Part shown: positions 1-64,000 of the stretch, one piece after another
Layout of the letters: every line of letters starts with the position of its first letter
Position numbering within the stretch: position 1 is the stretch's first letter
Assembly: GCA_911728435.2 (NCBI GenBank)
Contig: OU452201.1
Coordinates: forward strand, 24,180,001 to 24,244,000
Reading direction: 5' to 3'
DNA from: Apoderus coryli
Lineage: Eukaryota > Arthropoda > Insecta > Coleoptera > Attelabidae
Length of the DNA: 64,000 bases
Notes under the pieces: model-generated
Told to the model about the DNA's origin: nothing
Database searches by the model: none
Seen by the model: the letters and a program-made list of their open reading frames with translations, nothing else
Program-made: the position numbers and the translations under genes

Positions 1-171
1 CATGTCCTATGTCCTACTGAGAGAAACTGGGCGTTTTCCTACTACGAGAATTATCAGCAATTTCACTCATCTGTTTGGACAGAAATTCATTTTACAAATT
101 TTATTGACAGTTAACTGAGAAATTAACCTCAAAATATTTTTGACAATGCTGTTATTCAAGGGAGTGAGGTG

Positions 172-307
172 CCGGGGTGGATGGCTAGTGGCTAAGCGCG
201 CTAGACTTCAGCAGACTGTCCTGGTATGTAGTTGGTTCAAACATCGGAACCGCTGCATGTAGCTGCTCACCCGAATAAAAATAATAATAATAATAAAAAA
301 AAAAGGA
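172..307 (+). mobile_element. tRNA-derived SINE, short copy
   Basis: The body has a tRNA-like pol III promoter: an A-box-like TGGCTAGTGG near 182 and a B-box-like GGTTCAAAC near 233. It ends in an (AAT)n plus A-rich tail at about 277-304. The nonamer AGTGAGGTG occurs at 163-171 and again at 308-316, as expected for a target-site duplication made by LINE-type retroposition. The B box departs from consensus, so this copy is probably not transcribed. I cannot name the family. Confidence 0.55.
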
Positions 308-316
308 AGTGAGGTG

Positions 317-810
317 AGCGGTAATTGATCAAGCCACATCAGCCTATCTAATCTGAGTTTGTGCGGGACAACGCCAATATTTTTAATCTAGTCGGTAGAA
401 AGCAGCGGGCGCGGAGTTCGAACCATTGGCCTTCTATACTATGGACCGGCCATATTGTTGCATTAATATATACCCGTGGGGTGCGACAAGGATAGTGCTA
501 GAGTGGTAAAAAGACATTTGTTTACTGTATAGCTAAACGAGATTTCCAAGTAGTTCCAACAATTTTTTTATAGTTAATTAATTTATTTTAAAAATGGTAA
601 AGTCCTGCAGTGGGGTAAATGTATACAAAAGTAGAAGAAAGATATCCAAATAAAATTTTATAAGTAAATAATTTATATATGGTTGAAATACTCATTCAAA
701 TGTAGCATAACCTTCAAGCCCTCATTTCTAAAAATAAAATGAAGAAGGCGTTTGGGGCGGGAGATGCCCACATGTTCAAGCGCGTGTCGACGTGATCATG
801 GTATTAATGC
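317..810. other. intergenic, nothing recognised
   Basis: AT-rich sequence with no long open frame, RNA gene or repeat that I can support. It lies between the SINE and the Harbinger-like composite. Confidence 0.4.
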
Positions 811-1135
811 CCGTTTGCACCACATACAGTTTAAGTAGAGAATAGTTAAGAGTCACCTAAATTTTAAGTATTCCTTAGAACGGAATTGATTGCACCGAAT
901 CATGAGTAGGTAGCACTTAGTTAAGTATCGGGTAAATTTGTCAACATAGCAAATTTAAGGTAGCCGACAATGAAGAAGAGTTTTTTGGTCGGGCAGTAGG
1001 TAATATTTTAACTTTTAACCTCTTCAGTTTTGTTTTCATAATAATTCATAATGTAAACATTAGTTTTGATTGTGAATGTGAACGAAAATTATTAAATACT
1101 AGAGTGAAATTGTGTCCGTCAATATAATAGAAACA

Positions 1136-1284
1136 AAATAATTTTGTGGCATAGCGGACAAAATGACTGGTTTTACCTACACAAGGGACTTTGTTTAGAC
1201 TGAGGCCCTGCTAAATTACATTACCCAAAGTCCCTTCTGTAGGAAAATACAGTCATTTTGTCCGCTATACCACAAAATTATTTT
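1136..1284. repeat. palindromic MITE
   Basis: Arms of about 57 bp (1137-1193 and 1226-1284) are near-perfect inverted repeats around a short centre. They share the core TGGCATAGCGGACAAAATGA. The single transcript would fold into a hairpin. It is nested inside the Harbinger-like composite. Confidence 0.75.
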
Positions 1285-1874
1285 CTTTTTATTATTAAAT
1301 ACATTTTTAATATAATACGATGGAAGTTAGTGATACATAAAGAAAGAGAAGACCTCCAAACTACACTTCCAACGAGAAAGAAGTTCCTCATCGATATTGT
1401 TGGATCATAATTGTGGCATCATTCAAATTAATAAAATTAACTTTTTGTTATTATTTTCCATTGTTAAATTTATCTATTGTTATTATTATATATTTGAAAT
1501 GTATTTATTACATGTACCTATATTGGTCTGTTTCTATTATAAGATTTAACTAGATGAGTGCTACTACTAACATATTTTGTGATTTATATTCAAAAATAGT
1601 TTTAGGTTATTATTTACCTGGGAACATAAGTAGAGTTGTTAGCTTATTTATTCTTTTGTGGATTAATAATTAATTAAATAAACTGTAAACGTGAAGCTGT
1701 TATGGTTTTAATACATAGGTATATACCTCTATTATTATTTTTTAATATCGACTATTTCCTCAGTACCTCTATATATATATATATAATAGGTATGTTAAGC
1801 ACAAAGACGCTTTTCGGTCTTTCCTACTAAAATATCTTCTTTTGAAAGCTGTCAGCTCATCAAATTCTAGTAAA

Positions 1875-2060
1875 AATGCTCAATTTGATCTAGGATAGAC
1901 CGAATCGTAGTCTTCGTCAGTCGAAATCTTTGAAAAAAATTTAAATTGTCCATATCTAAAAATAATTCGGCCTTTCATAAACCCTCCTTGGAAATCCATG
2001 TTCAATTAATTCGAAAACATCAAGATCCTCGTCAAATAATTCCATATTTTTAATTTTTTA
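1875..2060 (-). pseudogene. HARBI1-like nuclease 5' fragment, copy 1
   Basis: Read on the minus strand it encodes the N-terminal part of a Harbinger nuclease: an acidic start, then FELIEHGFPRRVYERPNYF, then a region ending RFRLTKTTIRSILDQIEH. A frame break after PNYF and a stop after the IEH motif end the frame. The full family protein is about 350-400 aa with a DDE domain that is absent here. Confidence 0.6.
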
Positions 2061-2756
2061 ATCGCCACACACAGTAAACAACCCAATAATGAAAAATATA
2101 AAAGCAATATTGAGGTTAGAATTCCATTTAAGAAGAGATTTCTCGAGTCAACTTATGCCCGTTGGCACCACATACAGTTTAAGTAGAGAATAGTTAAGGG
2201 TCACCTAAATTTTAAGAACGGAATTGATTGCACCGAATCATGCGTAGATAGCACTTAGTTAAGTATCGGGTAAATTTGTCAACATAGCAAATTTAAGGTA
2301 GCCGACAATGAAGAAGAGTTTTTTGGTCGGGCAGTAGGTAAGCATACGTTAATTTCCTTTTATACCGAGCCAATGGGAACGTTCGCCCTTGGGTCGTGTT
2401 TCCGTGGGTGGCCGTCGCGGATCGGTGGCGTGCATTTCGCTTTGTTTTTGCTGTTTGAATATTTTGGCGCCATAAGCTAGTGCTCTGAATAGTATAAACA
2501 ACTGAATCTGTTACTAGATAAAAAGCAAAAACAAACTCGTTTATAACAGCAATAATTTTTATTGCTACATATAAAATAATAATTTATAAGTATAGTTGCG
2601 AATAGTTGTTATGGTTTTAATTTATTGTTGTTGATACCCTAGCTCAATAATTTATACCTCTATATAATAGTAATAGGTATGTTAAGCACAAAGACCCTTT
2701 CTAGTCTTTATCTTCTAATGAAAGCTGTCATATCTCATCAAATTCTAGTAAAAATG

Positions 2757-2945
2757 CTCAATTTGGTCTAGGATAGGCCGAATCGTAGGCTTCGTCAGTC
2801 GAAATCTTTGAAAAAAACTTAAATTTTCCATATCTTAAAAATAATTCGGCCTTTCATACACCCTCCTTGGAAATCCATGTTCAATTAATTCGAAAACATC
2901 AAGATCATCATCCAATAATCCCATATTTTTAATCGCCACACAATG
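2757..2945 (-). pseudogene. HARBI1-like nuclease 5' fragment, copy 2
   Basis: Close copy of the fragment at 1875-2060. The minus-strand frame starts MGLLDDDLDVFELIEHGF, meets an in-frame TAA after ERPNYF, then resumes with RFRLTKPTIRPILDQIEH. It joins abruptly to sequence shared with another repeat (2343-2600 resembles 4023-4280), so the gene is internally deleted. Confidence 0.6.
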
Positions 2946-3405
2946 TAAACAACCCAATAATGAAACATATAAAAGCAATATTGAGGTTAGAATTCCATTT
3001 AAGAAGAGAATTTTCGAGTCTTAACTTAAGGAACACTTAGGCAAATTTAAAGTGACGTTTTAACGTGGTGCAATAAAAAATAGATGCTAAGCGACTCTTA
3101 GAACAAATCGTGACTTAAAATATTCTTCAACACTTCACTTAAGTGACACTTAGGCAAATTTAAAGTGACGTTTTAACGCGGTGCAATAAAAAATAGATGC
3201 TAAGCGCCTCTTAGAACAAATCGTGACTTAAACGGTATGTGGTGCAAACGGGCATAAAGTACCTGGTCGCGTGGATAGAGGTTGAATGTCATGTAGTTAT
3301 TGACTACATAGTCGTAGGTGCTGGCATCTGGCAGTCGATGAGAGTGGTTCGGATTCCACGCTAAACTGTAGGTCCAAACTCACTCAAATAAATTAACTAT
3401 CATAA

Positions 3406-3855
3406 GGGTTATCCGTTCGTAGTGATTGATCTGAACAAGTGAATGTGATTAAACTGAATGTGATTATACTGAACTGAATATTTGGCGAAACCAAAAGATC
3501 ATCTTTTTTGTGATTGTCTTTCACGTAACCTCGAAAACTTGTGAAAACAACCAAATCTGCTCTGAAAACTGGAAAATTATTTCTTCCATTATATTATTAT
3601 CCATGTTTTAAACTATTACAATTTATTGGTTTGATTCGAAATCATATTCCAATTATTATCTCTCAATATTCAATACTTTTAGAGATTAACTGTTAACGAA
3701 CTAACCGGTACCTAGAGGTTGATCAGTAAGCGGCAAGGGGGGTAGGAATTTTAATCAGTTTGGTAGAAGTGACCGATGTCGAAAGAATACGCACAATCGT
3801 GAATGAACTGACAATTTTCAGATTGTTCACTTAGTTCAGTACGAAAGAATAACCC
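3406..3855. mobile_element. MITE family A, intact copy 1 (about 450 bp)
   Basis: Terminal inverted repeats begin GGGTTATCCGTTCGT and end ACGAAAGAATAACCC. The whole 450-bp body recurs inverted at 62756-63204 and, split by an insertion, at 50221-53028. It has no open frame. Three copies within 64 kb show recent activity of the family. Confidence 0.8.
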
Positions 3856-3900
3856 TATAAATGGCTAAATTACCTTAGTTGTAGAGGCCAATAATGAAAA

Positions 3901-3922
3901 GAGAGAGAGAGAGAGAGAGAGA
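3901..3922. repeat. (GA)11 microsatellite
   Basis: Uninterrupted dinucleotide repeat read directly from the sequence. Confidence 0.9.
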
Positions 3923-4017
3923 AGGCTTAAACAGAACGTAGACTTTTACGCTCAGTTTTGTTTCTGTACTGCTGGCCCTTAGGCATTGAGGTGGGGGGAG
4001 ACGCTCTAACGTGGCCA

Positions 4018-5135
4018 AAAGCAGCATACGTTAATTTCCTTTTATACCGAGCCAATGGGAACGTTCGCCCTTGGAATGTGTTTCCGTGGGTGGCCGTCGC
4101 GGATCGGTGGCGTGCATTTCGCTTTGTTTTTGCTGTTTGAATATTTTGGCGCCATAAGCTAGTGCTCTGAATAATATAAACAACTAATTCTGTTACTAGA
4201 TAAAAAGCAAAAAGAAACTCGTTTATAACAGCAATTTTTATTGTTACATATAAAATAATAATTTATAAGTTATAGTTGCGAATACTTTTTTTTACCCACG
4301 AGCTCCACAGTAGTAGTAGATTATGCATGTCATACCAGAAGGAGTCTTCAATTGTAACAGAACTAATTCTAAAGGTTTTTATGCCTATGCTAAATAATTG
4401 ATAACAGAATGCCATTGTTTTATGTAAGGCTATACCAGCTTGTGTAAAAGTCGCAGTATGAAAGCGGGTGGTAGTATACACATTAACGGAACATGCCCTT
4501 CTAGAATTGTCTTACAAAATGGTATGTAATTCAAAAATCATTTATATCATTTCCAAGTCTTCATTGGTTATTTTTCATTACCTAAATTTATTAGGATCGA
4601 TTAGAGTTACCTTTATCGTGTTTGTTTGTTAATAAATATGGTTTTTTAGATTTCAAATTTTTGTATTATTTCCAGTCTTTTATTTTTGCTATTCGTTCTT
4701 TGATCCCAATATCCCAATTTTCGTTGACTTAATTCTAAACATAGTTCCCGGTTGATACAACATAAGCATTATTATAAATTAGTTTAAACAATATGAGCAA
4801 AGATTAATGTATATTAATCTTTGATATGAGTAAAGCGTATGTATCTACTTTTTAGTATTAGAGGAAGTACAGCTGAATTTCTTAATTCAAAATTTGCGTT
4901 TTGTATGATATTGCACATTATAATTTGTTAATTTACACTTACAACTAGGTATATTAGCGTTATAACTGACTCTTGTAACGGTGGCTATGATTACAATGCA
5001 TTCAGCTTTTGTGATTATTCTGCATATATTTATGATTATGCTGTATAAACCCGGCTTATAACAGCAGACGCGCGCACGATGATTCTCATTGGCTCGGTAT
5101 AAAAGGAAATTAACGTATGCTGCCAAAAGCGGGTG
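4018..5135. mobile_element. non-autonomous element with inverted ends
   Basis: The first about 40 bp (CAGCATACGTTAATTTCC followed by a TATACCGAGCCAATGG block) are repeated in inverse orientation at about 5092-5130. The left 250 bp also occurs as a fragment at 2343-2600 inside the Harbinger-like composite. I see no coding frame. The superfamily is unknown to me. Confidence 0.5.
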
Positions 5136-5268
5136 CAGGTACGCCATATTGGTATACGATATCTATCATTTGTCGTGCTTTCAAGTTTATAGTGTTATTT
5201 ACGAGTATTTTACAAGTTTACTTAAGTTTTTCGTGTTTTTTTGGACGGTTATTTGACAATATACTATA

Positions 5269-6066
5269 ATGGTGTCCTGTGCTGTGCGTAGTTGCAGTAG
5301 TAGAAGTGAAATTGACCAGAAAATATCCGGAATAACGTTTGATAGGTATGTACCAAATATTGTAAACATTGTACATGGACGTATTTAGGGTTTTTTTAGG
5401 CGAACTTATTAAAACACATTATTATAGGAGTCTGGTAGCATTCTCTTTCTGCACTGAACAATTGATACGTGCATTGTAGTTTATTTTTTTTTTACAAATT
5501 CTTTTACTTGATTTCTACTCTCAAACTCTCTACTTTTTCATCACTTTCTAGCAAAAAAGACCCCTAAATGTGTGTTAAAAACATATTCTGGTTTTTAGAT
5601 TTCCTAAAGATCCTGCTCGTAGACATATCTGGACAGAATATGTGTCTCGAATTAATTGGATACCAACGAGAAATGTACACAAATATAATTTATCCAGATC
5701 ATGATTATCTTCCTGGACCATTTTCTGAATTTTCGAAATTCATTATTGTTTATATTGCTGGATTTGTTGTTTTTAGTTTAAAGAAGCAAATTATTTGCAG
5801 AGAATGTCGAGATGCATTAATAAATGTTATTCTTTTATTAAAATGAAGGCAAAAAAAGGATTTACAAATTCCTTCAAAAGATGTTTTAAAGGAATTTGTA
5901 AATAGTAATATTTTTCCTAATTTAGTTGTGCACGGTTTTGATCAAATCAGTGTTTGATAACCATATACATTTACTGATCAAATCTATTGCGACTAAATAT
6001 GTTAATACCAGGATGTATTATTTAAGTAAAAATAAAGTGGATAAGCATAGTGCAACATTTAAATAA
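5269..6066 (+). pseudogene. P-element-like THAP transposase relic
   Basis: An ATG at 5269 opens a short exon encoding MVSCAVRSCSSRSE and ending TFDR before a GTATGT donor; this is the start of a C2CH THAP zinc finger. Further on (about 5620-5820) one frame reads EFSKFIIVYIAGFVVFSLKK then CRECRDALI, the pattern of the C-terminal part of P-type transposases, and another frame near 5870-6060 continues it with stops. The catalytic centre between them is missing. The same 17-bp block (CGCCATATTGGTATACG) flanks the relic at about 5142 and 6271 in direct orientation. Confidence 0.55.
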
Positions 6067-7041
6067 AATTGTTTTGTTTTAGGGGTATTAATATATAATT
6101 TATAAAGTACTAACGTCTTTTATTCCTGTATTTAGGTATCAAATATCAATAATTACCTATATTTAAGTATTTTGTACACTGCTTAACATTTCAAAATAAA
6201 GTATAAACCCAAGCTGCAAATTAAAAAGCAAAAACGTCAACAAAAATAGTTAATGCGGCTCTGGAGAATCCGCCATATTGGTATACGATTACGCCCCACC
6301 CAATGCACCCGTTTGTGTACAATGTAAAATAATGCTTATAGCGACTCCTTATATCTCAATGCCCTTAGGGGACTATTATATAATATATAATTATAATTAC
6401 TATTATAAAACTATTTTGACAGATAACTAAAAGTTAACTTGTGGAATGACGCCACATTTTGTAGTTGGGCAATTTCCTATAAGCTGACATTAAACTGTCC
6501 CGTTTCTTTTTTAATTCTTTTATCGACACATGCTCCACGGAGTTATCTTTTGTGTACAAATCCGATTCCACGCATCCCATTGGTCGTTCCTGTTTTTGTG
6601 ATTTGCACTTTTTGTGTCCCAAATTTTGCCATCTCAATACGAGCCACTTCGGACTACCACGAGTTCGCTCGAGTCGCGCCACCGCGGGCGTTTGAAGTTT
6701 ACCGACTCGAGAGGGATACCACAGGCCGGCTCAGTTATGCACGAGCCAATTCGAACGACACCCTTCCCACGGCCTGTTGGCGCGAGCTGGTGCAGCGCGA
6801 CCCGAGATATTACGCGCCGTGGCAAGCGAGCATTAGAAGGTGGTTTTTGACAGTTCTTCTGTTTTCTGTCAATAATTTAGCATATGCTTAGACAAGGAAA
6901 GATCCTAATCTAAGAGCATATGATTAAGATTAACCTCAATTTTGATTGGTGCTTTTTTTGCAATAATGCTAGCAAATGATAGGTATCCACGTTATTTTTG
7001 CTGTGAATATTGTTGTACGCCCTCGGCGACAAAGGATATTT
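6067..7041. other. intergenic with a GC-rich patch
   Basis: Mostly AT-rich, but about 6620-6840 is clearly GC-rich for this genome and keeps three overlapping frames open without resembling a protein I know. It could be a fragment of a foreign repeat. Nothing else is recognisable. Confidence 0.4.
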
Positions 7042-7395
7042 GGTCTAGGATAGGCCGAATCGTAGGCTTCGTCAGTCGAAATCTTTGAAAAAAGTTAAAT
7101 TGTCCATAGGTATCGTAAAAATAATTTGGCCTTTCATTGGAAATCCATGTTCAATTAATTCGGAAACATCAACATCTTCCAAGAATTCCAAATTTTTAAT
7201 CGCCACACAAAACAAAGTAAATAACCCAATAATGAAAAATATAAAAGCAATATTGAGGTTAGAATTCCATTTAAGAAGATAATCTTCAACCCTTAAACTT
7301 AACTTATATAAGTGACGTTTCAACGCGATGCAATAAAAAATAGATGCTGTTCTTAGAACAAATCGTTCCTTAAACTGTGTGTGGTGCAAACGGGC
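7042..7395 (-). mobile_element. Harbinger-like element, truncated right end
   Basis: Third copy of the HARBI1-fragment region. The minus strand keeps the ELIEHGFP motif and the subterminal block, and the copy ends in the family terminus GTGGTGCAAACGGGCA at 7380-7395 followed by TTA. The left terminus is missing. Confidence 0.6.
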
Positions 7396-7396
7396 A

Positions 7397-7986
7397 TTAC
7401 TCATTTGGATTCTACATAAAATTCCAGTTGTATTTACAGCTTTATGTCAAAATTGACGTTTTATGACAAAAAAATCCCCTATTTTTCACATAAAGCTTTC
7501 TTTGATAAGTTTTTATAGACTTTTCCATAAATACTGGGTAATCAAATTGAATATCAAGTTAAAAACAGTCGAAAGTCATTTTTTTCAAATACGAGTAGAA
7601 CACGTACCTATGATTTTATACGTTTATCGTATTTAGCAGCATCTATCCTCATTTCTCATGTTTAGAAAACAAATTTTCAAATAAATATTAAAAATTAACA
7701 ATTAAACTGAATAACAAACTACTACCTAATGATAAAACTCAAGTGATGTTCTGATTCTAGCTATTAAATCGTCGTTTAAATTAAATGGTGTTGAATAGAC
7801 TTTTTGTTTAGACACCTCAAACATAAAAATTTACAAACCCAATGTCAATAAAACAAATATGTAAGTATACTTATTTATTTATTATTAAGTAATAACAAAG
7901 TATCTATTTTACTGTCACTTATTTAAAAAAAAATCTTAATAATAAAAATGAAATACTCTTACAACATTTAGGTACCTAGTCTAATA
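7397..7986. other. intergenic, downstream of mesh
   Basis: AT-rich, no feature recognised. Any 3' untranslated sequence of the longer mesh transcript that extends past the signal at 7987 would lie here. Confidence 0.4.
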
Positions 7987-7992
7987 TTTATT
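7987..7992 (-). terminator. mesh: candidate polyadenylation signal of mesh isoform B
   Basis: AATAAA on the minus strand, ten bases after the stop codon of exon 14B. It is well formed but very close to the stop, so a more distal signal may also be used. Confidence 0.4.
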
Positions 7993-8001
7993 TGTACTTA
8001 A

Positions 8002-8188
8002 TTAAACATCGCTATTGATTCTTGGCTTTTCTAAACTATCAGTATTTTGGTTTCTGTTGTTCGGACTAGCAGGAACGTTCGTACTAATCGCGCTGCTCGG
8101 CACTTGGCTGGTAACCATGCTGTCCTCATCATCTGAGTTGTAGTTTTCAGCTGCTGTCAGCTTTTTCGCTGCAATTTCTTCAGCCCTT
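8002..8188 (-). CDS. mesh: mesh exon 14B: end of cytoplasmic tail B
   Basis: Starts after an AG acceptor, in phase with 13B (the AG of 13B plus A gives Arg), and ends in TAA. It encodes a 62-residue hydrophilic tail rich in Ser/Asn/Asp. The last residues are INSDV, and tail A ends ITDV. Both isoforms therefore finish in a Val-terminated motif that resembles a PDZ ligand; that function is an inference. Confidence 0.85.
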
Positions 8189-11100
8189 CTAGATATATAA
8201 TAACAGAAATTCTCATATTAGAAATTTTTTTTAAACATAACATAGCTATTTCAGATCCGTATCTGAGTTAGGCTTTGGAGGTTGTTCTAACAGATTACAC
8301 CACCTAGGCGTTGGACGCCTGGTACATCCTCACAAGGAGGCCACAATGTCCAGGGGGGATGCTAATCAATCAAGGATGGCCATCGGATGGAATCCCGTAA
8401 GTTCGAAACGCTGTTGCACTCGCAAATCAAGTGCTGCAATGTGTCGACCTCAGGTGCAGAGAGGTGAGTCACACAAATCTCAATTCATGGAGATGTTTTC
8501 TTAGTATTCCGTCACAATTCCCATGGTTAAAAAACCGGGACTTCCGGTCATTGCCAGATATTTCTTTGCAGCATACTCGCTTAGAATCTTCCACGATAAC
8601 TCCCAAATGCTTTAACCAATTGAGCTTTTGGTATATGAGTTTGAGGCAGTCCTAGGATGAAGCCATTAGAATTTGGTTGAAATCGCTTAAGCTCTGTGAT
8701 AGGGGTGGACACAACCGCTAAATTTTCATATATCAGTAGGGGTCGAGTGATACATCATTTTAAAGCATTTTTTATCTGCTTTACAGCGATATGTCACTTT
8801 TGATATTTGCTCCCTAAATTCTCGAGAAAATTGCGATTTTCAGACGGTCGGGTCGCCACAATTTCGACCTTTATTCACCATCCGTTTAAAAATAACCATA
8901 ACTAATATATAATATATATAAATTACCTTTTTTGTTCCAGATAGTTTTTTTCCTGGAGTTCATCGTCCTCGCGCTCTTGTTGTTTCTTTCTTAAGAACCG
9001 ATATGCTAAATATACAAATAATAACACCAACGGTATCATTATTGCCATGACAATACCGGATGCTATTCCTGCTTGACGTTGGGAATACTCCTGTTGGCCT
9101 GTAAGTTTTAATGAACGTACATAGGGAGAGGCAAATCTTTATTTGTATCTCCTGGTAAGTATGTGTGAATATATACAACCAGAAGAAAAGGTGAAAAATA
9201 ACCCGAAGTGTGTCCACACAATTTTGATTGGAATTTTATTTTGATTAATGGATGTGTCTTTCAGTGCTGGCTCATCTTGATCGAGAAAAGTATTAACAAC
9301 TTGAATGGAGAGGAGACTTCAAATTTAAAGAAATAGACATTACAGAACTAAAGTACCGAATAGTGTTAAGACCTAGGACAAAGAAAATGGTTTAATTTTA
9401 TTTATTCTAACTTGACTCTTGTGATTAACAATAATATTAACTAATAATAATTTTAAATGCAACTTAAAATAAACCATTTTCTTACATTTTAACATTTCGA
9501 GGCATTACTTCTTACTTTTCTCTATGGTTATATATTTGATTATATTTTAATATCATTCACATCAAATGATGTAGGTACCTACTGGGTGATCATTTATATA
9601 CGCACACCCCCTTTAACTTTGTTGTTTCACCCTGTAGAAGAAAATGTTAAATACAAAAGGGCCTAATGTAAAGTATTTACAGCATATATAACACTGCTGC
9701 ATCAGGTTATGGGCCTAGTACGCTTCCACTACGCACCAAGAATTGTTATTTTCAAAATTTATATTTGTTGATAAACATAATGATTCTCTTGTATTAGAAT
9801 TCAAAATTTTAGATCTGCATTCTTTTCGAAAACCGAAACGAATGCAGCGTGTACATTTTGGCTTTGCTTCATATGAATTTTTATTTTTGTGTTGGAATAT
9901 GGAATCACCCAATACACTCACGTCACAATGTCATGTAAACAATACATAATAATAGTATTGTCAAATTAATTAATATATTGTCAGTTAGTTGTAATATAGT
10001 TTTCGTTAATAAAAGTTCCCTGTATATTATATTTTATTATTAAAGATTCTTTTCTCTCGATTCCAAAAAAATCATATTTGATGAGTCTATCTTAAACAGT
10101 CTAATAAGATTTCGCAATAAACAAAGCTTTTTTCAAAAATTAAATGTATATTTTAAACAAAATAAAACTAAAAAGAGTGTGCCATGATGATGTAAAAAAC
10201 ATAGCAATGTAAAAAGTCAAATAGAAATGTCAGTTAAAATTACTAATATCTGTCATTTTGTAAATACTCGTATTATATGTAAAGATTGTTTATTTAAAAA
10301 TGATTTTTACAAATGAAGAACGGCAAAATGTTGTTATTCTATGCAAAAAATAATTATAACGCGTCCTCTACAGTACTGGAGTATAGACAACAATATCCAG
10401 AAAGACAGTATCCGTCTAGAGCGACAATTACACCTCTGTACAGAAAATTTAGGAAAACCTCAAGTGTGAAAAGAAAAAGGCGAACAGTTCCTGCAAACGA
10501 AGAAACGGATTTAAACATTTTGCTTCATTTTGAAGAAAACCCGTGAACATCGATTCGTAAAGTATCTCAAACTTTACGACAAAGAGGCTTCCAAAATAGA
10601 TGCTCTTTGTTAGAGTCTTTGTTAGAGGAGCGCGATTTCAATGAAGACAGACGTTAGGGGACGGCATAGTAGGGCGATATATTTTTGAACGCACATTAGG
10701 TAACTGGAGAAACTTATCTGATCGATTTTTTAGAAAATTTGGTATTGAATCAGTTACAAGATCTTATATTCCTTCAAGACTGAGGACTTTCTCATAACCC
10801 CAGGGGTGCTCAAGACTTTTTCAACAATAACTTTAGAGAATGTATCGGCAAGTTTGGTGTTATTCGATGGCCACCAAGCAGTTATGATTTAACGCCTCTG
10901 CATATATTTTTATGCCAATATTAAAGATGTATTTATTGGACATTCAAAACAGAGAGCAGATGAGAGAGTTGGTTGAATTAGAAATGAGTGGCTTAGTTGG
11001 AAATTTTCTCGAATTTTTAATAAACACTATTAACGACTTGAGGAGTAGATTCGAAAAAATGCATTGAAGTAAACGGAGACAGACTCGAACATCTTTTCTG

Positions 11101-14100
11101 GATATTTTTTTTTAAATAAATTACTTTTTGTTTTGTTTAAAATACATTTAATTTTTGAAAAAGCTTTGTTTTAGTGCGAATTCTTATTGAACTGTTTAAG
11201 ATAGAACCATCAAATAATAATAATCTTTAATAATAAACTAACAATATATTAATTAATTTGACAATTCCACTCATGTATAATAATTCCCATTTCTAAGTAC
11301 AAAAATCGTAGTTTACTATCGGCTAAATAGGAAGGAACAGAAATGCAAGTGGATCAAAATATCGGACACATTACGTTACCGTAGCAACGCTAGCATTTAT
11401 TGTTTGTTTATCAAGCGTTGCGCGTCTCCTCTGTTTGAATATTGTAAACGTGAAAAACAGAATTAAGCACCAAATAATATTTCAGTATGTCGCGATTTGG
11501 AAATATTTGCGAGGCAGAAATAATAAGGGAGATTGAAAAATCAACTCTAGAAAATCCAAAAAAAAAGTCATTCGTGCATTTGAAATCAATTCAGTGAATT
11601 TTGCAAACAACGAAACCTCAATTTGGAAACCGAACAGTCAGTGTAAAATGTGGCAGGAATATTGATTGACTGGGGCTTTAATATGAAGAAACAGAATGGG
11701 GAGAATTATGAAGAATACGTGGTGAAAACAATGTGAAACACAACAGCAAAAATGTTGCAAATATTGTATTTCGAAAAATTCAAAGTTACTTTCAACCGCT
11801 TCACTGATTTGGCACTTAAATCTAAGCGAAAGAACTTACAAGGTAATTTAGAAAAACGTCAAAATAGTTCAATAGCATTAACTAAGAGTGAAATTGTTAA
11901 AATGGCATCAATATGGGATGGAAATAGTCCCATAGGTTTTTTAAAAAGATTTTCTCATATCGCTGCATATGAATTAGCTTGGCGAGGAGGTGAAGCTGCA
12001 AATTGTAAAGTACACTATCAGAAAGTAACCAATTCCCGGTCAGGCCAGAGAATATGACTTCTCTGCTACGGCACTCTTGGCGAGCCGTACTGCCTGTAGC
12101 CACAACAGTGCGACAACGAAATTGATGACTTTGATCTCGTAATATGTCGCACTAGACGGTCTCCATCCCATACCCTTGAGCGTCATTCACGATGAGAACC
12201 CACCATCTTACTGACGCATTCATTGACACCTCAGCAACAGATTGCAGCAGTGCTAGAATGTCCAATCGTCGTAGACACTATGCCATTCAAGTGTGATGGC
12301 CGTTCAGTTTCAGGATTTGAGGCTGTGGAGCTGCTCATGTCCTGCCCTCGTGACTGAGCAGTCCTTTTTTATATATTATATAGAACCCAATATATATTAT
12401 ATGAGTATGATACCTATTATATGTCTAAATCTTTTTCCTCATGAACCTGTTGACTACAGGTCAAGGCCGATAAGACATAAACCTCTTGATTGACTGGAAC
12501 ATGAATACATACTAAAGCAGGTATTAATGAACAAGAATTAATTAAAATAACTGGTCAATCCTCTTTCAAGTCTATAAACCCTTATTTACAACGTATAATG
12601 AGCATCATTCGCATCGTGTAACAAATCTTCGAGCTTCGGATCATGAATTAGACATGTCGATGTCATCAACAAAATCTGCATCACTAAAGGCACAAATGTC
12701 TACTGGACCAATTGTATATAATAATTGTATTTTTAACTATTGTTCTTTCTAAACATTATTCATCTTTTTATTGTTCTTTCAGTTTGTTAAATAAAATTTA
12801 ATTGAATTGTGTTTCTATTCATGGAATTGCCTTACCAAATACCACGCGAGCTCAGATCTAGCAGGATATTTTTTACGATGGTTTTCTCATACTTACTTTC
12901 ATATAAGTAATTTAACTCGATCTGTTCTGACAAAATCACTCGAGCTACGCTCATTGGCAATGAAAGTAAGTATTCGAAATTAATCGCAAAAAATCTCCGG
13001 CTAAATCTGAGCATTAATTTATCAATAAATATAAATTTTGAAAATAACAATTCTTGGTGTTTGCGCAGTGTAAGCGTGCTGGGCCCATAACCTGATGCAG
13101 CAGTGTTGTTTATGGATACTTTGCATTACATACTGTAGCATAGTTGGCAACATTGCCTTCTGTCAATTGCTATTATTAATGTCATTATTAATAAACCACT
13201 TGTTATTCGACTACACACAAAGAAGGTTGTATTATTTATAACCTCCATCCTCCATGTTCCAATATCAATATAATGTTATAATAATATATAATATAACACA
13301 TGGCGCAGACGAATCCGAACTAATCGCTTGTAATTATAATCATCGACAAATTAGACTGCAATAATGGATTTTAGAGGAATACCTCCCATGAGATTTTCTG
13401 GGAATTTGTCAGAAAATTGGTCGTTTTGGAAACAACGATTTGTAACATATTTAAAAGCAACAGAGATATGTAAGAAAGAGGAATCCACGCAATGTGCACA
13501 GCTTCTCACATTAATTGGTGTAGAAGGTATTCGTATTTACAATACATTTGTTTTTGAGCATGCTGAAGTAGACAAAATTCAAGTATTGCTAAACAAATTT
13601 GAGCAGTATTTCATGCCAAAGAAGAATCTGACGTATATGAGGCACAAACTTCTCACACGTAAGCAGCACGATGGTGAAACTGTAGAACAATACATTACAG
13701 AACTGAAGAATATGGCCTTAAGCTGTGAACTAGGTGATTTAAAGGACAGTTTGATCAAAGATCTTCTTATTTGTGGCCTGCGAAATGAGGTTACAAGAGA
13801 GAAATTATTACATGGTGACCAGAATTCGTTGGATGATGTTATCAGGGTGTGCATAAGTGTGGAAGCTATGAAAGAGTGTAACAAAGTAATCACTAATGGA
13901 CATGGAGCAAATGAAGTGTGTATTGATGCGGTAACGAGAAACCAACAACAGAAACGCAAGTACAGAAATCCCGAAGAACGTAAGTGTAGGAGATGCAGCA
14001 GACTTCATGGTTATGGTAAATGCCCAGCCTATGGTCAAAAATGCAACAAGTGTGGTGGTATGAACCACTTCTCATCTTCCTGCAACGTCAATAAAAGGGA

Positions 14101-17100
14101 CGGTAACATTTCTTATTATAATAAGTCTGAAAACTTTTATAGGAAAAGTAACTTTAAAGCAAAGTTAAGAAATGACAAACAGTCTAGTACCGTATCTTCT
14201 GTTAGTCAAGTAAGAAACGTAGATAATTGTAATGATTTATCTAATTCGAATCCAAGAAATTCAGATCTATACGGACAAGTTTTAGACATTTGTGAAAATA
14301 ATTTTCTCTTCGTAGGTAGCATCACTGAAATGGAACAAGGAATCGTGTGTGGCGTAGAATGCGAGTCATGGGTAGCAAACGTATTAATAAATGAACAAGA
14401 AGTACGGATGAAAGTTGACACGGGGTCTATGGCTAATATTATGCCTGTTGGAATATTACGTAAGATTAGTTTTGATTTTAATAATTTGAAACAAACTAGT
14501 GTGTCTTTGGCCTCTTATACTGGAGATCCTCTGCCGATAATCGGAGAATGTTATTTAAATTGTACATATAATAATATCGAAAAAGCTTTAAATTTTTATG
14601 CTGTTGATTTGGATGGTTGTTGCTTGTTGGGTCTCAAAGCGTGTCAGCAGTTTCAGTTGATAAATATACATTCAGTGGACAAAATCGAGCATTTTCCCGC
14701 TGCGGATTTTCGTAGTTTAATAAATAAATACGATTTTCTATTTAGTGGTGTAGGCTGTCTAAAGAAACCCTACCACATTGAGTTAAAAGCAGATGCAAAG
14801 CCGTTGGCTTGCTTGCCTAGAAGAGTACCTTTTGCGGTTCAGGAAAAATTGCGAGAGAGTTTGAATCAGTTAGAGAGGGATCGAATGATAGTTAGGGACG
14901 AAGGTAGTGCTGAGTGGGTTAATCCAATTGTACTGGTCCATAAACGTCTCACAAATACAATTAGAATATGTTTAGATCCATTTGCTCTCAATAAGTATAT
15001 AAAAAGGCATTATTTCCATATCCCAACAATTGAGGAATTAACTTCCAAGTTTGCGGGTTGTAAAGTATTCAGTACTCTGGATGCTTCCCAGGGTTTCATG
15101 CAAATTAAACTTGATTATGAGAGTTCGAAACTATGTACTTTCGCAACACCCATGGGGCGATATCGTTTTCTAAGGTTGCCGTATGGATTGGCAAGTGCAC
15201 CCGAGGTGTTTCAGGAACGTATGGCGGAAATTTTTGGAAATATTGAGGGTTGTGACGTGTACATCGATGACATAATTGTCTATTCTGGCGACATGCGGTG
15301 TCACCTGAAGACTTTGTCAACAATTTTTGAGAGGGCTAAACAGTATAATATCAGATTTAATAAGGCTAAGTGTAAATTCGGTTTGAGTAAAGTTAGCTAT
15401 ATGGGTCACATTTTTTCCGAAGGAGGTATAGCACCCGATGATACAAAAGTAGAGGCAATAAAAAATATGCCGACCCCTCAAAATAAGCAGGATGTACAGA
15501 AATTCCTAGGTTTAGTAAACTATGTAGGTAGATTTATCAACAATCTATCCGAGAAGACGTCAGTATTGCGAAATCTTCTAAGAAAGGACTTGTGTTTCGT
15601 TTGGGCTGAAGAACAACAAAAATGTTTTGATATGTTGAGGAATATTGTCAGTCAAACCCCAGCTCTTAGATTTTTCGACCCTAATCTGCCTGTTACCATC
15701 ACCGTGGATGCTTCTCAGAATGGTATGGGGGCGGCGATTGTTCAAGATGGCGTTCCTTGTGCCTATGCAAGTCGAGCATTCACTGAGTGTCAAAAAAGAT
15801 ATGCACAAATTGAAAAGGAGTTATATAGTATACTTTTTGGCTGCATTAAGTTTCATCAATATGTTTTCGCTAGGAGATTTGTGGTTGAAACTGATCATAA
15901 GCCCTTAATTTCAATTATAAAGAAACCAATTAATTCGTGTCCTGCTAGACTACAGCGTATGCTTATTCAGCTTAGAAAATATGATTTTGATCTGGTTTAC
16001 AGACCTGGAAAAGAACTTATAGTTGCTGATGCTCTGTCTCGCGCTTATGAAAACAAAATATTTGAAGATAATATTGATCTAGAGATAGACGAACAAGTTT
16101 GCTTAGTGTCTGGGTTTTTAAATGCAACTAACGAAAAAAGAGAACAGATTAAAATGCTAACATCTAAAGATACAGAACTATCCGTTTTAAAAAATCAAAT
16201 TAAAGTCGGTTGGCCTAATAACATTAAGGCCGTACCAGAAAATATAAGGTTTTATTTTAGATTTAGAGCAGAAATAACGGAGGCTGATGATCTTTTGTAT
16301 AAGGGGACAAAACTTATAGTACCGCTAGCTCTTAGAAGAGAGTTTCTTGAAAAGTTACATCTGGGCCACCTAGGAGTAAATAAAATATGTAATAAAGCTA
16401 ATAATTCTTTTTACTGGCCTGGTATGAATAAGTCTATATCCGACATGGTTTTGGCCTGTGACGTCTGTCAACGACATCAAAAATCTAATCCTCCAGGGCC
16501 TATGATATCTCATGAAGTGCCACATATTCCTTGGTACAAAGTAGGTGTAGATATATTTCATTTTGATAATAGTGCATTTCTGGTTGTTGTTGATTATTAT
16601 TCTAAGTATTTTGAGATTAAGAATCTGAATAAGGATCTAACTAGTGAAAATGTAATCGTCAATTTGAAATCTGTTTTTTCGTGTCACGGGATACCTACCA
16701 TTTGTGTTTCGGATGGAGGTCCTGAATTTTCGAGTTTGATTTTTAAGAAATTTTCAAGAGATTGGGATCTTCAACACATTGTAACATCGCCGAGATATCC
16801 TCAAAGTAACGGAGCTGTGGAAAGAGCAGTTCAAACTATAAAATCAATTTTAAGGAAATGTAAAGATGACAATACTGATCCTTATTTAGGTTTGTTAAAT
16901 TATCGTAATTCTCCTTTAGAAGGACAAAGCTCTCCAGCGAATATTTTATTCAATAGAAATCTTAAGGACTTGATTCCAATTCAGGCATCTCATTTTGAAC
17001 CTAAATTGTATAATAAAGCAAGATTTGATAATCATGTTACGAACTCTAAGATAAGACAAAAAATATTGTATGACAAAAAAGGCGTAAAACTACGACCTGA

Positions 17101-20100
17101 TTTTGATATTGGCTGTGATGTATTAGTAAAAAAATATCCTAATGACTGCTGGAGAGAGGCTGTAATATTAGAAAAAGTGAGTATTCGAGCGTATAGAGTA
17201 AAGTTCAAAGATGGAAGGGTGTTAATCCGTAATGAAAAATTTATTAAATTATATAAAAAACCTTTAGAAATGATGAACACTCTCCCATCTTCTAGTTCTA
17301 GTAATGTTAGTGATAATGACCAGTTGCATGACGGAAAATATGTATATGTGCCTGTATTATATAATGACGAGGATACCGATTCGAATTATGTTAGTGTAGA
17401 TTTACAAAGTGAGTCTGATAATTCGACTGAGTCAGTCATAGATAACGAGGTTGCAGATAGTACAATACTTGATGCAGATTTTTTGGATGAGTCCACTGTT
17501 TTGAAAAACCTTGATAAAGGGAAAGCTAGAAATTTGGTATCATCTAATAGCACCCGCTCAAATAGTCTTACAGAAGATCATAGCACAGAAAGTCTTCTAA
17601 GGAAAGAATCGTCTTCTGATAGTTTTAAAGATGTATCTAGTAATATTTTTAACTCAGTTACAAAGTATGGCAGGGAAATTAAAAAACCGAGTAAATATTC
17701 GCAATACATATTTTTCGATTAATGCGACAATAATTAATAGTATAACATGAAGTGTTATCCTTATAAGGGGGAGATAGAGATGTGATTTTGAGGTTATTAC
17801 ATAAATATACTCATAGTATTAAAGATAAGCTGTTTGTGAGATTAGCTAGTAAAACTAAACTGTGTTTCGTTGTTTTTATTTATAAACAGTTTTGTGAGTT
17901 GGAATTATATGTATTGTTGTAAAATAATGTATATACTTAAATGTTTGTAAACGTATTATATTATACTAGGAGAACGAAAATGTCACTAAGAGATAGTGTA
18001 TGAAATGTTTCAGTTTAGTTATCAGTTATCATACATGATGTATTGCTAGCATTAAAAGGGGAGATGTAGCATAGTTGGCAACATTGCCTTCTGTCAATTG
18101 CTATTATTAATGTCATTATTAATAAACCACTTGTTATTCGACTACACACAAAGAAGGTTGTATTATTTATAACCTCCATCCTCCATGTTCCAATATCAAT
18201 ATAATGTTATAATAATATATAATATAACACACATACAACTAGATAATAGTAACTTTTAAGAACTTTTATTAACGAGAACTATATTATAACTAACTGACAA
18301 TATATTGATTAATTTGACAATACTATTATTATGTATTGTTTAAATCACATTGTGACGTGAGTGTATTGGGAAATTCTATATTCCAACACTCTGTATATAC
18401 GATAATATATGCTGTAAATAGTTTACATTAAGCCCTAAAACTGTTGTATTTAACAGGGTGAAACAACATAGGTAAAGGGGGTGTGCGTTTACAACAAATG
18501 ATCACCCAGTACCTACATACTGACAGGGTAGTAAAGGGAAACTTACTGTGGAAAATATTAAAACTCATTCAGCATTGCAAACCATTCCACAAACTAGGAT
18601 CATCACAGTTGCAGTACTCATTCCAAAATAGTATTTTACCGAACTTTTATTAAGGATTCTCCTAGCATGTGGAACAGATATGCATTTTATCTATCTACTC
18701 TGTTTTCTACAACCTCTTTATTGCTTAAAAACTTAATTGTTTAAAATATATGTAAATCGGTATAAAACAAAGATTGTCTATATACTATATAAATATTGTT
18801 ACAAATAGGAGCTTAACTATTAAGTAACAAACAAACTTTCCACATGCTAGAATTAATTTTCTCTATAAAATAAGCAGACAAAAGATGATAGAGAAGCGAC
18901 AGCACATTCCACTGTTCGTATATAATATTCTTTAGGTATCGGTCATCTTCCTTTTAATTTTCAGCGCCTTATAAAACAACCGCGTCTACTTGAACATTTT
19001 TGTCAATATTTGTACTCAACTAAACATATTTTGGTTGTATTTAACGACATTGTATTGTATGATAATCATTGTAATATAAACGTTCAGCGATTGGAAAGCC
19101 ATAATAGTGTGACATTTTATTGCGAAAGACCGGCCACTAATTTGTATACGAAGTCGCCTGTGTTTATTATGTGTAACAATTTTAATTTAATTTGTAATCG
19201 TTGTGAGATAGTCATCTGTTCCAGAGTACCACTCTTGAAAGCTGCTCTGAGGGTTTTGAATTGTAAAATATTTGCTCTATGTTGTTTTGTCATTTCTTCT
19301 TCTTTAACTAATGAATATTTTTATATTGTAATCAATATTGTATTATTGATTGTATTGCGCTGTAAAGGGATTCTTCTGTTGAGCAATCCATGCTATTATT
19401 ACCTATTATGATTGCATAAGTACATGAGTTATGAATTTCAAAAAATTAGCAGTAGCAGATTGAAACAGAAATTCCGCATTGCTGTCGCTTCTAATTATCT
19501 TTTGTCTCTCATAGAACTAAATAAACGTATCTAATTGTCACAAAACTAAACGTCCGTTATGATGCTACTCTGACTGCTAAACCGATCTTTCGGTACTTTT
19601 TTCAAGGGTACAGCATAATCGTCAGAAGTATATGCAAGTTTATTTTTCGACTGGTCTTGACCCGTTAATAAATCTGGTTTGTCATCAAATGGTTGACTAT
19701 ATACTGGCGACTGTGGTGGACTTAACGAAGGCGAGCTCAACCTGTTTACTAGCGTTTTAGTGTCAGGATGATAGGATTCAGCATTTGGATCCAGTGATTT
19801 TTCTTCAAACTCAGTCTCTGGTAACCCTTTGAGTGGTTCATTTGTACGATATACTTTATCGTAGCTTCTACGTTTCTTTGTACTATCATAACTTTTGTCG
19901 CTAGTGGGACTTGGTGAAAAATCATCATCATCATCAGAAAAATAGGGACTCATTGTTCTTGATTGTAATGCTGTGGGTTTTTGGGTTTGGTTGTACTGCC
20001 ATGAACTGTCCTCTGAATTTTGGAATTTTTGATAGACTTTATATGCAATGAAAACTATTAAAAGCACCAATGGAATGAGTACGGCTAGGATGATACCCCA

Positions 20101-23100
20101 GGTTATGGCTGCTTGACGAGCTGAATATTCCTGTTGACCTGTTTAATTAAAAACACAAGAATTGGAAACTTTGAATTGTAGTTTTGTTTCTAATGTGAGA
20201 ATTCTTTGACACTTTTAAGCTTTAGGAAAACAAAAGGTGCATTCAAAGAACATTTTTTGTATAATATTGTGTAATAAACTGGTGAAAGAGAATCTGTATA
20301 ACTATTGCAACTTTTTTTATAAAATATGGTTACCTACTACAACAAAGTTACTTAACAACATGTTGATAAGAAGTACCAAATAATTAATTAAGTAACGTCA
20401 AAGTTATTTTTCGTAAATAATTGTGGGCTTGGAAAACGCTTAAAATGGAAAATGATGAGGATATACCATTTGCAGGACGCCACCCGAAGTTGTAGAAGCT
20501 GCAAATATGGTTGCGTTTAATCTGCTGCCAAAGAATTCAGGAGAAAAATACGAATTAACCTATAATAGTTTCAAGGACTAATATTGCCTTAAAAAACATA
20601 CGAATCGCGCTCCGAAAACGTTGTTTTTGCGAATTATCTACGAAGATGAAAGCATCTACTTTGTGGTCAAGTTATTCGATATTAAGAGCAACTTTTAATG
20701 CAAAAGAAGATATTCGACATTTCAAAATATCAAAAATTACGAGCTTTTCTAAAGCGACAGCAGCCTGCTATAAAGCGAACAAGTCAAATCTGATAGGTTC
20801 ATTTAAATATGGTGCCGGTGGATTGTTAGGACGGTGCTTAATCTGTGAGTGGATTGTTATTAGTTCTTAGATGCGAATGGTGCCGAATACTGAAGTGTAA
20901 TGTTTAAAAAATAATCATAACCTCAATAATTGCTGTATGGCGATAATAACAATAATCTTTAGTGAGACCAGTCGTACCACTTAATTAAAGGTAAAACACT
21001 TTAAATTTAAAGAAAAGTTATTTGGTATAATTTTTGGCACAACCTGCTGGTGTTCAATTTTTTGTAGTATTTAAGACGCACCCTGCTCGTTTCCACCCTG
21101 ATACGAAATAATTTTAATATGTGATGTTTGATGTTATAACATTCTTAAACTTAGACAATAACATCTTACAGTAGATATTTCATAATTAACGAAGCAAATA
21201 ACGAGACGAATCAGATTTGTGGTTTCTGGCTTACAGTCATGTATTTAACTTTTATGCCCCTGAATCTATGAAAATCCAGTATTAGTCCTTGTCAAACTCA
21301 ATTCGACCCAGTATGACGCTGTATGTACTTGATGAAGCTTCTATATTATACAGGGTGTTAATTAAGTATCTGGCCAAACTTCAGGGGGTGATTCTTTGAG
21401 TGATTTTAAGGTAAAAAGTTCATATAAGCAGGTGTCCGGAAATGCATATTTTCAAGATACAGGGTGTCAAAAAAATTTTTTTTTACATTTATTTATTAAT
21501 ATCTCAAACACCTGTTGACCGATTTGAGTTGAAATTTGGCAGTATTATGGACTATGATAAGACTCTAACTTAGCACCAATTGATTGTTGATTATGACTTC
21601 CAGTGGCGTCGTAAGGGGCAGTTTCACGAATAAAAATAACAAAAAAATGTGCGCCACTGTCTTTTTTAAAATTAAAAAAATAATTTTTGGATTAAGCCAT
21701 TAAAAATACAACTTTTTTGTCTCTTGATATTTTTTCGTATCTTGCGTCGTTTTCGAGAAAAAAAATTAAAACCACATAAATGCATGTCCCTGAATAATTT
21801 TAAAAATCACTTTTACAGAATTATTGCGAATTACGTTTTACCAGTTTGAGATTTGGCAGTATTTTTTATAATAGTAAAATACTAATTGAATCTTATTTAC
21901 TATTGCTAATATTGAAGTTCAGTGGTGGAAATAAATGCCTAAGACAAGACAAAGACGTATTATTAATTAAAGTTTGACAAAAAATACTTTTTTAATAAAA
22001 AACGTTTAAGAACTTAACAACATAACAACAAATAAAGATAAATTTATAATGTAAAAAAAAATTTTTTTGACACCCTGTATCTTGAAAACTATGCATTTCC
22101 GGACACCTGCTTATATGAACTTTTTACCTTAAAATCACTCAAAGAATCACCGCCTGAAGTTTGGCCAGATACTTAATTAACACCCTGTATATTATTCTGT
22201 TGTAATCATGTAAATAATGCGAATTTTGCTACGTGGATCATGATAAAGAGAAGATAAAGAAACTTACGTAAGCATTCTGTGTATCCATACTCCGGAATAT
22301 CCCATTGTCCATCAGCTTGACATGTTCTTCTGGGATCACCCACTAGAACGAATTCTTGATTACATTCAAACGTAACTCTTGTTCCCGGTATAAATAAGAA
22401 TGTACTCTTTCGACCGAATCTCGGCGTTTCAAGTACACCGCATGAAACTATCCTTCGCCTAGTCGTCTCCTTTAACTGGCTAATAGTTGCCTTGTAATTC
22501 TGCGTGAAATGTGCTTGATCTCTATTAAGTGTCATCGCGTAGTCATAATAACACTCGTACATTCTCGTACTACAAATATCATAAGTCCGAGTTATTTGTT
22601 CACTTCGATTTGCCGGTATAATTTCCTCTGGTAGCATACTAAACACGGGCACAAACGATTTGTTATTGTAATTCGCGGAAGACAATCCAAATTCTCGGTG
22701 GAACAGTGATCGACCTTTTTGTGTATCGAGAACGTCATCCACCATCCATTTGACCCCGAAGTCATTGTAGACCCGTTGCATGTCATTGATATTTGTGACA
22801 ACACTGACTTGTGAACCGTCTGGTAATGTGAAATCGTCTTCTTTGTTGAAACTCCAGTTACCAAAAAGACCAACTGTTTTATTCTGGAATTAAATTTTAA
22901 AAATTTAGCAGCATATTTATAAGTTAATAAGACTTTATCTACAACCGTCATGTATTAGCTACGATTTGATTTGACACTATTTTCAATGCCATAATGGCGG
23001 ATATTACCACACTAGTGCGTTTTTAAATACATTACCGCATTAGTGGAAACTATTAAAAATCTCACACTATTGATTTAGTTGACTAGAAAAATAAATAATT

Positions 23101-26100
23101 ACTCAGAAAGCTACTTACTATAAAACTCCATGGCAAAAAGACTCTAGCCGTCATAAAACCTTCATTGTCTATGACTTCAACTCCAGCACCATTGTCAAAC
23201 ATCATGATAACTTCAGATTGATTTAAGATGTATGTTGGTGTATATACGGTAACACCTTGAGAAAAAACGGTAGGTATATAAAAATACAAATAAAATCAAT
23301 CATTTTAACTAAGACATTATTTGAACATAGTTGATAGGAAGAGATAATATGCAATATACCGGGTTAAAACTAATTCTACCACCATGGGGATTTTCCAAAC
23401 TATTAGATATACAAGTTCAGTCAAATTAGACAATTTTATCCCCTATTAGATTTGACTTGCTCAAAAATATCCACAGGAGCTTTTAAGATACCGGGTGAAA
23501 ACTAAAAGGTTACATGTTTGTAGACTTAGTAACTTTTTTACTTATTATATTACAAATTTTAACTTTTTTTTCTGAATTCGGTTAAAATTTGACAAACTTT
23601 GTTGCAAAATTTGTGAAACTCCTCTATTACTGTTTCCCAAAAAGACCATTCTTTTACATAGAACTTTGAATAGGTGGTGATAGTTATTTGTTATTTATTG
23701 CAAAACTGTTAACGTGACATGTAAATTCAATCTTACATAAGTGTTACGTAATGAATATTACATCACTCTTTGGGGAATTTTATTTTTTATTATGGAATTA
23801 TTTCAAACACAAATGTCAAATAAATTCAAATATTTAAATGTCATGATTACCTTTTCTTCTGTGTTAAGTATTTCTGCTTATATTTTAATTCTGAAATGGA
23901 TTCTGATTCTGCAAAGTCGTAGAAAAGGTATAGCACATAACTCGAGCTGTAACTAATTTTCCATACTCGAGACTATTGCCTCACTCGCATGTAAAATATC
24001 AGTTACAGCACATGTCATGTAATATACTAATTTTCTACGACTGTCTTTAAATGTCTTTATTATATGTTCAATCATGATTCGAAAATGTCTTCTTCTTATG
24101 GTGCCTTATCCTTAAGGACGTTGGCTATTACATTTGCCCACCTGATCTTATTTGTAGCTGTCCTGAACAGTTCTATGGAGGTCATATTTGTCCATTGTCG
24201 TAGGTTTTTAAGCCATGAGTTGCGTCTTCTTCCTGGTCCCCTTTTGCTATTGATTTTGCCTTCAATTATAAGTTGGAGCAGTTCGTATTTTTCATTTCTC
24301 ATGATGTGGCCAAAATATTGTGTTTTTCGTTTCTTTATGAGGATCATGAGCTTTCTTTGTTCATTCTCCGCAAGACTTCCTCGTTTGTCGTATGACTCAT
24401 GTAGGATATTCTGAGCATTTTTCGGTAACACCAGAGTTCAAATGCTTGGATTCTTTTTTGTGTTGCCTCTGTCATTGTCCAGGCTTCAACACCGTAGAGT
24501 AAAGTAGAGAAAACATAGCACTTAAGTATTCGAGCTCTCAATGAAAGATTCAGCTGGCGACTACATAGGACTTTTTGCATTTTGTAAAATACTGTACGTG
24601 CTTTTTCTAGACGTGTTCTTATCTCTAGTGAGTGGTCCCAAGTTTCATCAAGATTGCTTCCAAGGTAAGTTATTCTTGTTACTTTTTCCAGATCTTTTCC
24701 GTTAACCTTGATCTTCACCGTTCTGTTCTGGTGTTTGCTGATGATCATCGTTTTTGTTTTCTGTGTATTTAGTTTCATTCCAAATTCTTCGCTGGCTGCC
24801 GTTATCCTCTCCATTAGACGTTGTAGTGCTTCAGCACTATCTGCCAGAATGACCGTGTCATCAGCATATCGCAGGTTGTTGATACATTGTCCATTTATAA
24901 TTATGCCATCTGAGGTGTCTTCCAGAGCTTTTTTAAATATCTCCTCCGAGTAAACGTTAAATAGTATGGGTGACAGAATACATCCCTGTGTTACTCCCTT
25001 CTCGATATTAATTTTTCCAGATGTTTTCTTTTTTATTCTAATTTTGGCCTTTTGTTCCTGATAGATTCGAAAATGTAGTACATTGTAATGCTGTTTTTCA
25101 TTTACCCGTGCACAATAAATATTTCCCACTAGTTGCCTAGGAAGTGCACGGGCAAATTTCCTGGTATTGACAAAAGTAGCGTCCGCCATGAAAAATTACC
25201 ATAGCAACGCCGACAATACAAACACACCAAATTGACAGTTTAGGTATCAATTTCATGTGTTTGACAAATTTATCGAATGGTTGGATTAACAGTGGCTACT
25301 AATATCTAGTGCATAAAATTTCAAAATCTTTGAACCTAACCACAGAAGTATTTGGTAAAAAAATACAATTTTAAAACGTAAGGCATCTACTTAAAATACA
25401 TTTACTTATAATTTGATGTTTTCGTCTCTTCGTAAAACATAGATATTTAGTTTTTACTGTAAGAAATAAATCATACCTGGGAAATGTTGGAATTTGAGTG
25501 AAGGTCGATCAAAAAATATCCTTTTGCCATCAGCAATGACATCTAAACGATACCTCCATCTGGCATACTGCGGTCTCCTTCGAACTTCAACTATTGTTGA
25601 GGAATTACCTCTAGCTACCACTGATGTTAACTGAGTAGCGCGTACTTCTCCATACGCATTAACATCCATTTGTTCAAAACGACCTTGCACTTCAAGATTG
25701 TCTAATTCCTTTCTGGATTTCACCAAGACAAACTCTCCCTTACCATTGAATGTATATTCGACATCGTCAAACGTTATCATGTGGGGATCACCATAAACAC
25801 CAGCAACACCTGAACATTGTAAAAATAAAACAGGAGCTTAGACTATAGTTTTTATACATTCGTTTTGTTTTATTTTATATATTATTCAGCAACGTTTGCC
25901 TCTTATTGATGATTAGAAGTGAAAACAGAAAGTTTAAGATTTATATTTATCTGATTTCGTTCTACCTATATAAGATTATTATATTCAGGAATGGAATTCA
26001 ACCTCCACGTAATAACTTTTAATACATTAGACTCTATAAGTCCTACAAGTATCAATGGTCAATGGATTTGACGAAAAACTTAATTCCTTATACAGGGTGT

Positions 26101-29100
26101 CTCACGCAACGTGAACTATTATTATCATCCCCTGATTTTGAAAACAAAAGGATTTACGGAAAACAGTTTTATATAAACGTTGATGATTCGTATTTAGTGT
26201 GTATAATTGCTTTGTAATAATAAAGCATACAGAGTGTGTCAATTTGGAGTTAAAAATATTAACTTCTTTATTTTCTATTGACCCTACCATATTTTTTTTA
26301 CAAATTATAATTGTAATTGTATTATACTGTACATTTATTGATTTTTTGACACCTATTGCTTTCGTACGTATAGTATATCCAAAGTCATTATAAAATATAT
26401 AAATTTAACGATTCTACTGGGGCTATCCGTTCCCATGCCTCTTTACATTATAAAAGGGCATCGAATGCAGCTTTTTTTTATACATTTCTCCCTCGTATAT
26501 AATCATGCCTGCCAGGGGGATATAAATGGATACCGACAGTAATAAAAATAAGTACTGGAAAAAGAAGAAGAATGAAACAAATAATTTTTGGCAACGTGTT
26601 ATTTTCTCAGATTAATCTAAATATAATCGGATGGACATCATATTATGTGGAATTTAAACAAGAAAATTTGTGTTTGACAAAACATGGTGACACAATATTG
26701 TAACCATAATCTGTTAGTTTTCCTTAGATTAATACAATTAAAGAAGATCTATCAAATTAGATAATAATTTTTAATAAAACCTCAAGTGGATGAGACTTTT
26801 TTCAGTCACTGTGTCAGACACTGCCGGTATACGACACGAGCGGAACAAGTTGGGAGTTTAAGCATCAAGATTTACATGTGCAAAGCCAGCGTCTTCTTTT
26901 AAATATTTATAATCAGTTAAGGTCTTAATATAATGAAGTGACGAATATTACGAAAACGGCTGGGATATAGGTATAACATATTATACACTACTATCTGTAG
27001 ATTTATAAGCAGAATCTAAAAAAAAATATTAAATAGGGTCGTATTTAAAATAAGCAAGTTGATATCCACTTCATTCCTGAAAACATTTTCACCGAATTGG
27101 CCCCTCGAGCTAAGTTCCAGAGTGCTGTTTCTCCATAATAGATCGAAACCCTTCCCGGTGGGACACCCTGTATAGATCAGTATATGCATTTTCCAAGTTT
27201 TACAGATTAATTTTTTGCGTAGCATCAGCAAACCACTTTTGAAATGGGCTTGTTTACCGAAACAAGACTTACTTGATGAGTCGTGGATCGATGAAACGGC
27301 CGTCTGGTGACAATATAGTGGTTAACCGACAAACTCTCGCAATTAAGTCTTGTTTTGATAAACAAACTCATTTCAAATATAGACGTCCCATTAAAGGTAG
27401 TATCTGCCCATCTATGTGTTGGTAATTTTGCTTAATGGCGTCAGTGAACCTTACACGCAGTCGATATAGTGAATTGTTGTTCACTCGGCATATTACCAAC
27501 AGAAACTAGATGTCGCCAAACACATGCTTTTAAACCACTTTCTCCAAACAGACCATTCACTTTTGATTATTTCTGTAACTACATCCTAAAGACAATCGAA
27601 TTCGCTACTTCGCTATAATGCAAATTGAAATAATTAAATAGAAAAAAAAAACACTACTGCTTCACGCTCTTGTTTGGACGCGTCTTCTCAAATATAAGTA
27701 CTGCCGGTTAGTGCGTTTTGCTGTCGAAGATGAAAGTTAGTAGTCTTTTTTAAAGAGTCTGTTCGGTAAAAGTCTCCTGTTTCATGCAGCCTCATGGGCG
27801 TTTGTGAAAGATTCCTGTCTTTACTTCTGCCTGTCGTCTTTCAATCTTGTGTGGAATTTGTGAACAAATCTCGAGATTCTTTAAAAACACTAATCAAGGC
27901 AGTGTGAAGTCTCAAGAACATGTCATTTGACTGACAGTGGATATGTAATACCTATATAATTGACAGATTATGACTAACGCTGCCTTTTAGAACGTCAAAA
28001 TGGCTATTTATTTACCTGGTGCTTGATAAGCTACGCAGTCCTGCGTAGGTCTTCTTTCAAATCTCAAAGTTTCGCAACCAACAGCTTGTTCATCCTGCCA
28101 TAAACAACAAAGATATTTCGGTACCATATCATTGAACCATTGCGATAATGTTGGTACTTTTGTCGCTTCATTGTAAGGCATTAATCCTAGATTATGAGAA
28201 CGTCTCGGGCTTGAGCCCCATTGTTGATCGTACGAGAGCATCAAATACAAATTTTTATCGTAGCAACATTGTTGTTCAGAACCTTCCAGGCTAAAAATCA
28301 TTACATTACATTAGAACATTCTAGGTACAGGGAAACTGAATATCAGTTCAGGGATAATTTTCATAAACATCTTTAAATTACATTAAAATAAGCAGGTCAT
28401 TTCTATCGAAATTGTTGAAAAATTACCGTACAATACAGATATATTAGGTCATTCAATAAGTCCGTAGATGGCGTTACTAGAATTTTTTCCATATGATTTT
28501 TATTTAATACTAACCTTCAAATGATACCTGTTTAAATTTGACAGCAATCTGACTATTGATTCGTCAGTAATAGCATTTTGTATGAAGTAACGTTTGTTAT
28601 TGAAAAAATGAAGTTTTGGTAAAGCATGGCTTTTAGATAACAAAAAATGAGGCTGCTATTACAGAAAACGTCAAAAAATTCACAAATTTAAGTCCAATGA
28701 TGAAGTAATCGCTGAAACTGAGGCTTATTTTGACCAGAAAAAGAAATCGTACTTGGGTCTAAACCGACATTGTGTTTTCGGAAAGCACCCTTCCGAGAGT
28801 GGGAGAAGACTATTGGACAAAATTCTTGCAAGAACTTTTCAGGCGATGGATGGAAGATATACACTGTCCCCGTTTTGTTAACGTTTATTTCTTTAGCCCT
28901 AAATGACCGCCAAGTTTGAACTACTCTACCCTGCATATTTATTTAATTTGGTGTTAAGGTTTTTGTTGTAAAAAACAGATCTAATAATACTTTTACTTAC
29001 GTCGGGGATCCAGTCTTAACACAATGAACAGCTTGATTGTTATAGTAACATGTTGGATTTGAATCTTTGTCACAATCTGTATCAGGCAAGAAACGTCCTT

Positions 29101-32100
29101 TGTCAGCTAAAGCCTGTTGCATAGTGCATGGACATTGTTCAAGCTCATGAGCGAAATTTTTTAAGTATCTATCAGTTCTGAGCCAATCATCGCAGAGTGC
29201 TTGTGGCCAACTTGTGCCATACATACGTTCCCATTGCCAACCGAAATACCATCCTAAAGGAATTGGTCTGAAATAAAATGATATGTTTAAGTATGTATGC
29301 TAACAGAAAGTGAACTGAGCATATACCTGCTCCAAACAACTGGTTTAATTTCCACAGTAGCTGAACCAGAAGTCACTGGTATCGACTCTGTTAAATTAAT
29401 TTGAATAAAACCGAATTTAATATCAGTTAAAAATTGATTTTCCCTATTTCTAAATGTGCTTGGGACTATGGTATATTCTCCAGTATTTTGTATATTCTCA
29501 GCGATATCTGTGATGTAGAGGAATGACGGTCTAATGGTAGTTTCTCTGTAACCCCACAACGAGACTCTGATATTTGCATTTTCATTTGTTGTCAAATTAT
29601 ATTTCTCCCAAGACATTCTAATTTCTGCTGGTGATTTCTCATGGATCTTCATATCTTTGAAATAAATTTTTTGAGCTGCCGTTGCAGGTGACTCTAGAAT
29701 TCAAAGTGATTGTACGTGAGTTTTTAAATTAAACCACTGAGTAGGTATTTTCTCTTACCAACATAGTAACGTCCCTTCCATTTGTATGTTCCCGGTCCTA
29801 TAGCAATTTCCAATCTAACATATCCTTCTACGGTCAACATGGGTTGTATACAAATTGCTCGATTTCTGCTTACCACAACTCCATATACTACATCTGCTAC
29901 GTCAAATTTACACATAACTTGATCAGTGGGATTAAAACATGGTCCTGTAATATTTACAACGGTACCACCCAACATGTTCCCGCTTTCTGGAGCAAACATA
30001 AGTGGAAGATTTGCCCCATCTGAAAAGTGTTATTGTTGTTAAGAATATGGGTCAAACTATAGATCTCAAGTTACTTACCAATATCTTTATTGCATGTACC
30101 GACCAGAATATTCTCATCAACTCTAAAAATGTGTCTACCAGGGAATCCATTAGCAAATCCAGTCGAACTTAAATCTCTAATCACCGATTCCTGACTGTAT
30201 GGTTTATATTCGTAACTTCTCGTGCCATTCCCTGCATTAAAGCCAACAAAAGCAGAAACTCCACCTTCACCTTTTCTGGTATCGCCACCAGCTTCTGTGT
30301 GACTGGTCCAGGTTATGTAGGGATAGTTAAATATTGCGTAAGTGTAGACTTCGTCTGTCGCTAGGACCATTTGAAACGTGTTGGTCTGTAATAGTAAAGA
30401 TTGAATATATTTTATAATAAGCCTGTCGACCTTCGGCTTTCAGATTTCGTAGGTACATCAGAAGGAAAGTTTTTGTGCGTTGTGCTTCTTCCACCTAGTT
30501 GCATATTAAAAAGGTCGATATCTTGTTTGATTTGTTAGCAATAATTAGCTTTAACTGTGCTAAATTTAAAAGTCTTTGCGTTATTACGACACATCCTCAA
30601 TATGAAAGAATTAATTAAAATTTACAGATCTCTAGTAGAATCTATCACAAGATATGGAATTATCGGGTGGGGTGGTGTGGGTACAACATATTTAAACCAA
30701 TTAGATGCTGCTCAAAAAAAGATTATTAAAATTATTTTCAATAAAGATGCTAGGTACCCAACGGAACTATTATTTCGGGAGTCTAATATTTTCACAGTGC
30801 GAAGATTGTATTGCTGTTCTGCTCTTATCCAAAAATATAAAGATTTAAAACAGAGACCAAGATATATTTCCCATGATTATAACACACGAAGTCGGATGTT
30901 GGAATATCTACCAATTGAGAGGAAAAATAAAACCATAGTACAGAGACATTATACGTATATAGCATCAAAATTATATAATTTACTAGCTACAGAAATAAAG
31001 CATTTACAATTTCGAAAATTTAAGCAGAATATAAAAAGTTGACTTCAAATATAGGGCATTGATATAAATATTATAAACGCATGTTGAGGTCTCCTCTCAC
31101 TCACAAGGTGTAAAATTTAAAAAGTGATATTATTGTTAAAATGTTTGTAAAAACAAAATATTATATTTGCTTTAAGATTGCTCATTAGCTGAAGATGCAG
31201 TTGTGTAGAGGTTTGGGATCATTACTTGGTATATATTAATTAAGAGAGAAATATGATTTAGTTTTATATTTTATATTATATGTCAAAAGCAATTTTTATT
31301 GCACTTTCTTTCTTTAAATTTATTACTTAGTCTAAGGTGCAATATTACTTAAAAATTTAAAACAATTTATCTAAGTTTATAAGTAAGAATTTTGAGTTTT
31401 GTTGTACTATATGTGAATATGTTTATTTTGTTAGTTTAATATTCAAATACTGTGGAAATTTAAAAAAACTATTTCAGTTTAACTGTGGGATTACAATTAG
31501 TACGAGCGGTGAACGAGTAGGTACATAACGCACACAAGTTTTAAAGAAAAAACTTATGCGTAGCATCCTCGTTTATTTGTTCAATTTATTTGAGAATAAC
31601 CATCGTATGTTTGTATATTTCTTTATTGGCAAATAAATATTATTATTATTATATTAATTCTCAATCGACCATATGCAAGCCAATTTTAACCATCTTGTTC
31701 TTCGAATATACGCACATCCTGAATATTACGAAGACGATGGATTACGAATGATGAGAAAACAGACCTTAGGAGTAGGAGTTTATTTCGGGTATCGACGGGT
31801 GCGTACAAGCTTGCCTTTCGGTGTATACTCCACTGTCTTCCAAGCTGAGGTAAAGGGTGTTTTTTTAGGAATTTGAAATTGAAATAAAACACAAAGACAT
31901 GTTTTAATATTCATGAAATTGTCTTTATTTGAAAGATGATTTTTTGTCATTAATGTTTGAAAATGATTTTGGGCATGTGGCCGGCGCGGCTGGCACCAAC
32001 ATGGAGTAATCTGGAGGTCCAATTTTCACACACTCTTTGCAGTAGAGCAGGCTATATGTCGGCAGTAACGCGTCGAATGTTGGCTTCAAGTGCTCAATTG

Positions 32101-35100
32101 TGTCTGGTTTATCGAAGTAACATGCGACTTTACATATCTCCAAAGAAAATAATCTTATGGCGTCAAATCGCATCAACGAGGTGGCCAGTTGACAGGTCCA
32201 TTAATTAATCGTTGATCAAATGTCTCTTGCAGTAAATTAATTATATCGCGCGCTCTGTGGCATGGGCGACGTCCTACAGTAATGCCTGGCAATTGAGGTA
32301 CGACAAAGTTAGTAATCATGTCTCTGTACTGCTCACCGTTGATTGTAACGTTCAGACCATCAGCATTTTTGCAGACCAGGACCAATAATTCCACCGGCCC
32401 ATAAAGCGCCCGAACGGTGACTTTTTCTGGATGTAATGCTGTTTCGACAATGGCTTGTAGATTATCATCACTCCAAAATCGGCAATTCTGTTTGTTGACA
32501 TAATTATTTAACCAAAAGTGTGCTTCATCACCAACAAAATTTACCGTTTGTTTTCTTCGGCCCATTCACCAAATGGACGGCGCAGAAGATGATCGTGTGG
32601 CTTCGTTCCTGCGCAAGTTGAATCTTGAAACCACATAAACCAATATCTTTTCGCAACATTTTCCTACAGTGGATGGATACAAGTTTATGTGTTAAGCACG
32701 ACGACGAATTGACACATTTGGATCATCATCAACACTACGCTGCACGCCAGCAATTGCTTGTTGTGTACGCACTGTACGACGTCTTACGCGTTGCGTATTA
32801 TCGATTAGTGTAAACGTATTTCGAAAACGAGCCATAATTTCACGAATTAAGCGCTCTAAAGGACGATTATGCGCACCATAAAACTCACGGAACGCCCGAT
32901 GTGTTTCTCGGATTGAACCGTGTTTTCCAAAATAAATTTGAACAATTTGCAAACGTTGTTCCGGCGTGAGTCTATTCATGATGAATTGCTAAACCAAACT
33001 AACCTCAAAACAACCCCTTTATATAAGATTCTATATGTTACGTTAAAAGCGAATTTAACAGACGCCCATACGTTCCGTATATGGGATATATGCTCCGATC
33101 ATCGGTTAACTTGGAATCTACCCTACACTAGCTGGCCAAGAAATACTTGCATAGACTATCGGATACGCGGAAACCGCTGGAAATAATACACCTGCTCTAG
33201 GCATCAGTTTATAACTAGCAAATGGTATACATATTGTAACTTCTTCTTGAATATCTTTTCTAATAAAAGTACTTCTGTCTAACCTGGTATAATGCGTTAG
33301 CAAAACCCCCATTGAATGACACGTTCTTCCAGGTAACTATAATTGCGTGTTTGGGATTGAATGTTTCAGAACCAATTACACCTTCTCTAATATCCCATGT
33401 CAATCGTTCACGTATTTCAACACCCATTCTATCAGTTCGTTGCCTCAAATCTCGCTCCATTCTGAAATAGACTCCTGGTTTTCTTGTATCTAAATCTCCA
33501 TCTCTCAAGTTACCTAAGAAAATCAAAGAGTCATTGGAATTGTTTGTCGCACTTTTATCCTGATTTGAACTTACCAATTCGGCATTTGCTGAAAAAAATT
33601 CCCATAAACGACGGATCATTCCTCTTTGGCCAATCTCTAACAGGAAATACAAGAGGATATTCATAGTTCGGTGGTGGATCGCTAAACTCCAAAAAACCGT
33701 TAAGTGACACTCTGGTGTAGTTGAATCGAAATCCAAAGAATGGCAGTTGGAAGTTGAGATTTTTGTGCACTTGTGGTGACGACGATTGAATTTCCTTTTG
33801 ATAATCTCCCTCATTATCTGCATTGCCACCAGAATCGTAGTACGGATACATGAATATTCTTCGAATTTCTTGAAGTCGTTGTTCAGTAATTGTGTAGAAT
33901 GTTCCACCTCCATTTTCTTCTATATTTGGTGGAGCCACCCAAGATGTCATGGGATCTAAAATTGGAGTTTGGTAAATTATTTCAACATTGTTTTAATGCA
34001 CTGTAAAAATACAATACATACAACTGACAAACAAAATTTTGTGATCTACGGACGACTACGTGTTCCATAGTTTAGTAGGAAATTAACCTATTAAGTATTT
34101 CGCAGCATTTATTGTAAATATGAAATCAAAATTTGATTGACTTACATCCTTCAAATATTAAATAGAATAAGGGATCAAGTGGCACCTCATTTGCAAGATT
34201 ATGAAAGTGTCTTTTCAATGCTGTCTCATTTTTAAAATTTTAAATTAAAAGAACGTACACGTGAAAATAGAATGAAATTATTGATATACGCTTAGATCTA
34301 AACCAAACAAAATAAAGCCTTTTTTCAACGCTACTTTATTTTTGAAGCTTTTAATACCTTGAGAACAACAAATTTAATAAATGTTTAAATAAATTGATTA
34401 ATTTAAATAAATGTTTAAATAAATTAATTAATTTAAATAAATGTTTAAATAAATTATTAAATAAATTTAATAAATGTTTAAAATAGAGCATTGCATGCAA
34501 GAACACCGATTTTGTTTAAAGCGTTGTCTGATCAAGGTGGCCAGTCAAAAAGTGCTCCTAGTTTTAATTGAGCGTCCAGGAAATTGTCTATAATTGGCAG
34601 CAGACCATAGTAGCGACAGTTATTGCGATTTAAAAAAATAATATACACTATGTCCAAGATAAGAATGGGATAGCATTGGAATCTTGGAAACGGTATGAGT
34701 TACAATGTCGGTTAAATTAGAGAAAAGTTGTACCTTTTAAATGGTGTTTTCAAAAGTAAACTAACTGTAACCGTTTTCGAGAATTTTTGAAAAAACGATT
34801 TTTTGCGATTTTAGTTATTTATTCCTGACAATATTTTTACTGATATAAAAAAATTAAAAGCACTTTCTCATTGTTACTTTTTGAGGACAAAAAGATAGAG
34901 TTTACAAATTTTCACTAAAACTTTTCGTTTATGAAAAACCATCATCAACTTCGTTTTTTTAAATAGGTGGTTTATCACACTTAATGGTTTCAACAATATT
35001 TCAGTATTTTTAGCTGCTATTTAAACTTATTCAAGGAAATTGCCATAATTTGGCACTTAACTGAATGAATTCAGAGTAGTAGGTTTTGTAAAAACAGTAT

Positions 35101-38100
35101 TTCGTCGTTACTCATAATAATTTTTTATTTGAAATGGGCTTGTTTAACAAAACAAGATTTAAAATCCGAGAGTTTGTCTGTCAACCACTATACTTTCACC
35201 AGACGGCCGTTTCGTCGATCCACGACTCATCAGTGGTGATCGGTCAGTAGTTAACAGCCAAACTCTCGTAAATAATGTGGTATATACCCCACACGATACA
35301 GAGATGTAAAAGGATGTGTTTGGCGACATCTAGTTTATTCGTTGGTAGTACGCTGAGTGAACAACAGTTCCTATATCAGCTGCCTGGGAGGTCTCTGACC
35401 CCATAAAACAACTACCAACACATAGATGCGCCGATACTCCCTTAAGCGGGATCGCATATATTTGAAATGGGCTTGTTTAACAAAACAAGACTTAAAATCC
35501 GAGAGTTTGTCTGTCAACTACTATACTTTCACCAGACGGCCGTTTCGTCGATCCACGACTCATCAGTGGTGATCGGTCAGTAGTTGACAGCCAAACTCTC
35601 GTAAATAATGTGGTATATACCCCACACGATACAGAGATGTAAAAGGATGTGTTTGGCGACATCTAGTTTATTCGTTGGTAGTACGCTGAGTGAACAACAG
35701 TTCCTATATCAGCTGCCTGGGAGGTCTCTGACCCCATAAAGCAACTACCAACACATAGAAAAGCCCATTTCAAATATATGCGATCCCGCTTAAGGGAGTA
35801 TCGGCGCATCTATGTGTTGGTAGTTGCTTTATGGGGTCAGAGACCTCCCAGGCAGCTGATATAGGAACTGTTGTTCACTCAGCGTACTACCAACGAATAA
35901 ACTAGATGTCGCCAAACACATCCTTTTACATCTCTGTATCGTGTGGGGTATATACCACATTATTTACGAGAGTTTGGCTGTCAACTACTGACCGATCACC
36001 ACTGATGAGTCGTGGATCGACGAAACGGCCGTCTGGTGAAAGTATAGTGGTTGACAGACAAACTCTCGGATTTTAAGTCTTGTTTTGTTAAACAAGCGCA
36101 TTTCAAATATATGCGATCCCGCTTAAGGGAGTATCGGCGCATCTATGTGTTGGTAGTTGCTTTATGGGGTCAGAGACCTCCCAGGCAGCTGATATAGTAA
36201 CTGTTGTTCACTCAGCGTACTACCAACGAATAAACTAGATGTCGCCAAACACATCCTTTTACATCTCTGTATCGTGTGGGGTATATACCACATTATTTAC
36301 GAGAGTTTGGCTGTCAACTACTGACCGATCACCACTGATGAGTCGTGGATCGACGAAACGGCCGTCTGGTGAAAGTATAGTGGTTGACAGACAAACTCTC
36401 GGATTTTAAGTCTTGTTTTGTTAAACAAGCCCATTTCAAATATATGCGATCCCGCTTAAGGGAGTATCGGCGCATCTATGTGTTGGTAGTTGCTTTATGG
36501 GGTCAGAGACCTCCCAGGCAGCTGATATAGGAACTGTTGTTCACTCAGCGTACTACCAACGAATAAACTAGATGTCGCCAAACACATCCTTTTACATCTC
36601 TGTATCGTGTGGGGTATATACCACATTATTTACGAGAGTTTGGCTGTCAACTACTGACCGATCACCACTGATGAGTCGTGGATCGACGAAACGGCCGTCT
36701 GGTGAAAGTATAGTGGTTGACAGACAAACTCTCGGATTTTAAGTCTTGTTTTGTTAAACAAGCGCATTTCAAATATATGCGATCCCGCTTAAGGGAGTAT
36801 CGGCGCATCTATGTGTTGGTAGTTGCTTTATGGGGTCAGAGACCTCCCAGGCAGCTGATATAGTAACTGTTGTTCACTCAGCGTACTACCAACGAATAAA
36901 CTAGATGTCGCCAAACACATCCTTTTACATCTCTGTATCGTGTGGGGTATATACCACATTATTTACGAGAGTTTGGCTGTCAACTACTGACCGATCACCA
37001 CTGATGAGTCGTGGATCGACGAAACGGCCGTCTGGTGAAAGTATAGTGGTTGACAGACAAACTCTCGGATTTTAAGTCTTGTTTTGTTAAACAAGCCCAT
37101 TTCAAATATATGCGATCCCGCTTAAGGGAGTATCGGCGCATCTATGTGTTGGTAGTTGCTTTATGGGGTCAGAGACCTCCCAGGCAGCTGATATAGGAAC
37201 TGTTGTTCACTCAGCGTACTACCAACGAATAAACTAGATGTCGCCAAACACATCCTTTTACATCTCTGTATCGTGTGGGGTATATACCACATTATTTACG
37301 AGAGTTTGGCTGTCAACTACTGACCGATCACCACTGATGAGTCGTGGATCGACGAAACGGCCGTCTGGTGAAAGTATAGTGGTTGACAGACAAACTCTCG
37401 GATTTTAAGTCTTCTTTTGTTAAACAAGCCCATTTCAAATATATGCGATCCCGCTTAAGGGAGTATCGGCGCATCTATGTGTTGGTAGTTGCTTTATGGG
37501 GTCAGAGACCTCCCAGGCAGCTGATATAGGAACTGTTGTTCACTCAGCGTACTACCAACGAATAAACTAGATGTCGCCAAACACATCCTTTTACATCTCT
37601 GTATCGTGTGGGGTATATACCACATTATTTACGAGAGTTTGGCTGTCAACTACTGACCGATCACCACTGATGAGTCGTGGATCGACGAAACGGCCGTCTG
37701 GTGAAAGTATAGTGGTTGACAGACAAACTCTCGGATTTTAAGTCTTCTTTTGTTAAACAAGCCCATTTCAAATATATGCGATCCCGCTTAAGGGAGTATC
37801 GGCGCATCTATGTGTTGGTAGTTGCTTTATGGGGTCAGAGACCTCCCAGGCAGCTGATATAGGAACTGTTGTTCACTCAGCGTACTACCAACGAATAAAC
37901 TAGATGTCGCCAAACACATCCTTTTACATAATTTTTTATTATCATTTGTCAATTTATTTCTCTCTCAGTACAACATTTTATTCAGTACGCGGTTTTTTAA
38001 ATTTAGTTGACATCTTAGTGCTTTGTGAATTAATTAATAAATGCCTTTCTTAGATAAATGTTTTACGCTAAATAAGTGCCAAACTATGGCGATTTTGCTG

Positions 38101-41100
38101 GAATAATTTTAAATAACAGCTAAAACACTGAAAATTTGTTTAAACCTTTACGTGTGATATACCACCTATTTTTTAATTGAAAATGGTTTTAAATTTAACA
38201 ATAAAAAATCAAGGACCGTATTTAAAAAAACAAAGTTGATGATGGTTTTTTAAAAACGAAACGTCGTAGTGAAATTTTGTAAACGATATATTTTTTTCAT
38301 CAAAAAGTAACAATGAGGATGTGCTATTCGCTTTTTCTATATCTGTAAAAATGCCAGAAATAAATAAAAACTAAAATCGCAAAAAATTGTTTTATGAAAA
38401 ATTCTCGCAAACGGCTAAAGTTACTTTACTTTTGAAAACACCATTTAAAAGGTGTTTAAATTGCACAACTTTTCTCTTATTTAACCGACCGTTTCCAAGA
38501 GTCCAACGCTATCCCATTCTTATCTTGGATAGTGTGTATAAGATATGTTACTTAAGGCAGAGACAGACTATTATCACATCACGTGAAATCACATGCTAGT
38601 ATGCAATGTAACGGCACGTCCGAAAAATCTGCAATACAATTTACGCGTGCTTATATACCTAAATGGGTTTAGAAGTTGACTATTTAGTCAAAAACCGATG
38701 ATTTAAAATCGTGCTAGCGGCAACACTGGGTCAGTCAGTCAAAATATGTAATAAAAATGACCTGCGGTGTTACATGGGCTGTTTCAAAGGCGTGATATAC
38801 AGGGTGATTCATTATGGTTGCAACAAACGAAAACTGGAGATTCCTGAAAACAATTCAAGCATTTTTTGCCATTGAACCCATGCCCGCAAATGCTTCGTTA
38901 TCGAGATACAGGGTGTCCAAATTTAGTGGTCAAATTAACTTTTTTGTTCATTTCTCAAAAACTAGCTAACCGATTTTGACAAAATTTTACATGCATTTGA
39001 GGACAGATAACCTAAAATATTCTGAATTATTTTGGCTTTCATTAACTGTTCATTGGCGTAGATATAGGGGGCATTTGGATAAATTTTACACATAAATTAG
39101 TTAAACACAGCTTTGACAAGCTTCATTATTTTAAATTATTACTTTGTTAAAAAGAGCAACTTATAAGCTACAAAAAAGTTAATTACGTCGATGTTGTGGT
39201 TTCTACCATTTTTATGGAAACCGATAAATTGCAAGTTAATGGTAGATTTAAATCAAAATAACGTTTACCAGAAATCAAAACGTTCTTGAAAATTTCGCGG
39301 CCTAATAGCACGAGGGTTGTTTATGCCATCTCTAGTAAACGTTGCTTCATCTGACCAGCGCACTTTCTCTAAAAATCTTTCATCTTCTTGATGCTTACCA
39401 AGAACCCAATTACAAAATAGTAGGTGCCTTTGACGGTCTCCAGGATGTAGAGCCTGGACACCTTGATGATGATAGAGCATTTCTCGATTTAATAGTCTCC
39501 AAACAGTTGTTCGAGGTAATGCCAATTGAGTTGGAATTCTTCTAGTGCTTATTTTCGGATCGTCTAAAACTAAATCCACTATGTTTTCTTCAGTTTGAAT
39601 ATTTAGACGATGCAGTCGTTTGTTAACTCTAGGTAAAATGCTAAATGCTCCCTATCGTTCTAAGCCTGTGAAATGTAGCCGTCCATGTTTTGTGAACTGG
39701 ATGACGTCTATTAGGATAACTAATTTGGTATTCTATGGCCGCTGCTCTTGCATTTGCATTACACGAACATATTCTTCAATTGAAAAACTCATTTTAATTT
39801 AGAAAAAAACTGTCCAATATTATAAACAACTACGAAACAATAAAACAATTTTAACTTTTAAATTTGTTGCTGTCAAAGTTTTTTTTTATTGTTGCGGCAT
39901 TTGTTTTCCATGGCAACTTTGATTTTTCAGTTGGTTTTCTGGTAAACGTTATTTTGATTTAAATCTACCATTAACTTGCAATTTATCGGTTTCTATAAAA
40001 ATGGTAGAAATCACCACATCGATGTAATTAACTTTTTTGTAGCTTATAAGTTGCTCTTTTGAAAAAAGTAATAATTTAAAATAATGAAGCTTGTCAAAGC
40101 TGTGTTTAACTAATTTATGTGTAAAATTTATCCAAATCCCCCTATATCTACGCCAATGAACAGTTAATGAAAGCCAAAATAATGCAGATTATTTTAGGTA
40201 ATCGGTCCTCAAATGCATGTAAAATTTTGTTGAAATCGGTTAGCTAGTTTTTGAGAAATGAACAAGAAAGTCAATTTGACTACTAAATTTGGACAGCCTG
40301 TATCTCGATAACGAAGCATTTGCGGACATGGGTTCAATGGCAAAAAATGCTTGAATTGTTTTCAGGAATCTCCAGTTTTCATTTGTTGCAACCATAATGA
40401 ATTGCAAATGTGATAACAGGTGACCTCACGTGACGTGATAATAGTCTGTCTGAACCTTCAGTTTAGCTGTGTTTAACTTCTAAAACTCCTCTTCAGTTCA
40501 AGTCAAGTTTAGTTTTCCGCCGTCAAGTAAACCGACACCTGGAAGATTCGTTTTGATTTGTTTTTTTTTTTTGCAAAAATATGACAGCACACACCCGTAA
40601 CATTTACCTACATGAACCCAATGATTGCCCTGCATGCATAATACTTATGAAAATGAAAATGGGTGGCCATTTTTTAATTTAAATTATTCTTTATTCTCTG
40701 TATACCTAAACACATGATCTTATTTCAGAATGTTGCGTTATTTTATTAGCCCAGAATGCTGAAATGTAGGCCAGATAACTCAAATAAATAAATATTTATT
40801 TTTTATTAAAAATTTGTATAATGAAATACTTATGGAGTGAAAGTAAAATTTAAAAATTTATTTATATTAAAATATAATTATTGATAGATATTTATTCCTA
40901 CGACTAGTTTAGTCATTTTGTCTTGGAAATGATGCATTATTATTTCTTAATTATGTACTACGATATAAATAAAATAATAAGATATAAAGAGTTACTTTTT
41001 CAGATATTTTAGTATTTACTCATTACTTGATAAGATAGGATAATTTTCTAGGGTAGTATCATGTTTATTGATTTTATTTATATCTGTTGTAATTCTAACG

Positions 41101-43075
41101 CAATAGTAAATAATAAAAGTTTAACAAAGGTAGACTACAAATAATACCTACAAGTGCGTAAATACAATGAACTGTATTTATTTATATTGCTCCACATGAA
41201 TACATGATTCAAATATGTAAATTTAAAGAGAATTTCGGCAGTTACTTAGGTTAATATAAAATTTATAATTTGAGAAGGATTCATGGATTATAGCTCAATA
41301 AAAAGTAATTTTGGCTGAACTTTCGTTTAGGCGAAATCAAATGTATAAGAAATTTTTCTGTAGTTCGTGTGTATGTAGGTATGATTTTCAATGATGTTTT
41401 TGCTTTGCATTCTAGACGCTTGTCCAAATACAAACATAAAAAATTGAAAAAAGTGGTCAATCAATCTTTTTCTTATATTCTTATATTCAAAATAACATTG
41501 AGAATGTACCTAATGAAAATTTATCAATTCACGCACCTCATTTCGGTTTTCTAAAGTCCACAGAAGTTCCAGTAACCCCAAACAAAGTTAACGCATATCC
41601 GCAAGTAGGGATGCCGCGAGACTCGAAATTGTTATGTAGTCTCGTGTCGGCGAGACGAGACCAGGCTGAGAGTCTCGAGGTTAAAATAAAAGTTTAATTA
41701 AATGAATATCATACCGAACAAAACACATGTAAGCTGTACCTATAGTTAGTTTATATTATTTCTTAGTTTACTTAAATTGATAACAATTACAAATCAGATT
41801 TGTAATTGTTATCAATTCATCCTTGAATAATGCATTAAGTAGCTTTCTAATTTCGACCCTATTATTACCACTGATGATGAGAGTATATACTCTCGAAACA
41901 TGTATGGTACATTACCATTCCATTACACTTTCACTCCTCGTCATGGATTATTTTTCGAAAAAAAAAAAAAAAAAAAACAAGATATTTTTTGCTGAGTTCA
42001 TTAATTTCTTAAAAAAATACTTAATCTTAATTTGTGTCTAAATTAGACAAAATTCGAATAAATAGATCTTATGAAAGTTGCATTTATTCCAAGGAATATA
42101 AAAATCTAAAAATATATCGGTGCAGCATTTTCGGATTAGGATTATTAACCCTCAAATATCTAAAAATATCTCAAACTTTATTTTGTGCGCGTTCACAATA
42201 CTTTCCCTGGGTCGGGGAATTCGTTAAACCAAAAAAACTTTTGTATTACCATAGTACCTATTTAACATTTTATTGTTTCTAAAATCGATAGTTTATGAGG
42301 GAATGTCCCCCTACTGAAATGCCCACCCTGTACAAAATTATTAGGATTAATCCATGTTTGCTATACGCTATAACACTTCTGACCGTAAGTATGGGTTCTT
42401 GGCAAATTAATTTTCATTTAGAAATTATTTTTAGAATGAAAAATAAAAAAACAATAATACTAAACAAATATTTAAAAAAAGTAGTTTCTAAAGCTTCGTT
42501 AGTTATTTGATGATTTATTAACCACACCCAAAAAAATGGCGACAAAAATGTGACAACAAATGACTGAAACAATGATAATGATTAATGATAAAGCGTTAAC
42601 AACTAACCGTAATCAGTTCCATAATAAGTACTATACTTTCCAAATTTGCTGTTAATTTCCGAATTATTATTAGTTCCTGTGTTCGCATTTTGATTTTGCA
42701 CACTCAGAGTTTCAACGTTGTCTGTTTTAGAATCAACGTTTTGCTCTTCAGTTACTGTGTTTTGTGTGTCAGGATTAGCAGGTGTGTCTACGACAAAAAC
42801 AAAAACAATATGGAATCTATCTAAACTGTTTTAGTTAATATTGTTAGTATTTATTAATTTTTATTGTGTAAAAATATATAATGTATCTTTTAATTACCAT
42901 TTTGAGGTTCATTTCCCTCTTTTGGATTCTCAGGATTCTCCTCACCACCCTCTGCGGGCATTAAATGTTGTGTATTACCAGTGTTTGGTACGCCCGGTAC
43001 ACTTTCCGCATCAGGGTTTTGAGCACAAACATAATTTAAACACAAAATTGTCAAAACTAACCAATTAAACTTCAT
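8002..43075 (-). CDS. mesh: Mesh, smooth septate junction membrane protein (whole gene, two C-terminal isoforms)
   Basis: Single-pass membrane protein of arthropod gut septate junctions (family knowledge: partners Ssk and Tsp2A). Exons, minus strand: 1 43075-42898; 2 42787-42608; 3 33955-33575; 4 33513-33284; 5 30385-30079; 6 30019-29759; 7 29693-29327; 8 29267-29001; 9 28290-28016; 10 25809-25477; 11 23255-23119; 12 22883-22268; then 13A 20138-19546, or 13B 9098-8927 plus 14B 8188-8002. All junctions are GT-AG and the phases close, giving 1374 aa (A) or 1296 aa (B). Domains: signal peptide (1-18), low-complexity acidic spacer, NIDO (about 150-420), IPT-like (430-510), AMOP (about 635-815), vWD (from about 820), CCP (about 1110-1177), then membrane segment and tail. 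The first coding exon has a good signal peptide; any 5' untranslated exon is not identified. Confidence 0.93.
8189..8926 (-). other. mesh intron between 13B and 14B
   Basis: 738-bp intron (donor GTAATT, acceptor TCTAG on the minus strand). About 8250-8660 is less AT-rich and may be a decayed LINE fragment, but I cannot identify it. Confidence 0.5.
8927..9098 (-). CDS. mesh: mesh exon 13B: alternative transmembrane exon
   Basis: Begins with a phase-1 acceptor exactly like exon 13A; spliced to exon 12 it reads [17 protein letters not shown], then a hydrophobic stretch ([16 protein letters not shown]) and a stop-transfer cluster [12 protein letters not shown]. The 13A counterpart reads [16 protein letters not shown] and then a different helix. 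The two exons are clearly homologous and share phase, so they arose by exon duplication and are used alternatively. Confidence 0.9.
9575..9582. repeat. target-site duplication, left copy (GTACCTAC)
   Basis: Matches 18509-18516 exactly; borders the composite element 9583-18508. Confidence 0.75.
10077..11214 (+). pseudogene. mariner-like transposon relic
   Basis: Terminal inverted repeats of about 90 bp pair 10077-10165 with 11110-11214 and share the block TCTATCTTAAACAG. The coding strand starts [14 protein letters not shown] at 10300, moves to another frame with [16 protein letters not shown], and near 10850-10915 reads [20 protein letters not shown], the usual W-PP-S-DL-TP motif before the last catalytic acid. 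Several frameshifts and stops make it inactive. Confidence 0.75.
11487..12620 (+). pseudogene. Crypton-like tyrosine recombinase relic
   Basis: Fragments in changing frames. A start at 11487 gives [17 protein letters not shown]; a block near 11740-12030 gives [15 protein letters not shown] and then [20 protein letters not shown]; the C-terminal part near 12505-12600 gives [18 protein letters not shown], which fits the His/Arg box of tyrosine recombinases (normally TGH). The Gln in place of His and many stops show that it is dead. The assignment rests on motif recognition only. Confidence 0.5.
13134..13300 (+). repeat. 5' LTR of Gypsy element
   Basis: 167 bp, starts TGTAGCATAG and ends TATAACACA. 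Identical to 18065-18231 base for base in my comparison. Short for the family. Confidence 0.95.
13301..13318 (+). promoter_or_regulatory. primer binding site of Gypsy element
   Basis: Begins TGGCGCAGACG directly after the 5' LTR; TGG pairs with the CCA end of a tRNA primer. Which tRNA primes it needs comparison with the host tRNA set. Confidence 0.7.
13364..17722 (+). CDS. Gypsy gag-pol polyprotein, 1452 aa, intact
   Basis: One frame without a gag/pol frameshift. Order: gag-like capsid region (1-200); zinc knuckles around 207-236 (CRRC..., [14 protein letters not shown]); aspartic protease with VDTGS near 350; reverse transcriptase with YIDDIIVYS near 632; RNase H from about 775 with TVDAS and later ETDHKP; integrase HHCC finger near 1000-1040 ([17 protein letters not shown]) and the D-D-E core (VGVDIF near 1060, VSDGGPEF near 1115, NGAVERAV near 1150); a Ser/Asp-rich C-terminal tail. 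All catalytic acids are present. No envelope frame follows. The start at 13364 lies 64 bp after the LTR and fits the gag N-terminus. Confidence 0.95.
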   Translation: MDFRGIPPMRFSGNLSENWSFWKQRFVTYLKATEICKKEESTQCAQLLTLIGVEGIRIYNTFVFEHAEVDKIQVLLNKFEQYFMPKKNLTYMRHKLLTRKQHDGETVEQYITELKNMALSCELGDLKDSLIKDLLICGLRNEVTREKLLHGDQNSLDDVIRVCISVEAMKECNKVITNGHGANEVCIDAVTRNQQQKRKYRNPEERKCRRCSRLHGYGKCPAYGQKCNKCGGMNHFSSSCNVNKRDGNISYYNKSENFYRKSNFKAKLRNDKQSSTVSSVSQVRNVDNCNDLSNSNPRNSDLYGQVLDICENNFLFVGSITEMEQGIVCGVECESWVANVLINEQEVRMKVDTGSMANIMPVGILRKISFDFNNLKQTSVSLASYTGDPLPIIGECYLNCTYNNIEKALNFYAVDLDGCCLLGLKACQQFQLINIHSVDKIEHFPAADFRSLINKYDFLFSGVGCLKKPYHIELKADAKPLACLPRRVPFAVQEKLRESLNQLERDRMIVRDEGSAEWVNPIVLVHKRLTNTIRICLDPFALNKYIKRHYFHIPTIEELTSKFAGCKVFSTLDASQGFMQIKLDYESSKLCTFATPMGRYRFLRLPYGLASAPEVFQERMAEIFGNIEGCDVYIDDIIVYSGDMRCHLKTLSTIFERAKQYNIRFNKAKCKFGLSKVSYMGHIFSEGGIAPDDTKVEAIKNMPTPQNKQDVQKFLGLVNYVGRFINNLSEKTSVLRNLLRKDLCFVWAEEQQKCFDMLRNIVSQTPALRFFDPNLPVTITVDASQNGMGAAIVQDGVPCAYASRAFTECQKRYAQIEKELYSILFGCIKFHQYVFARRFVVETDHKPLISIIKKPINSCPARLQRMLIQLRKYDFDLVYRPGKELIVADALSRAYENKIFEDNIDLEIDEQVCLVSGFLNATNEKREQIKMLTSKDTELSVLKNQIKVGWPNNIKAVPENIRFYFRFRAEITEADDLLYKGTKLIVPLALRREFLEKLHLGHLGVNKICNKANNSFYWPGMNKSISDMVLACDVCQRHQKSNPPGPMISHEVPHIPWYKVGVDIFHFDNSAFLVVVDYYSKYFEIKNLNKDLTSENVIVNLKSVFSCHGIPTICVSDGGPEFSSLIFKKFSRDWDLQHIVTSPRYPQSNGAVERAVQTIKSILRKCKDDNTDPYLGLLNYRNSPLEGQSSPANILFNRNLKDLIPIQASHFEPKLYNKARFDNHVTNSKIRQKILYDKKGVKLRPDFDIGCDVLVKKYPNDCWREAVILEKVSIRAYRVKFKDGRVLIRNEKFIKLYKKPLEMMNTLPSSSSSNVSDNDQLHDGKYVYVPVLYNDEDTDSNYVSVDLQSESDNSTESVIDNEVADSTILDADFLDESTVLKNLDKGKARNLVSSNSTRSNSLTEDHSTESLLRKESSSDSFKDVSSNIFNSVTKYGREIKKPSKYSQYIFFD
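18054..18064 (+). promoter_or_regulatory. polypurine tract of Gypsy element
   Basis: AAAAGGGGAGA lies immediately before the 3' LTR, where plus-strand DNA synthesis would be primed. Confidence 0.85.
18065..18231 (+). repeat. 3' LTR of Gypsy element
   Basis: 167 bp, identical to the 5' LTR, followed by the duplicated target CATAC. Confidence 0.95.
18517..19545 (-). other. mesh 3' flank of exon 13A, nothing else recognised
   Basis: AT-rich. It should contain the 3' untranslated region and polyadenylation site of the isoform A transcript; an AATAAA on the minus strand lies near 19115. A plus-strand open frame at 19010-19411 resembles nothing and is probably chance. Confidence 0.45.
19546..20138 (-). 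CDS. mesh: mesh exon 13A: alternative last exon with transmembrane segment and long tail
   Basis: Phase-1 acceptor; joined to exon 12 it reads [16 protein letters not shown], then the helix [18 protein letters not shown] and a tail of about 165 residues. The tail has an acidic SDDDDDF patch, many SP/TP sites and a C-terminus IITDV. Stop TAG at 19546. It is an alternative to 13B+14B, about 10.5 kb further downstream. Confidence 0.93.
20445..20870 (+). pseudogene. Crypton-like tyrosine recombinase N-terminal relic
   Basis: The frame starts [14 protein letters not shown], continues with [14 protein letters not shown], and later gives [19 protein letters not shown] and FKISKITSF in other frames. 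This looks like the SAM-like N-terminal domain of KIAA1958/Crypton-type recombinases. The catalytic domain is absent and frames are broken. The sequence differs from the relic at 11487, so it is a second family. Confidence 0.5.
21351..22187. mobile_element. foldback MITE, TA target duplication
   Basis: Begins CAGGGTGTTAATTAAGTATC and ends with its complement; arms of at least 130 bp are nearly identical and include the block TCATATAAGCAGGTGTCCGG. TA flanks both ends (21349-21350 and 22188-22189). The centre carries no frame. Termini and TA duplication fit a mariner-related non-autonomous family. Confidence 0.85.
22268..22883 (-). CDS. mesh: mesh exon 12: end of vWD and CCP/sushi domain
   Basis: 616 bp, phase 0 in and 1 out. 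Starts [18 protein letters not shown] (vWD C-terminal motif). It ends with a CCP module: [10 protein letters not shown], then [32 protein letters not shown], with the four cysteines and the conserved Trp of a sushi domain. The branch point for the two alternative ends lies at its donor (GTAAGT). Confidence 0.93.
23119..23255 (-). CDS. mesh: mesh exon 11: vWD middle
   Basis: 137 bp, phase 1 in and 0 out. Encodes [15 protein letters not shown], then [16 protein letters not shown] and PWSFI. Donor GTAAGT. Confidence 0.9.
23256..24095. other. mesh intron sequence, nothing recognised
   Basis: AT-rich part of the intron between exons 11 and 10. No repeat partner in the window that I could find. 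Confidence 0.4.
24096..25110 (-). pseudogene. LINE reverse transcriptase 3' part, 5'-truncated
   Basis: Minus-strand frame gives [14 protein letters not shown] (RT palm), [11 protein letters not shown] (catalytic YADD), [17 protein letters not shown], and, after a frameshift near 24380, [10 protein letters not shown] and [11 protein letters not shown]. This is the conserved C-terminal half of a non-LTR reverse transcriptase of the RTE-like or similar type. Endonuclease and the 5' half are missing. It is inside the mesh intron, same strand as the gene. Confidence 0.85.
25477..25809 (-). CDS. mesh: mesh exon 10: vWD start
   Basis: 333 bp, phase 1 on both sides. Encodes [16 protein letters not shown], the GDPH motif that opens von Willebrand D domains, followed by [13 protein letters not shown] and ending FQHFPG. 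Donor GTATGA is slightly weak. Confidence 0.93.
26093..27170. mobile_element. putative TA-flanked element with CAGGGTGTC ends
   Basis: Left end TA-CAGGGTGTC (26091) and right end GACACCCTG-TA (27162-27172) mirror each other over a short stretch. It encloses the repeat 26395-26965. Only the outer nine bases are clearly inverted, so this pairing may be coincidental. Confidence 0.35.
26395..26965 (+). repeat. dispersed repeat, inverted partner of 44130-44770
   Basis: Matches 44770-44130 on the other strand at high identity, including GGGGCTATCCGTTCCCATGC at one end and GTGACGAATA at the other. Both copies carry a nested Tc1-like MITE at the same point, so the composite moved as a unit. Confidence 0.75.
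27230..27560 (+). repeat. decayed single copy of the 333-bp hammerhead repeat
   Basis: Contains the repeat's GAAATGGGCTTGTTT end, the ribozyme region, and the segment CATCTATGTGTTGGTA through GATGTCGCCAAACACAT, all diverged and with one segment reordered. It lies in the mesh intron between exons 10 and 9, 8 kb from the main array. Confidence 0.75.
27268..27309 (+). ncRNA. degenerate hammerhead ribozyme
   Basis: Reads TTGATGAG-TCGTGGATCGAT-GAAACGGCCGTC-TGGTG. The first core base is T instead of C and the 5' strand of stem I no longer pairs with TGGTG, so self-cleavage is not expected. Confidence 0.5.
28016..28290 (-). CDS. mesh: mesh exon 9: AMOP end
   Basis: 275 bp, phase 2 in and 1 out. 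Encodes [13 protein letters not shown], then [17 protein letters not shown] and [20 protein letters not shown]. The CC and CCLW cysteine pairs belong to the AMOP domain. Confidence 0.93.
28445..28760 (+). pseudogene. internally deleted mariner relic
   Basis: Starts with a mariner-type terminus (AGGTCATTCAATAAGTCC), then an ATG and MKFW at about 28607, and jumps to a frame reading [19 protein letters not shown], the C-terminal motif of mariner transposases. The catalytic part is deleted. Confidence 0.6.
29001..29267 (-). CDS. mesh: mesh exon 8: AMOP start
   Basis: 267 bp, phase 2 on both sides. Encodes [14 protein letters not shown], then [18 protein letters not shown] and [18 protein letters not shown] and the following cysteines mark the AMOP domain. 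Confidence 0.93.
29327..29693 (-). CDS. mesh: mesh exon 7: extracellular region between IPT and AMOP
   Basis: 367 bp, phase 1 in and 2 out. Encodes a beta-rich segment with [16 protein letters not shown] and [14 protein letters not shown], ending VVWSR. NLTT and NLTE are potential N-glycosylation sites. Confidence 0.92.
29759..30019 (-). CDS. mesh: mesh exon 6: IPT/TIG-like domain
   Basis: 261 bp, phase 1 on both sides. Encodes [20 protein letters not shown], the P-x-GN-x-GGT-x-V-x-ITG-x-C signature of an IPT/TIG fold, and ends [12 protein letters not shown]. Confidence 0.93.
30079..30385 (-). CDS. mesh: mesh exon 5: NIDO end
   Basis: 307 bp, phase 0 in and 1 out. Encodes [36 protein letters not shown] and [15 protein letters not shown], the nidogen-like core, and ends CNKDIG. 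Confidence 0.93.
30557..31650 (+). mobile_element. LINE 3' end with (ATT)n tail
   Basis: A frame at 30557-31042 encodes the end of a non-LTR reverse transcriptase ([18 protein letters not shown], then [12 protein letters not shown]). About 600 bp of 3' untranslated sequence follow, ending AAATAAAT(ATT)n at about 31635-31652. It is 5'-truncated, as usual for LINE copies, and lies antisense in a mesh intron. Confidence 0.8.
31850..33010 (-). pseudogene. mariner-like (DD34E) transposon relic
   Basis: Two minus-strand frames: 32979-32692 starts [20 protein letters not shown] with the helix-turn-helix region ([12 protein letters not shown]), and 32565-32173 has [20 protein letters not shown] with the first catalytic Asp, then [18 protein letters not shown] and NGPVNWPPR. 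The parts are in different frames and the second and third catalytic positions are damaged. It lies between mesh exons 5 and 4. Confidence 0.85.
33284..33513 (-). CDS. mesh: mesh exon 4: NIDO middle
   Basis: 230 bp, phase 1 in and 0 out. Encodes [37 protein letters not shown] and [15 protein letters not shown]. An open frame runs through the 61-bp intron into exon 3, but only the spliced form joins the two domains in frame. Confidence 0.93.
33575..33955 (-). CDS. mesh: mesh exon 3: NIDO start
   Basis: 381 bp, phase 1 on both sides. Spliced to exon 2 it reads [18 protein letters not shown] and continues with [20 protein letters not shown] and [10 protein letters not shown], the N-terminal part of NIDO. 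An internal ATG is not the gene start. Confidence 0.93.
33956..34639 (-). other. mesh intron 2, 3' part
   Basis: AT-rich; contains a small minisatellite at 34381-34480 and nothing else that I recognise. Confidence 0.5.
34381..34480. repeat. 30-bp AT-rich minisatellite, about three units
   Basis: Units starting at 34381, 34411 and 34441 each begin ATGTTTAAATAAATT; the third decays. Confidence 0.8.
35118..35129. repeat. direct repeat left of the array (TAATTTTTTATT)
   Basis: Identical to 37929-37940. Probable target-site duplication of the array insertion. Confidence 0.65.
35197..35238 (-). ncRNA. hammerhead ribozyme, unit 1
   Basis: Minus-strand copy of the motif described at 35997, with unchanged core and stems. 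Together with 35530 it marks the inverted part of the array. Confidence 0.85.
35530..35571 (-). ncRNA. hammerhead ribozyme, unit 2
   Basis: Minus-strand copy, 333 bp from unit 1, sequence unchanged. The array reverses direction about 190 bp further on. Confidence 0.85.
35997..36038 (+). ncRNA. hammerhead ribozyme, unit 3 (reference copy)
   Basis: Self-cleaving RNA motif read in order: stem I 5' strand CACCA; core CTGATGA; stem II GTCG-TGGAT-CGAC; core GAAA; stem III AC-GGCC-GT (two base pairs, tetraloop, self-complementary); cleavage site GTC at 36031-36033; stem I 3' strand TGGTG. CACCA and TGGTG are complementary. All invariant core bases are present. A minimal stem III is typical of animal hammerheads, which often work as dimers; the palindrome CGGCCG would allow that. 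Activity is inferred. Confidence 0.88.
36330..36371 (+). ncRNA. hammerhead ribozyme, unit 4
   Basis: Same sequence as the copy at 35997, 333 bp downstream. Confidence 0.85.
36663..36704 (+). ncRNA. hammerhead ribozyme, unit 5
   Basis: Same sequence as the copy at 35997. Confidence 0.85.
36996..37037 (+). ncRNA. hammerhead ribozyme, unit 6
   Basis: Same sequence as the copy at 35997. Confidence 0.85.
37329..37370 (+). ncRNA. hammerhead ribozyme, unit 7
   Basis: Same sequence as the copy at 35997. A substitution about 40 bp downstream (CTTCTTTTG for CTTGTTTTG) is shared only with unit 8. Confidence 0.85.
37662..37703 (+). ncRNA. hammerhead ribozyme, unit 8
   Basis: Same sequence as the copy at 35997; last one before the truncated unit. 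Confidence 0.85.
37929..37940. repeat. direct repeat right of the array (TAATTTTTTATT)
   Basis: Second copy of the 12-bp block at 35118-35129. Confidence 0.65.
38564..40463. mobile_element. nested TIR element in mesh intron 2
   Basis: Outer ends carry the inverted block ACAGACTATTATCAC (left 38571 on, right near 40440-40453). Nested within it is a second long-armed element from 38800 (TA-CAGGGTGATTCATTATGG) to about 40402; its arms of roughly 450 bp are inverted copies of each other and include GGACATGGGTTCAATGGC near 40325. The right terminus of the inner element is damaged. Confidence 0.7.
39265..39792 (-). pseudogene. mariner-related transposase N-terminal half
   Basis: Minus strand starts [19 protein letters not shown] at 39792, breaks frame, then continues from about 39579 with [20 protein letters not shown] (helix-turn-helix), [19 protein letters not shown] and [18 protein letters not shown], where SDEATF holds the first catalytic Asp. 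The remainder of the catalytic domain is absent: the element is internally deleted between its long arms. Confidence 0.75.
41776..41816. repeat. perfect 20-bp inverted repeat
   Basis: ATTGATAACAATTACAAATC, one central A, then its exact complement. It lies 50 bp upstream of the hammerhead-like motif. Confidence 0.85.
41866..41909 (+). ncRNA. hammerhead-like motif, different family
   Basis: TACCA-CTGATGA-T-GAGAGTATATACTCTC-GAAA-CATG-TA-TGGTA. Stem I (TACCA/TGGTA) and a strong stem II are complementary, stem III would be AC-AT-GT and the site GTA. An extra T between CTGATGA and stem II departs from the canonical core, so activity is doubtful. Confidence 0.4.
42608..42787 (-). CDS. mesh: mesh exon 2: acidic spacer
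   Basis: 180 bp, phase 1 on both sides. Encodes a Asn/Thr/Gln/Glu-rich segment beginning [17 protein letters not shown] and ending [10 protein letters not shown]; no domain. It joins exon 3 in frame (Asp-Pro-Met). Low complexity hides it from similarity searches, but splice sites and phases fit. Confidence 0.88.
42898..43075 (-). CDS. mesh: mesh exon 1: signal peptide
   Basis: ATG at 43075, [20 protein letters not shown]: charged start, hydrophobic core and a likely cleavage after VCA. Followed by a Pro/Glu/Asn-rich stretch. Ends phase 1 at a GTAATT donor; intron 1 is 110 bp. Confidence 0.9.
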
Positions 43076-44129
43076 TTTGGCTTTCTGTACAGCCTATTTT
43101 GCTATAAGTATATTAAATCACTGTAAACTAAACCATATAGTTTTTTTTATCGTACACCAAAAATAAAAATTTAGACAATAGGTATATTATTATAAACTAA
43201 ATACGGTCTGTTTTTCATCAGTGATCTCAAAGTTATGTTTTAATGGGTACCTGTTACCAATTATCAGTAGAGATAATGAAATTGTTATCTATCTAGGTGT
43301 GTTTAATGGATTAATAATATGACACATATTTTTTTATTTCATGAAATACGATGTTTTGTGGAATTTTGAAAATTATATGACTCAACCCGTTCACGTTTTA
43401 ATAATTATAAGAAAATTGCACGTTGTTTGTCTTGTATCTAATAAATAATTTACTAACAAAAATACCTACTCAGGAACTGTTCGATCTTAACTCAATATCT
43501 AGTGAACGTATCGCAAACATAAACGGTATGTACTTGTTCTAAAAATTCCATTTGTAGAGACAACCTAGTTCAATTCTATCCTTCACAATCACAAAACAAG
43601 TACTCCCCCGTTTCGTCATCCTGTTCGTAATTTCTTAATTGGCAGTATACATCCAGCAAAAATCCTCACATTTAGTCAGAGGTTTATCACTAGAAACTTT
43701 TTTATAGTAAGTATAGTCTTTCTAATTTTAGTTTAAAGTGATACAAAAAACCACAACTCGATATGCCTTTGTAATGTCAAAACCGAGCGTAGCCGTCATA
43801 GGCGCATCCTTTTAACTTTTCATAGAAATACATGTCCTACGAGATTTTAAAAATCCTGTATGTATTATCAATTGTATATGTTCATTTGTATAAAAGTATA
43901 ATGTATTTTTGCTTGCCGCTCCAACACTGCAACAAATATAAACCTACGCTGAAAAAGACTGTTTTTTTTTAGAAGTTTAGACATAGGCGCACACGTACCT
44001 AGTTCGTGTTCGAACAGCAAGAAACATACCTTTATAATAATTAATACTATTGTTAATACTTGTTCTGCATATATGTAGATACATTTATAATAATATGCTT
44101 CTGATATTATAAACTAACAACAAATTTTA
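43076..44129 (-). other. mesh upstream region
   Basis: Should contain the promoter and 5' untranslated region. I see no confident TATA box or initiator to report, and no repeat. Confidence 0.4.
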
Positions 44130-44770
44130 CTCACTTAGTCAGTGACATTTTCTATAGAACGTAAAAATGTTATAATATTTGTATTCGTCACTTCATTATT
44201 TGCAGACCTTAACTGATGATAAATATTTAAAAGAAGACGCTGGCTTTGCACATATAAATCTTGATGCTTAAACTCCCAACGTGTTCCGCTCGTGTCGTAT
44301 ATAAGCCGTGTCTGATACAGTGCCTGCAAAAAGTTTCATCCATCGAGGTTTTATGAAAAATTATTATCTAATTTGATAGATCTTCTTTCATTTTATTAAT
44401 CTGAGAAAAACTATTGAACAAATCATGGTTACAATATTCTGCCACCGTGTTTTACTGTCGGACACAAATTTTCTGGTTTAAATTCCACATTAAGTCTTCA
44501 CCATACCATATGATGTCCATCCGATTATATTTCGATTAAGCTGAGAAAATATCACTTTGCGAAAAGTTATTTGTTTCATTCATATATTTATTAGCAAAAT
44601 TTTTTTTTTCGATTAATCATTAACCCAATACTTTTTCCAGTCACTGTAGTTATTTTTATTACTGTCGGTATCCTTTGTCAGGCATGATTTATAATACGTC
44701 TATTATAATGTAAAGAGGCATGGGAACGGATAGCCCCGGTTGTATCGTTAAATTTATATATTTTAAATTA
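44130..44770 (-). repeat. dispersed repeat with nested Tc1-like MITE
   Basis: Inverted partner of 26395-26965. The MITE occupies about 44317-44648, with termini ACAGTGCCTGCAAAAAGT and ACTTTTTCCAGTCACTGTA, a Tc1-type signature. Confidence 0.75.
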
Positions 44771-46248
44771 ACTTTGGATAAACTATACCTATAGGCAAAG
44801 ATTAATCTACACAATAGATAGTCAGCGTATATGGGAAATAAAACAAAAATTGAAACTGTCTCGACACGAGCTACATCTATTAGAAAAACATGCAACCATG
44901 GAAATTATGGAAATTGTAGATGGCGTTATATGTATTGTGTTGAAATAAAATAATCATATGGGCAATGTTAGACAAGGACGAGTATACTTTCCCCTACGAG
45001 GTGGGAGTTTGTTTTTATATTATAGGTATCATATATGTACTACTGTGCAGCAGTGTTTTTTGTTTAAAATTATATGGTATACGTATACCTATCTACGTAA
45101 AGATTAATGTGTATGGACGAAAATAAAAGAAATTACTATAATAGTATAAATATACAGGGCTGGTTTATTGAATGTTTTAGACAATAATTTTAAATGACTA
45201 AAATAATATTATTTTAGTCATTTAATTTTAAATTTCGGATATAAGGGTGCATCAAAAAGTTATATTTAAATTAACGAAATTTGGCGTTATAGATAGGACT
45301 TCCGGTTATTACCTGATTCAGTTTTAAGGATCAAACTCAAACAGCAGATTCAACTTGTCGTTAACATTATGAAAAAATAAATCTCAGAGGCGGGTAAATT
45401 AAAGGGGCATACAGGCGTGAAATGCTACCCTAACTTTTTTATGCACATTTTTTGCGTGTGTTTCAATTCGGAGATGTAAAATCTAACAAATTATATACGT
45501 AATAAATGTATCCTTCTGTGATATTGATAGAAAGTCATCGTTATCGCGTAATATCGATTTTAAGAAATGTTAATATTAAAAAGGCTGTGCTTTTTACAAG
45601 TTGCTGAAGTAAATAAGGTTTGAAATTTCCAGCATGACAATAATTATTTAAAAAAATACGGTTTCGAAATGCAGGATGTAAAAAATTAGAATTTTTAATC
45701 TGTTTTTAATGAAAATTTAAATCTATTGAGAAATATGGTTCAGGGTTTTTGTGAAATGTATTTTACTCCAAAGATTCTACTCATCGATTATAACCGAATT
45801 AATTTACTCAAAAATATCTATACTAGTAAAATAACACAATTATCACAATTAGGTTCAAATTCTGCAACGCCGAATTGAAAAAAAACTTACAGTCTCCCTA
45901 ATATTGGTTTTTGTGCAATGATCATAAAACTTTAAAAAACTAACGATTTATGTAGATTGTATTGTTAACACGTTTCGTAAAAAGCTTTAAAAACCCACCA
46001 ACAGGGTGTTAAAAGTATCACGACAATAACTTTTTTCATGTTTTAACAAGTACAATCGTCTGCTTCAGATTGATCCTTAAAAACTGAATAACAGTTTCTC
46101 TATATAAAAAAATAAAACTCGTAAATATCATCCCCAAACATTTAATTTGAATACAATTACATAATACCATATTTGAAAGTAAATAAAAAAAAACAGCATT
46201 ACCTAGTTTGACAGATTTGCAAATTGCAAATCAAAGTATCTATGTATA
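44771..46248. other. intergenic
   Basis: AT-rich. Holds a perfect 34-bp palindrome at 45191-45224 and a block (44788-44830) that recurs inverted at 47639-47682. Nothing else recognised. Confidence 0.4.
45191..45224. repeat. perfect palindrome, 34 bp
   Basis: TAAATGACTAAAATAAT followed by its exact complement with no spacer. Confidence 0.85.
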
Positions 46249-46375
46249 CAGGGTGTTGCATAAGTACTTGTACAAACTTTAAAGGGTGATTCTTTGACTA
46301 ATTTTAAGATACAAATTTCATATGTACATGGGTCCGCTACGGCTTGGTTTTCGAGATACAGGTAGTTCAAAAAGA
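46249..46375. mobile_element. solo end of a CAGGGTGTT-type MITE
   Basis: TA-CAGGGTGTTGCATAAG is followed by a subterminal layout like the element at 21351 (GGGTGATTCTTTGA, then a CGAGATACAGG block). No matching right end found. Confidence 0.45.
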
Positions 46376-46535
46376 ATATTATATTTAGGATTATATGCTT
46401 GTTCAATAGCATCGCAATTTGGTGCAATTCGGGATACAGGTGTATTGATGACACCAGAGCTGTCAAAAGAACTAATAAAAAATACGAAAAATAACAAAAT
46501 ACAAATATCATTCAAAAGACAACAATGCACATAAT

Positions 46536-46609
46536 AGTCGGTACCAAGCCAAATAGGTAGTAGGTAAATATAGATTTATTTTGTTTCGGGCTTGGGCTTG
46601 GCACCGACT
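46536..46609. repeat. short inverted repeat
   Basis: AGTCGGTACCAAGCC pairs with GGCTTGGCACCGACT about 45 bp later, one mismatch. Confidence 0.65.
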
Positions 46610-48575
46610 TATTGTAATCAAAACTACCCACCAAACGGATACATTTAATTTTACGCAGATGCTCAAAATGTTAACTTTCTTTCATTAATAGAGACCTGTG
46701 AAGTGAGCTTACCTCTTACGCCCACGTATTAAGTACTAAGTTTCAGTTATCAGTTATAATTTTTTATTTTCCAAGAAAGCGAAACGAGATATTTAAAACG
46801 GCATTGCGCCGCCCTCATGTATACCTCCGGGGGCGGCATCGAAAATCGCTACACGTCACAAACTTGTAAATGCTTAGAACTATCCCTATATCAAATTTCT
46901 ATTTTCTATCTTTTTTGTTTCATACCCAAAGCCCTATTCCTACCGAACTTATTATTTACCCGAAGAAACATTAAAAAGAAGTAAAATTTAAGTACCTAAA
47001 CCGATAAAGTGGAACTTATACCTCATGAAGAGACAGACTATTATAATAGGTATACCTAATATAATATAGGTAGCACTGATAATTTTTTTATTATAGGTAT
47101 TATAAGATCTACAACAATCTTGTTACATCTTTGCCACATTGTCTATGTGAAATATTTAGTCAAAAGTATGTTTCTATCTAAAAGCTTTTCATTTAACGAT
47201 TGTTCGCCACTGATCATGGGACTGGTCTAGTCTTGAAACATGTATGACATGGATTAAATATTATATTAAATTTAATTCATAGAGATTAGGCTTTTATTTC
47301 AATACTGTACTTGTAATAAATCACCCTGTGTGTTTCTTTTACCGACGAATTGGCAACAGCACGACACACACCACATTCGCTTGTTTTTTTTTCTACCCTC
47401 CCTGCGTATCCCCTCCAGATTAATACAGAATTTCATCAATTTCTCTCTCTGACAATACAGCATTGCCGGTGCATATCTGTTGCAAATGATCTAAATAATT
47501 GTTATACGTTGCGTTTTGTTTTTGATATTAATAAACTACAAAACGGTTTCTGGCTGTGACAATACTGCTCTATGCTTTACACGCTAGTCTACGCCACGTA
47601 GTGGCAGGCATACTTAGAGATGTTCTGATTTTAATGCATTGGGCTGACTATCTATTGTGTAGATTAATCTTTGCTATAGGTATCCTCATTGGAATAGCTT
47701 ATAAGCTCCCTAGTCTGACAGAGTGAAGTCTTTGATATTTCTTATCAGAGATGCCGAAGTCTAGGGTGAAACTTTTTTTTTGCCTTATTATGTGAAAAAT
47801 TACCCAGGCAGCGAGCCACAATAGACCCTCGGTAGTCGCAGTTAAGGGTCCGGCGCAAACCCACTCATTTACCTAACCCAGGCAGCGTAAATATAAGAGA
47901 CAGTAAAATCTACTCGAAATATAGTCTATCTCACTCAGCCTTGGTCCCCACTGTTTCTTGGAGGCAGTTGGTTCCGATTTATACGGGTTGTCCTGCAGCA
48001 TGCACACGAGTATTATTATTAAACCAGTTGTACCTACTTCCTATTGTATGAGATCAAATAGTATTGTGAAAAATAATAAAAATCCTTAATTTTTAAATAA
48101 AAATTAATGATTAATAATATGTTATTATAACAAAAACTTTGTTTTTCCGCTATATTCTTAAAATTAAATTGTACAATAATTACAATAATTTATAAACATG
48201 TAATTAAATATACGTTGCATAGGTATTTATCTTTGTTTAATCTTACACAAGAAAATATTATAGAAATTAACTTAAGCTAAAACATAATAGGTTTCAAACA
48301 ACAAAGTTCTCCAGATTAAGAAGAGACAATTTTATTATTTTAGCACATGTATAAAAACAGCACGGTTAGAACGCGCCTCGCCAGCTTCTTTGTAAGCGCG
48401 GCGTTTAAGATTTTCTTTCTATTTCTTTGGCGAGTGCGTCGTATTGTGACACCCGGTATATTGTAACAAAAATATTGCATCCGGTCAAACTAAGTATTTT
48501 CGCTGATTGATAATTTATTATAGTTCATCACTCTGACATCGGTATTGTATCTACTAAATAGACAAAATTTGCTGA
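46610..48575. other. intergenic
   Basis: No gene recognised. About 47800-48020 is less AT-rich and ends in a short ATT repeat, possibly a SINE or LINE tail. Confidence 0.35.
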
Positions 48576-48905
48576 TTGACATTTTTTCACAAAACCGGTA
48601 CTACGCCAAGAATAGACAATTTGCTTGGTTGATATTCGAAAGAGTGGAAAAAAGCAAAAGTTTTGACGCAACAGGAAAAAACGGGGTCTTCTCTTCAAGT
48701 TCGGCGATGTAATGTAGAAGCGACAAAAAGCACGATTCTCCTTCCTCCAAAATTCGTTGATTGACATTTTCCCACAAAAGCGGTATGACGCCAAGAATAG
48801 ACAATTTGATTGGTTGATATTCGAAAGAGTGGTAAATAACAAAAGTTATAATTTTTTACGCAACAGGAAACAACGGTGTCTTCTCTCCATCTTCGGCGAC
48901 GTCTT
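48576..48905. repeat. 185-bp tandem duplication
   Basis: Units start at 48576 and 48761 (TTGACATTTT); both contain CGCCAAGAATAGACAATTTG and GGTTGATATTCGAAAGAGTGG. Divergence of roughly 10-15 percent. Confidence 0.75.
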
Positions 48906-50220
48906 TACCGTTTGCCAGAGTGGATGTACTGTCTCTTATATTTACGCTGACCCAGGAGAGAAATTGTGTTCCCAAGACACTTTCAATAGTTGTAGAGTTG
49001 CAAATGCGTGCTAGAGCAATAAGATTAAATGAAGCAGACTTTTTTTGTCGCTATCGTAATGAAGTTTGTGTGCTTAAGGACCATATTGGAACTCTTGGTA
49101 TGCTAGTATAAACACTAACCAATATATTCTTTACATCTATAACGCTCATTTTAATTCCTATTCCTACTGACTTTAGGCGGAGGATGGAGTTAAAACTCCG
49201 AAACATGTTCCTTTAATTTAAATAAGAGCTTTTTGAATAAATTGGTCGTGGATTGGTGTGTTTTTCATAGTAATTAAACACTACCGATATGTTTGGAATT
49301 TGTATCATCACTGGTGATCAACGAATAAGTGACTTGTCTGGTATAATTATGGTGCCTGGAACAAATTCCAAATATACAGTCTTGTTACATTATATAACAA
49401 CTAAATAAAGCCTCTCGTGAAGAGAATTCCGGCGAACTAGTGTTCGCAATAGCATTGTCTTTCTGCGATAATGGTACTATTGCCATTGTTATAAAGAGGT
49501 ATGTATAACTTCTTTTCCGGCCGGTCGTTGGTTACCTTTGTTCACTGCGCTGTTAATTTTGAATAATTTGCAAAACTGCATATTTGATTTTTTTAAATTT
49601 TTGAATAAAGTAGTTAGGTAGTTGGGGTTTTTTTTTTCATCCTGCTGGTCCTCCACTCGCACACCTTGGTACGCTCTAATTATAGCCCCGGCGTGTACGA
49701 ATGGCGTACTTAGCCTTGAAAGGCTACATGTGTCTTTTCAGGACCATACTGCACTCAATATCATTCTACTACCACGCAACATTCAACCTAGATGGGCCAT
49801 CGTCAGATACCGTCTTTAATGCACCCCCTAAACGGTCACCCAGCACGCGACATTCATTCTACAACCTAGATGGACCACCATCAGGTCCGTTTTTAATAAA
49901 CCCCCCAAACGGTCACCCTTCCAACTTGTAGCCGGGCCCCACTGAGCTGCAGCACTTCGACGGTCGTCAGTGTATGATCCCGTTTCGGCTACCCGTCCCG
50001 GCTAGGTAGTTGGGTTAGTTTAGAATGTTTGTAGTATTATTTTTATAATTATAATAATATAAATAATAAGTAGTGTATTTTTTAGATTTTAAATCTTTGA
50101 CATGTTGTTAAACAGCTGACTCCAATGACAACTCATGCTCATGAAACGTTCTTTAAAAACTCTTTTTTGATGTTACTCAGGTTTTCAAGATACTTCTTCT
50201 GCGCGTGCTCAGCAATACTC
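48906..50220. other. intergenic with a small tandem repeat
   Basis: About 49773-49915 holds two 71-bp-spaced copies of a block with CACGC(A/G)ACATTC, AACCTAGATGG and AAACGGTCACCC. This part (49640-49990) is less AT-rich than its surroundings and may be a SINE-like unit; I cannot name it. Confidence 0.4.
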
Positions 50221-50406
50221 GGGTTATTCTGTCGTACTGAAGTAAGTGAACAATTTGAAAACTGTTTGTTCATTCACCATTGTGCGTATTCTTTCTATAT
50301 CGGTCACTCCTACCACTGGTGATCCAACTGATTAAATTTCTACCGCCCTTGCCGCTTACTGATCAACCGCTAGCTAACGGTTAGTTTATTCAGTCAACCT
50401 CTAAAG

Positions 50407-52740
50407 CTGGATTACAAGCGTCTACGTATAGCAGATCACTTTCATTCCGCGCTTCACATTCGCGCATGTAGTGAGTTAACAAAGTTCGCGGCGGTATTAT
50501 TTGAATTTTGAACTGAGTAAAGTCTTAACTTATAAATACAACCATTGAGGAAAGTCACTGCGAAGATCTCTAAAATAAATTGTCAAATGTTTTAGCAATA
50601 TTATTGCGACTACAAATAATATAGGTACTATTATAAATATAAAAAAAATATATATGAGCAGGTTAATTCAATATACAAATGTTTTGTTTAATAAGTCTTG
50701 TTATTGCAAATTAGATTATTCTTTCGTCTTTAACGCATCTTAATTTCGTACGAAAGCTTTGTCGTTGACAAAAAAATATGATGTAACGTAAATCTTAGAA
50801 AATAAACTATTGACGAATTATTCGTTTATTTAATAATATTTATGTATTCCCAAAGTTCAGTTTTACTTGCAAGTTATACAATAGAGTAGTCTAACACTTA
50901 ACTGAAAACTCTTAAAAATCCAATGTTTATTCCTGTCCTTTATTCAGTCAGCGCTTTTGCTCTTATTTAGGAGAACGTTGTCACATAACAGCTTTGAACA
51001 ATTCCCATAGCATATTGAATTGCCCTATTGCAATAGGGTTACGAGACGAATAATATAAATGCCGATAATGCCTTTCAAATTAATTTATTTTTACGGATTA
51101 ACAAAATCTATTACTTTCTACATGTCATTTAAAAGACAGGTTAAAGCTATAGTATTAACCTCCTCCGTCGTTGGTTTAGCCAGTTTGGGTCGGTTTGATG
51201 GTTTTCTTTTTTTCTTGGTCGTATAAAGACGTCTCTGTTTTTCTATTTTTTTATTGTGTGCCTCATTTTTATCCATCAGACTGTTAAATATGGCTTCTCG
51301 AAACATAGTTGCCTGATCTATGACAATAATATGTACAAGCTTGTGCTTCTTTAGTACTACCTCTTATCTTTATAAACTTGGATTTTCTGTCTCTTTCAAT
51401 GTTGGTTTTCCACACAATAAATTCTTCCTTAGAATTAAATTGAAAACTGACAGATTTTAGGGATATATTATGAAAATCTTCAAAATGCTGGTGTAAATCC
51501 ATCTGTTTATTAGTAGCATAAGCACAAATTGGACAAATTCTTGAGTATGCCTGTGCTTTATTAAGCTGAGACTTATCATTCATATGTGGCTTCATGGTTT
51601 TGTGTGTCTTCTTATGAAAATTTAGATGTCCAATAGTATTAAAACCTCTAGTGCAACTATCACAGGGAAACTTATAAGTTTTTTTAGGCACTAATATATG
51701 TTCTTCACCTACAAAGAATCAATGTTAAAAAGCAAAGTACCTATATACCTACAAAATACAATTAAATAAATGTGTGTAGTGATGCAAGATCACTTAAGTG
51801 ATTTCAATTTATTGTATATACATACATAATAATATTGGAATTTGGTATTGTTTGGTTTGAGAAATTAGTCAGCAAAATTTAAAATAAATACAAATAAAGT
51901 TAACATAGCTTACCAGGATGATACATCTTTACATGTTTTTTCAAATTATACCGCTCACTGAAACATTGGTCACATTTCAGGCAGTTATGATTATTAATAT
52001 TAATCTCCATATTAGTGTTGTTTACAGTTTTACAACAGTTTATAAATTTTTATTTATGTAGGTACTTCTGATAAACAAATAATTTTAAAGTTATAGATTC
52101 TGGCGCGACATCCGAAATATTACAACCATTTAAATTCAACGTCGAACTATGGTGAAACGATCACATGCGCGAACGTGATGCGCGGAATGAAAGTGATGCT
52201 ATACGTAGACGCTTGTCTGGATTTATAGTTTGACAGACTGTATACGTAGACGCACTGGATATATAACAAACGGACCTTAAAATATTATTAAAATTATAAA
52301 TCGACGGAACCGGAATTTTCGCGCATGAGTACTAGAGAGGTTACATGATATTAAACCAACATAACCTATTACTTACCACTCATTTTTAAATTAAATTTTT
52401 AACAAAATAGGTATAAAGCAGCTCTGGTATAGGTAAATATTGTTTGTTTATTTATTTAAGGTAAATAAATATAGAAAAAAAAACTTTGTTACCCTAAGCA
52501 GTGTGCAGGACAAGTGACAACTGACAGCCACGCTGTTGTCACACACAATTCTTTCTTTTGATTCGTCGGAGGCAAGAAACGCACTGTAAAAGATGAAAGT
52601 TGGCCAACTCATCCGTACCAGTCCGTTTCACTTACGTTACGTCATGCGTTTACGTTCATTTATAATAAGGGTAAATAATTTCTATAGTTGATCTTTTTGC
52701 AGTGCGTCTACGTTTACAGTCCGTCAAACTATAAATCCAG
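50407..52740 (-). mobile_element. zinc-finger-encoding TIR transposon
   Basis: Ends CTGGATT... and ...AATCCAG are inverted; a subterminal GCGTCTACG block occurs at both ends. An 8-bp target duplication with one mismatch flanks it (CTCTAAAG at 50399, CTTTAAAG at 52741). The left end recurs inverted at 52182-52222, so the right end is compound. It carries a three-finger gene on the minus strand. Confidence 0.7.
51284..52010 (-). CDS. transposon-encoded C2H2 zinc-finger protein, broken
   Basis: Exon 1 52010-51914 (MEININNHNCLKCDQCF, finger 1) and exon 2 51708-51284 join in phase 1. Fingers 2 and 3 are CDSCTRGFNTIGHLNFHKKT and CPICAYATNKQMDLHQHF. Then WKTNIERDRKSKFIKI, YYCHRSGNYVSRS and a stop. 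A downstream frame (51306-51118) with KKKRKPSNRPKL looks like the original C-terminus after a deletion. Such ZnF plus CHRSG proteins are common in insect transposons; the catalytic part is missing here. Confidence 0.65.
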
Positions 52741-53028
52741 CTTTAAAGTATTGAATATTGAGAGATAATAATATCGAAATCTTGGAATATGATTTCGAAT
52801 CAAACGAATAAATTGTAGAAGTTTAAAACATGGATAATAATGTAATGGAAGAAAGATTTTGCAAGTTTTCAGAGCAGATTTGGTTGTTTTCACAAGTTTT
52901 CGAGGATAAGTGAAAGATATTTTACAAAAAAAATAATTTTTCGGGTCGCCAAATCCGGAGTTCAATATAATCACATTCAATTTAATCACATTCACTTAGT
53001 CAGATGAATCACTACGAAAAAATATTCC

Positions 53029-53835
53029 TAATGTAAACGCTAATTACGTGAAAATAAATAAGGGTTTCAAAATCTCCCTAGTTATTAACGTTAATGCTAT
53101 TACTGAGCACGACCATAATAGGTACAACAAAAAGAGTTTATGAGGATCATTCTACGAGTTGTCATCAGAGTCAGCTGTTAAACTACATAACCTTACTTTT
53201 CCGTAATTTTTTTTAATTAAAATTTAAAATTGTTCGTGTATTTGGTTAGCAAGCGATAATTCTTAGAAATGACAATTCTGCATTGAAATATTGTCATATC
53301 TTAGAATTATATTGCAATTGTACCGATATACTGCGCATAACCCACGGTCAGAATTTTTGAAGTTGAAACTAGTACATAGTGGTGTCAGGAAGATATTGAT
53401 TCACTAATAAATTAATATATTATACCTAATATGCTAAATATACCTACTTTTATTATTACTTTGTATGCCAATACATGCGTGCTTAAACATGTAATAATTA
53501 CAAATACATTTTAGTTTATTATTAACAGACATTTATAATTACAGGGTATAATAATTCTATCTGAAAGCGGTAATAGCGCTTCAAGTGGTCAGTGGCATGT
53601 ATTAAATCACTGTCTCACGGAGTATTACAGAGCTTGCGGTCTATATTATATTACAAATTATTTGTCTATGCTTATAATGTTTTGCCAGCTGATTTAAATG
53701 CATTTGTTGGAAATGTCAAATTGATGTAATCAAAACAAATCTTAACCAAGAAATTTTAGTTTTTATTTTTAGCTAAGGAATTATGTATGTAGGTACACTA
53801 GTTTAATTTTCCTTAATGGTAATTAATACTTTTTA
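53029..53835. other. upstream region of the RWD/RING gene
   Basis: AT-rich; no promoter motif that I can support. A block near 53155-53185 is the inverse of 50105-50135. Confidence 0.4.
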
Positions 53836-54329
53836 ATGGGTTTAATAGAAGATGAACTATGTGAGGTAAAAAAACTGTGTGAAAATGTTGTACCAGGCTC
53901 AAAACTGGTTTCATGTGTACGAGCAATGGTACGAGCGGAATTACGCAGAACGGATTTTAAAAAGTTAATTGTGTGTCTACAGTTTCCAAAAGACTACCCT
54001 AAAGTACCGTTGTTGTTGGAGTTAAAAAGTAAAACATTGTCAGATACGTTATTATTAAAGTTGTCTACAATTTGTGAACACGAAATTAAGAAAATCTTGG
54101 GTAAACCACAAGTACTTCACGTAATTAAGTTTCTTCGACATTTTATAGATGAGAATCCGCTTTCGTGTTGTTACGATGAAATTTCTAATGTAAAGAAATA
54201 TCTCAAAGAATGTGATGAATTAAAATTGAGGCAAAAAAGTTCTTGCATTATTTTGAACATTAGGAATGAAGAGTATTATTTGAATTGTAAAATTATTGTG
54301 CCTGATGAATATCCCACAGCTTCAGTCAA
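53836..54329 (+). CDS. RWD/RING gene exon 1
   Basis: Starts MGLIEDELCEVKKLCEN, ends in phase 2 at AA|GTAAGT. The ATG is the first in frame after several stops. Confidence 0.8.
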
Positions 54330-57300
54330 GTAAGTCCTGTTGCATAATGAGACGAGATGTAAGTTAAATATTTTTGTTTTCATTATTTTATTGTACTAAG
54401 TATTTTGATTTATTTAAAACCATATCATGTATATTTTAAAAGATGAAACACATTCAGCATATAATGTATGGAATTTATTTTTTGTAGAGTTGAGGATGTT
54501 GAAAGTAATTTTACACCAGTGTTCTACCGACATATTATATGTCAAGCGAAAGAAATTGCTAGAAAATGCATAGAACCACCAATCAGAAGAAAACCAAATG
54601 ATCCGCCATTTAAACCCGGACCATCGTTGCAGAAAGTTGTTACGTTTTTAATTGATTGTGTTAAACGTTTGCCATCAGAAAAATGTCAGTTTTGCAAAGA
54701 AATTTGTTTCCCTAGGGATCCTTTTGTAAGTTAAAAGAATATTTTTGTAATATAATATTAACACACAACAGTTATGCTCAACCTCACGAACTGCAAATAC
54801 GTACCAAATATATGTGTAATATAATATTGTAGCCATCTAGCACGGAACTAGGTTACTTGATCAATCGGGTGTACAGATAAGCAAGGGCGCCGGCTCTATC
54901 TCGAAAACTAGTAGTTAGTAAAAGCGGACAAGGGAAATTGCTGGAAAATAGTTTTAGTTTCCTAAAATGTCTAAATTGAAATATACTGTTTACTTAAAAA
55001 TACACATATTATATTACGTAAGTGCTAAACTTAATGAGAATGATCTAACTACAATTCTAAAACTTTTTAATATAAATCTTTTTTCTCTATCTTCTTAAAT
55101 AAATGGTGGAGGAGCCGAAGAATGTTGGTTTGTTAGAACTTATCTAACTTTCTTAAGGATAGTCCAATTTTAATAAAATTAGGCTCAGTATAAAGGTAAT
55201 ATTTGGGAGTATCAAAAAAAGTATTGGTGCATTTATTTATTTTTTATATATAGCCGCTAGATGGAGTTATACAACAATGTTTCTGATTTTGTCAATTTTG
55301 TTAGAAAAGTCAAATTGAATGATATTATTAGATGGAAAGAGCATTTAAAAATAGAGAAAACAGTGGAAACCGGAAGTCTCTATCTTTTTCCTGCCCATGT
55401 AAATGACTGAATGTATTTTTCCCTATATTTTAACATTCAATAAATTTTTATAAGTCTGTGGAATTATTTCTTTTGTGATCTTTTAAAATTTTGTGAACTG
55501 TTCCGTGTGAAACTCTGAGTGCTTGCACCATTTATCTAATATATCAACAGCATTTATTTCCAAACGACCTGAACAACTCCTTCTTTGGAATGGCCTCTGA
55601 ATACTTCCACTCGTTCGTAAACGATCCATAAATCTTATAAAGGCATTTTTTTATAGGATCGCCTTTGCGGATATCTAAGCGCATAGATCGTTGCAAAGCA
55701 TCAAAGCATTTTTGAAGCACTCGAAATAACCGCCAACAAATCAAATGCTTCTTCGTTGCAAATAGGCATTTTGATTAAAAAACCTAATGTAACAAAAGAA
55801 ATAAATTCACAGACTAATTTGACAAATATATTATATTTGACATTGACATTAACTTCGTTGCCATAACAACGTGAGTATTTTTTTTAGCCCACTATTAATT
55901 TTATAAAAATTCATTTAATGTTAAATTTACACAAACAGGGTATATCAAAAATAACATTTTTAATGATTTTGATTTCCTTGTTTTTTTTAATTTTATTATT
56001 TTTGAGAAAAAAGTTTATTAGTGTTTTTTGCACAATTGGTGTAATAAATCACAGTTTCGAAAATATTTTCATAAAATTTAAAAAAAACAAAAAAATCAAA
56101 ATCATTAAAAATATATAATATACCCTGTATACCTAGTAATCGTAAATTTGGTATTTGAAATTGTAGTTTCGACACAAGCAGACGTTTTTATAACGAATGA
56201 CTTTTTCTTCTAAATCGACAAATAAAAAAGTTTTTCCTCATCCGTGGACAAATTGTATGATCAAGTATTATTGTACCTATTATAGACTGCAAATAAGCGA
56301 TTATTATTATTATAGTTTTTCGTATCCACAACGGTGTTTATTATTATTTTACTTTCACAATCACACAGTGGGCCCAAAACAAAAATTAGTGCGACAAAAT
56401 TATATTAATGAGAAAACATATATATTTTCGTATCCAGAAGTGTTCAATAACAATTAGAAACAATATTTATTTCAGTGGCTTGCAGGGGTGGTGAACAAAC
56501 CTTCAAAGGGTAATATTTCTAAGTAATCTCAGACATCAACTAACAGAATAAAATGGAATATTATTGCTTGAATTGGATAAATACAAACATAAAAAGCACT
56601 CGCATTTCTATCGCACCCTAAACATTCACTAGACGGCCGTTTCGTCGATTCAGGACTCATCAGTGATGGTTGGTCCAGTATACGACAAAAATGTCATAGC
56701 GCTGAGTAGTTATAAAACTAGAAAAATAGTAGTAGTAAAGAATAAAAAAAATAGTCCTAAGCTGGTTTTGGCTTTAGTTGGCAACTTTCTTAATCCAGTT
56801 ATATAAGGATCAGACGACACAAGAAGTGTATTAATTAAATCTTTGTTAGCAGTTATGCGGGAAAATTTTCTTGAGTTTGCTAATCTGAATTGCTTAAAAT
56901 CTTTGAATCGTGATTCTTGAGCCTCTTCTGATAATTCGCCAATTGCAAGTAACGCAGATTTAATAATTTGGCTTCCATGCAAAAGAAGTTTATGAACCGA
57001 CACCGGCATAAAATACCAAGGATATGTTTCGATTAACAACTTTGCTGTCTCTTTGGCATATAAATCAAAATTCTCTGGATTAATATCAAATCCAAGCGTG
57101 CAAGAGTGATAAACCGTACTGCAAATTTTCTACTTTAATAGGTTTGTTATTAACAACATCAAGACGATTCATTTCTTTTGGGAATGCGCCACAAATGTAA
57201 CATATTTGTGCTGAATTTGTAGAGGTTAGCGTATTACACATCTTGCCATCAATCATGGTGAAATGAAGCTCATAGGTAATCTTAACTGTCAGATAATTTA

Positions 57301-60300
57301 TGTAAAATGTACAAGAAGACAAATTATTTATTTGACTTCTTACGTGATCAACAATTTTTTTAACAAACGCTTCTGTCTCTTTCTCAAAATAAAAACTTAT
57401 CGGCCTACAAAATAACGCACGGAAGGAGGCCTTGGATTTTGCCATATAATGAGATCACGTTTTGCAGCTGAAATAAGTTTTAGCGGTACTAATGATGTCA
57501 TAAAGAGATTTGCGTCACTTGCACTTGGATCTTCAAATTTTTGTTTAAAAGTGTTTTGCCCTGAACTGCCGTCACATCCCCATTTACATACTAGCAACAA
57601 GTTACTCAGAGTATCTGTATGCACACTTTCTACAACGCTTTTTTTTAACAAACAGAGTCTTTCAGCAGTGTGATCTAGCAAAGACTGTAATTTAATATCG
57701 ACACCCATTTCTGACACTAGGTACTATGGAAGCTTCCTCCGGATAGCATCGGTGTTTAGCTCTACGGATAGCATTATAGGGTGGAAAAATATTAACTTTT
57801 TTTCCCACCTGAAGCGAATGTTTTTTCCAATATACAAATGTTCGTTTTCTTCATTTGGCTTGTCTATATAATATATATAGAATTTATTCAACTACTAGTT
57901 GAGTCACTTTAAGTGAATATTTTCCCTTAGCTTATTAACTTTTTTTTCCAGAGTTGCCTTTCTTAATATTGAATATTGATTTTTAGTATATTTTGCCTCT
58001 GTATATAATGATAAAGCTTCGTCTTCTGACATTCTTTCAACAGTAACTGTAGGGCTGCGATATTTTGTCCAAATTTCTTCTCCTCTCGTGGGCGTTGTTT
58101 GTGTTGCTTCTTGTATTATTTTCACAGTACTTCTGTGTCCCTTACTTCCCAATGAACTACATGCAGTGAAAGTTAGTTCTTCCGTAGTAAAACCATCCCT
58201 GAGTGTTTTTGTTCGCCGTTCTTTAGTTCGAACAGAAGCAGTACTGAAATCAGGATTCTGTGGCCTACCAGGGTGAGCTTTTTTTTCGCCAATTGAGGAA
58301 GGTAACTGTAAATCTTGTGATAGCCATCCTGCATACTTTTTCAAAAATATCTTTCGGTCTCTGTTACACTGTTCCCACTTTCGTTTATAATTAAGGTAAA
58401 AAAGATGCATCTGCTTTTTCAAGTCAATTTCTTGTATTCTGCTTAATGTCTCCAATTTTAGTTTTCTTTTCACATCTTCGAGTAATTTCTGTACCACAAT
58501 GGACACATTTTTCTTTCCCGTTTTTGGTAGGGCATCCATTAAATCACTGTATTTCATTTCTAAAATCAATTCAAAAACATCGCAATAAAATAAACAAAAG
58601 ACTGATGATGAAAGTTTTGACATGCTAGAAACGTAATCACAAAGATTTCAAATATTTCAAAACATATCATAATGTTGATTGGTTGCTTAGTTAAGATTCA
58701 TTTAAGAAAGGTGATTCTGTTTCAAGCGATTCGATTAGTGCTCTACCGAACAACTATTCATTTAAAATTCATTTATGTCTAAATAGGCAAATATGGGCAA
58801 ACATTTTGACTGGTAAAGTAATGTATTATGGTAGACGATTGCCTTGTAAAAAAATCTAGAATATATTATTTGTACAAAATTTTAAAAGTCTACTTAAAAA
58901 CAAATAAAAATGACAAAAGTGAGGTTATGATAAAACATAAGTATTTATTACAAACTACTTAATCAATTAGTAAAATATTGCATGATTTTACACGTAGCTG
59001 AAGTCTTCTCAGACATTATATTAACGAAAAATTTCCACAAATTGCTAAACACTTTAAAAATCTTAGATAAATACACACACACTATTTCAAGGCTATCACT
59101 GAATGTTGCACTTGTGTTGGTTTCATCAGTGTCTGCGCATCACGTATGAGCATTTTAGGGTGGGGGTTACTATTAAATGATGCACAAGATATATTACAGT
59201 GAGAAAAAATAACAAATCATAAAAAATAGATAGTTTGCAAATTCTATTTATAACGCCCTAAACTAATTTTCTGGCCCACTGTGAATCATGATGAAAGATC
59301 CTAGGCATGAAAGTTATGAGTGCGATGGTGGTGTAATGGTCAGCATAGTTGCCTTCCAAGCAGTTGATCCGGGTTCGATTCCCGGCCATCGCATATATTT
59401 TTTTTAACCTGAGTGATAACACTTCCTTATACAAATCACTGATTTGTTGAATTAGTTGTGGAACGTTCTACACAGATCTGTGGAATAATATATTTTATGT
59501 TAATTTATTTTATATTATTGGAAAGGATTCTCTAATTTTATTATTGTTGATTATACCTTCCTAATCATAGTTTTCAAATTAATTGCATGAATGAAAATTC
59601 TGATTACAATTTTATCTACATTTAAACAAATTCCACTTTCAGCCGCATTTCCTCTAATCCTCACCGTTTTTATGTTTATTTAATAAGTTTGTACTGGGTG
59701 TGGAACTTTTAGTGCGGATATTCTGGTGCGTTTAATTTTGTAGATAGAAAAAAAATGGTTCAAATTGAAGTTGTATAAAATGTTAAAAGATATAATTGCA
59801 TTTGGAAGAATAATAGATAATAATATCGCCTAATTAAAAGACAACCTAACCTTACTTTTATTTAAATGTTAAATGCAATACCAGCTATAATATTGTTTAA
59901 AATAAAAATGACAAAATAAATAAACTATTTTCTAAATTATGTCGTTTTAAATATACTAGAATTTCCATTTACATGGACAGGAAAAAGATAAAGACTTCCG
60001 GTTTTCACTGTTGTCTATATTTTTAGATGCTCTTTTCATCTAAAGAATACTAATAGTACCATTCCATTTGATTTTTCTGAGGAAATTGACAAAATCAGAA
60101 ACATTGTTGTATAGCTCCATCTAGCGGCTATATATAAAAAACAAATAAAAGCACCAATACTTTGTTTGATACTCCCAAACATTACCTTTCTTTAAAATCG
60201 GACTATCCATAAGAAAGTTAGGTAACTTTTTACAAACCAACATTCTCCGGCTCCTCCACCATTTATTTAAAAAGATAGGGAAACAAGGTTTATACGAAAA

Positions 60301-61742
60301 AGGTTTAGAATTGTAGTTAGATCATTCTTATTAAGTTTAACACTTACGTAATATACACTGCTCAAACAAATTAAAGGAACACTTTTGGATAACCCTGTAA
60401 TTTTTTGGCTTGCTGTTATTAACAAATGAAAATTATATTTTCATAATGGATTTACATTTTATTGTTGTGAGATAAGTTTAATATTCCACAGCAAGTACAA
60501 AAAATAAAGTGATTATGAAAATATTCACATTTAGGTTTTATGTCGCGGTAGGCTTAGAGAGCGTCATCGGACAACGGCATGACAGTTTGTAGTTGTTGAA
60601 TTCATTATCTGTCAAAATGAGAGATCTTAGCGAGATAGAAGTCACTCGTGCGATAGCTTTAGTTGAAATCGGTGTAAAAAATCGACAAGTAGCTAGAAAT
60701 TTTAATCGCAGTATGTCAGTTACCAAACGTGTGTAAAATCGCTATAGAGAGACTGGACGATATAAAAGATAAACCGGATATGGTCGGAATCGCAAAACTA
60801 CACAAATTCAGGACCGATATTTAGTAGTTTCTTCTTTGCGAAAACGAATAGCGACAGCAAAAGACCTTCAAAGTACACTTAGGATGGCTCATCAGGTAAC
60901 CATTTCTAACCAGACTGTTAGAAACAGGTTACGGGAAGGAGATTTAAAACCAAGAAGGCCGGTACGAAAACCTGTTTTAACTCGACATCATAAAACTATG
61001 CGATTAAATTTTGCTCGTGAACATTTGGGATGGCAACGTCGACAATGGAGGCCAGTACTTTTTACGGACGCATCAAGATTTCATCTCACTCGTTGTGATG
61101 ACGGATTGCATGTGTATAGACGTTCGAATGAACGATAATCCACTGCTGCTGTACAAGAAGTATCCAGATTTAGAGATGGTCCAATAATGGTCTGAGGTGG
61201 AATAAGTTTGGACGCAAAAACCGATCTTGTAGTGATACTGGGAAGTCTTACAGCTGCAAGATATATGGATATCAGTCTGTTAGATTAGGTTATCCCTGCA
61301 GCATATGGTATATGCCCTGATTTTCTTGTCATGCAGGATAATGCAAGGCCTCATACTGCTGCGATTACTGTAGATTTTCTTAACGAGCATGAAATTCGTA
61401 AAATGGATTGGCCAGCGATAAGCCCTGACGTCAATCCAATTGAACCCTTATGGGATATATTGGACAGACGAGTTCGACGTCGTCCAAATCCACCTCAAAC
61501 CCTTCGGCAATTAACAGAAGCCCTAATCGAAGAGTGGGACAGTATATCAAATAGTCATTCGTGCTGCTGGAGGGCACACGTTATACTAAAACACTTGGTT
61601 TTCAGATAGCGGAACATTACCATTTGAAAAATGGTTTCTTTTCATTTTCTTATTGGCACTTTTTTTTAAATGTGGATCTTAGTTTACAAATAAAGAATTA
61701 GTTGAAAGTTCTATTAATTCGTTAATTACAAGAAAATATGTG

Positions 61743-61775
<33 letters not shown>

Positions 61776-62346
61776 GGTCATCTGTACGTAACTATCACTT
61801 AATAAGTTACAGGGTTATACAAAAGTGTTCCTTTAATTTTTTTAAGCAGTGTAAGTATATTCTTAAGTAAACAGTGTTTTTCAATTATTTAGAGTTAGAT
61901 TTACGGCCTCTAGCGGACATTTTAGGAAATTAAAACTATTTTCTAGCGATTTCGCTTGTCCGCTTTTATTAAAAATAAAATATTCCTAAAACTGTAACGT
62001 GATTAGTTTTCGAGATAGAGCGGCGTCCTTTCTTATCTGTACACTCGGTACTAAATAAGAAGCAAAGGCATATTACATATTATATTAATTTGTGTTTTAG
62101 CTTCTAGAGAAAGATGAAAACTCACCAAAACACATTGAAAGAGTTTTCTGTGGACATCTCTTTCATCAGGAATGTCTTTTCACTTATATGAAAATGCCTC
62201 CATTTGGGAATAAGACGTGTAAAGGATGTGGTAATAAAATTTACCATTTTAAATGGTCTTTAAGTGACACATTAGCGGAAACACGATGGGCACATGAACA
62301 AGCACGAGACAGAGAACTACAAGAAGTTACGGATTTCTTTAAATAA
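53836..62346 (+). CDS. RWD and RING-H2 domain protein, putative E3 ubiquitin ligase (whole gene)
   Basis: Exons 53836-54329, 54488-54725 and 62101-62346; GT-AG junctions, phases 2 and 0, 325 aa. Residues 1-110 look like an RWD domain (LQFPKDYPKVPLLLEL), 130-165 may begin a second RWD-like fold (IIVPDEYPTA). The C-terminal part is a RING-H2: CQFC, then CGHLFHQEC and CKGC. RWD plus RING proteins usually bind E2 enzymes and ubiquitinate targets; that role is inferred. I do not recognise the ortholog. Intron 2 is 7.4 kb because a transposon sits in it. Confidence 0.82.
54488..54725 (+). CDS. RWD/RING gene exon 2
   Basis: Encodes VEDVESNFTPVFYRHIICQ and ends CQFCKEICFPRDPF at a GTAAGT donor; the first half of the zinc site. 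Confidence 0.82.
55936..56127. mobile_element. 192-bp hairpin MITE
   Basis: CAGGGTATAT... and ...ATATACCCTG ends; arms of about 65 bp share TTTTTAATGATTTTGAT. Nested in the long-TIR transposon. Confidence 0.75.
56627..56668 (-). ncRNA. decayed hammerhead ribozyme
   Basis: Minus strand: CATCA-CTGATGA-GTCCTGAATCGAC-GAAA-CGGCCG-TC-TAGTG. The core is intact, stem II has three pairs, stem I has one mismatch. A fragment of the 333-bp repeat family without neighbours. Confidence 0.6.
56710..58623 (-). pseudogene. RAG1/Transib-like transposase, disrupted
   Basis: Four minus-strand pieces: 58623-57904 (N-terminal, with SEDEALSLYTEAKYTKNQY), 57717-57397 (VCKWGCDGSSGQNTFKQKF), 57445-57086 (CRPISFYFEKETEAF, then FTMIDGKMCNTL and CYICGAFPKEMN) and 57039-56710 (VSVHKLLLHGSQIIKSALL, GELSEEAQESRFKDFKQFR). 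The Asp of CDGSS, the CYIC pair after a conserved Asp, and the HK-LLHG...E-AQE...FR block line up in order with the catalytic D-D-E architecture of RAG1/Transib enzymes. A frameshift near 57420 and a deletion before the last piece make it inactive. Family call by eye. Confidence 0.5.
59322..59393 (+). tRNA. tRNA-Gly (anticodon TCC)
   Basis: 72 nt. Acceptor stem GCGATGG pairs with CCATCGC, discriminator A. Anticodon stem GTTGC/GCAGT with loop CTTCCAA; T arm CCGGG-TTCGATT-CCCGG with the B box GGTTCGATTCC; A box TGGTGTAATGG. A run of eight T at 59398-59405 forms a pol III terminator. No CCA is encoded. All stems are intact, so it looks functional. It lies in intron 2 of the RWD/RING gene and within the bounds of the long-TIR transposon. 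Confidence 0.95.
60356..61851 (+). mobile_element. Tc1-like transposon (1496 bp)
   Basis: Inverted ends CACTGCTCAAACAAATTAAA and its complement-like right end (TTTAATTTTTTTAAGCAGTG), followed inward by GGAACACTTTTG; TA on both sides (60354-60355, 61852-61853). It inserted into the right TIR of the long-TIR transposon. Confidence 0.92.
60617..61609 (+). pseudogene. Tc1 transposase with stop codons
   Basis: Starts MRDLSEIEVTRAIALVEIG (paired-like helix-turn-helix), continues TISNQTVRNRLREGDLKPRR, FTDASRFHLTRCDD (first Asp), MQDNARPHTA (second Asp) and DVNPIEPLWDILDRRVR (Glu). At least four in-frame stops (first near 60736) inactivate it. An (AT)n run follows at 61745-61775. Confidence 0.9.
62101..62346 (+). 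CDS. RWD/RING gene exon 3
   Basis: Starts LLEKDENSPKHIERVFCGH after TTTTAG; carries CGHLFHQEC and CKGCGNKIYHFKWSL; ends VTDFFK and TAA. The transposon ends only 56 bp upstream of this acceptor. Confidence 0.85.
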   Translation, partial: LLEKDENSPKHIERVFCGHLFHQECLFTYMKMPPFGNKTCKGCGNKIYHFKWSLSDTLAETRWAHEQARDRELQEVTDFFK

Positions 62347-62755
62347 TAATAGTTATTGAATTTAAACGATTGTCTCTGCTTGTACCATAATATAACAACT
62401 GTGTACAAATTGTTTCTTTTTAATGGCCTGTTATATAATAATATTTTGTGCTATTGAAATATATGTTGTGGAAATTTGACAAATCAACTCTACCAAGTAA
62501 TGTTATTACAAAGGAACTCTGCCAATATTATTTATTAGTTTTTGTTTATATACGATTTTTCGTTTTACGAAAATAAATTTAAGTAGTTTCATAACATTTG
62601 GCTATTATTACCTTATTGGAAAACAAATATCGAATATGTAAATAAATAAATATATATTTGTCAAAAAAATTAAATAATTTTGTAGACAGGTCAACAAACA
62701 AAACAAAAAAATAATAATTAATACATACAGGTACATCGTCAAATAAATCAATTAG
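62347..62755 (+). other. 3' region of the RWD/RING gene
   Basis: Contains AATAAA at 62572-62577, about 225 bp after the stop, a reasonable polyadenylation signal. Another AATAAA-rich stretch lies near 62640. Confidence 0.5.
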
Positions 62756-63204
62756 GGGTTATCCTTTCGTACTGAACTAAGTGAACAATCTGAAAATTGT
62801 CAGTTCATTCACCATTGTGCGTATTCTTTCGACATCGGTCACTTCCACCAAACTGATTAAAATTCCTACCCCCCTTGCCGCTTACTGATCAACCTCTGGG
62901 TACCGGTTAGTTCGTTCAGTTAACAGTTAACCTCTAAAAGTATTGAATATTGAGATATAATAATTGGAATATGATTTCGATTCAAACCAATAAATTGTAA
63001 AAGTTTAAAACATGGATAATAATATCATGGAGGAAATAATTTTCCAGTTTTCAGAGCAGATTTGGTTGTTTTCACAAGTTTTCGAGGTTAAGTGAAAGAC
63101 ATTCACAAAAAAGATGATCTTTCTGTTTCGCCAAATATTCAGTTCAGTATAATCACATTCAGTTTAATCACTTGTTCAGATCAATCACTACGAAAGAATA
63201 ACCC
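62756..63204. mobile_element. MITE family A, intact copy 2
   Basis: Inverted relative to 3406-3855; starts GGGTTATCCTTTCGT and ends ACGAAAGAATAACCC. Few differences from the other intact copy. Confidence 0.85.
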
Positions 63205-63556
63205 TTAAGATACTTAAAGTAAATTAATTAAGTAAATATTCTACAGTTCAATATATATACATAGGTAATCATGCAGTATAGTTGTACTAAATTATGGTCT
63301 GACCGCGCAGCTGCGCAGTCAGACGAGTTTTGGGAGTTCAGATTGTAATTTGAAGTGCGGTGTTGCAAGGTTTAAAACACACATATTATGTTGAAACGGT
63401 TAAATATTTGGCGCTTAATTTTTGACCGTTAAATGTAAATGCTACTCTAGGTTATATACCTATTTGTTGTATTTATGCGATTTATATTTGTGAGAAAACT
63501 TGTGTATTTGTGTAAAAAAGTTTATTATTTATAGTTATTTAGCAATTTCATTTAAA
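63205..63556. other. upstream of the Merlin-like gene
   Basis: Contains a short GC palindrome GCGCAGCTGCGC near 63305. If a Merlin terminus is present it is in this stretch, but I could not pair it because the right end is outside the window. Confidence 0.35.
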
Positions 63557-64000
63557 ATGAATGCTGCAGCAAGACCTCAAGCAATCGTTCGCGATGAAGA
63601 AATCCTCAACGAAGACGACGTTAAAAGAGAAAGCCATCGATATATTACCTTACAGTTTATGGACAATATGGACCTATTAAGGTGGCTAGCAAGAAGAAGA
63701 TTGATAAGAAACACATTAATGTGTGATTTGTGTGAGGTAACCCTTTAAATACATTCAATTATCATGTTATTATCAAATATAACCTTTTAGATTCCAATGA
63801 AACTATGGTCGAATACACAGCGATCCGATGGGGCTTGCTGGGCTTGCCCAAATTGTAGAAAGAGGGTTTCGCTGAGGAAAAACTCATTTTTTGACACGAG
63901 TAGGTTACCCTTACAGAAAAATACTTTTAATTCTGTATGGGTGGTCATTGGATTACCCTCAAACTACAATAGTCTATGAAGCACGCGTAGAAGTGGGACA
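63557..64000 (+). pseudogene. Merlin/IS1595-type transposase gene, 5' part, frameshifted
   Basis: Exon 1 63557-63736 (MNAAARPQAIVRDEE ... MCDLCE) and exon 2 from 63791 (IPMKLWSNTQRSDGACWACP). The CDLC and CWACPNC pairs form the zinc ribbon typical of ISXO2-like transposases, followed by SLRKNSFFDTSRLPLQ. At about 63918 one surplus A in an A-run breaks the frame; the next frame continues ILLILYGWSLDYPQTT. The gene leaves the window before the DDE core. Either a pseudogene or a sequencing error in the homopolymer. Confidence 0.65.

Follow-up and report, generated by a model that had tools for sequence, protein, structure and literature searches.

The window (the whole stretch of Apoderus coryli DNA that was analyzed, 64,000 nt in length) contains the gene mesh on its minus strand, and one mesh intron holds an array of 333-bp repeats. 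The limits of this intron (33956..42607) were set by tblastn of beetle mesh proteins and by its GT..AG ends, with GT at 42607, AG at 33956, and the next exon running from 33955. Upstream, two mesh exons at approximately 43.07-42.89 and 42.79-42.61 kb were recognized from weak matches (best E 3e-5 and 5e-5, respectively) that were in order and had a signal-peptide-like start. Exons thus flank the array on the minus strand, and its position inside a mesh intron, proposed by the first-pass annotation, was confirmed. The stitched mesh protein had 256 protein matches. Weevils were at the top of the best 120 of these 256, among which the closest were Cylas formicarius (84%), followed by Rhynchophorus ferrugineus and Ceutorhynchus assimilis (83%) and by longhorn and leaf beetles (82%); on protein similarity, the host is a beetle and most likely belongs to the weevils or a closely related group.

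Other features were observed in the window. Two further candidates for C-terminal mesh exons were found on the minus strand at 9096-8926 and 8190-8041 (70% and 46%, respectively, to the Cylas formicarius isoform X2), and the sequence suggests that mesh may have an alternative last part formed from exon candidates within 8041-9096. A reverse transcriptase fragment (RVT_1, E 2e-19) was located inside the mesh gene (24344-25195, minus strand); kinship with the repeats is not implied. In addition, the plus strand carries an intact open frame of 1455 aa (13355-17722), which by eye resembles a retrotransposon polyprotein, and a Tc3-type transposase helix-turn-helix (PF01498, E 1e-18; 60773-61138).

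Architecture of the array and its hammerhead motifs

Tandem Repeats Finder resolved the array into two runs with a period of 333, one at 35126-35759 (1.9 copies) and one at 35761-37929 (6.5 copies), approximately 8.4 units in total. The first run is a minus-strand block and the second is a plus-strand block, and they are arranged head-to-head, 5′ end meeting 5′ end, with the inversion point at 35760. Unit positions were numbered from the base after the predicted cut between GTC and TGGTG. With the flanking direct repeat (described below) taken at its longest, the insertion occupies 35130..37927 (unit-like sequence spans 35126-37929). It consists of an inverted block, M, on the minus strand at 35130..35759 (unit positions 109-333, 1-333, and 1-72) and a direct block, P, on the plus strand at 35761..37927 (unit positions 61-333, five full units, and 1-229). 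Cut sites were spaced by 333 nt in the one minus-strand interval and in all five plus-strand intervals. The exact spacing given in the first-pass annotation was therefore reproduced, but not as a single head-to-tail run, since the array inverts. Similarly, its count of nine units, eight of them complete, holds for the eight complete hammerhead motifs, whereas only six units are full from cut to cut.

When the other five full cut-to-cut units were compared with the reference unit (36034-36366), identity was 98.5-100%. The unit has 333 nt and 44% GC, and none of its six circular frames contained an open frame longer than 56 aa. Sequences resembling Pol III box A were present on both strands with 1-2 mismatches, and one sequence resembled box B with 2 mismatches; none was convincing.

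Eight matches to the type I hammerhead model (RF00163) were obtained with cmscan, each with 33.8 bits (E 5.7e-6 in 3 kb and 1.2e-4 in 64 kb). Two were on the minus strand (35196..35239 and 35529..35572) and six were on the plus strand (35996..36039, 36329..36372, 36662..36705, 36995..37038, 37328..37371, and 37661..37704), and all eight were in one polarity of the unit. Each motif scored 0.2 bit below the Rfam gathering score of 34. A default Rfam scan at the gathering cut-off returned one match, a tRNA, and no hammerhead; scans by E-value recovered all eight.

The motif is composed of CUGAUGA, stem II (GUCG/CGAC), GAAA, a stem III of 2 bp capped by a GGCC loop, GUC, and stem I (CACCA/UGGUG). 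Loop II has 5 nt, and stem I is interrupted by an internal loop, past which it extends by 12 + 10 positions; 22 of 22 pairs there are standard in the unit. The first-pass annotation had listed CTGATGA, GTCG/CGAC, GAAA, GTC, and CACCA/TGGTG in each complete unit, all of which were present, and the covariance-model matches agree with its identification of a hammerhead. Its comparison with the minimal stem III hammerheads of animal retrozymes and Penelope-type elements was corrected: by the description in PMC7229834, a type I hammerhead whose stem III has 2 bp and whose stem I is long is of the invertebrate retrozyme kind and not of the minimal Penelope kind.

The predicted fold of the unit circle had −118 kcal/mol compared with −82.4 (sd 6.1) in 200 shuffles (z −5.9). 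The antisense circle was equally structured (−107.2 vs. −74.9 kcal/mol; z −6.3), and folding thus gives no preference for the ribozyme strand. The energy model, which ignores loop-loop contacts, favored an alternative core pairing by 8.7 kcal/mol; this held for the circle as well as for a linear context of 253 nt.

A third motif resembling a type I hammerhead stands alone outside the array, on the minus strand (56595-56715; 23.8 bits, E 0.25; nhmmer E 2e-11 to the unit). Its long stem I differs in sequence but pairs well (z −4.0, equaled by 1 of 200 shuffles), and the motif is located immediately beyond an open frame (56710-57129) that had no Pfam match. In 25 of the 33 pairs of inverted repeats around the open frames next to this motif, nothing resembled a terminal repeat.

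Because mesh is encoded on the minus strand, the two M ribozymes are sense in the mesh transcript. The self-cutting of mesh pre-mRNA at the minus units, suggested in the first-pass annotation, is possible but doubtful, since in this transcript the antisense P block would precede the M motifs and could base-pair with them: M and P are inverted arms of 643 nt, 98% complementary and 31 nt apart. The long hairpin that the array can form in the intron of this conserved gene should restrain its own sense ribozymes in the pre-mRNA.

Direct repeats and a second copy

The array is placed exactly between the two copies of a 13-bp direct repeat, ATAATTTTTTATT, that abut it on the left (35117..35129) and on the right (37928..37940) and that we read as a target site duplication. 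For approximately 200,000 pairs of positions drawn at random from the window, when the junctions were free to slide by 3 nt, a shared abutting word of at least 12 nt was found in 8.5e-5 and one of at least 10 nt in 2.5e-4; when AT-rich flanks alone were used, a word of at least 11 nt was found in 2e-4 of 50,000 pairs. The direct repeats at its ends support the view that the array is an inserted mobile element. The array occupies the loop between the left arm (34642..35059) and the right arm (38073..38540) of a palindromic MITE-like element, which match in two pieces with 80.5% and 85% identity. The arms are much more diverged than the 333-bp units, and the best reading is that the array was inserted by reverse transcription into this older element.

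BLAST of the unit against the window revealed a second, diverged copy on the plus strand (27240..27531), which consists of an inverted piece (unit 74 to 41) followed by unit positions 303-333 and 1-227. This copy was 83% (232 columns) to 84% (263 columns) identical to the unit, and its inverted piece of 34 nt was identical at 32 of 34 positions. It is flanked by a 10-bp direct repeat, AAACCACTTT, at 27230..27239 and 27532..27541. Thus, its plan is that of the array (direct repeats, inverted piece, then direct piece), and its direct part is shorter than one unit. The copy is located outside the MITE-like element, and BLAST of the palindromic arms found nothing near it except one weak 44-bp match (27022-27063). 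The 5′ strand of stem I is missing from its hammerhead, and an Rfam scan up to E 1 did not recover the motif; this copy therefore looks inactive.

With the duplications taken at their longest, the outer ends of the array and of the second copy were very similar: the left end was at unit position 72 in both, and the right end was at 229 in the array and at 227 in the second copy. The inner junctions differed (109/61 in the array and 41/303 in the second copy). Agreement within 4 nt at both ends was obtained in 7.6e-4 of a million trials (two uniform draws), a value from a test chosen post hoc, and the constancy of the outer ends rests on two copies. The left ends of the targets (..TATT and ..TT) can pair over 4 and 2 nt, respectively, with the unit beside position 72. 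Positions 72-75 and position 227 are predicted to flank a single branched loop of the circle.

Origin of the array

The array is very probably an animal non-LTR retrozyme that was inserted by reverse transcription. We infer cleavage, circle formation, reverse transcription, double priming, and the enzyme as follows. A source copy elsewhere would be transcribed to multimeric RNA, the type I hammerheads would cut this RNA after GTC to release 333-nt monomers, and a host ligase would close the monomers to circles that pair with themselves. At a nicked target, such RNA would be copied for several laps by a reverse transcriptase that acts in trans, most likely one from a Penelope-like element, and a circular or multimeric template would account for the several laps per priming. 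One nicked strand would prime near unit position 228 and yield the 6.5 plus units, whereas the other would prime near position 72 and yield the 1.9 inverted units. The two cDNAs would then be joined head-to-head, and staggered nicks would produce the 13-bp duplication. Outer ends would be constant and inner ends variable because each nicked strand would prime at a preferred site and synthesis would stop anywhere, as in target-primed reverse transcription. The idea of twin priming is known from LINE-1.

For the narrower statement that the reverse transcriptase came from a Penelope-like element, our confidence is evenly divided. More tentatively, we propose that a Penelope-type enzyme may start at two fixed sites of the circle (~72 and ~228), one for each nicked strand, and so leave constant outer ends and variable inner junctions. 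If this is true, then the two copies are a genomic record of an integration step that the published model left open. Several results were counted against the retrozyme explanation: the alternative core fold, the structured antisense strand, the shortfall of 0.2 bit in the Rfam score, and the alternating unit variants described below. We observed no Penelope element within the 64-kb window, which was also counted against it, as was the distance between the two outer ends (~180 nt apart on the unit), unlike the terminal repeats of Penelope elements.

Among the other explanations, the one that survives best concerns the inverted block. This block could have originated by self-priming or template switching on antisense or multimeric RNA and not by priming from both nicked strands, an origin that we consider possible but rather unlikely. 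In PMC3846280, the palindromes at the inverted junctions of Penelope elements are the argument for preferring an antisense template and self-priming as the source of the inverted copies. In the present case, however, the inner junctions differ and the outer ends are constant, for which two priming events are the simpler explanation.

A plain satellite origin, in which unequal crossing-over enlarged the array and the hammerhead was irrelevant to its spread, would be consistent with the distribution of variants within the array. Variants in P alternate by two (65G and 165T were present in P1 and P3 and absent in P0, P2, and P4), and 49C was common to P5 and to P6, the last partial unit, as would result from local duplication of dimers or monomers. 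Singleton changes were found four times in 634 bp of M, all of them transitions, vs. 0 in 2169 bp of P (P = 0.0026 if changes were uniform). This origin is nevertheless very unlikely: two separate copies each have direct repeats, their outer ends are constant, and the direct part of one copy falls short of a unit. For the retrozyme reading, the alternation of P variants implies that a single uniform monomer circle did not serve as the template; the pattern calls for a dimer circle, a switch of template, or a subsequent duplication of the DNA. P may also have grown locally after the insertion.

The repeats could also be the intrinsic center of the palindromic MITE-like element, that is, of a foldback DNA transposon with internal tandem repeats that moved along with it, since the array is in the loop between arms that are 80-85% alike. 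We regard this as highly improbable: the array itself is directly bounded by the 13-bp direct repeat, divergence between the arms greatly exceeds that between the units, and the second copy has the same ends and a direct repeat of its own, with no arms nearby beyond the weak match mentioned. Long, near-identical inverted repeats are prone to misassembly. An error of assembly as the source of the head-to-head layout is extremely unlikely, because the outer ends coincide exactly with the direct repeat and the same plan recurs, with different junctions, in the diverged second copy. Least credible is a viroid-like RNA that replicates from RNA to RNA and was only incidentally copied to DNA, which would share the general design of a small, highly paired, ribozyme-bearing circle, but the Rfam hammerhead matches were in one polarity only, leaving a double-strand rolling circle with two ribozymes unsupported, and the exact motif patterns had 0 matches in viral_contigs, which is weak evidence. 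The typed patterns also had 0 matches in genome_contigs; these collections are viral and prokaryotic and are uninformative on insects. The intrinsic center, the plain satellite, the assembly error, and the viroid-like replicon were thus rejected on the direct repeats, the ends, the second copy, and the polarity.

Comparison with known systems

Animal non-LTR retrozymes are described in PMC7229834 as tandem units of 170-400 nt with type I hammerheads, GC content below 50%, a target duplication of more than 4 bp, and expressed circular RNAs; insects are named there only among other phyla. The array shares the sequence features. Type I hammerheads were found in eight of eight complete motifs, the units had 333 bp and 44% GC, the duplications were 13 and 10 bp long, no open frame exceeded 56 aa, and the circle was predicted to be self-paired (z −5.9). 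Circles and cleavage were demonstrated for the published retrozymes, whereas the array is known from its sequence. The comparison with animal retrozymes in the first-pass annotation is supported by these published features. Penelope hammerheads are minimal and have no proper stem III, whereas the array motif has a stem III of 2 bp with a GGCC loop. In the sections of PMC7229834 that were compared, no description of head-to-head insertions or of constant double ends for animal retrozymes was found, and an inverted head-to-head insertion with constant ends was not found in the open-access literature (main texts, mostly titles and abstracts), which is a weak negative.

Plant LTR retrozymes are likewise nonautonomous retroelements with hammerheads and a circular RNA intermediate, the latter being only presumed for the array, but as described in PMC4918200 they have type III hammerheads, LTRs, and a 4-bp duplication, in contrast to type I and 13 and 10 bp here. 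The same source reports hammerhead repeats with 15-bp duplications in Nematostella, and a target duplication is therefore no novelty in itself. The pDo500 repeats of Dolichopoda cave crickets (PMC2837043) and the W-elements of Schistosoma (PMC8490949) are, by description, similar to the array as invertebrate tandem repeats with a hammerhead; unlike our reading of the array, both are presented in these sources mainly as satellite DNA.

In plan, the array resembled another kind of element. The Penelope elements of Adineta vaga, as described in PMC3846280, have direct copies and an inverted terminal copy at the 5′ end, mostly head-to-head, with target duplications of 8, 9, or 10 bp (some elements have none). 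An inverted head-to-head piece and a duplication were present in both copies studied here. Penelope elements encode a reverse transcriptase with GIY-YIG, whereas the unit has no open frame longer than 56 aa, and the spacing of the two outer ends on the unit is a further difference from them (PMC3846280). They can, according to the same source, mobilize other sequence in trans. The discussion of PMC7229834 proposes LINEs or Penelope elements as helpers; these candidates of the 2020 paper for the return of animal retrozyme circles to DNA rest on indirect grounds. Together, the preserved target duplications, the inverted piece at the 5′ end, and the constant ends provide a fingerprint for comparison with each autonomous element of the same genome.
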